Shown here in pieces: positions 1 to 64,000 of a stretch of 64,000 nucleotides of DNA. Made by a program: the position numbers and the translations under genes. The notes under the pieces are model-generated. The model did no database searches. It had not been told where the DNA came from and saw nothing but the letters and a program-made list of their open reading frames with translations. This DNA comes from Hydrogenophaga borbori (GTDB taxonomy: Bacteria; Pseudomonadota; Gammaproteobacteria; Burkholderiales; Burkholderiaceae_C). The DNA is taken from contig NZ_QVLS01000001.1 of assembly GCF_003417535.1 (NCBI RefSeq), positions 496,001 to 560,000 of the forward strand. Reading direction: 5' to 3'. Within the stretch, counting starts at the first letter, position 1, and each line of letters starts with the position of its first letter.

Positions 1-215
1 ACGCACTCGCCATCGGGCAGAGCGGCGATGGCGCGGCGCGCTTCGGCCAGGCTGGCCTCGTCGGGCCGGGGCCAGGCGCCGTCGAGGCGCAGCCACTCGA
101 CCGATGCGCCGCGCGCGCGCAGCGACTCGACCAGCCGCCGGTCGTACCGGTAGCCACCGGTGAGCGTGCGCCAGTCGCCCGGGATCAGCAGCCGGCAGTG
201 GCGCGCGGCGGGCAT
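1..215 (-). CDS. Glycosyltransferase, GT4-like, N-terminal part only
   Basis: Reading leftwards from an ATG at 215, the frame stays open to the window edge (71 codons). The start of the protein, with a short beta strand followed by IPGDWRTLTGGYRYDRRL, looks like the N-terminal Rossmann half of a GT-B glycosyltransferase, where a Gly-rich loop after the first strand contacts the acceptor or donor. The start lies 12 nt after the stop of the PTPS-like gene, so it is probably the third gene of an ADH-PTPS-GT operon. Only the first fifth or so of a normal GT4 protein is visible, so the fold is an inference from the N-terminus and the substrate cannot be named. Confidence 0.6.
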   Translation of the reverse strand, partial: MPAARHCRLLIPGDWRTLTGGYRYDRRLVESLRARGASVEWLRLDGAWPRPDEASLAEARRAIAALPDGEC

Positions 216-227
216 GCGCGGAGGCCC

Positions 228-653
228 TCAGGCGGCGGGCAGCGCCGCCTCGTACGAGGCCCTGGCCACATGCGATTCGTTCAGCGTCACGCGCATCGCC
301 GTCAGCCCGCCCGTGGCGCTGCCCGGCACCGCGTGCGGGCCCAGCGCGCCTGCGGCAATGCGCGCCGCCAGCCGCTCGAACAGGGCGTGCGCCAGGAACT
401 CGGTGGTGGTGTTGCGGCCGGCGAACTCGGGCGCCTCGTCGAGGTTGCGGAAGTTCAGCCGCGCCAGCTCTTCGCGCAGCAGCTGCGTGGCCAGGCCGAT
501 GTCGACCACCAGGCCATCCGGGTCCAGCGCCGGGCGGCGCAGGGCCAGGTCCACCACGTAGGTGGCGCCATGCAAGGCCTGCGCGGGGCCAAAGACCGCG
601 CCGCGGAAGCTGTGCGCGATCATGAAATGGTCTCGGACGGTGAGCGTGAACAT
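228..653 (-). CDS. 6-pyruvoyl-tetrahydropterin synthase / QueD family protein with degenerate active site
   Basis: A 141-residue protein of the PTPS/QueD (T-fold) family, whose members convert dihydroneopterin triphosphate to pyruvoyl- or carboxy-tetrahydropterin using a zinc ion and a catalytic Cys. The fold signature is recognisable: FMIAHSF at the start, [20 protein letters not shown] and a terminal LNES. Key residues are missing, though. The zinc motif HGH is reduced to H28-G29-A30, the Cys four residues before it is Ala24, and the usual catalytic Leu-Asp-His segment reads LNF. Only H14 and H28 of the zinc set remain. It sits 22 nt downstream of the dehydrogenase gene and 12 nt upstream of a glycosyltransferase, presumably one operon. 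It may bind a pterin or have another reaction; ordinary QueD activity looks unlikely. Confidence 0.8.
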
Positions 654-675
654 GCGGTGGGGTCGGGGGTGGGGG

Positions 676-1671
676 TCAGTCGGGGTAGTCGATGCGCTGG
701 CACAGGGTCTCGCTGTCGCCGCCGGCCAGGCGCGTCAGCACCTGGGGCAGCTCGTCGAAGCGCGCCCGGTGGGTGATGAGTCGGTCCAGCACCGGGTCGG
801 TCAGCAGGGACAGCGCCAGCCCCAGCCGGCGCGCGTGGTTCCAGCGCGCGCGCTGCGCGGTGGCCACCTGCCCCACCTGGGAGCTGCGCAGCGTGAGCCG
901 CTGCGCGTGAAACCCCTGGCCCAGCGGCAGCGGCACCGCGCGGGTGCCGTACCAGCTCAGCTCCAGCACCGTGGCCTCGAAGCCGGCCAGGCCCAGGGCG
1001 GTGGCCAGGCCGTCGGGCTGGCCGCTGGCGTGGATGACCAGATCGGCCTCGGGCCGAGCGGCCCCGGGCAGGGCGAAGCCGGCGCCGAGCGCGCGCGCCA
1101 CCTCGGCGCGCGCGGGCGCGGTGTCCACCACCTGCACCTCGCAGCCTGGCAGGCGCGCCGCCAGCCAGGCCACCAGCAGGCCGAGGGTGCCGCCACCCAC
1201 CACGCTGATGCGATCGCCCACGCGCGGCGCGGCGTCCCACAGGGCGTTGATGGCGGTCTCCAGGTTGGCCGCGAGCACCGCGCGCGCGGGCGGCACGCCC
1301 TCGGGCAGCGGCGCCACGGCGCTGGCGGGCACCTGGTAGAGCGTCTGGTGAGGGTGCAGGCAGAACACGGCGCGGCCCCGCAGGTGCGCCGGGCCGGCCT
1401 CGACCACGCCCACGCTCACGTAGCCGTACTTCACCGGCGCCGGAAACTCGCCGACCTGGAAAGGCGCGCGCATGCGCCGGGCCTCGCTGGCGGGCACCTC
1501 GCCGCGGAACACCAGGGTCTCGGTGCCCCGGCTCACGCCGCTGTGCAGGGCGCGCACGCGCACCTCGCCTTCGCTCAGGGCGGGCAGGGCCTGCGCGCGG
1601 ATCTCGGCGCGCGAGGGCCCGGTGATCCAGCAGGCCTGGGCTGTGGCGGTGTGGACGGTGGTGGGGTTCAA
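676..1671 (-). CDS. Zinc-type alcohol dehydrogenase (MDR superfamily)
   Basis: Medium-chain dehydrogenase/reductase of about 331 residues. The N-terminal GroES-like half carries [15 protein letters not shown], and the Rossmann half carries [16 protein letters not shown], the NAD(P)-binding Gly motif, followed by a conserved acidic VVDTAP strand end. It lacks the structural four-Cys zinc loop of classical ADHs, so it resembles the bacterial subgroup usually annotated zinc-binding alcohol dehydrogenase. No ATG fits the N-terminus; the best start is TTG at 1671, just before NPTTVHT, so the start is uncertain. First gene of the leftward operon with the PTPS-like and glycosyltransferase genes, divergent from the phosphatidyltransferase gene across about 125 bp. 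Substrate unknown; the neighbours suggest a pterin- or sugar-derived small molecule. Confidence 0.75.
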
Positions 1672-1797
1672 GGGGTCGGGCGGACGGGTTCGGCCGGATC
1701 GAGCCAGGGGGCGGGGAAACAGGGCTTGCGCGCGCAGGCCAAGACGAGGAACCTCAGGGTTCGCCAGCCATCTTAGAGGCCCCCTCGCGCCAACGCC

Positions 1798-2589
1798 ATG
1801 AACCCCGCCGCCGCGACCCTCGCCCCGCCGGCCCCGGACCCGGCCCTGCGGCAGCAGGCCGCCCGCGCCCTGGCCGGCGCGGGGCTGGCGTTGCTGCTGG
1901 CGGCCGGTGGCCTGGGCCTGTGGGGTGGCCTGGGCCTGGACTACCCGCTCAAGGCCCTGCTGGCCTACGCCCTGGGCGCCGCGCTGGTGTGGCGCGGCCT
2001 GGCCCTGGGCGGCCACCCGCACCGCCGCTTCGGTGCGGCCAACCGCGTCACGCTGGGCCGCCTGGCCGGCATGGCGCTGGTGGCCGCGCTGCTGGGCGAG
2101 GCCGTGCCCGCCGCCCCGCCCTCGGCCCAGCCGGTCGGTGGCTGGGCGCTGATCGCCCTGGCGACCACGGTCGCGCTGCTGGACGCGCTGGACGGCGCCC
2201 TCGCCCGCCGCCAGGGCCTGGCCAGCCCCTTCGGCGCGCGCTTCGACATGGAGACCGACGCGGCCTTCCTGCTGGCGCTCAGCGCCCTGGTCTGGCAGGC
2301 CGGCCAGGCGGGGCCCTGGGTGCTGGCCTCGGGCCTGATGCGCTACGCCTTCGTGGCCGCCGCCGCGTGCTGGCCTTGGCTGGGCGGACCGCTGCGGCCC
2401 AGCGTGCGCCGCCAGGCGGTGTGCGTGGCGCAGATCACCGCGCTCATCGTCTGCCTGGGGCCCAGCGTGCCGGCGCCACTGGCCTCGGCGCTGGCGGCGG
2501 CGGCCCTGCTGCTGCTCGCGGCCTCGTTCAGCACCGACATCGTCGACCTGGCGCGCCAGCGCGCCGCCGCCCCGGAGACCCGCGCATGA
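1798..2589 (+). CDS. CDP-alcohol phosphatidyltransferase family membrane protein
   Basis: 263-residue integral membrane protein that would transfer a phosphatidyl or other phosphoalcohol group from a CDP-activated donor to an alcohol at the cytoplasmic membrane. The full family signature DxxDGxxAR(8)GxxxDxxxD is present: D129, D132-G133, A136-R137, G146, D150 and D154. At least five hydrophobic segments surround it. The N-terminal 75 residues add an extra hydrophobic pair before the usual N-R-V-T-LGR entry helix, so the protein is longer than PgsA-type enzymes (about 180 to 200 residues). Its stop overlaps the start of the YceI gene by 4 nt. It is divergent from the ADH/PTPS-like operon. The acceptor alcohol cannot be told from sequence. 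Confidence 0.85.
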   Translation: MNPAAATLAPPAPDPALRQQAARALAGAGLALLLAAGGLGLWGGLGLDYPLKALLAYALGAALVWRGLALGGHPHRRFGAANRVTLGRLAGMALVAALLGEAVPAAPPSAQPVGGWALIALATTVALLDALDGALARRQGLASPFGARFDMETDAAFLLALSALVWQAGQAGPWVLASGLMRYAFVAAAACWPWLGGPLRPSVRRQAVCVAQITALIVCLGPSVPAPLASALAAAALLLLAASFSTDIVDLARQRAAAPETRA

Positions 2590-3227
2590 ACCCCGCCCCC
2601 CTCGCCCCTCTGGTCCCCCGCCCGCGCCGCCGCCTGCTGGCCGCCGGCGCCGCCCTGGCCGCTGCGCTGCTGCTCCCGCCCACCGCCGCAATGGCCCAGG
2701 CCGCCCGCTACGAGCTCGACCCCGACCACATCACCATCGCCTTCCTGGTCGAGCACATCGGCTATGCCAAGGTGCTGGGCCTGTTCCGCTCCGCGCGCGG
2801 CAGCTACCGCTTCGACGAGGCCAGCGGGGCACTGACGGACGTGCGCATCGAGGTGGAGACCGCCAGCGTGTTCACCAACCAGCGCAAGCGCGACGAGCAC
2901 CTCAAGGGCCCGGACTTCCTCAACAGCGGCGAATTCCCGCGCATGGTCTTCACCGCCAGTGGCGCCAGGCGCACCGGCGAGCGCCAGTTCGAGATCGCCG
3001 GCCAACTGGAGCTGTTGGGCAAGGCCCTGCCGCTCACCCTGCAGGCCACCTGGAACAAGAGCGCCGAGTCGCCCCTGGGCGGGCCGGGCCGCAAGCCCTA
3101 CACCATGGGCGTGTCGGCGCGCGGCAGCTTCAAGCGCAGCGCCTACGGCATGAACTACGCGGTGGCCAACGGCTGGGTGGGCGACGAGGTGCCGCTGATC
3201 ATCGAGTTCGAGGCGGTGCGCCAGTGA
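2586..3227 (+). CDS. YceI family periplasmic protein
   Basis: 213-residue secreted protein. Residues 1-38 form an Arg-rich, then hydrophobic signal peptide ending AMAQA. The rest is a YceI lipocalin-like barrel: YELDPDHITIAFLVEH, VLGLFRSARGSYRFDE, SVFTNQRKRDEHLKGPDFLN, FPRMVFTAS and LTLQATWN follow the family order. YceI proteins bind polyisoprenoid or amphiphilic lipids in the periplasm, and some partner with cytochrome b561. No cytochrome partner is present here. The ATG overlaps the stop of the phosphatidyltransferase gene (ATGA), so the two are translationally coupled; a lipid-carrier role for that enzyme's product is a reasonable inference, not shown. Confidence 0.9.
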   Translation: MNPAPLAPLVPRPRRRLLAAGAALAAALLLPPTAAMAQAARYELDPDHITIAFLVEHIGYAKVLGLFRSARGSYRFDEASGALTDVRIEVETASVFTNQRKRDEHLKGPDFLNSGEFPRMVFTASGARRTGERQFEIAGQLELLGKALPLTLQATWNKSAESPLGGPGRKPYTMGVSARGSFKRSAYGMNYAVANGWVGDEVPLIIEFEAVRQ

Positions 3228-3289
3228 AGGCCCGGCCCGGTCGGCGGCGCGCGCCACCGGCCGGTCGGGCGTTCGCGCGCGCCGGGCGA

Positions 3290-5452
3290 TCAGGCCAGGG
3301 CGGGCGCCGAGAGATAGGCCTCACCCTCGGCCAGCAGGCGGTTGAAGTGGGCCTGCACCGCGTCCAGCAGGGCCGCGTCGCGGCCGGCGTCCAGCCCGGC
3401 GAAGGCCTGGCCGTGGTACTCGCCCCGCCAGCACAGCACCCCGCGCAGCGAACCTTCCCGCGCATGGATCTCGCGGATCGTGCGGCACTCGCCGTCCTCC
3501 AGGGCATTGGGGTGGTGCAGCGCGTACCACACGGCCAGCGCCGCGCCGAAGGCCAGGCCCGACGCCGGCACGCCGTGGGCCAGGGCCATGGCCAGGCTGC
3601 CGAAGACCCGCTCGTCGCGCTGCAGCTTGCGCAGCGGGTCGCGGCCCACGCGCGCGCAGGGGTCCTTGAAGGCGTGGGCGCAGCGGCGGCGGAAGGTGTG
3701 CACGAATTCCGGCAGGTGCGGCCCCAGCGCGGGAAACGCGGCCCTGAGCGCGGGGGCGAGCTCCACGTCCAGCAGGTGGTCCATCAGGGCCTGCACCCGC
3801 ACATCGCCCATGGCGTGGCCGATGGTGGGGTAGCCCAGCAGGGCCGCGTACCAGGCAATGATGGCGTGCGTGCCGTTCCACAGCCGGTTCTTGAGCGCCT
3901 GGACCTCGCCGATGTCGTCCACGGTGTCGATCTGGCGCAGGTGCTCCAGCAGCTCGCCCCCCCGCTGCGCGTACAGCGGCATGTCGGTTTCGCTGTTGAA
4001 CAGAATCAGGTGCAGCGGCGCCAGGGCGCTGGCCGGGGCGCCGGCGTCGCGCAGGGTGCTGACGATGGGCGAGATCGCCTCGGCCTGGTCGTCGCCGATG
4101 CCATAGTCCGGCGCCGCCGTCTCCAGCGCGGCCTCGCGCACGGCGGCGACGTTCTTCTCGTACAGGTCGTGCTTGATGCGCAGCTGGCGCAGCAGCGCCT
4201 CCTCGGACAGCTTGGAGACGATGCGCGTGACCACCGTTTCGCAGAAGTGCGTGCGTTCCAGCGCCTGCTCGGCCTGGCGCGCCGGCAGCCGCTCGCGCAG
4301 GGCGCCGGCCACCTGCTCCTGCACGAAGCGCGCACCGCCCACCTTGTTCAGCACCACCAGCACCGTCAGCGAGCGGCCGTGCGCGGCGAAGCGCTCCGCC
4401 AGGCCCCGGGCGATCACCGGGGCCTGCGCCGCCATGGCCTGTTCGGGCAGGCACAGGGCCACGATCTCGCAGTCGCGGTACATGCCGGCGACGGCGGCGT
4501 CGTCGGCCGCGTCCACCAGGCGCATGCGCTGGATGGTCTGGTCAAAGGCCAGGCTGCCGTAGCGCACGCTGTACTTGCCGAAGGCGTTGACGGCGTCGCG
4601 CAGCAGCGCGTTGCCGGTGGAGGCGATGATCTCGCCCGGCCGGGTGTAGCCGTCCCAGTGCGAGAACACCTGCGCCAGGTAGCCGCCGCCCATGGCGCCG
4701 AAGCCGTGGATGCCGGCCTTGAGCTGGTTGACCGCCTGAGGGAAGGGCTCGGTGAGGGCCGGCATGGGCAGCCTGGGCGTGCAGGCCGCCAGCTCCTGCA
4801 GGAAGCCGCGCAGGCTGGCGTAGCGCGCGAAGGCCCGCTCGGCCACCTCCGGCCGCGGCGGCTTGATGTCCTCGACCAGGATGGCCAGGCCGCCGGCGTC
4901 GGCCGCGGAGCGCAGGCCGTTCTCGGAGTCCTCCAACATCAGGCAACGCTCGGGCGGGCTGTTCAGGGCCTCGGCGGCGCGCAGGAAGATCTCCGGGTGC
5001 GGCTTGCCCTGCTTCACCTCGTCGCCGCAGACGCAGAGGTCGAAGTACTTGAAGATGTTCGCGTTGATGAGGTATTCCTCGGCGATGGCGCGCCGGCTGG
5101 AGGTGGCCACCGCCATCTTCAGCCCCGACTTGCGCAGGCGCTCCAGCACCGGCAGCAGCCCGGGCTTGACCGGCACGCCGTGCGTGCGCACATGCTGCAG
5201 TTCCAGCTCGTCGGCGCGGCGGCGGATGTCGGCGTACGGAAACGCCGCTCCATAGTGCTGTTTGGCAAGTTCTTCAGCCTTGGTGGCGCTCAGGCCCAGC
5301 GAGCCCACGAGCACCTCCTCGGTGAAAGGCTTGCCGAACAGTTCTTCGGCGGCCTGCGACAGGGTGCGGAACCTCAGTCGCTCTGTGTCGAACATGGTCC
5401 CATCCATATCGAAAATGGCGGTATCGATCGTCTTGTTCTTGAATTGAAGCAT
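3290..5452 (-). CDS. mtlD: Bifunctional HAD phosphatase / mannitol-1-phosphate 5-dehydrogenase
   Basis: 720-residue two-domain enzyme. Residues 1-220 are a HAD-IA phosphatase of the beta-phosphoglucomutase type: DMDGTMFD at 15-22, ATSS at 116-119, GKPHP with K150, and LEDSENG at 173-179. Residues about 245-720 are a polyol-specific long-chain dehydrogenase with the FGAMGGG nucleotide-binding loop (251-257) and the family signature KxxxxNxxH (K521, N526, H529). The same fusion order is known from Acinetobacter baylyi MtlD, which makes mannitol from fructose-6-phosphate in two steps as an osmolyte. Start at ATG 5452 is chosen because AAAGGA lies about 9 nt upstream; a longer in-frame ATG at 5554 would overlap the divergent gene. 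No mannitol PTS or ABC transporter is near, which favours synthesis over uptake. Confidence 0.85.
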   Translation of the reverse strand: MLQFKNKTIDTAIFDMDGTMFDTERLRFRTLSQAAEELFGKPFTEEVLVGSLGLSATKAEELAKQHYGAAFPYADIRRRADELELQHVRTHGVPVKPGLLPVLERLRKSGLKMAVATSSRRAIAEEYLINANIFKYFDLCVCGDEVKQGKPHPEIFLRAAEALNSPPERCLMLEDSENGLRSAADAGGLAILVEDIKPPRPEVAERAFARYASLRGFLQELAACTPRLPMPALTEPFPQAVNQLKAGIHGFGAMGGGYLAQVFSHWDGYTRPGEIIASTGNALLRDAVNAFGKYSVRYGSLAFDQTIQRMRLVDAADDAAVAGMYRDCEIVALCLPEQAMAAQAPVIARGLAERFAAHGRSLTVLVVLNKVGGARFVQEQVAGALRERLPARQAEQALERTHFCETVVTRIVSKLSEEALLRQLRIKHDLYEKNVAAVREAALETAAPDYGIGDDQAEAISPIVSTLRDAGAPASALAPLHLILFNSETDMPLYAQRGGELLEHLRQIDTVDDIGEVQALKNRLWNGTHAIIAWYAALLGYPTIGHAMGDVRVQALMDHLLDVELAPALRAAFPALGPHLPEFVHTFRRRCAHAFKDPCARVGRDPLRKLQRDERVFGSLAMALAHGVPASGLAFGAALAVWYALHHPNALEDGECRTIREIHAREGSLRGVLCWRGEYHGQAFAGLDAGRDAALLDAVQAHFNRLLAEGEAYLSAPALA

Positions 5453-5523
5453 CCAGGTCCTTTCTGCTGTCTGGGGGCGGGAAAAAAAACCGGCCATTGT
5501 GAAGCAAGCGGGAAGGCAGCCCC

Positions 5524-7107
5524 ATGACGGTCGCCACCGCGGGCCGAGCCGCACTGGCGTTTGTGCTGCTCAATACCTTGCTGACCTTCGAGAACCGCTG
5601 GCCCGGCCTGGGCGTGCGTTTCATGCCGCGCCTGTCCTTCGAGCTCTGCCTGGGCCTGGCGCTGCTGGCGGCCTGGGTGGCCTGGCGCGGCGCCCCCACG
5701 GCGCGCGCGACCCAAGCGCTGGCGCTGGGCGCCATGGCCCTGGCGGCGGCGCGCTACGCCGACGTGACCGCGCCCGCCATGTTGGGCCGGCCGGTCAACC
5801 TCTACTGGGACGGCCGGTTCGCGCTCGATCTGGTGGAGCTGGCGGCGCGGTCCTGGCCGGCGTGGCAGCTGGCCGTCGCGGCGCTGGCCGTGGCGCTGGG
5901 CGCGGCCCTGCTGCTGGCGCTGGCGCGCTGGGCCATCGGCGCGCTGTCGCAGGCGCTGAGCGCCTGGCCGGCGCTGCGGCGCGGCAGCCTGCTGTCGGTC
6001 ACCGCGCTGAGCCTGTGCTTCGCCGCCTATGCGCCCGGCCAGCGCGACACGCGCTGGTTCTTCTCGCTGCCGCTCGCGCCCACGCTGTGGAACCAGGCCA
6101 CGCTGTTCGCCCAGGTGCTGGGGCCTGGGGGCGGCGAGGCCGCGCTGGGCACCGGTCCGGCCTTCGACACCGACCTGCAATCGCTGCAAGGCGTGGGCGG
6201 CCCGGCCGACGTGCTGCTGCTGTTCGCGGAGTCCTACGGCGCCGTCGCACTGGACGACGCGGCCCTGTCGCGCGCGCTGGCGCCGGCGCGCGAGCGACTG
6301 CAGGCCGCCATCGACGCCAGCGGGCGGCGCGTGCTGTCGGCCCGCGTGCGCGCGGCCACCTTCGGCGGCGCCTCGTGGCTGTCGCACGCCAGCCTGCTGT
6401 CGGGCCTGGCCATCACCGACCCGGCACGCCACAACCTGCTGATGACCAGCCAGCGGCCGACGCTGGTGAGCCACTTCGCGCGGCACGGCTACCGAACGGT
6501 GGGCTGGATGCCCGGCATCAAGCGCCCCTGGCCCGAGGGCGCCTTCTACGGCTTCGAGCGCTTCGCCGACGACGCCCACCTGGGCTACCGCGGCCCGGAC
6601 ATCGGCTACTGGCGCATCCCCGACCAGGTGGCCATGGCGCTGCTGCACGCACAGGAGCTGAGCGCGCCGCCGGCCACGCGCCGGCCGGTGTTCGCGGTGT
6701 TCCCCACGGTCAGCACGCACGCGCCGTTCCAGCCGCTGCCGGCGCTGCTGGACGATCCGCTGCGCGGCCCGCCCACGGGCCCCGCGGGCGTGTCGGCCGG
6801 CGCGGGCTATCCCGAGGGCCTGCGCTACCAGTTCCGGTGGCTGGCGCGCCACCTCGAGCGCACGGCCGGCCAGCGACTGGTGCTGATCGTCGTCGGCGAC
6901 CACCAGCCGCCCGGTGGCGTGGCGGGGCGGGACGCCCCTTGGGACGTGCCGGTGCACCTCATCACCAGCGACGCCACGCTGGCCCGGCGGTTCCAGGCCC
7001 TGGGCTTCACGCCCGGCCTGCAGCCGCAGGGACCGGCGCTGGGCGCGATGCACGACCTGACGCGCTGGCTGCTGCTGGCCTTCGATGGCCGGGCCGAGCC
7101 CCACTGA
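5524..7107 (+). CDS. Membrane sulfatase/phosphoethanolamine-transferase-like protein (LtaS/YejM-type)
   Basis: 527 residues: about five hydrophobic helices in the first 170 residues, then a periplasmic alkaline-phosphatase-superfamily domain. Recognisable metal and catalytic motifs are FAESYG (E236), ATFGGASWLSHAS (candidate nucleophile S284), STHAPF (H399) and GDHQPP (D459, H460). This arrangement matches LtaS/YejM-like proteins that transfer or hydrolyse phosphoglycerol or phosphoethanolamine on lipids, more than arylsulfatases, because the CxPxR maturation motif is absent. It is followed after 21 nt by a SUMF1-domain lipoprotein, likely co-transcribed, and is divergent from mtlD. The substrate is unknown. 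Confidence 0.75.
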   Translation: MTVATAGRAALAFVLLNTLLTFENRWPGLGVRFMPRLSFELCLGLALLAAWVAWRGAPTARATQALALGAMALAAARYADVTAPAMLGRPVNLYWDGRFALDLVELAARSWPAWQLAVAALAVALGAALLLALARWAIGALSQALSAWPALRRGSLLSVTALSLCFAAYAPGQRDTRWFFSLPLAPTLWNQATLFAQVLGPGGGEAALGTGPAFDTDLQSLQGVGGPADVLLLFAESYGAVALDDAALSRALAPARERLQAAIDASGRRVLSARVRAATFGGASWLSHASLLSGLAITDPARHNLLMTSQRPTLVSHFARHGYRTVGWMPGIKRPWPEGAFYGFERFADDAHLGYRGPDIGYWRIPDQVAMALLHAQELSAPPATRRPVFAVFPTVSTHAPFQPLPALLDDPLRGPPTGPAGVSAGAGYPEGLRYQFRWLARHLERTAGQRLVLIVVGDHQPPGGVAGRDAPWDVPVHLITSDATLARRFQALGFTPGLQPQGPALGAMHDLTRWLLLAFDGRAEPH

Positions 7108-7128
7108 ATCCACCCAAACGGACAAGCC

Positions 7129-8124
7129 ATGCCGCACCGATGCATGCCCCCTCTGGCCTTGCCGGCCCTGCCCTTGCTGCTGGCCGCCTGCGCCGCGCCG
7201 CCGCCCGCCAGCGACACCCTGGGCATCGCCTTCGTGCGGGTGCCGGCGGGCGAGTTCTCAATGGGCAGCGACGAGCCGGCGTCCAGGCTCGCGGCCAGCT
7301 ACCCCGGCCTGGAGCCGTCCCGCTTCGAGGGCCTGTCCGACGAAGCGCCGGTGCACCGCGTGCGCATCACCCGGCCTTTCGAGATGGCCCGCCACGAAGT
7401 CACGGTGGGCCAGTTCCGCGCCTTCCTCCAGCGCTCGGGCCATGTGCCCGAATCCATCGCCGACGGCACCGGGGGGTATGGCTACAACCCCGCCTACGAC
7501 CCCGCCACCACCCCCCGGCGCGACGCCTTCGAGGGCCGTTCGCCGCGCTACTCCTGGCAGAACCCCGGCTTCGCGCAAGGCGACGACCACCCCGTGGTCA
7601 ACGTCACCTGGAACGACGCCACCGCCCTGGCCCGCTGGCTGACGCAACAGGAGGGCCGGACCTACCGCCTGCCCACCGAGGCCGAATGGGAATACGCCTG
7701 CCGCGCCGGCGGCACGGGCCGCTACCAGCACGGCGACGACCCGGCGGGCCTGGTCCGCGTGGGCAACACCTTCGACGCAGACGCCGCCGCGAACTGGCCC
7801 GCCTGGCGCGCGCGCGCCCTGCCCGGCCACGACGGCCACGCCTTCACCGCCCCCGTGGGCCGCTACGCCCCCAACGCCTTCGGCCTGTACGACCTGCACG
7901 GCAATGTGTGGGAATGGGTGTCGGACTGGTACGGCGAGGACTACTACGCGCGCTCCCCCACCGACGACCCCCAGGGCCCGGCCGATGGCAGCGTCAAGGT
8001 GCGGCGCGGTGGCTCCTGGCACACCTGGCCGCTGTACGCGCGCTGCGGGTTCCGCAACTGGAACACCGTGCAGACGCGGTACACGCTGGTGGGGATTCGC
8101 CTGGTGAGGGAGCCGAAGCGCTGA
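7129..8124 (+). CDS. SUMF1/EgtB-like formylglycine-generating-enzyme-fold lipoprotein
   Basis: 331 residues. The N-terminus has a lipobox (LLAAC, Cys21), so it is probably a lipoprotein. The remainder is one complete SUMF1 domain: GEFSMGSDE, HRVRITRPFEMARHEVTVGQFRAF, PVVNVTWNDATALARWL, YRLPTEAEWEYACRAGG, GNVWEWVSDWYGEDYY and RRGGSWHTWPLYARCGFRNWN. In true formylglycine-generating enzymes the GGS-W segment continues with the two copper/oxidase cysteines (GGSxxCxxxxC); here those places are Thr and Ala, so sulfatase maturation is unlikely. Binding or another iron-type SUMF1 activity is possible. It follows the LtaS-like gene closely and may act on or with it in the periplasm. Confidence 0.85.
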   Translation: MPHRCMPPLALPALPLLLAACAAPPPASDTLGIAFVRVPAGEFSMGSDEPASRLAASYPGLEPSRFEGLSDEAPVHRVRITRPFEMARHEVTVGQFRAFLQRSGHVPESIADGTGGYGYNPAYDPATTPRRDAFEGRSPRYSWQNPGFAQGDDHPVVNVTWNDATALARWLTQQEGRTYRLPTEAEWEYACRAGGTGRYQHGDDPAGLVRVGNTFDADAAANWPAWRARALPGHDGHAFTAPVGRYAPNAFGLYDLHGNVWEWVSDWYGEDYYARSPTDDPQGPADGSVKVRRGGSWHTWPLYARCGFRNWNTVQTRYTLVGIRLVREPKR

Positions 8125-8132
8125 GCCGGGCC

Positions 8133-8582
8133 TCAGGCCCCCGCCGCCGCCTGCAGCGCCGCGTCGTACGCCGCCCGCTCGAACACGAACGGCCCGAAGC
8201 CGCCGTAGTCCCAGTGCCCGGCGGCCGAGCCCGCGCGCCGGTGCGGTTGCTCGAACCCCGACCAGATGACCCGGACGGGCCCCACGGTGACGGTGGCCAG
8301 CAGCGGCCAGCAGCCCGGTTCGCCACAGGCGCATTCGAGCAGGGCCCGCTTGTCGTCGGCGTCGGCCGCCCCTTGCCGCAGCGCGGCCCATTGCCGCGCG
8401 GGCGGCACCGGCCACACGTAGGCCGCCGCCAGGCCCGGGTGCCCTTCGGCCTGGGCCATGGGCTGCTCGTACCGGCGCACGGCCTCGATCAGGCTTTCGC
8501 CGTCGATCAGCAGCTCCAGCGCCGCGTGGCGCGAGCCGTCGTCGAGCGTGACCGTGGTTTGGCGGGTGGTGAGTTGGTTCAT
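8133..8582 (-). CDS. Conserved hypothetical protein with Cys cluster
   Basis: 149-residue soluble protein of unknown function. It has a small beta-rich N-terminus (TVTLDDGSRHAALELLIDG), then a compact ECACGEPGCWPL segment with C84, C86 and C91, which could bind a metal, and a Trp/Tyr/Phe-rich C-terminus ending AAAGA. No signal peptide or membrane segment is seen. It converges on the SUMF1 gene, with 8 bp between the two stops. Start is the only ATG that fits before the fold; codon pattern and uniform amino-acid composition support a real gene. I do not assign a function. Confidence 0.65.
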   Translation of the reverse strand: MNQLTTRQTTVTLDDGSRHAALELLIDGESLIEAVRRYEQPMAQAEGHPGLAAAYVWPVPPARQWAALRQGAADADDKRALLECACGEPGCWPLLATVTVGPVRVIWSGFEQPHRRAGSAAGHWDYGGFGPFVFERAAYDAALQAAAGA

Positions 8583-8694
8583 GCGGGGGTGCCGGGCCTG
8601 GCCAAACAGGGCCCGTAAGTTCTGGCCGAGGGCGGCCATCCTAGTCGAGACCCCGGTCCGCCACCCGTCGCCCCGGCCGCGGGCGACGGCCCCG

Positions 8695-9447
8695 CTACCG
8701 CACCCGCCAGGCGTACACGTCACCCGAGCGGGCGTTCGCCGGCAGCCTGCGCAGCCAGTCGCGCATCGCCTCGGCCCCATCCCCTGCCGGCCGCAGCAGG
8801 CGCTGCCGTTCGCCCAGGGAGACCGCGTAGCGGTAGCCCCCCTCCCCGGCCAAGGCCTCCAGCCGATCGATGCAGCCCAGCGCCACCTCGCGCACCGCCG
8901 GCACGAACTCGAAGGACAGGGCCGGCAGCGGCTGGCTCAGGCCCAGCAGCACCTCCAGTTCGAAGCCTTCCACGTCGATCTTCACGAAGTCCGGCAGGCC
9001 GTAGCGCGCGATGAGCGCGTCCAGGGTGCCCACCTCGACCCGCGGCCCGGGCGTCCAGCGCACGCCCCGGAACGACGGCGCCGCGCCGGCCCGTGCGACG
9101 AAGTGAGGCGAGAGCGTGGCCACCGTGGGCGTGCGCGGGCTGGCCATCAGCCGCGCCTGGCCCGCCGCGCGACCCAGGGCCTGTTCGAGCACGGCCACCG
9201 ATCCGTCGCCGGCGAAACGCCGGCGCAGCCGCCGCGCGAAATCCGGCTGCGGCTCCAGCGCCACCACGCGCGCGCCCAGCGAGCGGAACGCCGCCACGCG
9301 GTTGCCCAGGTGCGCGCCGACGTCGAAGGCCAGGCCGCCCGCCGGCACGAAGCGGCGGTAGAAGCGCCGCAGCTGCGCGCCACGCCAGGGAATGGCGCGG
9401 TAGATCAGCAGGGAGCGCAGCAGGCCGAGGGTGGCGGGCCAGTTCAT
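8695..9447 (-). CDS. FkbM family S-adenosylmethionine methyltransferase
   Basis: 250 residues with the FkbM layout: FDVGAHLGNRVAAFRSLGA (SAM motif I), VVALEPQPDF (motif II), a central loop, VGTLDALIARYGLPDFVKIDVEGFELEVLLGL (the hallmark KIDVEG block) and LSFEFVP. FkbM enzymes O-methylate small molecules, glycans or peptides. Its ATG overlaps the stop of the upstream rRNA-type methyltransferase gene by 4 nt, so translation is coupled. There is no polysaccharide or natural-product cluster right beside it, so the substrate is unknown. Confidence 0.85.
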   Translation of the reverse strand: MNWPATLGLLRSLLIYRAIPWRGAQLRRFYRRFVPAGGLAFDVGAHLGNRVAAFRSLGARVVALEPQPDFARRLRRRFAGDGSVAVLEQALGRAAGQARLMASPRTPTVATLSPHFVARAGAAPSFRGVRWTPGPRVEVGTLDALIARYGLPDFVKIDVEGFELEVLLGLSQPLPALSFEFVPAVREVALGCIDRLEALAGEGGYRYAVSLGERQRLLRPAGDGAEAMRDWLRRLPANARSGDVYAWRVR

Positions 9448-10367
9448 GGGCGGGCGTCCACTCCGTCGCGCCGATAGGCCAGCACCTTGAGGCTGCGCTG
9501 CGCCGACACGTCCTGGAACGCCGCCGGGTTGGCCACGCGCTCCACGAAGGCCAGCCCCGGCGCATTCAACTCCACCGCCTCGCGCAGGAACGCCACGCCC
9601 AGCTCCGGCGCGTTCAGGCACAGCAGCGCTTGCCCGCCCGGAGCCAGCAGCGACGGCAGGCGCCGGGCCAGTCGGGCGTAGTCCTTGGTGGCGACGAAGC
9701 TGCCCTTCTGAAAACTGGGCGGGTCGCAGATGACGAGGTCGTATGGCCCGCCGCGCGTGAGCTTGCCCCAGGAGCTGAAGATGTCGTGGGCCAGGAACCG
9801 GGCGCCGGCCTGCAAGCCGTTCAGCCCGTGGTTGGCGCGGCCCGTGGCCAGCGCGCCGGCGGCCATGTCCACGTTGACCACCTCGCTGGCCCCGGCCTGC
9901 AGCGCGACCACCGAGAAGGCGCAGGTGTAGGCGAACAGGTTTAGCACGCGGTCGCCGCCTTGCACGCGCTCGCGCACCCAGCGCCGGCCCTCGGCCATGT
10001 CCAGGAACAGGCCGTGGTTCTGGCCGCGCAGCAGGTGCACGAGGTAGCGCGCGCCGGCCTCGGTGACCACGTGCGGCTCGGGCAGGGACCCGGCCATGAG
10101 GCGCGTGGTGGCGCCGTGGCCGCGGCACTGATACACCCAGCTCAGGGGGGCGTCGGTGAGTTCGCGCCAGCGCGCGGCCAGGGCCTCGCCCACGGCGGCC
10201 AGCGCGGCCTCGTCGAGCGCTTGGAAGGACGTGAGCAGCAGCGCGGGCGGGAAGGCGTCCAGCGCCAGGTGTTCGCAGCCGGGGTGGAGGCCGCCCCGGC
10301 CATGGAAGACGCGCTGGGCGTCGAGGGGAAGGGCCATCGTCGCGATGGCGTCGAGCAGGGCTTGCAT
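9444..10367 (-). CDS. RlmI-like class I SAM methyltransferase without PUA domain
   Basis: 307 residues. The C-terminal two thirds match the RlmI/RlmK-type rRNA (cytosine-C5) methyltransferase domain: NHGLFLDMAEGRRWV, VLNLFAYTCAFSVVALQAGA (motif I), VNVDMAAGALATGRAN, FLAHDIF and VICDPPSFQKGSF (motif IV). The PUA domain of E. coli RlmI is absent; instead about 95 residues of unrelated sequence lead in. Short homologues of this kind are common in proteobacteria, and their RNA target is not settled. First gene of a two-gene leftward operon with FkbM, divergent from the DUF2878 gene over 93 bp. Confidence 0.8.
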   Translation of the reverse strand: MQALLDAIATMALPLDAQRVFHGRGGLHPGCEHLALDAFPPALLLTSFQALDEAALAAVGEALAARWRELTDAPLSWVYQCRGHGATTRLMAGSLPEPHVVTEAGARYLVHLLRGQNHGLFLDMAEGRRWVRERVQGGDRVLNLFAYTCAFSVVALQAGASEVVNVDMAAGALATGRANHGLNGLQAGARFLAHDIFSSWGKLTRGGPYDLVICDPPSFQKGSFVATKDYARLARRLPSLLAPGGQALLCLNAPELGVAFLREAVELNAPGLAFVERVANPAAFQDVSAQRSLKVLAYRRDGVDARP

Positions 10368-10460
10368 GGGGCGGCATTCTGGGGCCGGCATCGGCCGGGG
10401 GGCGCCAGCGCGTGGTGCCGGCCGGGCCATCCAAGCCGCGGCCTGCTCCGTATAAAGGGC

Positions 10461-11039
10461 ATGTCCGCCCCACAGCCCACGCCCGACCGCCGCTGGCAAT
10501 GGAGCAATGTCCTGTGGACGCAGCTCGCCTGGTTCGCCGCCGTGCTCGGGGCGGCCCATGGCGTGCCCGCGTGGGGGACACTGCCCGCGCTGGCCGTGCT
10601 GCTGTGGCACCTGCGGCGGGCCCCGCGGCCGCGGTCCGAGGCCGTGCTCATGCTGCTGGCCGCCGGGCTGGGCACCTTCGCCGACACCCTGGTGCTGCAC
10701 CAGGGCGTGCTGGCCTTCGCCAGCGGCCAGTGGAGCGCCGCCCTGCCGCCCCCTTGGATGAGCGCGCTCTGGGCCGTCTTCGCCACCTCGCTCAATGTGA
10801 CCTTGCGTTGGCTGCATGGCCGCCCCCTGCTGGCCGCTGCGCTGGGCGCCGTGGCCGGGCCACTGGCCTTTCTGTCGGGCGCGCGCCTGGGGGCGGCCCA
10901 GTTGCTCGAGCCCGGGGTCGCCATGGCCCTGCTGTCGCTGCAGTGGGCGCTGGTGCTGCCCGTGCTGGCCCTGTGCGCGCGCCGGCTTGACGGGGTGGCG
11001 GCCCCCGCCCCGTCGGCCGGCACAACCCGCACGCCTTAG
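10461..11039 (+). CDS. DUF2878 family inner-membrane protein
   Basis: 192 residues with five to six hydrophobic helices and short loops, matching the DUF2878 family of small inner-membrane proteins: WSNVLWTQLAWFAAVLGA, FADTLVLHQGVLAF and PPWMSALWAVFATSLNVTLRWL are typical. In many gammaproteobacteria the family lies in a stress cluster with cyclopropane synthase, DUF1365 and lipocalin genes; here only the lipocalin is present and is convergent, overlapping by 4 nt at the 3' ends. A TATAAA sits about 4 nt before the ATG, too close to be its -10 unless the message is nearly leaderless. Function unknown. Confidence 0.8.
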   Translation: MSAPQPTPDRRWQWSNVLWTQLAWFAAVLGAAHGVPAWGTLPALAVLLWHLRRAPRPRSEAVLMLLAAGLGTFADTLVLHQGVLAFASGQWSAALPPPWMSALWAVFATSLNVTLRWLHGRPLLAAALGAVAGPLAFLSGARLGAAQLLEPGVAMALLSLQWALVLPVLALCARRLDGVAAPAPSAGTTRTP

Positions 11040-11674
11040 CGCGCCGGCTCCCTGGCTGGGGCTTCGTGGGCGGGCGGCTGCGGCGCCGCGTCGGGCCCCG
11101 ACTCCGGCCAGCGCTGCGGCACGCGCCGCACCTTCTTGAGGTCATAGCCCAGCGCCTGCAGGCGGGCCATGGCCTGTTCATGGTCCTGCGGCGCGATCTG
11201 CGGCGTGCGCGCCATCAACCAGGCGTAGTCGCGATCGGACCGGGCGATCAGCGTGCGCTGCCCGTCCGGGGACAGCTCGGCGATGACGTATTCGGCCTGG
11301 AACGGCCACAGGAACTGCATGTCCCACACCGCGTTGCCGGTGCCGGGGCGCACCGTACCCACGGGGTGCATGGTGCTCACGGGTGCGTCAAAACCGCCGT
11401 GGCGGTAGCGAAACCGGGTGGCGATCCTGCCGTCCTCGCGCAAGGCGTAAGTTTCCACCGCGTTGAAGGCCGCGCGTTCGGGCCAGGTGGGCACGTGCGC
11501 GATGACGTACCAATCGCCCATGAAGCGGGCCAGATCGACCTGGCCCGCGGTCGGGATCGAGGGCATGCGCGCAGCGGGCGGGCCGCCGCGGCTGGCGCAG
11601 GCGGCCAGGGCGGCGGCCGCGCACGCGAGGGCGGCCCGCAGGCGCCAGCGCGGATGGGTGGGGTTCTTGTCCAT
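11036..11674 (-). CDS. blc: Outer-membrane lipocalin (Blc family)
   Basis: 212-residue lipoprotein: a signal peptide ending LAACAS (lipobox Cys near 26) followed by a lipocalin barrel. The first structurally conserved region is FMGDWYVIAHVP; TYALREDGRIATRFRYR, AVWDMQFLWPFQAEYVIAEL, YAWLMARTP and a C-terminal LGYDLKKVRRVPQ follow the Blc order. Blc proteins bind lysophospholipids and help maintain the envelope under stress. A Pro/Ala-rich tail of about 25 residues follows the barrel. The gene is convergent with the DUF2878 gene and its promoter must lie in the region shared with the flavoprotein cassette. Confidence 0.9.
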   Translation of the reverse strand: MDKNPTHPRWRLRAALACAAAALAACASRGGPPAARMPSIPTAGQVDLARFMGDWYVIAHVPTWPERAAFNAVETYALREDGRIATRFRYRHGGFDAPVSTMHPVGTVRPGTGNAVWDMQFLWPFQAEYVIAELSPDGQRTLIARSDRDYAWLMARTPQIAPQDHEQAMARLQALGYDLKKVRRVPQRWPESGPDAAPQPPAHEAPAREPAR

Positions 11675-11844
11675 GGTGGTGGGGATGGCGTTCGGCGGGC
11701 AGTTGTCGGATGTACGCAGCCAGCGGCCCCACGGATCACCGCGCCCCCCGGCAAATACTGTTCATGGATGTGAACAAGGCCTGGCCGGCCTTCGAGGGCA
11801 CCCATAGCATGGACCGATTGCAAGCCATTGGATCAGCGACCACC

Positions 11845-13194
11845 ATGCAACGGCCAGTTTTGAACGAAGTATTGACAACGCCCTATACCGACGAATTCGA
11901 TGTGGTCGTGGCCGGCGGCGGGGCCTCCGGATTGATCGCCGCGGTATCGGCCAGCCGCCTGGGCGCGCGCACGCTGTTGCTTGAACACGCCAATTGCCTC
12001 GGCGGCACCGCGACCTACGGCATGGTGGCCCAGTGGATCGGCTTCTACAACCGCGATACCCGCGTGGTGGGCGGTATAGCCAAAGAACTGGCCGACCGGG
12101 TGGTGGCGCTCGGCGGCAGCGAGGGATTCAAGCAATACCTCATGGCGGAAGCCAGCGAGCATCCGATCCCCATCGTGCATTTCGCGTTCAACCCGGAAGT
12201 CGTGAAAATCGCCGCCGATGCCCTCGCGGCATCGACGCCGTTGCAGGTGCGTTTCCATACCCGGGTCGTCGCCCCGATCGTGGCGAATCGGCGCGTCACG
12301 GGCGTGGTAGTCGAAGACATTTCCGGGCGCAGCGCCATCCGCGCGCGCATGGTGATTGACGCCACCGGCGACGCCGCCGTCGCCTTCGGCGCGGGCGTGG
12401 CCATGGCGCCGTCCGAATGCTCCGATGCCGCGAATGTCCAGCCGTGCACGTTGATGTTTCGCCTGTCGAATGTCGATGTGGCCAGCTTTCGCGCCATTCC
12501 ACGCGCACGCAAACGGGAATTGGCCCTGCAAGGCATTCGCGAAGGACGGATCTTCTGGGAAAGCCTGTCCTTTTGCAGCACCCCGGGCAACACGGACGCC
12601 ATTTGCCTGATGAGCCGGGTCTCCGGGATCGATGCGACCCAGGCGGGCGATCTCAGCCGCGCCGAAGTCGAAGGGCGGCAGCAGATCGGCTCCATCCTGT
12701 CGTTTCTCAAAGAGCATGTGGCGGGTTTCCAGCAGGCGACGCTGGCCGCCATCGCCGGGCACGTCGGCGTGCGCGAAACGCGCCGGATGGCCGGCCGCTA
12801 CACGCTCACTCAGGAGGACATCCTGTCGTTCAGGCACTTCCCGGATTCGATCGCGCTGGGCGCCGGGCCGATGGATATCCACGAAGCCGGCGGCACCGGG
12901 ATATCGCTCCATGTGCCGGCCCGCCCCTTCGAAATTCCCATGCGTTGCCTCATGCCGGCGTCGATGTCCGGCCTGGTGGTCACGGGCAGGGCGATTTCCG
13001 CGACCCGGCAGGCCAACGGTGGCGCGCGGCATATGGCCACGGCCATGGCATTGGGCGAAGCGGCGGGCGTCATGGCCGCCCTGGAAGCGGCGAGCGGCGC
13101 CGACCCGAACGCGGACGCCGTGCGCGGCGTCATCCAGGCCCGCGGCGGCTTTGCCAGCGCCACGCACGCCACCGAGACATTCGCCAGCCAATGA
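11845..13194 (+). CDS. FAD-dependent oxidoreductase (PF12831-like)
   Basis: About 449 residues. The FAD ADP-binding loop DVVVAGGGASGLIAA is near residue 20, then LLLEHANCLGGTATYGMV, RARMVIDATGDAAVA in the middle, GHVGVRETRRMAGRYTL, and near the end VTGRAISATRQANGGARHMATAMALGEAAG. This order is typical of the FAD-dependent oxidoreductase family that also holds enzymes acting on hydroxy- or amino-acid-like substrates. In-frame ATGs exist at 11764, 11809 and 11845; none has a strong ribosome site, and 11845 places the FAD loop at the usual distance. Codons are visibly less G+C-biased than in the neighbours (GAATTC, ATTTGC, GAAGTA), suggesting acquisition. First gene of a cassette with a Bug receptor, a second flavoprotein and IclR. 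Confidence 0.8.
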   Translation: MQRPVLNEVLTTPYTDEFDVVVAGGGASGLIAAVSASRLGARTLLLEHANCLGGTATYGMVAQWIGFYNRDTRVVGGIAKELADRVVALGGSEGFKQYLMAEASEHPIPIVHFAFNPEVVKIAADALAASTPLQVRFHTRVVAPIVANRRVTGVVVEDISGRSAIRARMVIDATGDAAVAFGAGVAMAPSECSDAANVQPCTLMFRLSNVDVASFRAIPRARKRELALQGIREGRIFWESLSFCSTPGNTDAICLMSRVSGIDATQAGDLSRAEVEGRQQIGSILSFLKEHVAGFQQATLAAIAGHVGVRETRRMAGRYTLTQEDILSFRHFPDSIALGAGPMDIHEAGGTGISLHVPARPFEIPMRCLMPASMSGLVVTGRAISATRQANGGARHMATAMALGEAAGVMAALEAASGADPNADAVRGVIQARGGFASATHATETFASQ

Positions 13195-13220
13195 ATTTGC
13201 CTACCCCACAGGAGACCACC

Positions 13221-14186
13221 ATGCTCAGCCGACGCGAATTGTTGATATCCGCCACCGCCCTCGCCGCCACCGGCGTTGGCCGGGCGCAAACCTATCCGTC
13301 CAGGCCCATCACGATGATCGTGCCCTTTTCGCCGGGCGGTGCGGCGGACATCACCGCCCGGGCGATTTCCACGGGGCTGGCCGAGGTGCTCGGTCAGCCG
13401 GTGGTCGTGGACAACAAGCCTGGCGCCAGCGGGATCATCGGCGCGGAAGCCGTGCTGGCGCGGCCCGCCGACGGGCATACCCTGTTGCTCGCGTCGAATT
13501 CCGTCACCACGGGCAAATGGCTGTACCCCCGCATTTCCTTTGACGTGCTGAAGGACTTTCGTGGCATCGGCATGGCCTTGAAAAGCCCCTACATGGCGGT
13601 TGTCGCCGACAGCTTCCGGGGCCATGGCATCCAGGACCTGGTGCGATGGGTCAACGAGCGGCCCGGCTCGATCAACTACGCCACCGCCGGCAGTGGCACC
13701 GGCCCGCACCTGTTCGGCGAGATCTTCCAGCGCCAGACGGGGACCTCCATGGTGGGCGTGCCCTACAAGGGATCGGCGCCCGCCCTTGCCGCCGTGCTGA
13801 GCGGCGAGGTGTCTGTCTACTTCGACATTCTGATGTCATCCAAGGGCTTGCTCGCCAGTGGCCGCCTGAAGTCGCTGGCGGTATCGCGCGCCGAACGCCT
13901 GGCGCAGTTTCCGGCCGTGGCGACATTCGCAGAACAAGGCATCGCGGGCCTGGAGCTCTACTCATGGTTCGGGGTGGTGGCCAAGGCCGGCACGCCCGGG
14001 CCGATCGTCCAGCGCTTGAATGAGGCGCTGAACCAGATCGTTCAGGACCGCCGGTTTTCGGCCCGCGCCGTGGAGCTGGGCGCGACCTCGGTGGGCGGTT
14101 CGGCCGAGGCGTTCCAAGCGGTCATCGAAAGGGACACGGCCCTGTGGGGCCAGGTCATCCGGGAAAAGAACATCCGGCTGGAATGA
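13221..14186 (+). CDS. Bug-family (TctC-like) periplasmic solute receptor
   Basis: 321 residues. The N-terminus SRRELLISATALAATGVGRAQ is a signal peptide with a twin-arginine-like start. The mature part has the Bug signatures YPSRPITMIVPFSPGGAADITAR, GQPVVVDNKPGASGIIGAE, INYATAGSGTGPHL and MVGVPYKGSAPALAAVLSGEV. Bug proteins bind carboxylates or aromatic acids for tripartite tricarboxylate transporters; no TctA/TctB membrane genes are in the cassette. A ribosome site (AGGAGA) precedes the ATG by 6 nt. It lies 26 nt after one flavoprotein gene and 1 nt before another, so it probably captures the substrate oxidised by them. Confidence 0.9.
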   Translation: MLSRRELLISATALAATGVGRAQTYPSRPITMIVPFSPGGAADITARAISTGLAEVLGQPVVVDNKPGASGIIGAEAVLARPADGHTLLLASNSVTTGKWLYPRISFDVLKDFRGIGMALKSPYMAVVADSFRGHGIQDLVRWVNERPGSINYATAGSGTGPHLFGEIFQRQTGTSMVGVPYKGSAPALAAVLSGEVSVYFDILMSSKGLLASGRLKSLAVSRAERLAQFPAVATFAEQGIAGLELYSWFGVVAKAGTPGPIVQRLNEALNQIVQDRRFSARAVELGATSVGGSAEAFQAVIERDTALWGQVIREKNIRLE

Positions 14187-14187
14187 C

Positions 14188-15942
14188 ATGTCGCCAGGCC
14201 GTGACGGCGCCGGCGGGGCCCGGCGCAACGACAACATGGACCTCCCCGTGGCCGATCTGGTCGTCGTCGGCTCGGGCGCCGCGGGGCTCACGGCGGCCAT
14301 CGTCGCCAAGCGCCGGGGAATGCGCGTGGTGGTGCTGGAAAAGGACGCCCTGGTCGGCGGCACCACGGCGGTTTCCGGCGGTGTGCTGTGGGTGCCGCTC
14401 ACGGCCAGGGGGCGCCAGCAGAACCCGCAGGATTCGCCGGCGGCCGTGCGCGAGTACCTTCGCCACGAAATGGCCGATCGTTATGCGTCGGACGCGGTGG
14501 AGCTGTTCCTGGAGAAGGGGCCGGAAATGGTCGACTTCCTCGAGCGCGAGACCGATGTGAGGTTCTGTTCGACGCTGTACCCCGACTACCACCCCGAGGC
14601 GCCGGGAGGCAGCCTGCTCGGGCGCGCCCTCGTGGCCGCTCCGTTCGACACCCGGCGGCTGCGACACGAGCGCCGCCGCTTGCGTCCACCCTTGAAGACG
14701 ATCACCTTCATGGGAATGATGTTCAACTCATCGAACGCCGACCTGAAGCACTTTTTCAAGGCCACCCGATCGCTCGCCTCGTTCTTGTATGTCGCCAGAC
14801 GCCTGGTGTCGCATGGCGTCGATCTGCTGCGGTACGGCAGCGCGGTGCAGGTCACCGGTGGCAACGCCTTGGCTGGCGCCTTGTTCAAGGCGGCGGCCAT
14901 CGACCTCGGGATCCCGGTGCTCACCCAGGCCGAGGTGACGGACCTGGTCCGGGACGGGCACGGCATCACAGGCGTGTCAGGAACGTTCCGAGGCAAACCC
15001 TTTCGACTGATGGCACCGCGCGGGGTGGTGCTGGCCTGCGGCGGGTTTTCGCACGACCAGGCGCTCACGGCCTCGCGGTTCCCGAAAGCGCTGGCCGCTC
15101 GAAAGCCCCTGTCCGCCACCCCACCGTCCGTCACGGGAGACGGTATCCGCCTGGCCTTGTCCGCCGGGGGATGCCTGGCAGCGCCTCTGCCGCAACCGGC
15201 CGCCTGGATGCCCCTGTCCATCGTGCCCTGGGGGCGCTCTGGACCCGCGGTCTTTCCCCATTTGCTCGATCGCTACAAGCCCGGGGTCATCGCGGTGCTG
15301 CGCAGCGGCCGGCGCTTCACCAACGAGGCCAACGCCTACCACGACGTGTGCACGGCGGCCCTGCGCGAGGCATCCGACGGCTCCGAGCCCGCGATGTGGC
15401 TCATCTGTGACAGCCGCGCGCTGGCGCGCTATGGCCTCGGTTTCGTCAAGCCGGCGCCGCTGCCGTTTCGCCAGCACCTGAGAAGTGGCTACCTGTGCAT
15501 GGCCAACACCTTGTTGGAGCTGGGCGAGAGACTCGGCATTGACGGCGGTGAGCTGGGCAAGACCGTCGAGCATTTCAACCGAGAGGCGGCGGCCGGAAGG
15601 GACCCCCAGTTCGGGCGTGGTTCGACCGCCTTCAACCGCTTTCTGGGCGACCCGGATTGGAAGCCCAATCCCTGCGTCGCCCCCCTGGAACGCCCGCCCT
15701 TCTTTGGCCTGAAGGTGCTGGTGGGCGACCTGAGCACGTTTGACGGATTGCGGGCCGACCTGAAGGGCCGAGTGCTCGCGCGGGATGGCACCGCCGTGAA
15801 CGGTCTGTATGTGGTCGGGGCAGACCGCGTGAACATGATGGGTGGCGCCTACCCTGGCCCAGGCATCAACCACGGCCCGCACATGACGATGGCATACCAC
15901 CTGGCCAGCACCATCGGGCAGAATGGGTTTTCCGCCAGTTAG
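14188..15942 (+). CDS. FAD-binding dehydrogenase, 3-ketosteroid-dehydrogenase / fumarate-reductase flavoprotein-like
   Basis: 584 residues. FAD-binding motif LVVVGSGAAGLTAAIVAKRRG starts near residue 24, followed by VVVLEKDALVGGTTAVSGGVLWVP, the GGNALAGALFKAA segment, VVLACGGFSHD, and the C-terminal GLYVVGADRVNMMGGAYPGPGINHGPHMTMAYH, which is the characteristic substrate/FAD lid of the KstD-like FAD_binding_2 family. Members desaturate ketosteroids or similar alicyclic ketones, but many related proteins have other substrates, so the reaction is unspecified. The ATG follows the Bug stop by one base; an internal ATG at 14236 is an alternative. Together with the FAD oxidoreductase it suggests a two-flavoenzyme degradation step. 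Confidence 0.85.
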   Translation: MSPGRDGAGGARRNDNMDLPVADLVVVGSGAAGLTAAIVAKRRGMRVVVLEKDALVGGTTAVSGGVLWVPLTARGRQQNPQDSPAAVREYLRHEMADRYASDAVELFLEKGPEMVDFLERETDVRFCSTLYPDYHPEAPGGSLLGRALVAAPFDTRRLRHERRRLRPPLKTITFMGMMFNSSNADLKHFFKATRSLASFLYVARRLVSHGVDLLRYGSAVQVTGGNALAGALFKAAAIDLGIPVLTQAEVTDLVRDGHGITGVSGTFRGKPFRLMAPRGVVLACGGFSHDQALTASRFPKALAARKPLSATPPSVTGDGIRLALSAGGCLAAPLPQPAAWMPLSIVPWGRSGPAVFPHLLDRYKPGVIAVLRSGRRFTNEANAYHDVCTAALREASDGSEPAMWLICDSRALARYGLGFVKPAPLPFRQHLRSGYLCMANTLLELGERLGIDGGELGKTVEHFNREAAAGRDPQFGRGSTAFNRFLGDPDWKPNPCVAPLERPPFFGLKVLVGDLSTFDGLRADLKGRVLARDGTAVNGLYVVGADRVNMMGGAYPGPGINHGPHMTMAYHLASTIGQNGFSAS

Positions 15943-15951
15943 GGAGTTGCC

Positions 15952-16737
15952 GTGCCGCGCCATCCGCCGAGTTCCCCGACAGGCAGCGGTGCGGTGAAGT
16001 CGGCGCACAGGACCCTGGACCTGCTGGAGATCCTGGCCAATTCGGACCGCTCGCTGACCCACGCCGAACTGGCGTCGCGCGCGGCGATCCCCAAGAGCAG
16101 CCTGAGCCAACTGCTCAGGACACTGCAAAGCCGCGACTACGTTCAATCGCTCGGCCCCAATGGCCCCTACCGCCTGGGCGCCTCGGCGGTGAACCTGATC
16201 CGCCATGGGCTGCACATCCAACGCCTGGTGGCGCAGGCCCGGCCGCACATGGAGACGCTGGCGCTCGAGGCCCGGTACTCGTGTGGGCTGAACATCCTGC
16301 GCGGCGACATCGTCGAGCGGGTGCTGGGGGTCACGGCCGCCGATGCCCAGGGCTATGCCATGCACGAGGGGGTGCGCGCGCCGCTGTACGCCAGCTCGTC
16401 CGGCAAGCTGTTTCTGGCGCACATGGCCAGCGAGGACGTGGAGTCCTATCTGGCGCGGGTGCAACTGCGGCCCATCACCAGCCGGTCACTGCACTCCAGC
16501 AAGGAACTGCGGCGCCAGATCCGGCTGGCGCGCGAAGAAGGCGTTGCCTATTCCAAGGACGAGTTCACCAACGGCATCGTCGGCGTCTCGGTGCCGATCC
16601 TGAGTGCCCACTGGCGGATGACCGCCTCCTTGGGGCTGGCGGTGCCTTCCAGGGAATTCGACGCCCGCAAGGACGCCCTGCTGGTGATTCTGCGAAAGGC
16701 GGCCCACGGCATCTTCACCCAGGTATCGGCGGCCTGA
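15952..16737 (+). CDS. IclR family transcriptional regulator
   Basis: 261 residues starting at GTG with AGGGAG 7 nt upstream. The N-terminal winged helix covers KSAHRTLDLLEILANSDRSLTHAELASRAAIPKSSLSQLLRTLQSRDYV, and the effector domain holds RPHMETLALEARYSCGLNIL, GVRAPLYASSSGKLFLAHM, REEGVAYSKDEFTNGIVGVSVPI and a final LRKAAHGIF, all standard for IclR. It is the last gene of the flavoprotein/Bug cassette, 9 nt after the preceding stop, so it likely controls the cassette in response to its substrate. IclR regulators commonly govern carboxylic or aromatic acid catabolism. It converges on the next LysR gene with 12 bp between the stops. Confidence 0.92.
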   Translation: MPRHPPSSPTGSGAVKSAHRTLDLLEILANSDRSLTHAELASRAAIPKSSLSQLLRTLQSRDYVQSLGPNGPYRLGASAVNLIRHGLHIQRLVAQARPHMETLALEARYSCGLNILRGDIVERVLGVTAADAQGYAMHEGVRAPLYASSSGKLFLAHMASEDVESYLARVQLRPITSRSLHSSKELRRQIRLAREEGVAYSKDEFTNGIVGVSVPILSAHWRMTASLGLAVPSREFDARKDALLVILRKAAHGIFTQVSAA

Positions 16738-16749
16738 GGCGGACCGCGC

Positions 16750-17658
16750 TCACCGCGCCCACGCCCGCACGGTCTCCACGATCAACTCCGAGACCTCGCC
16801 CATCACCGCGTCCTCCAGCAGGCCGGCGCGGCACCACAGGTAGATGGGGCGCGGCGTGGGCGGGCCGGACATGGGCAGTTCCACCAGGCCGAAGCGCGCC
16901 GCCAGGCGGCGCAGCGGAAAGCGCGGCAACACCGCCAGGTGCTGGCCCTGGGCCAGCATGTCCAGCAGCATGGCGGCGTCGCCCAGCACGGTGATCTCGA
17001 CGCGCAGGCGCTGCACGCCCACGGCCTCCAGCTTGCCGCGCACGTCCTGGTCGAAGGGCGAGGCCGTGCCCAGGCTGATCCAGGCGCGGTCGTCCACGTC
17101 CTCGGCGCCCAGTTCGGCCTTGCCCGCCAGCGGGTGCCGGCGCGCGCAGAACACGCCCAGTTCGTCGTCGGCCAGCAGCTGGCGCACGATGCCCGGCGGC
17201 GGGTGCTCCAGCCAGGACGGCGCGATCACGAAGTCGTGCCCGCCGTCGATGAGCTGCTCCAGCAACAGATGGGGCCGGTCGTTCTGCAGCGCCAGTGCCA
17301 GATCGGGGAACTGCCGCAGCAGCACCGGCGCCAGCTCGCCCATCACCGCCGCGCCGATCACCGGGCCGATGCCCAGGCGCACCTGGTGGCGGATGCCGCC
17401 CCGGTGGCGGGCGGTGACCTCGGCCGCGTCCTTCAAACGGCGCGCGATGGCACGGCCCTCGCGCGCCAGCATCTCGCCCAGCGGCGTGCTGCGCACCCCG
17501 TAGCGGCTGCGCTCGAACAAGCGCCCGCCGGCCTGCATCTCCAGCGTCTGCATGTTGTGCGTCAGCGTGGGCTGGGTCAGGTGCAGGTGGCGGCTGGCTT
17601 GGGTGATGGACCCCTTCTCCAGGATCGCGGCGAGCTGCACCAGGTGCCTTGGGTCCAT
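16750..17658 (-). CDS. LysR family transcriptional regulator
   Basis: 302 residues. The HTH is at the start: LVQLAAILEKGSITQASRHLHLTQPTLTHNMQTLEMQAGGRLFERSRYGVRSTPLGEML. The effector domain begins at VRLGIGPVIGAAVMGELAPVLL and contains the usual hydrophobic alternation up to PLRRLAARFGLVELP. The ATG at 17658 is preferred over a longer frame because the family begins with MDPRHL-type residues. It is transcribed divergently from a Bug receptor gene, with an A+T-rich region between, so it probably regulates that receptor in the usual LysR manner. Confidence 0.92.
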   Translation of the reverse strand: MDPRHLVQLAAILEKGSITQASRHLHLTQPTLTHNMQTLEMQAGGRLFERSRYGVRSTPLGEMLAREGRAIARRLKDAAEVTARHRGGIRHQVRLGIGPVIGAAVMGELAPVLLRQFPDLALALQNDRPHLLLEQLIDGGHDFVIAPSWLEHPPPGIVRQLLADDELGVFCARRHPLAGKAELGAEDVDDRAWISLGTASPFDQDVRGKLEAVGVQRLRVEITVLGDAAMLLDMLAQGQHLAVLPRFPLRRLAARFGLVELPMSGPPTPRPIYLWCRAGLLEDAVMGEVSELIVETVRAWAR

Positions 17659-17799
17659 AGGAATTTTTATATTTGGCGAGCAATTTTCAATTTTACGGAT
17701 GCGATCGCCGCCCCTAAGCTCCGCAGAGGCCCCATCGAGGCGTGCCATGGTGAGGCACGCCCGGGGCAATGCCAACCACCCCTATCAGGAGACAGACCG
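17659..17799. promoter_or_regulatory. Divergent LysR/Bug promoter region
   Basis: 141 bp between divergent starts. Positions 17661-17697 are strikingly A+T-rich against the surroundings and hold a tandem pair CAATTTTCAATTTT at 17681-17694 and TTTTTATATTT at 17664-17674, which could form -10 elements and a LysR contact site on either strand. A good ribosome site (CAGGAGAC) precedes the Bug ATG at 17800. No experimentally defined LysR box can be assigned by eye. Confidence 0.5.
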
Positions 17800-18777
17800 A
17801 TGACTTTTTCCCGCCTGCTTCGCGCGCTCGCCCATGCCGGGCTCTTTGCCCTGGCCGCTGGCGCCGTCCATGCGCAAAGCTGGCCAGGCAAGCCGGTCCG
17901 CCTGCTGGTGGGCTCGCCGCCCGGCGGCCCGTCCGACATCACGGCACGCACCTTCGCCGACCAGCTGGGCAAGCGCATCGGCCAGCCGGTGGTGGTGGAG
18001 AACCGGCCTGGCGCCGGCAACAACCTCGCCGCCGCGGCCGCCGCGCGCGCCGAGCCCGACGGGACCACCCTGGTGCTGAGCCCGGACACGGTGCTCACGG
18101 TCAACCCGCTCGTCTACACCAGCGGCGACTTCAACGCCGCGCGCGACCTGGTGAACATTTCGGTCGTCGCCAGCTTCTCGCAGATGCTGGTCTGCAACAC
18201 CGCCGCGGGCGTGCGCAGCGTGGCCGAGCTGGTCGCCAAGGCCAAGGGCGGCACCTCCCTGATGTACGCCTCGGGCGGCCCCGGCGTGCCCGGCCACCTG
18301 GCCAGCGAAATGCTGCTGGAGCAGACCAAGGTGCGCATGGAACACGTGCCCTACCGGGGCCCGGCGCCGGCCACGCAGGCCGTGTTGGGCGGCGAGGTGG
18401 CCTGCGGCTTCCTGGCCACGCCCACGGTGCTGCCGCACGTCAAGAGCGGTCGCCTGGTGGCGCTGGCGGTGTCGTCCGAAGCGCCCTCCTCGCTGGCGCC
18501 GGACGTGCCCACGCTGGCCAAGGCGCTCAACCAGCCCGGCCTGGACGTGAGCTTCCGCCTGGTGCTGCAGGCCGCCAAGGCCACGCCGCCGGCGGTGGTG
18601 GCCGAGATCGAGAAGCACGCGGCCGAGATCATGAAACAGGCGGATGTGCGCGAACGCCTGAAGAACTACGACCTGACCGCCGTGGGCAGCACCAGCGCGC
18701 AGGCCCAACAGGTGCTGACCGCCGAAATGAAGCGCTGGGAGCCGGTGGTCAAGCGGCTGGGGCTGAAGGCGGAGTGA
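17800..18777 (+). CDS. Bug-family (TctC-like) periplasmic solute receptor
   Basis: 325 residues with a Sec signal peptide ending AVHAQ and the Bug motifs SWPGKPVRLLVGSPPGGPSDITART, GQPVVVENRPGAGNNLAAAAAA, LMYASGGPGVPGHLASEM and HVPYRGPAPATQAVLGGEVACGF. It is expected to bind an organic acid in the periplasm. No TctA/TctB transporter subunits are in the window, a frequent situation in Burkholderiales where Bug genes far outnumber transporters. Divergent from a LysR gene that likely controls it. It differs in codon use and sequence from the receptor at 13221, so it is not a recent duplicate. Confidence 0.9.
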   Translation: MTFSRLLRALAHAGLFALAAGAVHAQSWPGKPVRLLVGSPPGGPSDITARTFADQLGKRIGQPVVVENRPGAGNNLAAAAAARAEPDGTTLVLSPDTVLTVNPLVYTSGDFNAARDLVNISVVASFSQMLVCNTAAGVRSVAELVAKAKGGTSLMYASGGPGVPGHLASEMLLEQTKVRMEHVPYRGPAPATQAVLGGEVACGFLATPTVLPHVKSGRLVALAVSSEAPSSLAPDVPTLAKALNQPGLDVSFRLVLQAAKATPPAVVAEIEKHAAEIMKQADVRERLKNYDLTAVGSTSAQAQQVLTAEMKRWEPVVKRLGLKAE

Positions 18778-18895
18778 GGCCGCACGGGCCAGTCCCCCGG
18801 GCGCGCGCGGGCCTGGGCCACCGGGCGGGCCTGGCGCGAGGGGCGCACCGCCGCCGACGACCGCGTCCACCCACGCTGGCGCTAAGCTGGCGCGC

Positions 18896-19633
18896 ATGAC
18901 AGAACTGGTCTACCCCGCCGCCGTGGTCTTGCTGGGCTACGTGGTGCTGGGCATCACGGGCTTCGGCTCGGCGCTGATCGTCGTGCCGCTGCTGGCCTGG
19001 CGCTGGCCCCTGCCCGAGGTGGTGGCGCTCACGCTGCTGATGGACGTGCCCGCGTCGCTGCTGCACAGCGGCCTGAACCTGCGCCAGGTCGATTTCGGCG
19101 AACTGCGCCGTTTGCTGCCCGGCATGGCCGCCGGCACCCTGGCCGGCCTGTGGCTGAGCGGGGTACTGGACGCCCGCTGGCCTTTGCTTGCGCTGGGCCT
19201 CTACGTGGCCACCGTGGGCATCAACGCGCTGCGCCCGCGCCTGGCCGCGCCGCGGCCCCTGGCCGCACCCTGGGCCCATGGCATGGGCTTCGGCATCGGG
19301 CTGGTGGAAATGCTGTTCGGCACGGCGGGCCCCCTGGCCGTGGCCTGGCTCAGCCGCCGGCTGCGGGACGTGCACGCCCTGCGCGCCAGCACCCCGGTGA
19401 TCATCGTGGCCGGCGCCGCCACGGTTCTGCTGGGCATGGCCTGGGTCGGTCGCCTGTCGAGCGGTGCACTGTGGTGGCGCTGGGCCGGCCTGATCGGCCT
19501 GGCCCTGCTCGGCGTGCTGATGGGCAACCGCCTGGCCCGCCACGTACCGGCGCCGAGGCTTCGCCAGCTCATCTGCGGCCTGCTGGTGATCAGCGGGCTG
19601 ATGCTGGTGCGCCACGCCTGGACCCAGGCCTGA
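18896..19633 (+). CDS. TSUP family sulfite exporter TauE/SafE-like permease
   Basis: 245-residue polytopic membrane protein with about seven to eight helices and the TauE/SafE pattern: ITGFGSALIVVPLLAW near the N-terminus, PASLLHSGLNLRQVDFGELRRLLPGMAAGTLAG after it, and the second repeat MGFGIGLVEMLFGTAGPLAVAWLSRR. TSUP members export sulfite, sulfoacetate or other organosulfur or carboxylate anions. It follows the Bug gene after 118 bp of G+C-rich sequence and may or may not be co-transcribed. Substrate unknown. Confidence 0.85.
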   Translation: MTELVYPAAVVLLGYVVLGITGFGSALIVVPLLAWRWPLPEVVALTLLMDVPASLLHSGLNLRQVDFGELRRLLPGMAAGTLAGLWLSGVLDARWPLLALGLYVATVGINALRPRLAAPRPLAAPWAHGMGFGIGLVEMLFGTAGPLAVAWLSRRLRDVHALRASTPVIIVAGAATVLLGMAWVGRLSSGALWWRWAGLIGLALLGVLMGNRLARHVPAPRLRQLICGLLVISGLMLVRHAWTQA

Positions 19634-19660
19634 AGGGCGCCGGGTGGCGGGACGGTTGTC

Positions 19661-19728
19661 CGAGGGAAGTTATTTGAATGAAATCAAATGACTTTCCTTG
19701 GTTTCTCATGTTTTTCATGAGAAACCAA
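19661..19728. terminator. Two overlapping intergenic hairpins between convergent TSUP and guaA
   Basis: The first dyad spans 19661-19677 / 19684-19700: as RNA it makes a 17-bp stem with three G-U pairs and a 6-nt loop (core ATTTGA / TCAAAT). The second is a perfect 13-bp inverted repeat, TTGGTTTCTCATG at 19698-19710 and its complement at 19716-19728, with a TTTTT loop. They share 19698-19700, so they are mutually exclusive as full stems. They sit between convergent stops and probably terminate both genes, although neither is followed by a classical U-tract. Confidence 0.65.
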
Positions 19729-19739
19729 CTGGCGACGGA

Positions 19740-21356
19740 TCACTCCCACTCGATCGTCGCCGGCGGCTTGGAGCTCACGTCGTAGGTCACGCGGTTGATG
19801 CCGCGCACCTCGTTGATGATGCGGCCCGACACGCGCTTGAGCAGGCTGTAGGGCAGCTCGGCCCAGTCGGCGGTCATGAAGTCGCTGGTCTGCACCGCGC
19901 GCAGGGCCACCACATAGTCGTAGGTGCGGCCGTCGCCCATGACACCCACGCTCTTGACCGGCAGGAACACCGTGAAGGCCTGGCTGGTCAGGTCGTACCA
20001 GCTCTTGCCGGAATGCGGCTCGATCGTGGAGCGCAGCTCCTCGATGAAGATGGCGTCGGCGCGTCGCAGCAGGTCGGCGTAGTCCTTCTTCACCTCACCA
20101 AGGATGCGCACGCCCAGGCCCGGCCCCGGGAAGGGGTGGCGGTAGACCATGTCGTGCGGCAGTCCCAGGGCCACGCCGAGTTCGCGCACCTCGTCCTTGA
20201 ACAAATCGCGCAGCGGCTCGAGCAGTTTGAGGCCCAGCTGTTCGGGCAGGCCGCCCACGTTGTGGTGGCTCTTGATGGTGACGGCCTTCTTGCTCTTGGC
20301 GCCACCAGACTCGATCACATCCGGGTAAATGGTGCCTTGTGCCAACCACTTGGCGCCTTTTGTTGAAGCACCGCTTGAGGTGAGCTTGGCGGCCTCGGCC
20401 TTGAAGACGTCAACGAACAGGCGGCCGATGATCTTGCGCTTTTGCTCGGGGTCGCTCACGCCGGCCAGTTCGCCGAGGAAAAGCTCGCTGGCGTCCACGC
20501 GCACCACCTTGGCGTGCAGCTTGCCGGCGAACATCTCCATCACCATGTCGCCCTCGTTCAGGCGCAGCAGGCCGTGGTCGACGAAGACGCAGGTGAGCTG
20601 GTCGCCGATGGCGCGGTGGATGAGCGCGGCCGCCACGGAGGAATCCACCCCGCCGGACAGGCCCAGGATCACCTCCTCGTCGCCCACCTGCTCGCGGATT
20701 TTCTCCACCGCCTCGGCGATGTGGTCGCGCATCACCCAGTCGGGGCTGGTGCCGCAGATCTCCAGCACGAAGCGCTCGAGCAGGGCGCGGCCCTGCACGG
20801 TGTGCGTGACCTCGGGGTGGAACTGCACGCCATAGAAGCGGCGCGCCTCGTCGGCCATGCCGGCGATGGGGCAGCTGGGCGTGCTGGCCATGAGCTTGAA
20901 GCCGGGCGGCAGCTCGGTCACCTTGTCGCCGTGGCTCATCCACACCTTGAGCATGCCGTGGCCTTCGGGCGTGGTGAAGTCGGCGATGTCCTTCAGCAGC
21001 GCGGTGTGGCCGCGCGCGCGCACCTCGGCGTAGCCGAACTCGCGGGTGTGGGAGCCCTCGACCTTGCCGCCCAGCTGCTGCGCCATGGTCTGCATGCCGT
21101 AGCAGATGCCCAGCACCGGGACACCCAGTTCGTAGACGGCCTCGGGCGCCTTGTCGTCCACCTCGTACACGCTGGCGTGGCTGCCCGAGAGCACCACGCC
21201 CTTCAGGCGCCCGTCGGCGGCGAACCCGCGCACCCAGTCGCTGCTGACGTCGCAGGGGTGCACCTCGCAGTAGACGTGCGCCTCGCGGATGCGGCGCGCG
21301 ATGAGCTGGGTGACCTGGGAGCCGAAGTCGAGGATGAGGATCTTGTCGTGCTGCAT
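19740..21356 (-). CDS. guaA: GMP synthase (glutamine-hydrolysing)
   Basis: 538 residues, normal length. Converts XMP, ATP and glutamine to GMP in the cytoplasm. The N-terminal class I glutaminase holds [30 protein letters not shown] with the nucleophilic Cys, and [11 protein letters not shown] with the His-Glu pair. The ATP-pyrophosphatase domain has [16 protein letters not shown], and the dimerisation domain ends in the invariant [10 protein letters not shown]. It lies downstream of guaB on the same strand, but a strong terminator-like hairpin sits between them just 17 nt before this ATG, so expression is likely separated from or attenuated relative to guaB. No strong ribosome site is seen. 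Confidence 0.98.
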
Positions 21357-21373
21357 GGTGGTCGGTGAACGTC

Positions 21374-21409
21374 AAAAAAAGAGACGGGCCGTCTCGAAAG
21401 ACGACCCGT
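21374..21409 (-). terminator. Intrinsic terminator/attenuator between guaB and guaA
   Basis: Read leftwards, ACGGGTCGTCT (21409-21399), a TTCG tetraloop, and AGACGGCCCGT (21394-21384) form an 11-bp stem with one G-U pair, followed by CTC and seven T residues (21380-21374). This is a textbook intrinsic terminator for guaB transcription. Its unusual feature is position: the T-tract ends only 17 nt before the guaA start codon, leaving no room for a promoter downstream, so any guaA message must pass through it. Confidence 0.85.
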
Positions 21410-21418
21410 TGAGCAGGA

Positions 21419-21510
21419 GGCTCCCCCTTCCAGGGCACCGCGGAACTGGCCTTGCCAGGCCGCAGGTGCCGCCCCCTTGGGGGTGACGCCGCAGGCGGCG
21501 GCGCGGGGGA
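21419..21510. repeat. REP-like G+C-rich intergenic repeat (composite)
   Basis: The guaB-guaA spacer contains short nested palindromes: CCCCCTTGGGGG, GCCGCAGGCGGC and a GGCCTTGCCAGGCC-like dyad. Its left half shares the core GGCCGCAGGnGCCGCCCC with the spacer at 55813-55893. Its right half (CCCCTTGGGGG followed by GC-rich GGCG repeats and GGGG) resembles the spacer at 26948-27024. Such palindromic intergenic elements are dispersed in Comamonadaceae genomes; function unknown. Confidence 0.5.
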
Positions 21511-23683
<2,173 letters not shown>

Positions 23684-23688
23684 CGGTC

Positions 23689-24024
23689 TCAGTACCCGGC
23701 CTTGCTGTTCGGCCGGCGTTTCGAGAACAGACCGGTACCGCGCGCGCCCTGCCCCGCGAAGCGCTCGCGCCGCGCCACCTTGGGGTCCACGCGCAAGGCG
23801 CGCAGCAGCTCCAGGCGGTCGCCCTCGCGCAAGGGCTGGTCGGGCTCGCAGCGGCGGCCCCAGACGGCCAGACTCAAGCCATCTCCCAGCGAGGCCGTTT
23901 CGGGGAACCGCAGGGGCCAGCCCGCCACGCGCAAGGCGTCCCGGGCGCTGGCGCCGTCGGGCAGGTCCACCTCGGCCTGGTGCACCGTGCGCGGCGCGCT
24001 GGCGTACAGCAGGGTCACGCGCAT
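23689..24024 (-). CDS. rnfH: RnfH family ubiquitin-like protein
   Basis: 111 residues. A small beta-grasp protein with family signatures VTLLYASAPRTVHQAEVDLPDGASARDAL, LAVWGRRCEPDQPLREGDRLELLRAL and DPKVARRERF. RnfH proteins (PasI/RatB in E. coli nomenclature) are encoded next to ratA opposite smpB in most proteobacteria; the biochemical role is unclear. Here the gene follows ratA by 3 nt, so the two form a leftward operon. The last 25 residues (Gly/Arg-rich, ending NSKAGY) extend past the fold. Confidence 0.92.
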   Translation of the reverse strand: MRVTLLYASAPRTVHQAEVDLPDGASARDALRVAGWPLRFPETASLGDGLSLAVWGRRCEPDQPLREGDRLELLRALRVDPKVARRERFAGQGARGTGLFSKRRPNSKAGY

Positions 24025-24027
24025 GGC

Positions 24028-24474
24028 TCAGGCGGTGCCGTAGACCTGGTCGGCGCGCTTGACGAAGGCGTCCACCAGGTTGCCCGCGATGCGGTCGAAC
24101 ACCGGCCCCACCACCGCGGCCAGGGCGGCGCTGGAGAAGCCGTAGCGCAGGGTGAACTCGACCTTGCAGGCGCGCTGCGAGCCGTCGCCCAGGGGCAGGA
24201 ACTTCCAGACCCCGTCGAGCTGGGAGAAGGGGCCATCGACCAGCGCCATGTGGACCTCGCGGTCCGGCACATGGGTGTTGCGGGTGGTGAAGCCCTGCTG
24301 CAGGCCGCCAATGGACATGCCCACGCGGGCCACCATGCCCTCGGGCGTGCGCTCGATCACGTCGGCGCGGTCGCACCAGGGCAGGAACTGGGGGTAGTGC
24401 TGCACATCGGTGACCAGCGCGAACATCTCATGGGCGCTGTGCCACAGCAGCACGGACTTGTGAATGGTTTTCAT
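24028..24474 (-). CDS. ratA: RatA/PasT family START-domain protein (coenzyme Q-binding type)
   Basis: 148 residues of the polyketide cyclase/START superfamily: VLLWHSAHEMFALVTDVQHYPQFLPWCDRADV, VGMSIGGLQQGFTTRNTH, LDGVWKFLPLGDGSQRACKVEFTLRYGFSS and DAFVKRADQVYG. Homologues are called ribosome-association toxin RatA/PasT in E. coli and Coq10-like in mitochondria and alphaproteobacteria; a role in ubiquinone trafficking is the more general one. Start at 24474 (MKTIHK) is the only sensible one. Divergent from smpB, the conserved arrangement, with 113 bp of promoter region. Confidence 0.93.
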   Translation of the reverse strand: MKTIHKSVLLWHSAHEMFALVTDVQHYPQFLPWCDRADVIERTPEGMVARVGMSIGGLQQGFTTRNTHVPDREVHMALVDGPFSQLDGVWKFLPLGDGSQRACKVEFTLRYGFSSAALAAVVGPVFDRIAGNLVDAFVKRADQVYGTA

Positions 24475-24587
24475 ACAATCGCCGGTCCCGCGCGGGCACC
24501 GCGCCCGCGGGCGCCGCGACAGGGCCTCGGCGATTCTAGTGTCGCCCCCGCCCTTGCCGCCCGGGCTTTCGCCCCCACCTCCCACCC

Positions 24588-25070
24588 ATGTCCACCACCA
24601 GCCAACACCAGCCCAGCGACAGCCGCATCGCCGACAACAAGAAGGCGCTATTCAACTACGCCATCGAGGAACGCTTCGAGGCGGGCATGGTGCTGCAGGG
24701 CTGGGAAGTGAAAGCCCTGCGCGAAGGCAAGGTGCAGCTCACCGACGGCTACGTGGTCATCCGCGACGGCGAGCTCTTCCTGATCGGCTGCCAGATCAAC
24801 CCCCTGCGCACCGCCAGCACGCACGTGAGCGCCGAGTCCGCGCGCACCAAGAAGCTGCTGCTGCACAAGGCGCAGATCCACCGCCTGATCGGCAAGGTCG
24901 AACAAAAGGGCTTCGCCCTGGTGCCGCTGAACCTGCACTGGAAAGGCGGCCGCGTGAAGTGCGAGATCGCCCTGGGCAAGGGCAAGGGCGAGCACGACAA
25001 GCGCAACACCATCAAGGACCGCGAGGGCAAACGTGAGGTGGAGCGGGCGATGAAAGAGCAAAAGCGCTGA
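24588..25070 (+). CDS. smpB: SsrA-binding protein SmpB
   Basis: 160 residues. The tmRNA partner that delivers SsrA RNA to stalled ribosomes. Signatures: [84 protein letters not shown], and a basic C-terminal tail [26 protein letters not shown]-type needed in the decoding site. The tmRNA gene itself is not seen in the window. It is divergent from ratA-rnfH. Confidence 0.98.
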
Positions 25071-25084
25071 TTTTTTCGGCGCGC

Positions 25085-25113
25085 GGGAATAAACCGCCCC
25101 CGCCCGGCGTTGA
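25085..25113 (+). promoter_or_regulatory. Candidate ECF-sigma promoter
   Basis: GGGAATAAACC at 25085-25095 and CGTTGA at 25108-25113, spaced 15 nt between GGGAATAA and CGTTG, have the look of a group IV (ECF) promoter with an AA-rich -35 and a CGTT-type -10. It lies about 50 nt before the lipoprotein gene that leads the lipoprotein-sigma-anti-sigma operon, so autoregulation by the encoded sigma factor is a natural inference. Confidence 0.5.
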
Positions 25114-25165
25114 CTCCAGTGCAGGACGCCCCGTCCTGCGCCACCATCCACCCGGAGAACACGCC

Positions 25166-25543
25166 ATGAAATCGCTGATGTCCCTTGCCCTGGCCACCGC
25201 CCTGCTCGGCGGCTGCGCCTCGATGCTTGCCCCCGCCGCACCGGCCAAGATGGCCGACGGCGTGCTCGTCGGCCCCAACCAGATGACGCTCTACACCTTC
25301 GACCGCGACGCGGCGGGCAGCGGCAAATCGGTCTGCAACGGGCCCTGCGCCACCAACTGGCCGCCTTTCATGGCCGGCGCCAGCGACAAGGCCGCGGGCG
25401 ACTACAGCATCGTCACCCGCGACGACGGCGCCAAGCAATGGGCCTTCAAGGGCAAGCCCCTGTACTACTGGGTGCGCGACACCAAGCCGGGCGACAAGAC
25501 CGGCGACGGTTTCAACAACGTCTGGCGCGCCGCCAAGCCCTGA
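25166..25543 (+). CDS. COG4315-type secreted repeat lipoprotein
   Basis: 125 residues. Signal peptide with lipobox LLGGCAS (Cys17). The mature part matches the secreted-repeat family PF03640/COG4315: MTLYTFDRDAAGSGKSVCNGPCATNWPPF and QWAFKGKPLYYWVRDTKPGDKTGDGFNNVWR are its two repeats. Two Cys in CNGPC may be a redox or metal pair. Ribosome site GGAGA lies upstream of the ATG. Homologues are often found beside ECF sigma genes, as here (sigma gene 29 nt downstream), so it is probably the envelope target or sensor of that system. Function unknown. Confidence 0.85.
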   Translation: MKSLMSLALATALLGGCASMLAPAAPAKMADGVLVGPNQMTLYTFDRDAAGSGKSVCNGPCATNWPPFMAGASDKAAGDYSIVTRDDGAKQWAFKGKPLYYWVRDTKPGDKTGDGFNNVWRAAKP

Positions 25544-25572
25544 GGCCGCCCGAGCACGGGTCGCCGTCGCCC

Positions 25573-26103
25573 ATGAACCCGCCCGAGCTGATCGCACAGA
25601 TTCCCGCGCTGCGCCGCTACGCGCGGGCCCTCACCGGCGACGCCTGGGCCGCCGACGACCTGGTGCAGGACACGCTGGAGCGCGCCTGCGGCAAGTGGCG
25701 GCTGTGGGCCGTGGGCACCGACCTGCGGGCCTGGCTGTTCACGCTCATGCACAACCTGCACGTGAGCGGCGTGCGACAGCAGCTGAGGCGCTCCGCCGCC
25801 TTCACGCCGGTTGACGTGGACGCGGCGGCAGACGAGCTGGCCGCCCCCGACGCCGCGCAAGACCTGGCGCTGGACCTGCAGCGCTGCCTGCTGCAACTGC
25901 CCGAGGAGCAGCGCGCCGTGCTGCTGCTGGTGAGCCTGGAGGACATGAGCTACGAGCAGGTGGCCCGCATCACCGACACCCCCATCGGCACGGTCATGTC
26001 GCGCCTGTCGCGCGCCCGCGCGCGCCTGCAGGCCTTGCTGGACGCGCCGGCCCGGGGCGTGGCCAGCGCCCCGCCTTCCCCGCACCTGAAGCGGCTGAAA
26101 TGA
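25573..26103 (+). CDS. ECF-type RNA polymerase sigma factor
   Basis: 176 residues with the two sigma domains of the extracytoplasmic-function class. Region 2: LRRYARALTGDAWAADDLVQDTLERACGKW with LRAWLFTLMHNLH. Region 4: LPEEQRAVLLLVSLEDMSYEQVARITDTPIGTVMSRLSRARARL, the -35 reading helix. Regions 1.1, 1.2 and 3 are absent. It is preceded by a lipoprotein gene and followed after 16 nt by a membrane anti-sigma factor, so the three form one operon, probably autoregulated by the promoter at 25085. Confidence 0.93.
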   Translation: MNPPELIAQIPALRRYARALTGDAWAADDLVQDTLERACGKWRLWAVGTDLRAWLFTLMHNLHVSGVRQQLRRSAAFTPVDVDAAADELAAPDAAQDLALDLQRCLLQLPEEQRAVLLLVSLEDMSYEQVARITDTPIGTVMSRLSRARARLQALLDAPARGVASAPPSPHLKRLK

Positions 26104-26119
26104 CGCCGCCCCCGCCGCC

Positions 26120-26947
26120 ATGGACAAGCCCCCTTTCCCTCCCCCGCTGAGCGACGCCGAGATCAACGCCCTGCTCGACGGCCAGCTCGGCGAGGCCGAG
26201 CGCGCCGCCCTCGACCATCGCCTGGCGCACGACGCCGCCGCGCGCGCGCGCCTGGACGCCTGGCGGGCGCAACGCGAGGCGATCCGCGGCCTGCACCGCG
26301 CCCTGCTCGACGAACCGCTGCCGCCCGCCCTGCTGGACGCCGCCCAGCGCGTGGGCGAGGCCCGCCAGCGCGGCGAGCGCTGGTGGCGCTGGGGCGGCAT
26401 GGCCGCCGGCGTGCTGCTGGCCTTTGGCGCGGGCTGGCTGGCGCACGGCCAGTGGCGCGCACCGGCCGAGACCCGGCTGGCCGCGCGAGGCCCGGCCGCC
26501 GCCCTGCCCGCCTTCGCGCACGACGCGGCCCTGGCGCACGCCGTCTATTCGCCCGAGAAGCGCCACCCCGTGGAAGTGGCCGCCGCCGAGCAGGAACACC
26601 TGGTGCAGTGGCTCTCCCGCCGCACCGGCCGGCCTTTGAAGGTGCCCGACCTGCAGGCCCAGGGCTACGCGCTGGTGGGCGGACGGCTGCTGCCCGGCGA
26701 GGCCGGCGCGCGCGCCCAGTTCATGTTCCAGAACGCCGGGGGCCAGCGCGTGACCCTGTACCTGGGGGCGGTGGACCCGGCCTCGGCGGCCACGCCCGCC
26801 GGCCGCGAAACCGCCTTCCGCTTCGCGCCGGACGGCCCGGTGCCGGGCTTCTACTGGGTGGACCAGGGCTTCGGTTACGCGCTCAGCGGCCCGCTGCCGC
26901 GCGAGGCGCTGATGGCGCTGGCCGAGGCCGTGTACCACCAGCTTTGA
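26120..26947 (+). CDS. Transmembrane anti-sigma factor
   Basis: 275 residues. The cytoplasmic N-terminus begins PLSDAEINALLDGQLGEAERAALDHRLAHDAAARARLDAWRAQREAIR, an anti-sigma helical domain without the zinc HxxxCxxC motif. One transmembrane helix lies near 91-107 (GGMAAGVLLAFGAGWLA). The periplasmic part has HDAALAHAVYSPEKRHPVEVAAAEQEHLVQWLSRRTGRPLKVPDLQAQGYALVGGRLLPG, which is typical of ChrR/RskA-type anti-sigma C-domains in betaproteobacteria. It would hold the upstream sigma factor at the membrane until an envelope signal arrives. Convergent with acs. Confidence 0.88.
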   Translation: MDKPPFPPPLSDAEINALLDGQLGEAERAALDHRLAHDAAARARLDAWRAQREAIRGLHRALLDEPLPPALLDAAQRVGEARQRGERWWRWGGMAAGVLLAFGAGWLAHGQWRAPAETRLAARGPAAALPAFAHDAALAHAVYSPEKRHPVEVAAAEQEHLVQWLSRRTGRPLKVPDLQAQGYALVGGRLLPGEAGARAQFMFQNAGGQRVTLYLGAVDPASAATPAGRETAFRFAPDGPVPGFYWVDQGFGYALSGPLPREALMALAEAVYHQL

Positions 26948-27024
26948 CGCCGCCGGCTGTATCGCCGCCGGCGAAACGCACCCCTCGGGGGGCCGCGCCC
27001 CGCGCAGCGGCGCAGCGTGGGGTG
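26948..27024. repeat. REP-like G+C-rich intergenic palindromes
   Basis: Spacer between convergent anti-sigma and acs genes. It contains GCCGCCGGC...GCCGCCGGCG dyads and a CCCCTCGGGGGG palindrome followed by GCGCAGCGGCGCAGCG and GGGG, matching the right half of the element at 21419-21510. It could act as a bidirectional terminator; no U-tract is present. Confidence 0.45.
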
Positions 27025-29019
<1,995 letters not shown>

Positions 29020-29112
29020 GGCGGGTGTCTCCTCGACTGTTGTGCTGGAAAACGGGGCCGGCGGCACTGTGCGCAAAGGCACTTACGGCCAACTGACACG
29101 GGACGAGGCTTC

Positions 29113-29160
29113 TACAATAACCGACGCCTGCGGCTGCCCATTCGGTGCGCCGCTTTTTTT
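29113..29160 (+). promoter_or_regulatory. Candidate -10 element and leader hairpin upstream of UPF0114 gene
   Basis: TACAAT at 29113-29118 is a good sigma-70 -10 match, with CTGACA a little upstream but only 14 nt away. Immediately downstream, GCGGC (29130-29134) pairs with GCCGC (29149-29153), extended by a GC/GC pair across a bulged T, and is followed by seven T (29154-29160), ending 14 nt before the ATG at 29175. The hairpin resembles a terminator placed in the leader. Confidence 0.4.
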
Positions 29161-29174
29161 GGCCCCGACACACC

Positions 29175-29771
29175 ATGACCGACCCCCTCAAAGCCGCCCG
29201 CCCGATCCGGCCCCTGCCCAACCTGATCTTCGCCAGCCGCTGGCTGCAGCTGCCGCTGTACATCGGCCTGATCGCCGCGCAGGCCATCTACGTCTACCAC
29301 TTCTGGGTGGAACTGGTGCACCTCATCGAAGCCGCCTTCGGCAGCGAGATCGCCCTGCAGAAGCTGGTCAGCAGCATCGGCTACAAAAGCGACGTGGTGC
29401 CGACCAGCCTGAACGAGACCATCATCATGCTGGTGGTGCTGGCGCTGATCGACGTGGTGATGATCTCCAACCTGCTGATCATGGTGATCGTGGGCGGCTA
29501 CGAGACCTTCGTCAGCCGCATGAACCTGGAAGACCACCCCGACCAGCCGGAGTGGCTGAGCCATGTGAACGCCAGCGTGCTGAAGGTCAAGCTGGCCACG
29601 GCCATCATCGGCATCAGCTCCATCCACCTGCTCAAGACCTTCATCAACGCCGGCAACTACGAGGTGAAGGTGCTGATGTGGCAAACGCTCATCCACATCG
29701 CCTTCCTGTTCAGCGCCCTGGCCATCGCGCTGGCCGACCGGCTGATGTCCGCGCCCTCGCAGGACCACTGA
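29175..29771 (+). CDS. UPF0114 / YqhA family inner-membrane protein
   Basis: 198 residues with four hydrophobic helices and the UPF0114 (TIGR00645) patterns: FASRWLQLPLYIGLIAAQAIYVYHFWVELVHLI, NETIIMLVVLALIDVVMISNLLIMVIVGGYETFVSRM, LSHVNASVLKVKLATAIIGISSIHLLKTFINA and a last VLMWQTLIHIAFLFSALAIALADRLM. The first twelve residues are basic and cytoplasmic. No function is established for the family. It converges on uvrC with 25 bp between stops. Confidence 0.93.
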   Translation: MTDPLKAARPIRPLPNLIFASRWLQLPLYIGLIAAQAIYVYHFWVELVHLIEAAFGSEIALQKLVSSIGYKSDVVPTSLNETIIMLVVLALIDVVMISNLLIMVIVGGYETFVSRMNLEDHPDQPEWLSHVNASVLKVKLATAIIGISSIHLLKTFINAGNYEVKVLMWQTLIHIAFLFSALAIALADRLMSAPSQDH

Positions 29772-29796
29772 GCCTGGCGCGCGGCGCGCCCCCTCA

Positions 29797-31920
29797 TCAG
29801 TGCAGGGCCCGGTAGATCGCGTCGGCCAGATCGGCCGAGATGCCTTCCACCGTGGCCAGGTCCTCCACGCTGGCCGAGGCGACGCCGCGCACCCCTCCGA
29901 AGCGCTGCAGCAGCCGCGCGCGCTTCTTGGGGCCCACGCCCGGGATGTCTTCGAGCTGGCTCGCCCCCACCCGCACCTTGGCGCGCTGCGCGCGCATGCC
30001 GGTGATGGCGAAACGGTGCGCCTCGTCGCGAATCTGCGCGATCAGCATCAGCGCCGCCGAGTCGTGCCCCAGGTAGACCTTGGCGCGGCCGTCGGCGAAG
30101 ACCAGCTCCTCCAGGCCCACCTTGCGGCCCTCGCCCTTTTCCACCCCGACGATGCTGCCCAGGTCCAGCCCGAGCTGCTGGAACACCTCGCGCGCCACGC
30201 CCACCTGGCCCTTGCCGCCGTCGATGAGCACGATGTCCGGCAGCCGCGGACCGGTGGCCGGCATGTCCTTGCCCGAGTCCTTGGGGGCTGAGGGGACGGC
30301 CGGCGCGTCCTCCACCGCCGGGGGCAGCGGCTCGGCCTCGCCATCGGGCCCGGCGGCCACGGCCACCTCCGTGCCCGGCGGCAGCGCCGCCTCGCCCGCC
30401 TCGGCCTTCAGCGCCTCCGCGATGCGGCCGTAGCGGCGCGTCAGCACCTGGCGCATGGCGGCATAGTCGTCGCCGGGCGTGATGCCATCGATGTTGTAGC
30501 GCCGGTACTGGCTGTTCTGCAGCTTGTGGCCCTCGAACACGACGCAGGAGGCCTGCGTGGATTCGCCCGCCGTGTGCGAAATGTCGAAGCACTCGATGCG
30601 CAGCGCCTCCAGATCGTCATCCGGCAGTTGCAGGGCCTCGGCCAGGGCGCGGGTGCGGGCCTGCTGGCTGCCCTCCTCGGCCAGCAGCCGCGCCAGCGCG
30701 ATGCCCGCGTTCTTCTGCGCCATCTCCAACCAGGCGCGGCGGTGCTCGCGGGGCTGGTGCACCGCGTGCACCTTCTGGCCGGTCTGCTCGCTCAGCGCGT
30801 CCAGCAGCGGCCGGCCCACGGGCTGGCTGGTCACCAGCACCGGCGGCATGGGCGCGCCCAGGTAGTGCTGGGCGATGAAGGCCTCCAGCACGCGCCGCGC
30901 GGCGCGCTCGCCGGGCTCCACTGCCTCGGCGGCGGACGGCCCGACGGCCTCGGCCCCGTCGGCTTCGGCCTGCGCCATCTGCTCCTCGATCGCGCTGGCA
31001 TCGTCCAGGTGGGCTGGAAAGTACGGCCGGTCGCCCAGGTGGCGACCGCCGCGCACCATGGCCAGGTTCACGCAGGCGCGCCCGCCCAGCACCTTCACGG
31101 CCAGGATGTCCACGTCCTGGTCGCCGCCCACCTCCATGCTCTGCTGGTGCAGCACGCGCGAGAGCGCCGTCATCTGGTTGCGGATCTCGGCCGCCTGCTC
31201 GAACTCCAGCTTCTCGCTGTGCGCCAGCATGCGCCGCTCCAGCGTCTGCAGCACCTGCTGCGTTTCGCCGCGCAGGAAACGCTCGGCGTTGGCCACGTCG
31301 CTCAGGTACTCGGCCTGGTGGATCAGGTCCACGCAGGGGCCGCTGCAGCGCTTGATCTGGTACAGCAGGCAGGGCCGCGTGCGGTTGGCAAAGACCGTGT
31401 CTTCGCAGGTGCGCAGCTTGAAGACCTTTTGCAGCAGCTGGATGGACTCCTTCACCGCCCAGGCGCTGGGGTAAGGGCCGTAGTAGCTGTGGCGCTTGTC
31501 CACCGCGCCACGGTAGTAGGCCATGCGCGGGAACAGCGTGGAGGCGCTGGGCGCGCGGCCGGTGAGCGGGCGCAGCGCCTCGCGCGTGCCGGTGATCTTG
31601 AGGTAGGGGTAGCTCTTGTCGTCGCGGAACAGGATGTTGAACCGCGGGTTGAGCGTCTTGATGAGGTTGTTCTCGAGCAGCAGGGCCTCGGCCTCGCTGC
31701 GCACCACGGTGGTCTCCAGCCGCACGATGCGGCTCACCATGTGGCCGATTCGCGTGCCGTCGTGGTTCTTCTGGAAGTAGCTGGAAACGCGCTTCTTCAG
31801 GTTGCGCGCCTTGCCCACGTAGAGCAGCTGGCCCTGGGCGTCGAAGTAGCGGTAGACCCCCGGCAGCGCGGGCAGCGCCGCGACCTCACCCAGCAGTTGT
31901 TCGGAATGCGCCTCGGACAT
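29797..31920 (-). CDS. uvrC: Excinuclease ABC subunit C
   Basis: 707 residues. Makes both incisions of nucleotide excision repair in complex with UvrB and DNA. The GIY-YIG nuclease is at the start ([32 protein letters not shown]), the Cys cluster [13 protein letters not shown] near 190, the UvrB-binding UVR motif at about 230-260, the RNase H-like domain with [22 protein letters not shown] and [11 protein letters not shown], and a terminal helix-hairpin-helix pair. It is about 100 residues longer than E. coli UvrC because of two low-complexity Ala/Glu/Pro insertions, one before [16 protein letters not shown] and one inside the RNase H-like domain. Such insertions are seen in other Burkholderiales. 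Confidence 0.98.
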
Positions 31921-31959
31921 GGGGCGTATTGTCGCGCCCCGCCGCTGCCCGTCCGGGCC

Positions 31960-33129
31960 TCAGGGCCGGGCGCGCGGCAGCAGCGCACCCAGGCCGCGCC
32001 GCAGGGTGTCGGCCACACGCCGGAACACCGCGCGATAGGCCTCGCGCCGCTGCTCGCCGATCTGCCCCAGCGCCCAGGTCGCCAGCAGCACGCCGGCCAG
32101 CAGGGCGGCGTAGCCCGCCCAGCCCGAGGCCGACACCCCCGCCGCTCGCGCCAGCACCAACAGGCTGAAGTGGATGAGGTAGAAGCTGAAGGTGCGGTCG
32201 GCCAGCCAACGGATCAGACGACCGGCGCGGTCTGGGAAGTTCCAGCCGGCCCCCGCGCAGCCCACCACGAAGCCGGCGAACAGCAGGCCCGTGACGTAGT
32301 CGGACAGCACGTGCTCGGTGGAGCCCGGCTCGAAGGGCCACGGCGCCCCAGCCGCGATGGCGGCGTACAGGGCGCGCGAGGCCCCATCCGTGGCCTGCCG
32401 GGCACCCGACAGCAAGAAGACCGCGTACGCCAGGGCGCAGACCAGCATCAAGGCGCGCGCCGGCCAGGGCCCCAGGCGCAGGGCGCCCAGGTGGCGACAG
32501 AGGAACACGCCCAGACACCACACCGGCAAGAGCATCAGCACGGCCGGCCCCATGAAACCCAGCACCAGCACCAGCAGGGGCCAGCGCCACCAGCCGCGCG
32601 CGTAGACGAACACGCCGAACAGCGCGTAGTACCAGACCTCGTAGGCCAGCGACCAGTACGGCTCCATGCTGAAGGGCTGCCAGGAGCCGAACCAGCCCTC
32701 GCCCAGGAACAGCCAGTGGTAGGGCGGCACCAGCGCGGCCTTGGGGTACTGCCAGGCATAGCCGGCATAGCCCTCCGGGTTCAGACCCAGGCCGATGCGG
32801 TCGAGCAGCAGCGCCAGCAGCACCGCGGGAATGGCCACCGAGTAGATGCGCGAGACCCGCGCGAGCGCATAGTGCCCGGCGCTGCCGTGGCGCGACAGCG
32901 TGCTGTGTGCGATGACGAAGCCCGAGATGACGAAGAAGGCGATCACCGCGTCGTCGGCCGAGCGGTGCCAGGTCAGCGAGAGCGCCGCGGGCGCCAGCCC
33001 CAGCACCACCGAATGGCCCACGTAGACCGCCAGCGCGGCCACCACGCGGCAGAGGTCGAGCCAGATCGAGAGCGAGGGAGAGAGGGGGGCCAAAGCTAGT
33101 ATCCGCGCCAGCCGGCCCAGGTGCGCCAC
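31960..33129 (-). CDS. Acyltransferase family 3 membrane protein (OafA/YrhL-like)
   Basis: 389 residues, about ten transmembrane helices. Typical Acyltransferase_3 features are LDLCRVVAALAVYVGHS, DAVIAFFVISGFVIAHSTLSRHG, ARVSRIYSVAIPAVLLALLLDRIGLGL and YWSLAYEVWYYALFGVFVY. Such enzymes acetylate or otherwise acylate cell-surface sugars from the cytoplasmic side. The ATG at 33129 lies inside the 3' end of the JmjC-like gene, overlapping by 34 nt, so the two are coupled. With the adjacent polysaccharide locus, decorating that glycan is a reasonable guess. A Ser/Ala-rich C-terminal tail is cytoplasmic. Confidence 0.88.
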   Translation of the reverse strand: MAHLGRLARILALAPLSPSLSIWLDLCRVVAALAVYVGHSVVLGLAPAALSLTWHRSADDAVIAFFVISGFVIAHSTLSRHGSAGHYALARVSRIYSVAIPAVLLALLLDRIGLGLNPEGYAGYAWQYPKAALVPPYHWLFLGEGWFGSWQPFSMEPYWSLAYEVWYYALFGVFVYARGWWRWPLLVLVLGFMGPAVLMLLPVWCLGVFLCRHLGALRLGPWPARALMLVCALAYAVFLLSGARQATDGASRALYAAIAAGAPWPFEPGSTEHVLSDYVTGLLFAGFVVGCAGAGWNFPDRAGRLIRWLADRTFSFYLIHFSLLVLARAAGVSASGWAGYAALLAGVLLATWALGQIGEQRREAYRAVFRRVADTLRRGLGALLPRARP

Positions 33130-33959
33130 GCCTTGGCCTTCATGGCGTCGCGCCCGGGGTTCACGCCCACCGGGCCCGGCCCCAGGCCCACGTGCCGCAG
33201 CACCTTGCGCGCGCGCTGGTTGAAGTTGAGCGCGTCGCGCCAGTCGACGGTCTGCGGCGTGTTGAAGATGATGGACATGGAGATGGACACGTCGTCGGCG
33301 CCGTTGTGCACGTGGTGGCCGGCCACGAAGGGGATGTGCAGCGCCTGCCCGGGCTCGAACCAGTAGCGTGTGCTGATGCCGTCCTTCTCGGGCGTCCAGG
33401 GCAGCTGGGTGCTCACGTAGGAAACGTAGTTTTCACGGTCGGGCGAGGTCACCACGCGATCATCCCAGGGATCGGACACGGTGACCCACTTGCTGCCGCG
33501 AAACTGCAGCAGGAAGGTGGAGTAGCGGTCGATGTGGAAGGGCGTCACGCTGTTGGGCGAGGCGATGAACAGGTAGAGCTTGGGCGAGATCGCCTTGTCG
33601 CCCACGCCGCGTTCCCACATGAGGGACTCGACGTCGTGGATCATGTCCTGGTAGAGCTCGGCGAAGCTGGGGTCCGCCTGCGGCGAGTTCACCATGATGT
33701 AGGCGTCGGACTCGCGGATGGTTTCGATGGTTTCCTCGATCGAGCGGTCCAGCGGCTTCTGGCGGAAGGTCTTCTCGAAGTTGTCCCCGGTGTCCAGGCG
33801 CCGGGTGGCGAACATCACCTGCCCCTGAGGCAAGCGCGGAATGACCTTGGCCAGGTTTTCCATGGACAGGGCGGGATGCCCCATCAAGCGGTGGCCGCAG
33901 GCAAAAGAACCCCGGTCGAGCAAAGAAGCGTCGACGCCCTCATCAAAGCAGCGCAGCAT
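33096..33959 (-). CDS. JmjC/cupin-like (2-oxoglutarate/Fe-dependent type) protein
   Basis: 287 residues. Cupin_8/JmjC-like core: SPNSVTPFHIDRYSTFLLQFRGSKWVTVSDP gives an Fe-ligand pair H142-x-D144, and PGQALHIPFVAGHHVHNG gives the distal His (H216 or H218). The first 30 residues contain GHRLMGHPALSMENL, a substrate-cradle-like segment. Homologues hydroxylate proteins or small molecules, but this subgroup is uncharacterised. It is followed by the overlapping acyltransferase gene and is divergent from the flippase gene, so it may serve surface-glycan or lipid modification. No signal peptide; acts in the cytoplasm. Confidence 0.8.
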   Translation of the reverse strand: MLRCFDEGVDASLLDRGSFACGHRLMGHPALSMENLAKVIPRLPQGQVMFATRRLDTGDNFEKTFRQKPLDRSIEETIETIRESDAYIMVNSPQADPSFAELYQDMIHDVESLMWERGVGDKAISPKLYLFIASPNSVTPFHIDRYSTFLLQFRGSKWVTVSDPWDDRVVTSPDRENYVSYVSTQLPWTPEKDGISTRYWFEPGQALHIPFVAGHHVHNGADDVSISMSIIFNTPQTVDWRDALNFNQRARKVLRHVGLGPGPVGVNPGRDAMKAKAWRTWAGWRGY

Positions 33960-34136
33960 GCCGAATCCTCCTGCGGCGCACCGGCCGCATTCCCGTTCAA
34001 GCTATGCCCCCATCGCATCCGCGCCTCTGGCGACGCGTGTTTGTGCGGCATTCTGCTCGCCGGCCCAGACCGTGCCAAGGGGCAGCCGTCCGGCTTCCTT
34101 CAGAATGCCGGATTTCGCACACATCCAAGGCCGCCC

Positions 34137-35576
34137 TTGAACTCCACGCGCAAGAAATTCGGTTTCCAGCTGATCTTCAGCAATGCGGAAGTCGCCGGGC
34201 AGCTGATCCTGAGCATGGTGCTGGCCCGCCTGCTCGACCCGGACGACATCGGCGTGTACTCCATGAGCGCCGTGCTGGTGGCCGTGGCCCACCTGTTCCG
34301 CGACTTCGGCGTCACGGCCTTCATCAAGCGGCAGAAGGAACTGAGCGAAGACACCCTGCGCTCCGCCCTGGGCGTGGTGATGTGCACGTCGTGGACGATG
34401 GCGCTGGTCATGTTCCTGAGCGCGCCGCTGTGGTCGGCCTTCTTCAACGAACCGCGGGTGGAGCACGTGGTGCAGGTGCTGGCCATGGGTTTCGTGCTCA
34501 TCCCCTTCGGCGCCCTGCCCGGCGCCATCCTGGTGCGCAACATGGAGGTCGTGCGCACCGCCAAGGCCGGGCTGATCGCGCTCGGCGTCTACTTCGTGGT
34601 CTCCGTGGTTTTGGCGCTGCAAGGCTTCGGCCACATGACCATGGCCTGGGCCAACCTGATCAACATCGCCACCCACGTCACGGCGGTGCGGCTGCTGTCC
34701 ACCACGAAAACCCCCTGGATCCCCGGTCTCAAGCACTGGGGCCGCGTGGCCAACTTCGGCGTCGGCGCCATGATCACCTCGGCCATGACGGCGATCGACA
34801 ACGCCATTCCCGACATCGCCCTGGGCCGGCTCAGCACGCCCACCAACGTGGGCTTCTTCAGCAAGGCCAACTCCACCATCAACATCGCCAGCAGCGGCGT
34901 GATGCCCGCGGTGAACTACTTCGCCCTGCCCTACATGGCCCGCCTGCACCACGGCCAGGGCGACATCGCGGCCGAGGTCTGCCGCGTCACCTCCTACCTG
35001 GCCACGCTGCTGCTGCCGGCCATGGCCATGACGGCGCTGCTGGCCAACGAGGTGATCTTCCTGCTCTATGGCGCCAAGTGGCTGCCCAGCGCCGTGGCCG
35101 TGCCCTGGCTGTGCGTGTCGGCGGGCCTGGGCGTGCTGTTCTCCTTCGTGCCGGCGGCGCTCATGGGCATCGGCAAGCCCTATGTGGCTGGGCTGCCCAT
35201 GGTGTTGCTGCTGTGCCTGAAGGCGGTGTTCATCCTTCTGCTGTTCAACGGCTCGCTGCAGAGCTTCGCCGAGGCCATGGTGGTCGCGCAGGTGCTGACC
35301 GTGCCCATGGGCCTGTGGATCCAGTACCGCTACCTGGGCATCGCCCCCGGGCGCTGGCTGGCCATGGCCGCCCGGGTGGTCGGTCTCACGCTGGTGCTGC
35401 TCGGCAGCATGCTGGCGCTCAAGTGGGCCTTGCCCCCCCTGCCCGCCTGGGCCACCGTGCTGGCGCTGGGCCTGCCGGCGGCGATCGGCTGGGCCGTGCT
35501 GCTGCGGCTGTTTGGCCTGCCCTTGTACGGGGAGCTGCGCACGCTGTTCGTGCGCTGGCGCCAGCGCGGGGCCTGA
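34137..35576 (+). CDS. Oligosaccharide flippase (Wzx/PST family)
   Basis: 479 residues with about 12 to 14 transmembrane helices. Signatures: SNAEVAGQLILSMVLARLLDPDDIGVYSMSAVLVAVAHLFRDFGVTAFIKRQ at the start, NFGVGAMITSAMTAIDNAIPDIALGRL in the middle and GIGKPYVAGLPMVLLLC later, as in Polysacc_synt families that flip lipid-linked oligosaccharide to the periplasmic side. No ATG is available before the first helix; TTG at 34137 (with AAGG upstream) fits. Only rightward gene between 34 and 54 kb, convergent with the GT2 gene at the end of the polysaccharide operon. It probably flips the product of that locus. Confidence 0.88.
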   Translation: MNSTRKKFGFQLIFSNAEVAGQLILSMVLARLLDPDDIGVYSMSAVLVAVAHLFRDFGVTAFIKRQKELSEDTLRSALGVVMCTSWTMALVMFLSAPLWSAFFNEPRVEHVVQVLAMGFVLIPFGALPGAILVRNMEVVRTAKAGLIALGVYFVVSVVLALQGFGHMTMAWANLINIATHVTAVRLLSTTKTPWIPGLKHWGRVANFGVGAMITSAMTAIDNAIPDIALGRLSTPTNVGFFSKANSTINIASSGVMPAVNYFALPYMARLHHGQGDIAAEVCRVTSYLATLLLPAMAMTALLANEVIFLLYGAKWLPSAVAVPWLCVSAGLGVLFSFVPAALMGIGKPYVAGLPMVLLLCLKAVFILLLFNGSLQSFAEAMVVAQVLTVPMGLWIQYRYLGIAPGRWLAMAARVVGLTLVLLGSMLALKWALPPLPAWATVLALGLPAAIGWAVLLRLFGLPLYGELRTLFVRWRQRGA

Positions 35577-35606
35577 GCGCGGCGCGGGTTCGCGGCGGGC
35601 GAGGTT

Positions 35607-36563
35607 TCAGCCTCGCAGGCGCTTGACCTGGCTCAGCACCCAGAACGCGGCCGATCGGCCCACCAGGCAACCCCGGCGCAGCGATTGCGCGAACTCGCGC
35701 GCCGCCACGGTCGGGTCGCCCGACCAGTAGTGGGTGTAACCGTGGTCGAAATGCGCGCGGCCCAGGCGGTAGCGGTAGTGCAGCGCTGGCAGGCGATGGC
35801 CGTCGGGGTCGCTCAGGCCCCAGCGCTCGCGGGCGCGCTCGAGCAGCTCCGCAAGGTGGTTGCGCTCGATCATCCGGTGCATGGCGCTGGCCGGGTGGAT
35901 GCGGTAGATCGCCATCACCGACGAGAAGCCCTGGATGTGCGCATGGCGCGAGCAGCGCAACCAGAAGTCGTAGTCCTCGCCTCGCTCCATGCTTTCGTCG
36001 AAACCGCCGGCCTGGCGGTAGACCTCGCGCCGCATGAGCGGCGTGATCATGCCCAGGGTGCAGCCCATCAGGATGCGCGTGTACATCCAGCCGCTCCACT
36101 CGGGGTTGGTGCGCGCCAGGGCCTGTTCGTCGGGGTAGTGCTCGGACGGGTCGGGCCAGGTGCCGTCGGGGCCGGGCCGCCAGCGGTGGATCTCGGCGAA
36201 CACGATGCCGACCTCGGGGTGGGCTTCGAGGTAGTCCACCTGCACCTTCAGCTTGCCGGGCACCCAGAGGTCGTCCGCGTCGATGAAGGCGAGGTAGCGC
36301 CCGCGCGCCTGTTCCATGCCAAGGTTGCGCGCGCGCGAGACGCCGCCGCGCGGGCCTTCGATCACGCGCACGCGGGGGTCGATGCGTTCCAACGCGGCGT
36401 AGTCGCCGTCGCTGGAACCGTCGTTGATGACGATCAGCTCCAGGTCGCGGTAGGACTGCGAGAGCACGCTGTCGATGGCGGCGTGGATGTAGCGCATGGC
36501 GTTCCACGCCGGCATGATCACCGAGACCATCGGCGCGGCATCGCGCTGCACAGGCTCGCTCAC
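35607..36563 (-). CDS. Glycosyltransferase family 2
   Basis: 318 residues. GT-A fold with VSVIMPAWNAMRYIHAAIDSVLSQSYRDLELIVINDGSSDG, RNLGMEQARGRYLAFIDADDLWVPGKL (the DxD-type AFIDADD) and later GGFDESMERGEDYDFWLRCSRHAHIQGF (ED of the catalytic base). Transfers a sugar onto a lipid-linked or nascent chain at the cytoplasmic face. Its ATG overlaps the stop of the O-ligase gene by 4 nt. It is the last gene of the long leftward polysaccharide run. Confidence 0.92.
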   Translation of the reverse strand: MSEPVQRDAAPMVSVIMPAWNAMRYIHAAIDSVLSQSYRDLELIVINDGSSDGDYAALERIDPRVRVIEGPRGGVSRARNLGMEQARGRYLAFIDADDLWVPGKLKVQVDYLEAHPEVGIVFAEIHRWRPGPDGTWPDPSEHYPDEQALARTNPEWSGWMYTRILMGCTLGMITPLMRREVYRQAGGFDESMERGEDYDFWLRCSRHAHIQGFSSVMAIYRIHPASAMHRMIERNHLAELLERARERWGLSDPDGHRLPALHYRYRLGRAHFDHGYTHYWSGDPTVAAREFAQSLRRGCLVGRSAAFWVLSQVKRLRG

Positions 36564-37906
36564 GCCACCCCCCTGTCGGGCGCCGCGCGCGCAAGGCGCG
36601 CCTGCTCGCGCTGGTGCTCATTCAGGCGCTGGCGCAAATGCACCTGCAGCACCGCCATCAGCATGACCATGAAGTAGGCCATTTCCAGATAGGCCACGCT
36701 CACGCTGGCGCCGCCCACCAGATACGCCATGACGGCCAGCATGAGCATGTCGCCCAGGTCGCGCGCCCACACGTAGTCGGGCCCCAGCCGCGTGGCCATG
36801 CGCTTGACGGAGAAGCGGTTCAGCAGCGGCAGGGAGAAGATCAAGAGGTAGAGGAACAGCCCGAGGAAGCCCAGATCGCCCATGACCTCGAAGTACACGC
36901 TGTGCGCGGCCTTGGCCCGCACGAATTCGGGCTCGGGCAAGTTGAGGAAGTCGAGCAGGCTGGGGGCGGTCTTGAAATGGTCCCACACGTACTGCACCTG
37001 CACCGCGTGGAAGCCGCCGCCGAAGAAGGGGTGCTCCAGCGCCAGGGCCGAGCTGATCTTCCACGCGTGCACGCGGCCCATGAAGGAGTCGTCCTCCTTG
37101 GCCTCGCCGATGGTCTCCAGACGGGCCACCACCGAGTCGGGCACGAACTGCGACAGCAGCAGGCCCATGGCCAGCACAATGAACAGCGTGCGCCAGCGGT
37201 GGCGCGAGGTGAGGATGAGCCAGAAGGCCACCACCGCCAGCGCCACGAAACCGCCACGCGAGCCGCCGCCCATGATGGCCAGAACGATGAGCACGAACAC
37301 GCTCAGAAAACCCCAGCGCGCGAAGCGGTGCACCGAGTGCAGGTAAAGGTAATAGGCGATCGGCAGCACCATCGCCAGCGCGGTCGACAGGTGGTTGCGG
37401 TCGTACAGCATGCTGCCGGCCGGGCCGAACATGTTGTGCGAGCCGCCCGAGACCACGGTTTTCAGGCCCTCGATCACGCCGTGCAGGCCCAGGCCGAACA
37501 CCACCACCAACAGGATGGCGTGAAAGTGCATGCGCGTCTGCACGAACATCGGCATGAGCATGCTGAAGACCAGCCCCTTCATCAGCAGGTCGAAGTACTT
37601 GAAGTTGTTGTCGTTGCCGGCGTAGCCCGTGAGCCAGGAGACCGTGGCATGCAGCAGGAACACCAGGTACAGGACCACGGCCCAGTTGAATCGGTACTGG
37701 CTCCAGTCCACGCGGCGCAGCACCACCAGCAGCAAGGTGATGCCGGCGAAGATGAAGTTCACGCGCGCACTGGCCATGAAGCCGAACAGGAAGCCCGTGG
37801 GGATCATGGCGGACGTCCAGCCCCACAGCATGTAGGCATTGAACGGGCGCACGAAGGCCAGCGGGATCAGGGCCAGCATGGCCAGGGCAAAGAGCAGATC
37901 ACGCAC
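36560..37906 (-). CDS. XrtA-system-associated O-glycosylation ligase (Wzy/WaaL-like)
   Basis: 448 residues, about twelve membrane helices. The start VRDLLFALAMLALIPLAFVRPFNAYMLWGWTSAMIPTGFLFGF and the later GSRGGFVALAVVAFW, VHAWKISSALALEHPFFGGGFHAV with AKAAHSVYFEVMGDLGFLGLFLY match TIGR03097-type putative O-glycosylation ligases of exosortase A systems (Wzy_C/O-antigen ligase). It would polymerise or transfer the glycan in the periplasm. The true start is GTG at 37906, with GGGGAG 8 nt upstream; an ATG at 37990 lies inside the next gene. It overlaps the 70-residue protein gene by 8 nt. Confidence 0.85.
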   Translation of the reverse strand: MRDLLFALAMLALIPLAFVRPFNAYMLWGWTSAMIPTGFLFGFMASARVNFIFAGITLLLVVLRRVDWSQYRFNWAVVLYLVFLLHATVSWLTGYAGNDNNFKYFDLLMKGLVFSMLMPMFVQTRMHFHAILLVVVFGLGLHGVIEGLKTVVSGGSHNMFGPAGSMLYDRNHLSTALAMVLPIAYYLYLHSVHRFARWGFLSVFVLIVLAIMGGGSRGGFVALAVVAFWLILTSRHRWRTLFIVLAMGLLLSQFVPDSVVARLETIGEAKEDDSFMGRVHAWKISSALALEHPFFGGGFHAVQVQYVWDHFKTAPSLLDFLNLPEPEFVRAKAAHSVYFEVMGDLGFLGLFLYLLIFSLPLLNRFSVKRMATRLGPDYVWARDLGDMLMLAVMAYLVGGASVSVAYLEMAYFMVMLMAVLQVHLRQRLNEHQREQARLARAAPDRGVA

Positions 37907-38111
37907 CGCGACGCTCCCCAGGCCGGCCGCTCGTGCTTCCCTTGCGCTGGCGCTTGCCATCGCCGGCATCGGTCGGCGGATGCAGCTCATGCACTCGGTA
38001 CTGGAAGTAGCCGAGGTCGTTGGGTGTGGGCCGCTTCGGGTCGGCCTTGTAGATGCGCCAGCAGACGTAGGTCATGCAGGCCACGTCGAACATGAAGATG
38101 AGGGCTTCCAT
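37899..38111 (-). CDS. Small single-helix membrane protein of the polysaccharide locus
   Basis: 70 residues. Residues 5-20 (IFMFDVACMTYVCWRI) make one hydrophobic helix, followed by YKADPKRPTPNDLGYFQYRVHELHPP and a basic, disordered tail GKRQRKGSTSGRPGERRG. It is wedged between the GT39-like gene (11 nt upstream) and the ligase gene (8-nt overlap), so it is a true member of the operon. Single-helix small proteins beside polysaccharide ligases may act as assembly factors. I do not recognise a family. Confidence 0.7.
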   Translation of the reverse strand: MEALIFMFDVACMTYVCWRIYKADPKRPTPNDLGYFQYRVHELHPPTDAGDGKRQRKGSTSGRPGERRGA

Positions 38112-38122
38112 GGCGGTTCGCT

Positions 38123-39718
38123 TCAGTTCGCGGGGATCGTGCGGCCAATCATCTTGAGTTCGATGTTCAGCGGCCTCGGGTTCGGATTGACGGGCCCCTT
38201 GTTGCGAAGGATCACCAGCTCGGTCTCGTGCGCGTGGTGATTGGCGGGCGTGGGGATGCGCGCGACCTCCTCGAACTGGGGGCTGGCCATCAGGTGCTCG
38301 AAGCGGCGCATGGCCTCCAGGTCGGTCCAGAACCCCGGTTGCATCACCACGTAGTGCACGCCTTGATCGTTGAGCAGCTGGCCGAGTTCCGCTTCGCTCA
38401 GGGATTTTTCCTCGACACCGAGCTCACGCCGCACGGACAGGCGCAGCAGGATTTTGTCGGCGCGCAGCACGCTCAGGTCGCGCCGGTCCTCGCGCGCGCG
38501 CAGGTTGAAGATGAAGGAGCCGTCGCGGTAGCCGGAGAACAGCACCACGCTGTGGCGCGGCGCCAGGCGCGCGATCTGGTCGACCACGCGCGCATAGCCA
38601 TCCACGTACGGCACGGGCCGCCACCAGAAGGTGATGGCACCGGTGGACAGCACCAGGGCCAGCAGTGCCGCCTGGCCGCTGAGCACCGGCAGGGCGTCCT
38701 GAACCGCCCACACGGCCACGAAGGCCAGGGGCAGCAGCAGGAACACGCTGTGGCGCGCTTCCTTGAGGTCGATCAGGGAAAAGAACACATAGCCCACCAC
38801 GAACCAGCTCAGCCACAAACCCCACCAGGGCAGCGCGGCACGCTGGCGCCAGGCACGCCACACGCCCCACAGCGCCACGGCCAGCAGAGGCCAGCCCATC
38901 TGCGAAGGCAGTTGCTGCAGGTACCACAGCCAGCCCTGCACGCTCCAGCGCGGTGCCACGGCGTCGGCCACGCCGGCGACGGACTGCAGATTGGCCTGGC
39001 CGAATTTCAGGGTCATCACGACCACCGGCATCAGGGCGGCCAATGTCAGCGCGGCGATCGCCCAGTGCCGCCCCCGCCGCAACAGGCCCAGGCCCTGGTC
39101 GCGCGCCAACACGGCGAGGTAGACCAGGCCCACGAAGCCGACGGTGAGCTTGGTGTTCATGGCCAGCACCAGCAGTGCCGCGCTCAGGCCGAGCCAGCCG
39201 ATGCGCCCGCTGCGCCGGTGCTCCACGAATGCCACCACGCTCCAGACCAGGAAGGCGTAGGCTGGCACCTCGGTCATCACCTGCCGGCCCCAGAGCGCGA
39301 TCTCGGGCAGCAGCACCATGAGCAGCGCGAAGGCCAGCGCCGGCAGCGGCGCCAGCCAGCTGCGCCCCAGCCGCCAGCAGCCCAGGCCAAAGGCGAAGTA
39401 ATGCAGGAAGACCACCAGCAGCGCGACCTCGTGCGACACGCCGAACAGCAGGTAGAACGGCGCGGTCAGCGCATAGAGCAGTGGCGGATAGAAAAGGATG
39501 GTGAGCGCCGGGTACTGCGCGTAGTAGTGGTAGGCGTAGCCCACCGGGTCTTGCCAGGGCCGGTCGCGCAGCAGGTCGGCCACGAAGGCACTGTTGAGCG
39601 CGTGGCGCGCCGCGTCGCTCCACCAGAAGGCACCGCCACGCGGCGACTGCCAGTAGAGCAGCGCCAGCACCGCGACCAGCACGGCGCTGACGAGCCACCA
39701 TGAACTACGCCGCTTCAT
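38123..39718 (-). CDS. GT39/ArnT-like phospholipid-carrier glycosyltransferase
   Basis: 531 residues with about eleven membrane helices. The N-terminus WWSDAARHALNSAFVADLLRDRPWQDPVGYAYHYYAQYPALTILFYPPLLYALTAPFYLLFGVS has the luminal-loop acidic residue and Tyr/Pro pattern of the PMT/ArnT superfamily; later LKEARHSVFLLLPLAFVAVW and a soluble C-terminal domain (KILLRLSVRRELGVEEKSLSEAEL) follow. These enzymes take sugars from polyprenyl phosphate donors on the periplasmic side. Overlaps the neighbouring GT4 gene by 14 nt. Role in the locus: periplasmic decoration of the glycan, inferred. Confidence 0.85.
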   Translation of the reverse strand: MKRRSSWWLVSAVLVAVLALLYWQSPRGGAFWWSDAARHALNSAFVADLLRDRPWQDPVGYAYHYYAQYPALTILFYPPLLYALTAPFYLLFGVSHEVALLVVFLHYFAFGLGCWRLGRSWLAPLPALAFALLMVLLPEIALWGRQVMTEVPAYAFLVWSVVAFVEHRRSGRIGWLGLSAALLVLAMNTKLTVGFVGLVYLAVLARDQGLGLLRRGRHWAIAALTLAALMPVVVMTLKFGQANLQSVAGVADAVAPRWSVQGWLWYLQQLPSQMGWPLLAVALWGVWRAWRQRAALPWWGLWLSWFVVGYVFFSLIDLKEARHSVFLLLPLAFVAVWAVQDALPVLSGQAALLALVLSTGAITFWWRPVPYVDGYARVVDQIARLAPRHSVVLFSGYRDGSFIFNLRAREDRRDLSVLRADKILLRLSVRRELGVEEKSLSEAELGQLLNDQGVHYVVMQPGFWTDLEAMRRFEHLMASPQFEEVARIPTPANHHAHETELVILRNKGPVNPNPRPLNIELKMIGRTIPAN

Positions 39719-40928
39719 GCCCTTGACCTCGCGCCGCGAGAGGGGCCCGCCCGATCACCGACCGGAACAGCTCGAGTTGCCCGCGGGTGGTGTCCTCCCA
39801 CGAGAAGCGCTCCGCGTGCCGTCGCACGGCCTCGCGCGCGGGCGGCGTCAGCATGAGCGCGCGCCAGGCCTCGGCCAGCGAGGCGGCGTCGCGCTCGCGC
39901 ATGAGCCGGCCGGCGTCCGGCGTGCTCACCACCTCGGGCGTGCCCCAGATGTTGGTGGCGATGACGGGCGTGCCGCAGGCCATGGCTTCGAGCAAGACGT
40001 TGGCCCAGCCTTCGCGGCTGCTGCACAGCGTGAGCACGTCGGCCGCGGCGTACCACCACTTCAGCTCGGCCTGCGGCACCACGCCCGCGAAGCGCACGCG
40101 ATCGGCCACGCCCAGGCGCACGGCCAGGGCCTCCAGCGTCGACCGGTCCGGGCCGGAGCCGGCGATCAGCAGGGTGACGTCCGGCAGCTGCGTGAGCGCC
40201 TCGATGGCGATGTGGTGGCCCTTGCGCTCGATCAGCAGGCCGACGGAGAGCAGGTAGCGCCCGTCCACCGGCAGGCCCAGGCGTTCGCGCGCCGCCGCGC
40301 GCGGCTCGGGCACGAAGCGCTCCAGGTCCACGCCGTTGCGCAGGGTGTGCAGCTTGGATGCCTCTCCCCCCAGGTCGCGCAGCGTGTCCATGAGCGCCTG
40401 GCAGACGCCGATGGAGCCGCTGGCGCGCGCCGCCGTGTCCAGGATCAGGCGGCGCGGGTAGGCGTATTGCGGGATGAGGTTGAGGTCGGTGCCGCGCGCC
40501 GTCACCACGAAGGGCTTGCCCAGCCACTTCGCCAACAGGCCGGCGGCGACGCCGTCGGGGTAGTAATAGTGGGCGTCGATGAGGTCGAAATCGAAGCCCT
40601 CGCGCTGCAGGCGCCTGAGCAGCGGCAGCGCCGCCAGCGCCATGGCCCAGGGCGCGAGGTTCATGCCCACCTTGGGCAACAGCAGGTAGCGCGGGTGGAA
40701 CACCTCCAGGCCATTGCGCTCCTCGCGCCGGGGGGTCGCAGCGAACTGGGCGTACTCGCCAAAGCGCTTGGCGGTGGACGGGAACCAGGGCACGGGCGCC
40801 ACGACCTTGGCCTGCACCTCGCCGCTTTTCACCAGCTCGCGCAACCGCGTCTCCACGAAGATGCCGTGGATGGGCCGCACGCCGCTCGGGAACAGCGAGG
40901 AGAAGAGCAGCACCTTCATGGGTTTCAT
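39705..40928 (-). CDS. Glycosyltransferase family 4
   Basis: 407 residues, GT-B fold. N-terminal domain: VLLFSSLFPSGVRPIHGIFVETRLRELVKSG. Nucleotide-sugar domain: GRYLLSVGLLIERKGHHIAIEALTQLPDVTLLIAGSGPDRS, LCSSREGWANVLLEAMACGTPVIATNIWGTPEVV with the EX7E motif. The ATG at 40928 overlaps the upstream stop by 4 nt. It is one of four GT-B enzymes in a row and would add a sugar to the lipid-linked repeat unit in the cytoplasm. The donor cannot be told. Confidence 0.92.
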   Translation of the reverse strand: MKPMKVLLFSSLFPSGVRPIHGIFVETRLRELVKSGEVQAKVVAPVPWFPSTAKRFGEYAQFAATPRREERNGLEVFHPRYLLLPKVGMNLAPWAMALAALPLLRRLQREGFDFDLIDAHYYYPDGVAAGLLAKWLGKPFVVTARGTDLNLIPQYAYPRRLILDTAARASGSIGVCQALMDTLRDLGGEASKLHTLRNGVDLERFVPEPRAAARERLGLPVDGRYLLSVGLLIERKGHHIAIEALTQLPDVTLLIAGSGPDRSTLEALAVRLGVADRVRFAGVVPQAELKWWYAAADVLTLCSSREGWANVLLEAMACGTPVIATNIWGTPEVVSTPDAGRLMRERDAASLAEAWRALMLTPPAREAVRRHAERFSWEDTTRGQLELFRSVIGRAPLAARGQGHEAA

Positions 40929-42106
40929 GCGGCCGCCCCGCGGGTTTGTGTCGCCTGGGCCGCCTGGGCCAGCGCCACCGCGCGGCGCGCATTGCCGGTC
41001 CAGGTGAGCTCCAGCCGGTCGATGGTGTTGGCGGAGCCCTCGCCCAGCCGCTCGCGCAGCTCCGCGTCGCGGCACACGCGGGTGAGCGCTGCTTCCAGCG
41101 CGCCGCGGCCCTGTTCCTCGAACAGCAGTGCGTTGAGCCCGTGCGTGAGCACCTCCATGAGGTTGGGCGTGGCGGGTGCCACCACCGCCTTGCCCAGCGC
41201 CAGGTACTCCATGAGCTTGAGCGGCGAGGCGTAGGGCGTGACGGCCGGCTGCAGCGCGATGTCGAAGGCCGCCACGTGCGCGGGCACGGCGTCGCGGTGC
41301 ACCACGCCGGTGAAAGTGACCCGGTCGGACAGGCCCAGGCGCGCCGCCTGCGCCTCCAGCGCGCCGCGCACCGGGCCATCGCCCACCATCAGCAGGTGGG
41401 CCTCGGGCGGCGCGTCGGGCGTGGCCATCCAGTCGATGATGCGGTCCACGCCGTGCCACTCGCGCACGAAGCCGGTGAAGCCCAGCACCAGGCGGCCCTG
41501 CAGCCCGAGCTGGCGTTTGGCCTCGTCGCGGCCCGGCGCCTGCGCGAAGTGCGAGCGGTTGATGCCATTGGGCACCACATGGATGCGTTCGGCCGGCACG
41601 CCGTAGGCCTTCACGTGGTCCGCCAGCACGGCCGTCACCGGCAGCACGGCATCGGCGCCGCGCCAGGCCATGCCCTCGGCCCAGCGCGCCAGGCGCCGCA
41701 GCGACAGGCCGCCGCTGTGCTGCTCGCGCTCGTGCACCAGCGGGGCGTTGACCTCGAGCAGCAGGGGCAGGCCGAGCTTGCGCTTGGCCATGACGCCGGC
41801 CAGCAGGAACAGGTTGTAGCGTTCGTAGATCACGTCGGGCTGGAACTCGCGCGCGGCGGCCACCAGTTTGCGGTAGGCCACGGCGCTGTAGCTGATTTCC
41901 ATCAACTCATAGAGCGCGCGCGGCAGCACGGCCTTGAGGCGGTGCACCCAGCCCACACCACCGCCCATGCGGCCCTCGTCGCCGCCGCTGGCGGGCGCGA
42001 CGATGCGCACCTCGTGGCCGAGGCCGCGCAGGGCCTCGATCATTTCCTCGATGTGCACGGCCTGGCCGTCTTTGCTGGCGGTGCGGTGGTGGTACAGGAT
42101 GCGCAT
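40925..42106 (-). CDS. XrtA/PEP-CTERM system GT4 glycosyltransferase (TIGR04063-like)
   Basis: 393 residues. MRILYHHRTASKDGQAVHIEEMIEALRGLGHEVRIVAP is the typical start of the TIGR04063-type enzymes from exosortase A loci. LLLEVNAPLVHEREQHSGGLSLRRLARWAE, HVVPNGINRSHF, LVLGFTGFVREWHGVDRII and QPAVTPYASPLKLMEYLALGKAVVAP complete a GT-B enzyme. It overlaps the next gene by 4 nt and follows the TIGR03088-like gene by 7 nt. Cytoplasmic; substrate unknown. Confidence 0.85.
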   Translation of the reverse strand: MRILYHHRTASKDGQAVHIEEMIEALRGLGHEVRIVAPASGGDEGRMGGGVGWVHRLKAVLPRALYELMEISYSAVAYRKLVAAAREFQPDVIYERYNLFLLAGVMAKRKLGLPLLLEVNAPLVHEREQHSGGLSLRRLARWAEGMAWRGADAVLPVTAVLADHVKAYGVPAERIHVVPNGINRSHFAQAPGRDEAKRQLGLQGRLVLGFTGFVREWHGVDRIIDWMATPDAPPEAHLLMVGDGPVRGALEAQAARLGLSDRVTFTGVVHRDAVPAHVAAFDIALQPAVTPYASPLKLMEYLALGKAVVAPATPNLMEVLTHGLNALLFEEQGRGALEAALTRVCRDAELRERLGEGSANTIDRLELTWTGNARRAVALAQAAQATQTRGAAA

Positions 42107-42113
42107 GGCGGGT

Positions 42114-43277
42114 TCAGGCGACCTGCAGGCGCGGCGCCTCGGCGCGCGCGAACAGCGCGGCGTAGGCGTCGACCATGCGGTCGATGGAGTAGTGCAGCTC
42201 GGCGCGCTCGCGCGCGGCGCGGGCCAGGCCCTGGGCAAAGGGAGCGTCGTCGTGCAGCCGGTTCAGGGCCCGGGCCATGGCGGCCTCGTCGTCCGAGGGC
42301 ACCAGCAGGCCGCTGACGCCGTCCTCGAACACGTCGGGGGTGCCGCCCACGGCCGTGGCGAGCACGGGGCGGGCGCTGGCCATGGCCTCCTGCAGCGTGC
42401 ACGAGGTGCCTTCGGCCTGCGAGGGCAGCACGAACACGTCGAGGGCGCGCAGGATGGCGGCGACGTCGCTGCGTGCGCCCGGCAGCCAGGCCAGGGCGCG
42501 CAGGCCGGCCTCGTCGAGCACGCGCTCGACCTCGGCGCGCAGGCCGCCCTCCCCCACGATGACCAGCCGAGCGCGAGCGGCCAGCTCTGGCCGCTCGCGC
42601 AGCCAGCGCACGAAGGCGCGCGCCAGCAGCGGCTGGTTCTTCACCGTCATGAGCCGGCCCACGGTGCCCACCAGCCAGTGGCGGCCGGGCTCGAAGGGGC
42701 AGCCCTCGATGGCCGGCGCGGGGCCGGGCGAAAAGCGGCGCGTGTCCACCCCGTTACCGATCAGGTGGCGCTTGGCCGCCGGCACGCCGACGGCCTCGCC
42801 GAGGTAGCGGTCCAGATCGGCCGAGACGGACACGAAGCGGCTCACGAAGGGCGCGTAGGCGCGGCGCAGCCAGCGGTACTTGGCGCTCAGGCCCTGGGGG
42901 TCGTGCGCGTCCCAGCCATGCTCGACGTGCACACGCCAGGGCACGCCCGCGGCCCAGGCCACCGGCACCACCTCGAGCGGGGCCAGGTTGCAGCTGTGCA
43001 GCACGTCGGGGCGGATCTCGCGCAACAGCCGCCAGATGGCGGGGTACTGCTTGAGCGCGTGGCCCGGCGGCTTGTCGAGCGCGATGAAGCGCACGCCCTC
43101 GCGCTCCACGCGCTGGCGGAAGTCGCTCACCGTGGTGAGCGAGAGCACCACGTGCTCGAAGCGCTCGGCCGGCAGCCGGTTGATGAGCTGCACGATGACG
43201 TTTTCCAGCCCACCGATGTCGAATCGGTAGACCACGTGCAGCACCCGCAGCCGGCGCGCCCCAGCGCTCATCGGCAC
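42114..43277 (-). CDS. XrtA/PEP-CTERM system sugar transferase (TIGR03088-like GT4)
   Basis: 387 residues. RVLHVVYRFDIGGLENVIVQLINRLP and HVVLSLTTVSDFRQRVEREGVRFIALDKPPGHALKQYPAIWRLLREIRPDVLHSCNL are the signature N-terminal region of TIGR03088 proteins. RFVSVSADLDRYL, HLIGNGVDTRRF, VGTVGRLMTVKNQPLL and FVLPSQAEGTSCTLQEAMASARPVLATAVGGTPDVF follow. A downstream ATG two codons in is an equally good start. It lies 52 nt after the amidotransferase gene in the usual order for such loci. Confidence 0.9.
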   Translation of the reverse strand: MPMSAGARRLRVLHVVYRFDIGGLENVIVQLINRLPAERFEHVVLSLTTVSDFRQRVEREGVRFIALDKPPGHALKQYPAIWRLLREIRPDVLHSCNLAPLEVVPVAWAAGVPWRVHVEHGWDAHDPQGLSAKYRWLRRAYAPFVSRFVSVSADLDRYLGEAVGVPAAKRHLIGNGVDTRRFSPGPAPAIEGCPFEPGRHWLVGTVGRLMTVKNQPLLARAFVRWLRERPELAARARLVIVGEGGLRAEVERVLDEAGLRALAWLPGARSDVAAILRALDVFVLPSQAEGTSCTLQEAMASARPVLATAVGGTPDVFEDGVSGLLVPSDDEAAMARALNRLHDDAPFAQGLARAARERAELHYSIDRMVDAYAALFARAEAPRLQVA

Positions 43278-43329
43278 GCCTCCGCGCTTTGCGCTGCGGT
43301 GCGAACGCCTTCGGGCGGCCGTGCGGCGT

Positions 43330-45243
43330 TCACGGTTTGTCCTCCGGGCTCAGTTCGTGCCGGCGCAGGAAGGCCTCGAACATCACCAGCATCCACAGCG
43401 GCGTGGCGTGGTCGCTGGTGCCGCGCTGGTGCTCGTCCACCAGGCGCTGGAGCTGGCGCTCCTGGAAATAGCCCGAGTCGCGCAGGCGATCGCCCAGCAC
43501 GGCTTCTTTCACGCGGCCGGCCAGCGGACCGCGCAGCCAGTCGGCCAGCGGCACCGAGAAGCCCATCTTGGGCCGGTAGAGCACGTCGTGCGGCAGCTTG
43601 GGTTCCATGGCGCGCTTGAGCAGGGCCTTGCCTTCGCTGCCATCGATCTTCAGGTGGCTGGGCAAGGTGGCCAGCCACTCGATGAGCTCGTGGTCCATCA
43701 GCGGTTCGCGCACCTCCAGCGAGTGCGCCATGCTCGCGCGGTCCACCTTGGTGTTGATGTCGCCGACCAGCCAGGTCTTGTAGTCCAGGTACTGGATCAG
43801 GGCCAGCGGATCGTCGGTCTGCGCCTGGTCGGCGTGCTGGGTGAAGACGTCCAACGCGCTGTAGCCGCCCAGGCCCCGCTTGAAGCCCTCGCTGAAGAGC
43901 GCGCTGCGCTGGTCGGCGCGCAGGTGGGACATGCTGTGGTGGTAGGCCTCCACGCTGTCCATGGCCAGGGCCTGGAAGGTGGTCTTGGCGCGCAGCGGGC
44001 GCGGCGCCCAGTCGGCCTTGGGGTAGATCTGGCCCAGGGGGCCGAAGACCGGCCGGCGCAGGCCCAGCGGCAGGCGGCGTCGCACGGCCTCCTCGCCCAG
44101 GTGCAGGCGGTAGCGGCGGTAGCCGCCGAAGCTCTCGTCGCCGCCATCGCCCGACAGGGCCACGGTCACGTGCCGGCGCGCCATCTGGCAGACGCGGTAG
44201 GTCGGGATGGCGGAGCTGTCGGCAAAGGGCTCGTCGTAGAGCCAGGCCAGGGTGTCGATGAGGCCGAAGTCGTCGCTGCCCACCACGTCGAGCGTGTGGT
44301 TGGTGCGGTAGCGATCGGCCACCATCCTGGCGAAGTCCGACTCGTTGAAGCGGGGGTCGTCGAAGCCGATGGCGCAGGTGTGCACGGGCGATTCGGACAG
44401 GCCGGCCATGGTGGCGACCACGGCGCTCGAATCGACGCCGCCCGACAGGAAGGCGCCCAGCGGCACGTCGGCGATCATGCGCAGGCGCACCGACTCGCGC
44501 AGGCGCTCGCGCAGCTCGGCCTGGGCGTCGGCGGCGCTGATGGGGTTGTCGGTGGTAAAGCGCACGTCCCAGTAGGACTGGGGCTCGGGGCGCGCCGCGC
44601 CACCGCGGCGCAGCGTGAGCGTGTGCGCCGAGGGCAGCTTGTGCGCGCCCTGGTAGATGCAGCGCGGGTCGGCCACGTAGCCGAGCGAGAAGTACTCCTC
44701 CACCGCCAGCGGGTCGATGCGGCGCTGGAAGCCAGGGTGCGAGGTGATGGTCTTGAGTTCGGAGCCAAAGACGAAGCTGCCGTCGGGCAGCCAGGCGTAG
44801 TGCAGCGGCTTCACGCCCAGGCGGTCGCGCGCCAGGAACAGGGTCTGCTGGTGGCGGTCCCACAGCGCGAAGGCGAACATGCCGCGCAGGCGCTGCACGC
44901 AGGCCGGGCCCCAGGCGCGCCAGGCGTTGACGATGACCTCGGTGTCGCTGCGCGTGCGGAACTTCAGGCCGAGCGAGCGCAGCTCGGGCACGAGCTGCTG
45001 GAAGTTGTAGATCTCGCCGTTGAAGACGATGGCGATGCTGCCGTCCTCGCTGAACAGCGGCTGGTCGCCGGTGGACAGGTCGATGACCGACAGGCGCCGG
45101 TGGCCCAAGGCCAGGCCGGGCTCCAGGTGCAGCCCGTCGCTGTCGGGGCCGCGGTGCGATTGCACGTCGTTGATGCGGCGCATCAGCGCCGGGTCGAAGG
45201 GCCGCAGGCCCACGGGGTCGAACAGGCCGGCGATGCCGCACAT
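43330..45243 (-). CDS. XrtA-system asparagine-synthase-like amidotransferase (TIGR03108-like)
   Basis: 637 residues. It begins MCGIAGLF, exposing the N-terminal glutaminase Cys. The glutaminase domain has HRGPDSDGLHLEPGLALGHRRLSVIDLSTGDQPL and FNGEIYNFQQL; the synthetase domain holds [17 protein letters not shown] (PP-loop) and VALSGDGGDESFGGYRRY, DYKTWLVGDINTKVDRASMAHSLEVREPLMDHEL and PKMGFSVPLADWLRGPL. This is the exosortase A associated amidotransferase 1 subfamily, thought to amidate a sugar or lipid of the exported polymer. Start chosen because the Cys must follow the initiator Met. It precedes the TIGR03088-like gene, as in other XrtA loci. Confidence 0.92.
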   Translation of the reverse strand: MCGIAGLFDPVGLRPFDPALMRRINDVQSHRGPDSDGLHLEPGLALGHRRLSVIDLSTGDQPLFSEDGSIAIVFNGEIYNFQQLVPELRSLGLKFRTRSDTEVIVNAWRAWGPACVQRLRGMFAFALWDRHQQTLFLARDRLGVKPLHYAWLPDGSFVFGSELKTITSHPGFQRRIDPLAVEEYFSLGYVADPRCIYQGAHKLPSAHTLTLRRGGAARPEPQSYWDVRFTTDNPISAADAQAELRERLRESVRLRMIADVPLGAFLSGGVDSSAVVATMAGLSESPVHTCAIGFDDPRFNESDFARMVADRYRTNHTLDVVGSDDFGLIDTLAWLYDEPFADSSAIPTYRVCQMARRHVTVALSGDGGDESFGGYRRYRLHLGEEAVRRRLPLGLRRPVFGPLGQIYPKADWAPRPLRAKTTFQALAMDSVEAYHHSMSHLRADQRSALFSEGFKRGLGGYSALDVFTQHADQAQTDDPLALIQYLDYKTWLVGDINTKVDRASMAHSLEVREPLMDHELIEWLATLPSHLKIDGSEGKALLKRAMEPKLPHDVLYRPKMGFSVPLADWLRGPLAGRVKEAVLGDRLRDSGYFQERQLQRLVDEHQRGTSDHATPLWMLVMFEAFLRRHELSPEDKP

Positions 45244-45244
45244 A

Positions 45245-46453
45245 TCAGGAGCTCTCCGTGGTGGGCAGCCAGGCCGCCAAGCGGTCCAGGTTGGCCTGCC
45301 AGCTGAAGTTCTGGACGACGTGTTCGCGCGCCGCCGCGCCCAGGCGCTCGCGGCGCGCCGGATCGGCCAGCCAGGCGAGCACGCCTTGCGCGAAGCAGTC
45401 GGCTTCATCACAGCGCCACAGGCCCTGCTCGGCCGTGGCGCCGATGGGCTCGGCGCAGGACGGGACCGTGATCACGGGCTGCCCCATGGCCATGGCCTCC
45501 AGGATCTTGTTCTGTATGCCGCGCGCCACGCGCAGGGGCGCCACCACGGCGGCCGCGTGCTGCAGGTAGGGCTCCACCTGGGGCACGGTGCCGGTGACGT
45601 GAACCGCGTCGCTGGCGAGGGCCTGCACGGCCGGCGTGGGGTTGCGGCCCACGATCCAGAAGCTGGCCCGGGGCTCGCGCTCGCGGATGCGCGGCAGCAC
45701 CTCGTTGGCGAACCAGACCACGGCGTCCACGTTGGGCCAGTAGTCCATGGCGCCGGTGAAGACGATGGCGCGCTCATCGGCGGCAAAGGGAGATGGCAGG
45801 GCGGGGTCGGGCCGGAAGCGCTCGGCGTCCACGCCGTTGCCGGCGGCTTCCACGCGGTCGCGGCACTCGGGCGCGAGCGAGGCGAAAAGCTCCACCTCCT
45901 GCGGCGTGACGAGAAAGCTGCGGCGCGCGGCCAGGGCCATGTCGCGTTCGTGCGCGAGCAGGCGCCGGCCCTCGCGGCGGTACACCCAGGACAGGGGCCA
46001 GCGGTGGGCGGGCGCGTACTGCGTCCACTTGGCCGAGTCCACGTCCACCAGGTCCACCAGCATGGGCACCCGCGGCAGCAGCGCCTGGGCGTAGGGCGCC
46101 ATGGTGGACGAGAACACCACGCTGGCCACGGGCCGGTGCTCGGCCGCCACCTTTTGCACCCAGTGGCGCAGGCCGGCGTGGCGGTAATAGGCCAGCGACT
46201 GGGCCTCGCCCGTGAGCAGCGCGCGCGCGCTGGCGAGCTTGCGCCAGCGCGGGTTCAGGCGCGCCACGTACAGGTCGGGGCACAGGGCGCGCAGGGCGTC
46301 CAGGTGGGCCTCGTCGGCGGGGTCGTCGATGAAGGTGGCCAGGAAAACGCGGTGGCGCTGCTGCAGGTGGCGCAGCAGGTGGTACGAGCGCACCTTGTCG
46401 CCTTTGTCGGGCGGGTAAGGCATGCGGTGGACGAGGTAGAGCAGCGGTGTCAT
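45245..46453 (-). CDS. XrtA/PEP-CTERM system glycosyltransferase (TIGR03087-like)
   Basis: 402 residues. LLYLVHRMPYPPDKGDKVRSYHLLRHLQQRHRVFLATF is the hallmark start of the TIGR03087 family. VDLVDVDSAKWTQYA, GNGVDAERFRPD, IVFTGAMDYWPNVDAVVWFANEVLPRIREREP, and APLRVARGIQNKILEAMAMGQPVITVP follow. It begins only 10 nt after the stop of the FemAB-like gene. In exosortase A loci described elsewhere, the exosortase gene usually lies exactly between these two; here it is absent. One nt separates its stop from the amidotransferase start. Confidence 0.92.
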   Translation of the reverse strand: MTPLLYLVHRMPYPPDKGDKVRSYHLLRHLQQRHRVFLATFIDDPADEAHLDALRALCPDLYVARLNPRWRKLASARALLTGEAQSLAYYRHAGLRHWVQKVAAEHRPVASVVFSSTMAPYAQALLPRVPMLVDLVDVDSAKWTQYAPAHRWPLSWVYRREGRRLLAHERDMALAARRSFLVTPQEVELFASLAPECRDRVEAAGNGVDAERFRPDPALPSPFAADERAIVFTGAMDYWPNVDAVVWFANEVLPRIREREPRASFWIVGRNPTPAVQALASDAVHVTGTVPQVEPYLQHAAAVVAPLRVARGIQNKILEAMAMGQPVITVPSCAEPIGATAEQGLWRCDEADCFAQGVLAWLADPARRERLGAAAREHVVQNFSWQANLDRLAAWLPTTESS

Positions 46454-46463
46454 CGCCCTGCCC

Positions 46464-47519
46464 TCATCCCAGATTCCTGACGATGTGCGGGCCCAGCCAG
46501 TTGGCCACCGGCAGCGGCAGGCGCCGCCAGGTCTCGATCATCAGCTTGTACTTGGGGTTGGCCGGGTTGTTCTGGGGGATGCTGTCGCGCTTGTAGAGCC
46601 GGTACTCGTAGTGCAGCGGCGTGGGCTCGAAGCCCCAATTGCGCTTGAACGAGAACGGCCCGGTGCCGACCTTGCTGCGGCCGTAGTCGAAGACCTTGAG
46701 GCCGCGCGCGCAGGCGCGGCGCATGAGTTCCCAGTACTTGAAGTCGTTGCCGGCCAGGTCGCGCGCGGCGGTGTCGTCGCCCGCGAAGGTGGGCAGCACC
46801 TCGTCGCGGAAATAGAAGCTCAGCACGCTGGACAGCGGCTTGCCCTGGTCGTCGGTGACGGTGAGCACCTCGCAGTCGTCGCCGAAGGTGTCGCGCAAGG
46901 CCTGGAAGTAGCGCCGCGACAGCGCCGGCGTGCCATGGCGGTGCACGTTGCTGGCGTAGAGCGCGAAGAAGCGGTCCACGCCGGGGTCGATGTGCGAGAC
47001 CAGGCCGTTCTTGATGCCCTTGCGCACCATGGCGCGCTGCTTGCGCGGAATGGCCAGCATGTTGGCCTCTTCGGTGGGTTCGATGGGCTTGCGGAAGGTG
47101 ACGTACAGCGCGTCCTGCGCGGGCCAGTCGGGGTGGCGGCGCTGCATGTGGCGCAGCTCCAAATGGTCCACGCCCAGGCGCTGGGCGATGGCCTGGGCCT
47201 CGGCCTCCAGCGCGGCGCGGGCCTCGTCGTCCAGCGCGGCCACGCCGCCATAGGCCGCGAACGGCAGGCTGCTCAGCGAATGGCCGAACAGGCGGCTATG
47301 TACGCGCGCCAGCGGCAGCACGCCGCGGATCTGGCCGTTCGATTCGGCCCACAGGAAATGGGTGTCGTGGCGCAGCACCTCACGCGTGATGCGCTCCCAG
47401 CCCGCGCGGTGGAAGAAGGTGGCCTCGGGGCAGGCCGTCACGAAGGCGTCCCAGCGCGCGGCATCCGCGGCGCGCGAGCCGTCGAGGCGGTGCAGGCTCA
47501 GGTTCGTGGTCTCAGGCAA
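46464..47519 (-). CDS. FemAB family XrtA/PEP-CTERM system-associated protein (TIGR03019-like)
   Basis: 351 residues. Two GNAT-like lobes of the FemAB family: DAFVTACPEATFFHRAGWERITREVLRHDTHFLWAE and IPRKQRAMVRKGIKNGL in the first, then LSFYFRDEVLPTFAGDDTAARDLAGNDFKYWELMRRACARGLKVFDYGRSKVGTGPFSFKRNWGFEPTPLHYEYRL, the diagnostic block of this subfamily. FemAB enzymes join amino acids using aminoacyl-tRNA; in XrtA loci they are suspected to modify the polysaccharide. The start overlaps the deacetylase stop by 8 nt. Confidence 0.9.
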   Translation of the reverse strand: MPETTNLSLHRLDGSRAADAARWDAFVTACPEATFFHRAGWERITREVLRHDTHFLWAESNGQIRGVLPLARVHSRLFGHSLSSLPFAAYGGVAALDDEARAALEAEAQAIAQRLGVDHLELRHMQRRHPDWPAQDALYVTFRKPIEPTEEANMLAIPRKQRAMVRKGIKNGLVSHIDPGVDRFFALYASNVHRHGTPALSRRYFQALRDTFGDDCEVLTVTDDQGKPLSSVLSFYFRDEVLPTFAGDDTAARDLAGNDFKYWELMRRACARGLKVFDYGRSKVGTGPFSFKRNWGFEPTPLHYEYRLYKRDSIPQNNPANPKYKLMIETWRRLPLPVANWLGPHIVRNLG

Positions 47520-48378
47520 GCGCCACCTCTGCCTGCCGGCGCCCGAGGAAGATCTGGTCCATGCGGCCCCAGGGCAGGTCCTTCAGGAGCCGGCGCAGCT
47601 TGGCCTCGTTGCGCTCGAGATTCACATAGTGGCGAAAGCGCGTCTTCAGGTCGATGCCGGGCACGCGCGGCTGCTCGGCGTCGATCTCCCAGGGGTGGAA
47701 ATAGAAGATGGCGGACTCGCCGTCGCGCCGGTTCACCGATTCGATCATCCAGCGCGACAGGCTGTAGGGCAGCAGGCGGAAGTAGCCGCCACCGCTGGAC
47801 GGCAGGTTGCGGCTGAAGACCCGCAGCGTGGTGGGCGGCACCTCGATCAGGCCCTCGCGCACAGGGTGCACGAAGCGCGGTGCGTCGGGCGAGCCATAGT
47901 GGTCGTGGCGCACCGGGTAGATGCTGGAGCTGTAGCGGTGCCCGGTGTCGGCCAGCACGTCCAGGGCCCAGAGGTTGCCCTCGCCAATGGAGAAGCTCGG
48001 CGCACGGTAGCCCAGCACCTCCACGCCGCCGGTGTCTTCCAGCACGCGCCGCGCGCGCACCACGTCTTCGCGGAAGTCGGTGGCGTCCAGGTCGCTCACG
48101 CGCTGGTGGCCATAACCGTGGCTGGCAAGCTCGTGGCCCTGCTCGACGATGCGGCGCACCATGGCCGGGTAGCGCTCGGCGATCCAGCCGAGGGTGAAGA
48201 AGGTGGCCTGCGCGCCCTCGTCGGCCAGCATCTGCAGGATGCGGTCCACGTTGCGTTCGACGCGGCACTCGACGCTGTCCCAGTCGCTGCGCCGGATGTA
48301 GGGCGCCAGGGCGGAGACCTGGAAGTAGTCCTCGACGTCGATGGTGAGGGCATTCAGGCGATCGGTTTTCATCAACAT
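47512..48378 (-). CDS. XrtA-system polysaccharide deacetylase (TIGR03006-like)
   Basis: 288 residues, NodB fold. LTIDVEDYFQVSAL gives the metal-binding/base Asp pair, GHELASHGYGHQRVSDL gives the HxxxH metal site, GYRAPSFSIGEGNLWALDVLADTGHRYSSSIYPVRHDHYG follows, and IFYFHPWEIDAEQPRV ends with the catalytic His. It removes acetyl groups from N-acetyl sugars during or after export. No signal peptide is apparent, as in other members of this subgroup. Start at 48378 (MLMKTD) is kept; ATG two codons further is an alternative. Between the ATPase and FemAB genes in the canonical order. Confidence 0.92.
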   Translation of the reverse strand: MLMKTDRLNALTIDVEDYFQVSALAPYIRRSDWDSVECRVERNVDRILQMLADEGAQATFFTLGWIAERYPAMVRRIVEQGHELASHGYGHQRVSDLDATDFREDVVRARRVLEDTGGVEVLGYRAPSFSIGEGNLWALDVLADTGHRYSSSIYPVRHDHYGSPDAPRFVHPVREGLIEVPPTTLRVFSRNLPSSGGGYFRLLPYSLSRWMIESVNRRDGESAIFYFHPWEIDAEQPRVPGIDLKTRFRHYVNLERNEAKLRRLLKDLPWGRMDQIFLGRRQAEVALA

Positions 48379-48400
48379 GAGGTGCTCTCCCTGAAAGGGG

Positions 48401-49549
48401 TCAGCCCGGCGGCGCGTCGCTGGGCGCGCCGCCCTGCGGACCGTTTCCGTTGCGACCCTTGCGGGCGCCCGCGACGATGCGCCGCAGCGAGCTGAGGATT
48501 TCCAGGCTGATGCGCTCCTGGCGCAGCACGCTGCGCTCGATGCGCAACAGGCGCGCGCTGAGCTGCTCGGCCGCCACCTGCGTGAGCTGCTCGGACATGC
48601 CCTCGACCATGCCGGGGTCGATGTCCAGGTCCAGCGGTTCGACCTGGTCGGTGAGCGTGGGCGGCATGCCGCGCGGGGGAATCTCGGCCAGCGGGCCCCA
48701 GCGGCTGGCGTCTTGCTCGGTGCGCGTGGGCGAGGCGGCGGTCTCGGCCCGGGCCTCGTTCACCACGTCCTGGAAGGCTTCCAGCGTGAGGTGCGGCGTC
48801 TCGGCCAGGAAGCCCTGCAGCAGCAGCCGGTCCACCAGCAGGTTGATGCGGCGCGGGATGCCTCCCGACTCCTGGTGCAGCAGCGCGAAGATGCCTTCGT
48901 CGAAGGTCGGCTTGTCGGTGGCGCCGGCGCACTTGAGGCGGTGCTCCACGTAGCCGCGCGTGTCCTCCTCGTCCAGCGGGCCCAGGTGGCAGCGCGCCGT
49001 GACGCGCTGGCGCAGCTGCAGCATGCGCGGGCTTTGCAGGATGTCGCGGAACTCGGGCTGGCCGATCAGGAAGGTCTGCAGCAGCGCCTGGTCGCCGAAC
49101 TGGAAGTTGGAGAGCATGCGCAGCTCTTCCACCGCCTGGGGCTGCAGGTTCTGTGCCTCGTCGACGATCAGCAGGCAGCGCTTGCCCTGCGAGACCTGGG
49201 TGATGAAGTAGGCCTCCAGGGCCATGAGCATGTCGGCCTTGCTGTTGCCCTTGACGGACACGCCGAACGCAGCGCACACGAGCTTGAGCGCGTCCTCGGC
49301 GCCCAGCTGTGTGCTGACGAGCTGGGCGGCCACGACCGAGCCGTTCTCCAGGCTGTCGAGCAGGTCGCGCACGATGGTGGTCTTGCCCGCGCCCACCTCG
49401 CCCGTGATGACGATGAAGCCTTCGCCGCGCATGACGCCGTACACCAGGTAGGAGCGCGCCCGCCGGTGCGGCTTGCCCGAAAAATAGAAACGCGGGTCCG
49501 GGTTGAGCTGGAAAGGCTTGCTCTTGAGCCCGTAGAAGGCTTCGTACAT
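48401..49549 (-). CDS. XrtA/PEP-CTERM system-associated AAA ATPase (TIGR03015-like, ExeA-type)
   Basis: 382 residues. MYEAFYGLKSKPFQLNPDPRFYF is the standard start; GFIVITGEVGAGKTTIVRDLLDSL is the Walker A, RCLLIVDEAQNLQPQAVEELRMLSNF the Walker B with sensor, and LRQRVTARCHLGPLDEEDTRGYVEHRLKCAGA the C-lid. The family is related to ExeA of type II secretion. The C-terminal 110 residues after VNEARAETAAS are low-complexity and end with a helix (VEGMSEQLTQVAAEQLSARLLRIERSVLRQ) and a Gly/Asn-rich tail. Located between the outer-membrane protein and deacetylase genes. Confidence 0.92.
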   Translation of the reverse strand: MYEAFYGLKSKPFQLNPDPRFYFSGKPHRRARSYLVYGVMRGEGFIVITGEVGAGKTTIVRDLLDSLENGSVVAAQLVSTQLGAEDALKLVCAAFGVSVKGNSKADMLMALEAYFITQVSQGKRCLLIVDEAQNLQPQAVEELRMLSNFQFGDQALLQTFLIGQPEFRDILQSPRMLQLRQRVTARCHLGPLDEEDTRGYVEHRLKCAGATDKPTFDEGIFALLHQESGGIPRRINLLVDRLLLQGFLAETPHLTLEAFQDVVNEARAETAASPTRTEQDASRWGPLAEIPPRGMPPTLTDQVEPLDLDIDPGMVEGMSEQLTQVAAEQLSARLLRIERSVLRQERISLEILSSLRRIVAGARKGRNGNGPQGGAPSDAPPG

Positions 49550-49552
49550 GGA

Positions 49553-51145
49553 TCAGAACCGATGGGAAACCATGGCCTGGATGGCCGTTTCCCGGTAAGG
49601 GGTGGTGGCGTCGAAAGACGAGCGGCGCAGCATCACGACACCGGTGGTGCGGGCGCTCAGGCGCGTGGTCAGCGCCAGGGTGATCGAATCGAGGCGGTTG
49701 AACAGCGTGGTGCCCACACCCACGTTTTCCTGGCGCTGGAAGGTGACGCTGGCCGCCGAGCGCGGCGAAAGACGGTGCGCGTAGGCCACGCTCCAGCCCT
49801 TTTGCAGGATCTCGCTGGCGAAGTTGAAGTCGTCACCGGTGACCAGGCTGTTGTTGAGCTGGTTCGAGCGCGTGCGCTGGATCGCGGCCGTGAGGGCGCC
49901 GCGGTTGAGCATCAGCACGAAGGCGAGTTCCTGGATGCGCTGCTCGGTGACGAAGGACGTGAGGTAGCCGGGGAAGTTGGTGGTGTTGCCCGGCAGGCCC
50001 AGGCGCTCCAGCTCGCTCTGCACGCGCTGCGCGCGCTGCACCGGGTCGGGGATGCTGCCGCCGTACAGGGCGTCGAGAAGGCCCGACAGGGTGGTGCTGC
50101 CGTCGCCCAGTCCCAGCTGGCTGGTGGAGATGTCGCGCGAGTCCGTGAAACGCACCACCGCGCGGCGCATCTGGTACTCGGCCTGCAGGTTGTGGTCGTG
50201 ACCGAAGAAGCGCTTGTTCGCGCCCATGGCGATGCGCGCGTTCTGCGTCGGCCGCCAGTTGAAGCCGCCGCCCCAGGTGGAGTAGGACTCGGTGTCGGCC
50301 GTGAGCACGTTGTTGGATTCGCGGCCGCCCTGCACGTAGACCAGCAGCGTCGGGGTCACCGCGTAGTTCAGTTGGCCGATCACCTGCTGCAGCGTGACCT
50401 TGCGACCCAGGCTGTAGTCGAGGTTGCTGCGCGAGGCGTCCAGCGCCCAGCCCAGGCGGGCCACGCCCTCGCTGCTGGCCAGGCGGCCCGAAACGGTGTT
50501 CTCGTCGATGTCGGATCGGTTGTCGGCCTGGGTGCGCGACGTGAAGCGGCTGTAGCGCAGCTCGTAGTCGACAGCGTCGTTGAAGCTGCCGCGCAGGTAG
50601 GGCGAGATGCGGAACTGCTTGGTCTCCGCCAGGTTCGGGCGCTCGAAATCGCCCACCGGCTGCACATCGAAGGCCGACACGCGGCTGCGGCCGACGTTGC
50701 CGTTGAATTCGACGAAGGCGGTGTTGTTCCAGGCGTCGAGCAGCAGGTTGGCGTCCAGGCCCTGCAGGTGGTCCTCCTGCCCCACGCCTTGCGCCTGGTA
50801 CAGGCCGCTGAGCGAGTAGTCCACGCTGCCGGTCAGGCGCGGCAGATTGAACACGGCCAGCACCGAGGCGCCCAGCTCGGTGGTCCATTCGGACTGGCGG
50901 TCGGTGCCGCTGAGCAGGTAGTTGTCGGTGTACCACTGGCGGGCGAACACGCGCGGTTCGATCCACACGCGCGGCGGCGGCCCCTGCGGCGTGATCGACT
51001 CCTGCACCTGGGTGGCGGCGCCCGGCACTTCCATCGGCACCTGCGCGCGCGCCGCTCCCGCCAGCGCCAGGGTGGCCAGGGCCACGGCGCTCAGTGGCAG
51101 GCGGCACCGGGGGCGCGGGATCGAGGGGGTCGCTATCGGGCGCAT
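49553..51145 (-). CDS. XrtA/PEP-CTERM system outer-membrane beta-barrel protein (TIGR03016-like)
   Basis: 530 residues with a signal peptide ending GAARAQ. The rest is alternating amphipathic strands and turns, such as TGSVDYSLSGLYQAQ, ESNNVLTADTESYSTWGGGFNWRP and QRTRSNQLNNSLVTGD, and it ends in MVSHRF, the C-terminal aromatic needed for outer-membrane insertion. TIGR03016 proteins are the presumed outer-membrane export or assembly component of these loci. Its stop is 3 nt before the ATPase ATG. Identification rests on the barrel pattern plus its place in the operon. Confidence 0.85.
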   Translation of the reverse strand: MRPIATPSIPRPRCRLPLSAVALATLALAGAARAQVPMEVPGAATQVQESITPQGPPPRVWIEPRVFARQWYTDNYLLSGTDRQSEWTTELGASVLAVFNLPRLTGSVDYSLSGLYQAQGVGQEDHLQGLDANLLLDAWNNTAFVEFNGNVGRSRVSAFDVQPVGDFERPNLAETKQFRISPYLRGSFNDAVDYELRYSRFTSRTQADNRSDIDENTVSGRLASSEGVARLGWALDASRSNLDYSLGRKVTLQQVIGQLNYAVTPTLLVYVQGGRESNNVLTADTESYSTWGGGFNWRPTQNARIAMGANKRFFGHDHNLQAEYQMRRAVVRFTDSRDISTSQLGLGDGSTTLSGLLDALYGGSIPDPVQRAQRVQSELERLGLPGNTTNFPGYLTSFVTEQRIQELAFVLMLNRGALTAAIQRTRSNQLNNSLVTGDDFNFASEILQKGWSVAYAHRLSPRSAASVTFQRQENVGVGTTLFNRLDSITLALTTRLSARTTGVVMLRRSSFDATTPYRETAIQAMVSHRF

Positions 51146-51163
51146 GGTCTGCCTCGCTGGCCC

Positions 51164-52078
51164 TCAGGCCGTGGTGTTCGCCTCGGCCGGCGCTTCCGTG
51201 CCGTAGCCGTAGCCATAGCCGTAGGAGTTGCGCTCTTCCTCGCGGACCTGGTTGAGCACCATGAGCTTGATCGGGCAGTTCTCGATCGCCTCCAGCGCGT
51301 GGCGCACCTGGGCGCGCTGCGTCTGGCCGGCCTGCACCACCATCACGATCTGGCCCATGTGCGTGGCCAATACACGCGACTCGGTGGTCATCAGCAGCGG
51401 CGGCGAATCGAAAATGATGATGCGCTCGGGGTAGCGGTGCCCCATCTCCTCCACCAGCGTGCTCATGGCGTCGCTGGCCAGCAGTTCGGTGGCGCGCGCG
51501 TGCGGCGTGCCGCTGGGCAGCAGCGTGAGCTTGTCGATGTTGGTGCGCAGCAGCACCTCGGACATCTCGGTCTCGTTGCCCACCAGCAGGTCCATCAGGC
51601 CCCGGCCGGACGGCAGACCCAGGGTCTTCATGACCGAGGGGCGCGAGACGTCGGCGTCGACCAGCAGCACCGTGTGGTCAAGCTCCATGGCAATGCTCAC
51701 CGCCAGGTTGATGGCGGTGAAGGTCTTTCCCTCGCCCGCCAGCGCACTGGTGATCATGATGCGGTTGCCGTGGGTCACGGGCGCGGCGCCCTTGCCCATG
51801 GCGTTGGCCAGCAGCGGGCGCTTGATGACGCGGAACTGCTCGGCCGTGAGGGAGCGCTGGGCCTTGGGGGTGACGAAGCCCGCTTCCGTCAGGGCGTCCA
51901 GGTCGAGCTGCACGACCTTGGAGCTGCTCTGCGGACGCAGGGACTGCGTGGGCCTCGGCATGGCCACGGGCGGGCGCGCCGCGGCAGCCGGCGGGGCCTC
52001 GGGGGTGTCGGGTATGTCGGCCCCGGCCTGGCGAAGCTGCTCCAGCCGTTGCGCCGCTTTTTCGATCAGACTTGCCAT
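51164..52078 (-). CDS. XrtA-associated tyrosine autokinase (BY-kinase, TIGR03018-like)
   Basis: 304 residues. Walker A SALAGEGKTF at 111-120, Walker A' LLVDADVSRPS at 138-148, Walker B IIIFDSPPLL near 230, and a C-terminal Tyr cluster (YGYGYGYG) that is the autophosphorylation site. BY-kinases cycle with the chain-length protein to control polymer length. The start MASLIEKAAQRLEQLRQAG at 52078 follows the family pattern; a further ATG at 52093 immediately abuts the previous stop. The gene follows the chain-length gene and precedes the barrel gene. Confidence 0.93.
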   Translation of the reverse strand: MASLIEKAAQRLEQLRQAGADIPDTPEAPPAAAARPPVAMPRPTQSLRPQSSSKVVQLDLDALTEAGFVTPKAQRSLTAEQFRVIKRPLLANAMGKGAAPVTHGNRIMITSALAGEGKTFTAINLAVSIAMELDHTVLLVDADVSRPSVMKTLGLPSGRGLMDLLVGNETEMSEVLLRTNIDKLTLLPSGTPHARATELLASDAMSTLVEEMGHRYPERIIIFDSPPLLMTTESRVLATHMGQIVMVVQAGQTQRAQVRHALEAIENCPIKLMVLNQVREEERNSYGYGYGYGTEAPAEANTTA

Positions 52079-52093
52079 CGCTTCAGGCCCCAT

Positions 52094-53662
52094 TCAAACG
52101 GATGATTGGTGAATGGACAGCGCCACCATGCCCAGCGCGAACAGCAGCACCAGCGCGACGATCGCGACGATCACCCGCAGCAAGCTGCGCCCCTGGCGGT
52201 GGCGGATCACCTCGTTTCGCACCTGGGTGACCACGCCCAGCAGGGGCAGGTCGACCGCGCTGCGCAGGCCGGCGGCATCGAAGTACACCGGCCGCAGGTT
52301 GCTCACCATGAACGCCACCGCCGCCCCAGCCACCAGCGAAAGCAGCAGCACGCCCGGCAGCAGCACCACGCGGTTGGGGGCCACCGGGCGACGCGACACC
52401 TGAGGCGGCTCCACCACGCGGAACTGCGCCACGTGCGCGTCGCTTTGCAGCTCGTTGCTCAGGGCCACGGTCTCGCGCCGCGCGACCAGGTCCTCGTAGT
52501 TCTTGCGGTGCACGTCGTAGTCGCGGTTGAGCTGGGCCAGCTCGGCCTCGACCTGCGGCGCCACCTTGGCTTGTTCGCGGATGCGGGCGGCGCGGCCTTC
52601 GTACTCGGCCACGCGGGCGCGCAGCGAGGCGACCTGCACTTCGGTGGCGGCCACCGTGCGCGACATCTCCTGCATCGCGGGGTTCATGTCGGGCATGGGC
52701 CGGCCGGCGGCCTCGGCCTGCTGGGCGCGCTTGCGCAGGGCCTCGACCTCGCGCGCCTTTTGCTGCTCGAGCTCGGCGATCAGCTTGCGGGTGTTCTGCA
52801 CGTCGGGGTGCTGCTCGGTGAAGCGCTGCAGCAGGCCGTCGAGGTTGCGGCGCAGCACGTCGATGCGGGCGTCGATCTCGGGCGTGGCAAAGGTCTGGGC
52901 GGGCAAGGTGGCGGCGGCGTTGCGGGCCGCGGCGCGCGCCTGCTCGAGCTGGGCACGGGCCGCTTCGCGGGCGCTTTCGGCCTCGCGCAACTCCAGCCGC
53001 GCCTGGCTCAACGTGGTGCTGATTTCGGCCATGCGGCCGGCCATGTCCACCCCACCCTGGGTCTGCATGTCGATATGGCGCAGACGAAAGTCCTTCAGCC
53101 GTGTCTCGGCGTCGGTGAGCTTGGACTCGTAGTTGCGGATCTGCTCCTCGATGAACTTGCGCGCGTTCTGCGCATCGGCCGTGTATGCCCCCGTGCGCGA
53201 GGCGATGAAGGTCTTCATCAGCGCGTCCACCACGCGCAGCGCCAGCTGGGGGTTCTGGTCGCGGTACGAGATGGTGTACAGGTTGTCGCGGCCGGTGGAC
53301 TTGAGCTGGATGTTGCCCATGATGCGGCCGACCAGCGCGTCCCGCTCGGCCTTGCCGGCCAGGGGCACGCCCAGGTCCTCGGACTGCACCAGCTTCTCGA
53401 TGGTGGGCCGGCTGATGAGTGTGCGGCCCAGCATCGCCACCTGCTGTTCGACGTCGGGCTGGATCGTCAGGCCCGCCATCAGCGGACGCAGGATGGATTG
53501 CGTGTCGACGTACACCCGGGCCGATGCCTCGAAGCGGTCGGGGATGAACATCACGGCGGCGGCGCCCAGGAGGGCCACGGCCCATGCCACGGCCACACCG
53601 GTGCGGCGGTACAGCCACATGCCGCGCAGCGCGTTGGTGAGTTGGTGGATCAGTTCATGCAT
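52094..53662 (-). CDS. XrtA-system polysaccharide chain-length determinant (TIGR03007-like)
   Basis: 522 residues, PCP/Wzz type. An N-terminal membrane helix (AVAWAVALLGAAAVMFIPD), then YVDTQSILRPLMAGLTIQPDVEQQVAMLGRTLISRP, a long periplasmic alpha-helical region with coiled coil between about 180 and 380, then PPQVSRRPVAPNRVVLLPGVLLLSLVAGAAVAFMV, and a last helix near the C-terminus. Partner of the tyrosine autokinase just downstream. Begins 69 nt after the export lipoprotein stop. Confidence 0.93.
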   Translation of the reverse strand: MHELIHQLTNALRGMWLYRRTGVAVAWAVALLGAAAVMFIPDRFEASARVYVDTQSILRPLMAGLTIQPDVEQQVAMLGRTLISRPTIEKLVQSEDLGVPLAGKAERDALVGRIMGNIQLKSTGRDNLYTISYRDQNPQLALRVVDALMKTFIASRTGAYTADAQNARKFIEEQIRNYESKLTDAETRLKDFRLRHIDMQTQGGVDMAGRMAEISTTLSQARLELREAESAREAARAQLEQARAAARNAAATLPAQTFATPEIDARIDVLRRNLDGLLQRFTEQHPDVQNTRKLIAELEQQKAREVEALRKRAQQAEAAGRPMPDMNPAMQEMSRTVAATEVQVASLRARVAEYEGRAARIREQAKVAPQVEAELAQLNRDYDVHRKNYEDLVARRETVALSNELQSDAHVAQFRVVEPPQVSRRPVAPNRVVLLPGVLLLSLVAGAAVAFMVSNLRPVYFDAAGLRSAVDLPLLGVVTQVRNEVIRHRQGRSLLRVIVAIVALVLLFALGMVALSIHQSSV

Positions 53663-53731
53663 GCGGATTGCGGGACGATCGGGGCAAGCGCGATCACCGT
53701 CGGGCGACGGTGATCAAACGGAAGGGCCTGG

Positions 53732-54355
53732 TCAGAACCAGCCTTGGGGAATGATCAGCACATCGCCCGGCAGCATCTCGACGTTGGCCGAGATGTCGCC
53801 GCGCTTGACCAGGTCGTCCAGGCGCACGCTGTAGCGCTTGTTGCCCTCGGCGGCGCGCACGATGGTGGCCTTGTTGCCGCTGGCGAATTCGGTCAGGCCG
53901 CCGGAGGCGATCAGCACGTCCATCACCGTCATCTTGTGGCGGAACGGCAGGGCCTGGGGCTTGACGGCCTCACCCACCACGCGGACTTGCTCGCTGTGCG
54001 AGCCCACGAAGTTGGTGACGATCACGGTCACGACCGGATCGCGCACGTACTTGCCGAGCGCCTTCTCGACGTCGCGGGCGATTTCCTGGGAGGTCTTGCC
54101 CTGGGCAAGGAGTTCGTCGACGAGCGGGGCAGAGACCTTGCCGTCCGGCCGCACGGGCACCACGGCCGACAGCTCCGGGTTGCGCCACACGCTGATGGAC
54201 AGGGTGTCGCCCGGGCCGACGAGGTAGTTGTAGGACGCGGCGGCGGATGCGGTGGGCGGCGCGGGCGGATACGAACCGCCGCTGGCGCAACCAGCCAGGA
54301 TGGCCGCAGCCGCCAACATGGCCACGCGGAAGCGGATGGACGTATGTTTTTGCAT
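53732..54355 (-). CDS. XrtA/PEP-CTERM system exopolysaccharide export lipoprotein (Wza-like, TIGR03027-like)
   Basis: 207 residues. Signal peptide with lipobox ILAGCAS, then the polysaccharide-export SLBB layout: YNYLVGPGDTLSISVWRNPELSAVVPVRPDGKVSAPLVDELLAQGKTSQEIARDVEKALGKYVRDPVVTVIVTNF, QVRVVGEAVKPQALPFRHKMTVMDVLIASGGLTEFASGNKATIVR and DVLIIPQGWF. Forms the outer-membrane secretion channel of the polymer. The ATG at 54355 has GGAGG 8 nt upstream, so it is preferred over a TTG five codons earlier. It is the first gene of the operon, with a 260-bp divergent region to the aminotransferase gene. Confidence 0.93.
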   Translation of the reverse strand: MQKHTSIRFRVAMLAAAAILAGCASGGSYPPAPPTASAAASYNYLVGPGDTLSISVWRNPELSAVVPVRPDGKVSAPLVDELLAQGKTSQEIARDVEKALGKYVRDPVVTVIVTNFVGSHSEQVRVVGEAVKPQALPFRHKMTVMDVLIASGGLTEFASGNKATIVRAAEGNKRYSVRLDDLVKRGDISANVEMLPGDVLIIPQGWF

Positions 54356-54477
54356 GCTCACGGCCTCCAAAGAAGGGACAAGTGTTAATAAAAGTAAACA
54401 GTCGGCGAATATACCCCAGCACCCTATGGTGAACCACCTTCACGCCTCGGGAAGCTCATTCAAACGTGGGACTCCAT

Positions 54478-54498
54478 GCAGTACTGCACGCGCAGTAC
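54478..54498. promoter_or_regulatory. Palindromic operator candidate between polysaccharide operon and aminotransferase
   Basis: GCAGTACTGC at 54478-54487 is a perfect 10-bp palindrome, and its right half GTACTGC (54481-54487) pairs again with GCAGTAC at 54492-54498 across ACGC. Three half-sites of one heptamer within 21 bp, about 123 bp from the export-lipoprotein ATG and 118 bp from the aminotransferase ATG, look like a dimeric regulator site. The regulator is unknown. Confidence 0.5.
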
Positions 54499-54615
54499 AT
54501 CATGGCGACGGAACCGCAGTCAAAGGTCGACACCTGACGAAGCTCCGATACCCCCGGCCGTGCGGTGGCCTGCGCTCTAGAATTCCGGGTCTTCCACCTC
54601 TTCCCCAGCCCCCTC

Positions 54616-55812
54616 ATGAGCCTCTTCTCCGCCGTTGAAATGGCCCCCCGCGACCCGATCCTGGGTCTGAACGAGCAATTCGCCGCCGACAGCAACCCCA
54701 ACAAGGTGAACCTTGGGGTGGGCGTGTATTTCGACGAGAACGGCAAGCTGCCGCTGCTGCAATGCGTGCAGGCGGCCGAGAAGGCCATGATGGACAAGCC
54801 TGCGGCGCGCGGCTACCTGCCCATCGACGGCATCGCCGCCTACGACAACGCGGTCAAGGGCTTGGTGTTCGGGGCCGACAGCGAACCCGTCAAAAGCGGC
54901 CGCGTGGCCACCGTGCAGGCCCTGGGCGGCACCGGCGGCCTCAAGATCGGCGCCGACTTCCTCAAGCGCCTGAGCCCCTCGGCCAAGGTGCTGATCAGCG
55001 ACCCGAGCTGGGAAAACCACCGCGCCCTCTTCACCCAGGCCGGCTTCGAGGTCGGCACGTACACCTACTACGACGCGGCCAAGCGCGGCGTGGACTTCGA
55101 CGGCATGCTGGCCAGCCTGCAGGCCGCCGCGCCCGGCACCATCGCCGTGCTGCACGCCTGCTGCCACAACCCCACCGGCTACGACATCACGCCCGCGCAA
55201 TGGGACCGCGTGATCGAGGTCGTCAAGGCGCGCGGCCTCACGCCCTTCCTGGACATGGCCTACCAGGGCTTTGGCCACGGCATCGCCGAGGACGGTGCGG
55301 TGATCGCCAAGTTCGTGGCCGCCGGCCTGGTGTTCTTCGTCTCCACCTCGTTTTCCAAGAGCTTCAGCCTGTACGGCGAGCGCGTGGGCGCCCTGTCGGT
55401 GCTGTGCGCGGACAAGGCCGAAGCCGACCGCGTGCTCTCGCAGCTCAAGATCATGGTCCGCACCAACTACTCCAACCCGCCCATCCATGGCGGCGCGGTG
55501 GTGGCGGCCGTACTCACCAACCCCGAGCTGCGTGCGCTGTGGGAGAAAGAGCTGGGCGAGATGCGCGTGCGCATCAAGGCCATGCGCCAGCAACTGGTGG
55601 ACGGGCTGAAGGCCGCCGGCGTGAAGCAGGACATGGGCTTCATCACCGACCAGATCGGCATGTTCAGCTACTCCGGCCTGACCAAGGACCAGATGGTGCG
55701 CCTGCGCAACGAGTTCGGCGTCTACGGCACCGACACCGGCCGCATGTGCGTGGCCGCGCTCAACGGCAAAAACATCGGGCACGTCTGCCAGTCCATCGCC
55801 GCGGTGCTCTGA
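54616..55812 (+). CDS. Aromatic/aspartate aminotransferase (class I)
   Basis: 398 residues, PLP enzyme of the AspC/TyrB group. SLFSAVEMAPRDPILGLNEQFAADSNPNKVNLGVGVYFDENGKLPLL opens as in TyrB/AspC, HACCHNPTG lies at 180-188, LDMAYQGFGHG at 212-222, and the Schiff-base Lys is K248 in TSFSKSFSLYGERVG. RTNYSNPPIHGGAVV and a terminal DTGRMCVAALN are also standard; TyrB-like enzymes have a similar set, so the exact symbol is left open. Transfers amino groups between aspartate or aromatic amino acids and 2-oxoglutarate. An in-frame ATG 17 codons upstream is less likely. Confidence 0.93.
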   Translation: MSLFSAVEMAPRDPILGLNEQFAADSNPNKVNLGVGVYFDENGKLPLLQCVQAAEKAMMDKPAARGYLPIDGIAAYDNAVKGLVFGADSEPVKSGRVATVQALGGTGGLKIGADFLKRLSPSAKVLISDPSWENHRALFTQAGFEVGTYTYYDAAKRGVDFDGMLASLQAAAPGTIAVLHACCHNPTGYDITPAQWDRVIEVVKARGLTPFLDMAYQGFGHGIAEDGAVIAKFVAAGLVFFVSTSFSKSFSLYGERVGALSVLCADKAEADRVLSQLKIMVRTNYSNPPIHGGAVVAAVLTNPELRALWEKELGEMRVRIKAMRQQLVDGLKAAGVKQDMGFITDQIGMFSYSGLTKDQMVRLRNEFGVYGTDTGRMCVAALNGKNIGHVCQSIAAVL

Positions 55813-55893
55813 GCGCAGCCTGGCCAGGGGGCGCCCCGCAAGCGCCTTCGCCGGGCCGCAGGCGCCGCCCCTGTCAGGCAAGCGCGCCGGGGC
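55813..55893. repeat. REP-like G+C-rich intergenic repeat
   Basis: Spacer between the convergent aminotransferase and dioxygenase genes. It includes GCCTTCGCCGGGCCGCAGG and GCGCCGCCCCTG, which share the core GGCCGCAGGnGCCGCCCC with the left half of the guaB-guaA spacer element. It also contains the dyad CCAGGGGGCGCCCC. May serve as a transcription stop; no U-tract. Confidence 0.45.
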
Positions 55894-56706
55894 TTACCCC
55901 CAGATGACCGATCTCATCGAGATCGCGGCGGCCTGGAAGCCCTCGTTGAAGAACTCAATGGGCTCGTCCGGGTCGACCGCGCCGGCCGCGTAAAGCAGCG
56001 GCAGGTAGTGGTCCCAGGTGGGCTGCGACAGCTGGGCCATCTCGCCCTGCGACTGGAACGCCGCCAGGCCGGGGGCGTCTCCCGCCTGGATCAGGCCCGC
56101 GATGTGGGTGTCAAAGTCCACCGCCCAGTCGTAGGCCTGGTTGTCGGGCACGTCGCGGCGCATGACGCGCAGGTTGTGCACGATGTTGCCGCTGGCCACG
56201 ACGAAGACGCCGCGCGAGCGCCAGTCCTTCAATTGGCGGCCGATGGCCAGGTGCTCGGCCGGCGGTCGGCCATAGTCCATGCTGAGCTGAACCACGGGGA
56301 TGTCGGCCTGCGGAAACATGGGCTTGAGCACCGACCAGGCCCCATGGTCCAGCCCCCACTCCCCTTCGTCGACACCGACCGTGCCCTGCCCCTCGGGCAG
56401 CTGCAGCGACTGTGCGATTTCGCGCGCCAGGCCGGGCGCGCCGGGTGCGGGGTACTGCTGGTCGAACAGCGCCTGGGGGAACCCCCCGAAATCGTGGATG
56501 GTGCGCGGCCGGTCCATGCCGGTGAGCCACCAGCCATGGGTCAGCCAATGGGCCGAGACGCACAGGATCAGGCGAACGCCGGGGATGCGCTCGCGCAGCT
56601 GAGGCCCCAGCGCCTGCCAGGTGCGGCGCCAGTGGTTGTCCTCGATGGTGTTCATGGGGCTGCCGTGACCGACGAAGAGCACGGGCAGGCGATGGGGGGC
56701 GTTCAT
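55894..56706 (-). CDS. ygiD: LigB-type extradiol dioxygenase, YgiD/4,5-DOPA dioxygenase family
   Basis: 270 residues. VLFVGHGSPMNTIEDNHWRRTWQALG carries the first metal His, ILCVSAHWLTHGWWLTG the second, GEWGLDHGAWSVLKPMFPQADIPVVQLSMDY and FVVASGNIVHNLR the next ones. Members cleave catechol derivatives such as DOPA, with a metal ion, in the cytoplasm; physiological roles are unsettled. Start at 56706 (MNAPHRLPV) gives the usual short N-terminus. Divergent from phaZ across 128 bp. Confidence 0.9.
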   Translation of the reverse strand: MNAPHRLPVLFVGHGSPMNTIEDNHWRRTWQALGPQLRERIPGVRLILCVSAHWLTHGWWLTGMDRPRTIHDFGGFPQALFDQQYPAPGAPGLAREIAQSLQLPEGQGTVGVDEGEWGLDHGAWSVLKPMFPQADIPVVQLSMDYGRPPAEHLAIGRQLKDWRSRGVFVVASGNIVHNLRVMRRDVPDNQAYDWAVDFDTHIAGLIQAGDAPGLAAFQSQGEMAQLSQPTWDHYLPLLYAAGAVDPDEPIEFFNEGFQAAAISMRSVIWG

Positions 56707-56802
56707 GGACGGAATTGTCGGCCAGCCTGGTGCACAAAGGCGACAGTTGGGGTCTTTGCCCCCGTGTTCTCCCCAGAACAAGGCCATCCGCATCCTGCTA
56801 CA

Positions 56803-56813
56803 TTGCACTGCAA
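56803..56813. promoter_or_regulatory. Putative PhaR-type operator upstream of phaZ
   Basis: TTGCACTGCAA is a perfect dyad (TTGCA-C-TGCAA) placed 21 nt before the phaZ ATG. PhaR repressors of PHA metabolism recognise TGC/GCA-rich dyads, so this is a plausible control site; the assignment rests on motif resemblance and context only. Confidence 0.5.
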
Positions 56814-56834
56814 CATTTCACGAAGGCATGAGCC

Positions 56835-58244
56835 ATGCTGTACCAGATCTACGAAACCCAGCGCTCATTCATGGAGCCCTTCACCGACCTGGCCGAAGTC
56901 GCCTCGCGGATGTTCAGCAACCCGCAGCTGCCTTTCGCGCAGCTGCCCCTGGCCCAGCGCATCTCGGCCGGCTACGACCTGCTGCACCGTCTGGGCAAGG
57001 ACTACGAGAAACCCGAGTTCGGCATCCGGACGGTGGACGTGAACGGCGTGAACGTGGCCATCCATGAGCGGGTGGACATCGACAAGCCCTTCTGCGAGCT
57101 GCGCCGCTTCAAGCGCTTCACGGACGACCCCAACACCCTGACCGCCCTCAAGGTGCAGCCGGTGGTGCTGGTGGTGGCGCCGCTGTCGGGCCACTACGCC
57201 ACCCTGCTGCGCGACACGGTTCGCACCCTGCTCAAGGACCACAAGGTCTACATCACCGACTGGAAGAACGCCCGCCTGGTACCGCTGGCCGAGGGCGAGT
57301 TCCACCTGGACGACTACATCAACTACGTGCAGGAGTTCATCGGTCACGTGCAGGGCATCTACGGCAACTGCCACGTGATGAGCGTGTGCCAGCCCACGGT
57401 GCCGGTGCTGGCCGCGGTGTCGCTGATGGCCAGCCGGGGTGAAAAGGTGCCCCTGTCCATGACCATGATGGGCGGCCCGATCGACGCCCGCAAATCGCCC
57501 ACGGCGGTGAACAACCTGGCCATGCAGCGCAGCTACGAGTGGTTCGAGAACAACGTCATCTACCGTGTGCCGGAGAAGTTCCCCGGCGCCGGCCGGCGCG
57601 TGTACCCGGGCTTCCTGCAGCACAGCGGCTTCGTGGCCATGAACCCGGACCGCCACGCCTCCAGCCACTACGACTACTTCCAGGACCTGGTGAAAGGCGA
57701 CAACGACAGCGCCGAGGCGCACCGCAAGTTCTACGACGAGTACAACGCCGTGCTCGACATGGACGCCGACTACTACCTCGAAACCATCAGGACCGTGTTC
57801 CAGGACTTCGAGCTCGTCAAGGGCACCTGGGACGTGCGCAACGAACGGGGCGAGCTGGAGCGCGTGCGCCCGCAGGACATCCGCGAGGGCGGCCTGCTGA
57901 CCATCGAGGGCGAGCTCGACGACATTTCGGGCGCCGGCCAGACCGCCGCCGCCCACGGGCTGTGCGCCGGCATCCCCCAAGCGCACCACCTGCACTACGA
58001 GGCCAAGGGCGCTGGCCACTACGGCATCTTCAGCGGCCGGCGCTGGCGCGAGATGGTCTACCCGGTGGTCAAGGCCTTCATCGCGGCGCACCAGCCGCCC
58101 CAGGCGGTGGCCGCCGGTGTGCGTGCCGCGCCGAAGGCCGCGGCCAAGACCGGCGCTGCCAAACCCGCCGCCAAAGCCCGCGCGAAGCCGGCCGCCAAGG
58201 CGGCGCCGACATCCCCCGCGCGCCGCAAGCCGGCCACGGTCTGA
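56835..58244 (+). CDS. phaZ: Intracellular poly(3-hydroxybutyrate) depolymerase with histone-like tail
   Basis: 469 residues. The alpha/beta-hydrolase core matches Cupriavidus PhaZ-type i-PHB depolymerases: [54 protein letters not shown] with the nucleophile C185 in place of Ser, [15 protein letters not shown] (D362 or D363) and [13 protein letters not shown] (H395). It degrades stored PHB granules. Residues 422-469 form an extra tail made mostly of Ala, Lys and Pro (AAKPAAKAR-type repeats), like histone H1 or the PhaF tail, not part of the standard enzyme. A TTGCA dyad precedes the start. Followed after 31 nt by the RsxB-like gene. Confidence 0.94.
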
Positions 58245-58275
58245 GGCCCGGCGGCCCCCGGCCGCCCGACACGGC

Positions 58276-58935
58276 ATGAATCCACTCGCCCGGCGCATCG
58301 ACGATGCCCTGCCGCAGACGCAGTGCCAGCGCTGCGGCTACCCCGACTGCGCCAGCTACGCCCAGGCCGTGGCCGACGGCGAGGCCGGCATCAACCAGTG
58401 CCCGCCCGGCGGCGCCGAAGGCGTCGATCGCCTCGCCGCCATCACCGGCCGCCCCGCCCTGCCCCTGAGCCGCCAGCACGGCATCGAGGGGCCGGTGACC
58501 GTGGCCGTGATCGACGAAGACTGGTGCATCGGCTGCACCTTGTGCATCAAGGCCTGCCCCACTGACGCCATCGCGGGCGCGAACAAGCGCATGCACACCG
58601 TGGTGGAGCCCTGGTGCACCGGCTGCGAGCTGTGCATTCCCGTCTGCCCGGTGGACTGCATTTCGCTGGAGAACGTGAGCGGCGAGCGCACCGGCTGGGC
58701 CGGCTGGTCGGCCGCGCAGGCAACCCTGGCCAAGGCGCGCTACGACGCGCGGCGCGAGCGCCTGGCCCGCGAGACGCGGGAGCACGAGGCCCGGCTGGAA
58801 GCCAAGGCCGAGGCCAAGCTCGCCGACCTGCCCGCGGCCTCGGCCATCACCGACCCCGAGGTGCTCGATCGCAAGCGCGCGGTGATCGAGGCCGCGCTGG
58901 CCCGCGCGCGGGCAAAACGCCAGCCCGGCGGCTGA
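58276..58935 (+). CDS. rsxB: RsxB/RnfB-like electron-transport ferredoxin
   Basis: 219 residues. An N-terminal Fe-S domain CQRCGYPDC(16)C (C17, C20, C25, C42) is followed by two 4Fe-4S ferredoxin motifs, [12 protein letters not shown] (C84, C87, C90, C94) and [12 protein letters not shown] (C114, C117, C120, C124). Residues 140-219 are a charged Ala/Arg/Glu helix tail. Unlike canonical RnfB it has no N-terminal membrane helix and no rnfACDGE genes lie beside it; stand-alone copies of this form are common in Burkholderiales. It may shuttle electrons to an unknown partner. Follows phaZ after 31 nt. Confidence 0.9.
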
Positions 58936-59169
58936 GCCGCCCTGGCGCTCCTTGTCCCAACCACGAAGACCGGCCGAGGCACGCCGTCCGCAGCGCCGAC
59001 GCCCCGTGCCGCCGCCTGATGTGATCGCGCGCTCGTGCCGACGGCACGGGCGTTTCGGATCGCATCGGGGGACGGGGCATGCACAGACACCACCAGGGCG
59101 CAGAGCCCGAGGCCGCGTGCCGCCGCGCCAGACGCCGGCTGGGCGTGCTCGCTCTTGTGCGGCTGCTCG
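58936..59169. other. Non-coding or decayed stretch
   Basis: About 230 bp after rsxB. No frame here shows conserved-looking composition, and no hairpin with a U-tract or tRNA-like fold was noticed. It leads directly into recognisable fragments of a Tle1-type effector and is probably degraded remnant of the same gene. Confidence 0.5.
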
Positions 59170-59425
59170 CACGCGCATCGAGCGCGGGTTCCTCGGTGCG
59201 CACGCCGACATTGGGGGTGGCTTCGGGGAGAACGACAGCCAGTTGGCCAGGGCAGCGCTGGTCTGGATGGTTGAGCAAGCCCAAGCGGCAGGGGTGACGA
59301 TGCATGCCCCCCATCGACCGTCATCCCGACCCGGTTCTCCACGACAAAAGCAACAGCATTCAGACGGGAGCACCTGCCCCGGGATCGGAAGACAGGCAAG
59401 TGCGCTATCGCGACGGCGCGCTCAG
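59170..59425 (+). pseudogene. Remnant of a T6SS Tle1-type phospholipase effector (DUF2235), frameshifted
   Basis: In one frame 59177-59300 reads RIERGFLGAHADIGGGFGEN and continues DSQLARAALVWMVEQAQAAGVTM, the block after the catalytic Asp region of DUF2235/Tle1 alpha/beta-hydrolases. The next conserved piece, DRHPDPVLHDKSNSIQTG and EDRQVRYRDG, appears in the +1 frame from 59313. Removing one C from the six-C run at 59307-59312 joins them into one continuous Tle1 C-terminus. The N-terminal lipase half (GHSRG elbow) is not found, so this is a decayed fragment. It indicates a former type VI secretion effector locus. Confidence 0.7.
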
Positions 59426-59454
59426 TTTGGCAGCGACGCAGGTCAAGGCCCTGA

Positions 59455-59785
59455 TCAGCAGAGGCGCTTTCGTGGCATCGCGCTCGTGCTTGTGGTCGAC
59501 GCGATACCGGGTGCTGAAATGGAGGGCCTTGTCTTTTGCAACGACAGGGGAACATCAATCTATGCATCGTCGATCGTTGCAAAGGGCAATCGATCGATCA
59601 TGGCGCTCGGCAGCCCGCGCGCACCGTTGACCGTGCGGGTTATCTGGAGAGGTCATCCGAAGGCCATATGGGGCCAGCATGGAGGAATCGACTGCGAAGG
59701 CCCCATCCTTGGTGACCACACCATCCCCGTCGCTGCCCGCATCCCCGATGAAGTCCTGCGCGACATCCGCTCCCAGGCTGGACGG
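59455..59785 (+). pseudogene. Remnant of a small protein gene following the Tle1 fragment (possible immunity protein)
   Basis: One open frame reads GIALVLVVDAIPGAEMEGLVF, then LTVRVIWRGHPKAIWGQHGG and GPILGDHTIPVAARIPDEVL. The alternating beta-type composition and lower G+C suggest a real gene remnant, but there is no start codon with a ribosome site and no complete signal peptide. Position right after a Tle1 fragment, where immunity genes usually lie, suggests a truncated immunity-type gene. It ends against the chemoreceptor gene on the other strand. I do not assign it to a family. Confidence 0.5.
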
Positions 59786-59790
59786 CCTTC

Positions 59791-61305
59791 TCAGCGCGCC
59801 GCGACCGTCTTGTAGACGCCGCAGCCCACGTACAGGGCGTCCACCTTCACCACATAGGACATCTTGGCCTGCACCGCGCCGCTGGCCGGGTTGACGATGT
59901 CGTACTCCACCCAGCCCGGGCCCTGTTCGGCCTGGCTCACGATGGCGGCCAGCAGCGCCGCGCCGTCCACGCCGGCGATGTCGTGCACGCGGCTGCCCAG
60001 CTTGTCGGGCTTGCCGCCGAAGGCGCGGTAGACGCCCGACGCGTCGAGCGCGAACACGTACATGTCTCGGTCGTGGAAGCCGCGGGCGGGCTCGGTCAGG
60101 TCGCGCACGAAGGTCTCGGCCGACACCTGGCGGCGGTGCGTCAGGGCCTTGTCCACCAGGGCCATGGCCTCCTCGGCCGTGCCCTGCTGCAGCATGAAAC
60201 GGCTCACCGCGCGCGACAGGTGCGCCGCGCGCTGCTCCAGCCGGTTGGCCTGCTGCACGGCCAGCTCCACCATCTGCGCGTTGCGCTGGGTGATCTGGTC
60301 GAGCTGGCTCACGGCGGTGCTGATCTCGGCCAGCCCGGTGCTCTGCTCGGCGCTGGAGGCCGAAATCGACGACAGCTTGCCGGCCACGCCGCGCACGCCG
60401 TCGACGATGCTTGCCATGCTCTGGCCGGCGTCGCGGATCTGCGCGGCGCCGCTTTCCACCTGCGCGCGCGAGGCCTCGATGAGGGCGCGGATCTCGCGCG
60501 CCGAGGCGGCCGAGCGCTGGGCCAGCGAACGCACCTCGCCCGCCACCACGGCGAAACCGCGGCCCTGCTCGCCGGCGCGCGCGGCCTCCACGGCGGCATT
60601 GAGCGCAAGGATGTTGGTCTGGAAGGCCAGGCTGTCGATCACGCCGATGATCTCGTTCATCTGCGCGGCGCCTTTCTGGATGCCCTCCACGGTGCCCACC
60701 GCCTGGTGCATGGCGCCGGCGCCGCGTTCGGCCACGTCGCGCACCTGCGCGGCCTGGCGGTCCGAGTCGCTGGCCGTCTGCGCGTTCTGCGCCACCGCGC
60801 CGGTGAGCTGCTGCACGCTGGCCGCGGTCTGCTCGAGGTTGGCGGCCTGCTGCTCGGTGCGCTCGGCCAGGTCGCGGTTGCCCACGGCCAGGCTGCGGCC
60901 GGCGTGCGCCACCAGCGCCGAGTTGCTGCGCACCTCGGCCACCATGCCCGAGAGGCTGCCGATCATGCGGTCGAGCAGGCGCGCCAGGTCGGCCAGCTCG
61001 TCGTGGCCGTCCAGCCGCGGGTGCGCACGCAGGTTGCCGCCGGCCGTGTCGGCCATGGCGTCGAGCAGGCGTCGGAAGTCACCGAGGAACGCGGCGCGAA
61101 AGGCCATCAGCAGGTAGGCCAGCAGGACGAGGCCGGACGCCGCCACGGGGAGGATGGCGCCGGCGCGGTCCGTGGCAGCCAGCGCCAGCGCGGCCACCAG
61201 TGGCCAGGCCGCGGCCAAGGCCAGGCAGGCCAGCTTGCCGCCCAGGCGCCAGCGGCGCATGAGCCACACGCCTGGGCGCATCAGGGGATTCGAAGAGGGG
61301 GTCAT
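59791..61305 (-). CDS. Methyl-accepting chemotaxis protein with C-terminal Cache domain
   Basis: 504 residues. Two membrane helices near 22-43 and 50-70 are separated by only a few residues, so there is no periplasmic sensor. A HAMP-like linker (72-125) follows, then the signalling coiled coil with [57 protein letters not shown] at the tip. The last 120 residues ([59 protein letters not shown] ... [21 protein letters not shown]) are a Cache-type ligand fold placed on the cytoplasmic side. GAGGAG precedes the ATG at 61305. No che or flagellar genes are nearby. Confidence 0.92.
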
Positions 61306-61402
61306 GGGGCTTGTGCTCCTCTGCCATTGGGCCCACAGGGGCTTGCTGACGACTTTAGAAGGAGCCCGCGCCCGGCAATGGCGAAAACAAACCCCCGAAA
61401 GT

Positions 61403-61428
61403 CGGCCATTTGCGCCGGCCATTTGCGC
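61403..61428. repeat. 13-bp tandem repeat upstream of chemoreceptor gene
   Basis: CGGCCATTTGCGC occurs twice in exact tandem (61403-61415 and 61416-61428) with a partial third unit CGGC following. It lies about 100 bp upstream of the chemoreceptor ATG and on the other side of the unknown gene's start. Could be a regulator-binding pair or a slippage product. Confidence 0.6.
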
Positions 61429-61535
61429 CGGCGATCACCCGGTCAGCGAAGGGGAAGCAACCACCGCCCTGGCCAGGCCACCCAGCGGCGCCCGCCCGAC
61501 GGGGCGAGCACCCTCCGTTTTCCTGAACCCACGCC

Positions 61536-62432
61536 ATGCAACGACTCACACCCTCCGGCACCGGCCTCTTCTCCACCGGCCGCACCACGCACACCGGCTC
61601 ACTCCACCGCGCCAGCCGGCGCCACCTCGTCCCGCCCGAGGTCTTGGGCGTGCTGCGGCGCATGCCCTGGTTTCCCCAGGCCGTCGCCCGCTACCGCTTC
61701 CAGGCCTTCGCCGACTGCCTGGCGCACAGCGAGCGCCTGCAGGAAGCCCTCATCAGAGACCTGTGCGCGGATCAGCTGATGGCGCTGGAGCCCGCGGCCG
61801 ACGGACCTGACACCCTGGACACGCGGACCGAGGAGGACCCGGGCGCCGAACGCATCGCCGGCTTGGGGGTTCACGGCCCGCTGAGCCTCACCATGGCCCA
61901 TGCGCTGGGTCCCGGCCAGGGCGGGCGCCTGTACCGGGACCACCACGGCTTCGTGGTGCTCTTCACCGTCTGCTACGAAGGACGGCCCATCGCCGTGGCC
62001 ATGGACGGCAACGACCTGCAGCAGAACGAGGTGATGGACCATGTGCGCGCCTACACCGACCGCCACGACCTGGCCTGCGAAGACCTGCAGGCCGCCGAGT
62101 TTCGCGATGTCCAGCGGGCGCTGCCCGGTCCGCTGGACATCGCTCAGCTCTGCTTTCGCTTGATCGATCTGGACAGCCTGGTCAAGGCCTCGCGCGCCAA
62201 GCACCAGGCCACCCGCCTGCTGCCGCCGACAGGCCTTGCCAGCCGTGGCGCGGGCGTGCCGGGCCCCGGCCGCCACGCGAACATGGTGCGCTGGGTGGCC
62301 AACGCGCAGCTGCGCCGCCCGCCCCTTCCCGCCGAGGGGGAGGACGCCCTGTTCGCGCTCTTTCGCCGATCGCCGGAGCTGATCGAACGGTTCGAATGGC
62401 CCCCGGCCTCGCGCCCTGGCTTCGAGGAATGA
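61536..62432 (+). CDS. Unknown soluble protein
   Basis: 298 residues. No domain recognised. The first 30 residues are Thr/Ser/Arg-rich, then a helical segment HLVPPEVLGVLRRMPWFPQAVARYRFQAFADCLAHSERLQEALIRDLCADQLM, a middle part with beta-like GFVVLFTVCYEGRPIAVAMDGNDLQQNEVMDHVRAY, and a Pro/Arg-rich C-terminus. No signal peptide or membrane helix. Not obviously in an operon: divergent from the chemoreceptor and convergent with the VOC gene. A weakly enzyme-like middle does not permit a function. Confidence 0.6.
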   Translation: MQRLTPSGTGLFSTGRTTHTGSLHRASRRHLVPPEVLGVLRRMPWFPQAVARYRFQAFADCLAHSERLQEALIRDLCADQLMALEPAADGPDTLDTRTEEDPGAERIAGLGVHGPLSLTMAHALGPGQGGRLYRDHHGFVVLFTVCYEGRPIAVAMDGNDLQQNEVMDHVRAYTDRHDLACEDLQAAEFRDVQRALPGPLDIAQLCFRLIDLDSLVKASRAKHQATRLLPPTGLASRGAGVPGPGRHANMVRWVANAQLRRPPLPAEGEDALFALFRRSPELIERFEWPPASRPGFEE

Positions 62433-62443
62433 GGCGCCGCGCC

Positions 62444-62941
<498 letters not shown>

Positions 62942-62943
62942 GG

Positions 62944-63552
62944 TCAATGGATGCCGTGGGTGGCGTGGGCCGCCGGCTCCAGCGACCAGACGGTCGCCGG
63001 CGGCAGATTGGCCCAGACGGTGGTGACACGCCGCCAGCGCCAGCCCGGCGGCAATTGATCGAAGGGCCGCACGTGGCGCGCCGCGTAGGTGTACTGCAGC
63101 AGGCGGGCGTTGGGCTGGCGCTCCAGCAGCGCCAGCATGGCCTGCACGCAGCGCCTGGCCTCGTCGCGCGGCATGGACAGGAGCGGCAGCGAGGACACCA
63201 GCATGAGCGAGCCGGCGGCCGGCAGGGGCAGCGCGTCCAGCCGCGTGGCGCAGGCGTGCAGCACCTCGGCGCGCGGAAAGCGGTGGTGCAGGTGGCGCAC
63301 CAGGCCGGGGTCGCGTTCGATGATGAAGAAGCGCTCGGGTGGCGGCCCGAGGTCGGCCAGCGCCTGGGTGATGGCGCCGGTGCCGGCGCCGATTTCGAGC
63401 AGCAGCTCGGGGCCCACGCGGGACACCTCCGCCGCGATGGCCTGCGCCAGCGCCCGCGAGGCCGGGGCAATGGCCCCCACCCGCCGCGGGTTGCGCACCC
63501 AGGCCAATGCAAACGCCAAACCACTCAGCCCCTGACCGCGTCCGTCCGCCAT
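62944..63552 (-). CDS. Phospholipid N-methyltransferase-like SAM protein
   Basis: 202 residues. The SAM-binding block [45 protein letters not shown] and the C-terminal [41 protein letters not shown] are typical of PmtA/phospholipid methyltransferase-like proteins. Conserved N-terminus [27 protein letters not shown] precedes them. Two starts are possible: ATG at 63552 (chosen; fits the family N-terminus) or ATG at 63654, which overlaps the carboxylase stop as ATGA and would add 34 low-complexity residues. In the carboxylase cluster; its link to that pathway is unclear. Confidence 0.8.
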
Positions 63553-63650
63553 GTGCCGTGCTCCAACAAGCCGTGGAGCCCGCAGGGTAACCCAGCGCGG
63601 CAGGCTTGTGGCGTCAGCAGAGGAAACAGCCGGCCGGGCTGGCGCGGACT

Positions 63651-64000
63651 TCATTCGAACTCGACGATAGCCTGGTCGACGGCCAGGGACTCCCCTTGCT
63701 GGGCCAGCACCTTGGCCACCGTGCCGTCGGCGGAGGCGAACAGCACGTTTTCCATCTTCATGGCCTCGATGACGGCCACGCGCTCGCCGGCCTGCACCTT
63801 CTGGCCCGGCTGCACGGCCACCTGCACCAGCAGGCCCGGCATGGGCGACAGCACGTACTTGCTCATGTCGGGCGGCGCCTTGAAGGGCATGAGCGCGTGC
63901 AGCTCGGCCATGCGCGGCGAGACCACCATGGCCTCGATGCGCGTGCCGTTGTGCTGCACCACCAGCGCCAGCGGGTTGCGCGGCGTGCCGCGCTCCAGCT
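63651..64000 (-). CDS. Acyl-CoA (propionyl/acetyl-type) carboxylase alpha subunit, C-terminal biotin domain, partial
   Basis: Open to the right edge of the window, about 116 codons visible. The C-terminus has the biotinyl domain: LSPMPGLLVQVAVQPGQKVQAGERVAVIEAMKMENVLFASADGTVAKVLAQQGESLAVDQAIVEFE, with the biotin Lys in EAMKMEN. The preceding PPDMSKYVLSPMPG linker is typical of propionyl-CoA carboxylase alpha (PccA). With the VOC gene downstream this fits the propionyl-CoA to methylmalonyl-CoA route. The biotin carboxylase half lies outside the window. Confidence 0.88.
   Translation of the reverse strand, partial: LERGTPRNPLALVVQHNGTRIEAMVVSPRMAELHALMPFKAPPDMSKYVLSPMPGLLVQVAVQPGQKVQAGERVAVIEAMKMENVLFASADGTVAKVLAQQGESLAVDQAIVEFE

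Follow-up and report, generated by a model that had tools for sequence, protein, structure and literature searches.

The XrtA (EpsH)/PEP-CTERM system of Proteobacteria was defined by Haft (2006; PMC1569441). The parts of that paper available to us also note that the related polysaccharide families are represented by relatives in genomes negative for PEP-CTERM, and recount that methanolan production in Methylobacillus 12S was unaffected by disruption of epsH. According to excerpts of a study of Aquincola, polysaccharide is released in an rpoN1 mutant, and binding and flocs came back when the PEP-CTERM protein PepA was overexpressed (PMC9850573). Moreover, excerpts of PMC7468200 carry the speculation that FemAB-type proteins produce the linking sugar of the exosortase, and describe three reputedly exosortase-free species in which vimA homologues adjoin vimE homologues and genes of the Wbp pathway. 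No report of exosortase-less forms of the XrtA-type polysaccharide locus was found in the partial texts of one library of open-access literature. Here we describe such a form from Hydrogenophaga borbori, in a window of 64,000 nucleotides (the whole stretch of DNA analysed). Once the junction at which xrtA is missing has been corrected, the finding is real: a known locus occurs in a stable form that lacks the exosortase and that arose no fewer than two times within a single genus. Its novelty is limited, related families or vimA homologues without PEP-CTERM proteins or exosortases having already been noted in the accessible parts of Haft (2006; PMC1569441) and PMC7468200.

Gene content of the locus and the expected site of xrtA

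Locus genes were called with NCBIfam and Pfam profiles in the genome that holds the window (G000). The profile search placed 11 genes of an XrtA-type polysaccharide locus above the NCBIfam cut-offs, and these represent all 11 families of its glycan part (TIGR03027, 03007, 03018, 03016, 03015, 03006, 03019, 03087, 03108, 03088 and 03097). The features are as follows:

53732..54370, minus strand: TIGR03027 exopolysaccharide export protein (232.8 bits, cut-off 180)
52094..53662, minus strand: TIGR03007 chain-length determinant (494.6 bits, cut-off 279)
51164..52093, minus strand: TIGR03018 tyrosine autokinase (280.9 bits, cut-off 231)
49553..51145, minus strand: TIGR03016 outer-membrane protein (236 bits, cut-off 91)
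48401..49549, minus strand: TIGR03015 ATPase (394 bits, cut-off 324.5)
47512..48378, minus strand: TIGR03006 polysaccharide deacetylase (440.9 bits, cut-off 276)
46464..47519, minus strand: TIGR03019 FemAB-like transferase (517.6 bits, cut-off 260)
45245..46453, minus strand: TIGR03087 glycosyltransferase (stp1), 402 aa (534.3 bits, cut-off 317; profile positions 1-394 of 397)
45244..45244, minus strand: expected xrtA site, the one nucleotide that lies between TIGR03087 (stop) and TIGR03108 (start) (from gene order in named relatives)
43330..45243, minus strand: TIGR03108 amidotransferase, asparagine-synthase type (1027 bits, cut-off 817; also Pfam)
42114..43277, minus strand: TIGR03088 glycosyltransferase (stp2) (476 bits, cut-off 409)
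40925..42238, minus strand: GT4-type glycosyltransferase, TIGR04063-like (below the TIGR04063 cut-off, 133.5 of 442)
39705..40920, minus strand: GT4-type glycosyltransferase, start approximate (family match)
38123..39718, minus strand: PMT_2-type membrane glycosyltransferase (family match)
36560..37990, minus strand: TIGR03097 Wzy_C ligase/polymerase (326.8 bits, cut-off 188; Pfam Wzy_C)
35607..36563, minus strand: GT2 glycosyltransferase (family match)
34119..35576, plus strand, opposite to the rest of the locus: Wzx-type flippase, start approximate (family match)
33096..33959, minus strand: Cupin_8 domain protein, taken as the locus end (family match)
29797-31920: uvrC, past the locus end

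The FemAB and TIGR03087 genes of the window are both intact, and the family matches would supply all parts of a Wzx/Wzy-dependent pathway, namely the flippase, a Wzy-type polymerase, the co-polymerase and the export protein. An open reading frame at 34002-34952 (minus strand) was considered as an additional locus gene and set aside, because no family profile matches it and it runs antisense to the flippase gene; it is matched in nine xrtA-less regions, the window included, and in one of the three xrtA-bearing regions mapped.

The original prediction placed the missing exosortase gene between FemAB and TIGR03087, on the grounds that xrtA usually separates the two and that only 10 nt lie there. 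Both genes indeed score above their cut-offs, and the spacer measures 10 nt. However, in the best 80 of 379 confirmed named relatives in which gene order was read, a sample therefore biased toward near kin, the gene recognised next after FemAB is TIGR03087 in 71 cases and xrtA in only 7 (of the other two, one has a different gene there and one reaches the end of its contig), so that the adjacency of FemAB and TIGR03087 is normal and xrtA is not to be expected between them. In the same set, the gene recognised next after TIGR03087 is xrtA in 60 of 71 cases, TIGR03108 in 7 and TIGR03088 in 2, with a contig end in the other 2. Since xrtA follows TIGR03087 in 60 of 71, we assign the missing gene to position 45244. 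Nor is the 10-nt spacer out of the ordinary: the FemAB-TIGR03087 gap is 10-24 nt in seven of the eight xrtA-bearing loci of the genus (10-11 nt in five, 12 nt in G331 and 24 nt in G357; it is unreadable in G330, where TIGR03087 is split); across the ten xrtA-less loci it spans 3-21 nt. At the other junction the TIGR03087 stop (45245-45247) and the TIGR03108 ATG (45241-45243) of G000 are separated by 1 nt. The corresponding distance is 1-3 nt in all ten xrtA-less genus loci, and in the six xrtA-bearing loci with TIGR03108 nearby the ATG of that gene follows the xrtA stop after 0-2 nt. Thus, comparison with xrtA-bearing relatives bears out the absence of xrtA and moves the true gap to the TIGR03087/TIGR03108 side. 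Misassembly at the junction is unlikely, since the genes are arranged identically in the G305 and G328 assemblies, 10 nt apart at the first junction and 1-3 nt apart at the second.

Sorting components in the genome, the genus and the family

The G000 assembly (4.58 Mb in 37 contigs) is rated 100% complete, and in the whole of it exosortase A (TIGR03109) and the exosortase family as such (PF09721) have no match. The absence of an exosortase, first noticed in the window, therefore extends to the genome, and the suggestion that the locus works with a distant exosortase encoded elsewhere in it finds no backing from PF09721. Exosortase B (XrtB, TIGR03113) is likewise lacking from G000, where PF09721 finds nothing, yet the same family profile detects XrtB in G302, G305, G319 and G328; an empty site of the exosortase B region was sought in G000 by DNA search, but the matches were scattered and rearranged and none was demonstrated. 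No PEP-CTERM signal above cut-off is present genome-wide either, according to PF07589, which can miss unusual variants. The sole PF07589 match in G000 (C5:95601-95654) has an E value of 0.31, below cut-off, and was rejected as a PEP-CTERM protein; it lies near the end of what appears, by eye, to be a multi-helix membrane protein. PrsK (TIGR02916) and PrsT (TIGR02917, a profile that exceeds its cut-off also in 1 of 14 control genomes) give no match above cut-off in G000. The search of the rest of the genome for xrtA together with PEP-CTERM proteins thus returned neither above cut-off.

Within a family sample of 299 genomes, TIGR03019 exceeds its cut-off in 83, and among these 83 a PF09721 match is missing only from G000 and G100. 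The contig of G100 ends 73 nt past FemAB and the genome has 19 PEP-CTERM matches; it was not accepted as a further exosortase-free case. From the few exosortases of the family sample that were typed come two genomes with exosortases of which none is XrtA, G040 (74% complete; XrtQ only) and G267 (XrtB twice and XrtQ). In the genus, apparently Hydrogenophaga, TIGR03019 exceeds its cut-off in 18 of 67 genomes; the 18 were selected by this presence of FemAB, and PF09721 was run on them and on G208 and G280, which have neither TIGR03019 nor an exosortase. Eight of the 18 carry xrtA in the locus (G114, G306, G311, G318, G330, G331, G337 and G357), typed by profile in G114 and G311 and by position and 56-75% identity in the other six. 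Four (G302, G305, G319 and G328) have exosortase B only, outside the locus and typed as XrtB in each, and six have no exosortase by PF09721: G000, G321, G324, G339, G341 and G348 (100, 99, 99, 94, 88 and 93% complete, respectively). With xrtA absent from 10 of the 18 genus loci, and 2 of 83 family genomes without a PF09721 match, the xrtA-less state is rare in the family sample and common in the genus. Separately, PF09721 finds nothing in L048 (G368), and of its two PEP-CTERM matches one is above cut-off; this genome was not counted as a firm loss.

Across genomes, PEP-CTERM proteins were counted as PF07589 matches at E up to 0.05. They occur in all eight xrtA-bearing genomes (1 to 20 each) and in all four exosortase-B genomes (4 to 9), and in none of the six exosortase-free genomes of the genus. 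Because the four exosortase-B genomes, including those of the closest relatives, G305 and G328, retain PEP-CTERM proteins, complete loss of sorting applies to only six of the ten xrtA-less genomes. PrsK and PrsT are above cut-off in the same seven of the eight xrtA-bearing genus genomes, and in none of the ten that lack xrtA; in G114, G311 and G306 they lie 38-55 kb beyond FemAB. The exception, G331 (2.2 Mb), has xrtA and neither PrsK nor PrsT was found in it. In G100 no exosortase, PrsK or PrsT was found beside its PEP-CTERM matches, a combination that suggests that xrtA, PrsK/PrsT and PEP-CTERM proteins need not travel together.

Evolutionary history and selection on the retained genes

A tree built from five proteins of each of 24 loci, which is a tree of the locus and not of the species and from which L098 and L103 were excluded, divides the xrtA-less loci of the genus between two clades. 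One (G000, G305, G328, G341 and G302) is sister to the xrtA-bearing G306, the other (G348, G319, G339, G324 and G321) to the xrtA-bearing G114, G337, G311 and G318. The clade branches have 100 bootstrap and 99-100 SH-aLRT support, and a topology constrained to a single xrtA-less clade is 211 lnL units worse and is rejected (p-AU 8.4e-6). For these genus loci, a quick tree with a wider set of 78 loci gives the same picture; two of its labels were wrong, L098 and L103 having been marked as xrtA-less, although both genomes contain an exosortase, typed as XrtA in L098 and, in the genome of L103, situated on a contig equal in length to the one that carries L103. Counts of changes on trees cannot separate gain from loss. 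The xrtA tree, however, is compatible with the locus tree (the early branches of the genus are unresolved in it), and DODA and PhaZ lie upstream of the locus in all five relatives whose flank was examined (G114, G311, G306, G302 and G324); the xrtA tree and these shared neighbours favour loss over gain. The simplest reading is that xrtA was lost at least twice in the genus.

A third case is that of Acidovorax delafieldii 2AN (L070), in which 162 nt between TIGR03087 and TIGR03108 could hold a short relic of xrtA (34-35 aa, 41-53% identity, E 0.009-0.9); one 156-aa match to xrtA (29% identity, E 4e-6) partly overlaps the TIGR03087 end. This genome has exosortase H only and no PEP-CTERM match. 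Short tblastn matches to the xrtA N-terminus in the xrtA-less loci were not counted as relics, most of them falling where the xrtA query starts with residues translated in another frame across the TIGR03087 end.

Besides FemAB, eight core genes are found in all ten xrtA-less loci (TIGR03027, 03007, 03018, 03016, 03015, 03006, 03087 and 03108). TIGR03088 was not counted as a ninth: coverage passed in all ten loci, but a clear ortholog is present in seven, the matches in G339, G324 and G321 having only 31-33% identity. Conversely, TIGR03108 was not found within 90 kb (G114) and 60 kb (G337) around two xrtA-bearing loci, in genomes with 18-19 PEP-CTERM matches, and since xrtA and PEP-CTERM proteins occur there without TIGR03108 nearby, this gene may not be tied to sorting in these two. 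Simple pairwise Nei-Gojobori estimates were made for six xrtA-less pairs with ten genes, where dN/dS ranges from 0.03 to 0.35, and for two xrtA-bearing pairs with 8 and 10 genes, where it ranges from 0.015 to 0.26. Locus genes in xrtA-less genomes are thus under purifying selection, with dN/dS far below 1. The values for FemAB are 0.09-0.19 in the six xrtA-less pairs as against 0.066 and 0.070 in the two xrtA-bearing pairs; those for TIGR03016 are 0.30 and 0.35 in the pairs with G000, 0.09 for G305-G328, 0.25-0.32 in the other xrtA-less pairs, and 0.17 and 0.26 in the xrtA-bearing pairs. Weaker constraint after the loss of xrtA is hinted at by these numbers, which come from few pairs of unequal dS.

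Interpretation and comparison with known systems

In our judgement the lineage is likely to have lost protein sorting and kept a self-sufficient Wzx/Wzy polysaccharide pathway. The proposal that the glycan machinery was retained after loss of sorting is well supported by the absence of an exosortase, PEP-CTERM proteins, PrsK and PrsT, by the two clades, by the retained genes and by their low dN/dS. Judging from the relatives, xrtA would have stood between TIGR03087 and TIGR03108 in the ancestor, and prsK, prsT and PEP-CTERM genes further on. Clean excision of xrtA would have left the TIGR03087 stop 1-3 nt from the TIGR03108 start, and operon coupling was probably kept, because this distance resembles the 0-2 nt that follow the xrtA stop in relatives. 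PrsK and PrsT would have been lost too and, in G000, all recognisable PEP-CTERM proteins. The remaining locus presumably still produces a polysaccharide: the glycosyltransferases would assemble a repeat unit, which FemAB, the TIGR03006 deacetylase and the TIGR03108 amidotransferase would decorate, Wzx would flip and Wzy polymerise the decorated unit, and TIGR03007, TIGR03018 and TIGR03027 would see to chain length and export. The polymer might be released, or held in some other way, in cells devoid of PEP-CTERM proteins; release is suggested by the Aquincola rpoN1 and PepA results, as given in the excerpts of PMC9850573.

It seems unlikely that the locus still serves sorting, through a non-exosortase enzyme (a rhombosortase, for example, or some unknown ligase) that couples surface proteins to a sugar modified by FemAB, the deacetylase and TIGR03108. 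The decorating genes are retained in all ten xrtA-less loci, as such a role would have it, and two of the three species said to be exosortase-free and to have vimA homologues possess a rhombosortase (PMC7468200, excerpts). Against it stand the lack of PEP-CTERM matches in all six exosortase-free genomes, and G114 and G337, with xrtA and PEP-CTERM proteins and no TIGR03108 found near the locus. The related idea of a new anchoring mechanism, in which an unrecognised ligase other than an exosortase would join the modified sugar either to the polymer or to surface proteins, strikes us as improbable. Slow decay of the locus, with the exosortase as the first gene to go, would accord with G208 and G280, which lack TIGR03019 as well as an exosortase, with the somewhat higher dN/dS of FemAB in xrtA-less pairs and with the seeming relic in Acidovorax delafieldii 2AN (L070); this is nonetheless very unlikely, as the eleven named genes of G000 are all above cut-off, dN/dS is low, and two xrtA-less clades of five genomes each have all eight genes tested. 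That xrtA and PEP-CTERM genes are hidden in assembly gaps, or that the junction is misassembled, is scarcely credible, for although G000 is in 37 contigs and a gap may apply to G100, with its contig end near FemAB and its PEP-CTERM matches, the same type of junction is found in nine other genus assemblies, G324 (3 contigs, 99% complete) also lacks an exosortase or PEP-CTERM match, and a gap would have to conceal xrtA, prsK, prsT and every PEP-CTERM gene at once.

If sorting was lost and the polysaccharide pathway kept, two separate losses in one genus amount to a natural experiment, in which the genes annotated as 'XrtA/PEP-CTERM system-associated' fall into two sets: one for sorting, which is lost (xrtA, prsK and prsT, plus all recognised PEP-CTERM proteins in six genomes), and one for the glycan, which is retained (TIGR03027, 03007, 03018, 03016, 03015, 03006, 03087 and 03108, with FemAB present by the choice of genomes). 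FemAB, the deacetylase and TIGR03108 persist, and evolve under purifying selection, in genomes in which neither an exosortase nor a PEP-CTERM target was found; therefore, unless another sorting system is at work, production of the linking sugar is not their sole role, and the data count against these genes existing solely for that purpose. A practical warning follows for annotation: gene names that contain 'XrtA/PEP-CTERM' are no proof that a genome has the system.

Among the xrtA-less relatives of the same genus, G302, G305, G319 and G328 have an exosortase B/PEP-CTERM system outside the locus, which was not found in G000. The Wbp/Vim pathway of type IX secretion, as presented in the excerpts of PMC7468200, resembles the present locus in that VimA matches the FemAB family TIGR03019, that asparagine synthases of exosortase loci match both PGN_1234 and TIGR03108, and that a deacetylation step is proposed there as well. 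It differs in that the sugar is joined to sorted proteins, whereas neither an exosortase nor a PEP-CTERM protein was found in G000. In contrast to the XrtA/PEP-CTERM loci of the accessible parts of PMC1569441, G000 is without xrtA, PrsK, PrsT or a PEP-CTERM protein above cut-off, but the families are the same, their order is that of the xrtA-bearing relatives, and the upstream neighbours are common to five relatives. The methanolan locus of Methylobacillus sp. 12S has a natural epsH, unlike G000, where the loss would be evolutionary; in that locus too, as told in the same parts of PMC1569441, the polysaccharide is reported, by mutation, to be independent of epsH.

The junction between TIGR03087 and TIGR03108

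A possible relic of xrtA is present in Acidovorax delafieldii 2AN (L070:12336-12437), with the glycosyltransferase gene TIGR03087 on one side and the amidotransferase gene TIGR03108 on the other; XrtH is the sole exosortase match in this genome. In another relative (locus L048), TIGR03087 and TIGR03108 are set 998 nt apart, no xrtA match being present in the 998 nt that separate them, and a search of that genome for the exosortase family (PF09721) returned zero matches. TIGR03087 is itself split in the xrtA-bearing G330 (locus L193), where it is made up of two overlapping matches, probably because of a frameshift. A DNA search detected a dispersed repeat (~60-100 bp, 80-93% identity), with about 30 copies across the H. 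borbori genome and one at L205:5168-5250 in its xrtA-less nearest relative, G328.

FemAB and PEP-CTERM proteins in other settings

G328 also carries a distant second FemAB-family match (L161, G328:C6:171266-172174), which, at 62.6 bits, is below the cut-off. In G267 (locus L185), FemAB is followed by genes like TIGR03088 and TIGR03108; the three exosortases of this genome are two XrtB and one XrtQ, with no XrtA among them. The genome of G100 (locus L183) has 19 PEP-CTERM matches, and searches of it for an exosortase, PrsK and PrsT found none; the contig bearing FemAB stops 73 nt downstream.

xrtA-bearing loci and TIGR03108

TIGR03108 was not found within 90 kb in L182 (G114) or within 60 kb in L192 (G337), both of which carry xrtA, in genomes with 18-19 PEP-CTERM matches each. 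The presence of xrtA without TIGR03108 nearby is the reverse dissociation.
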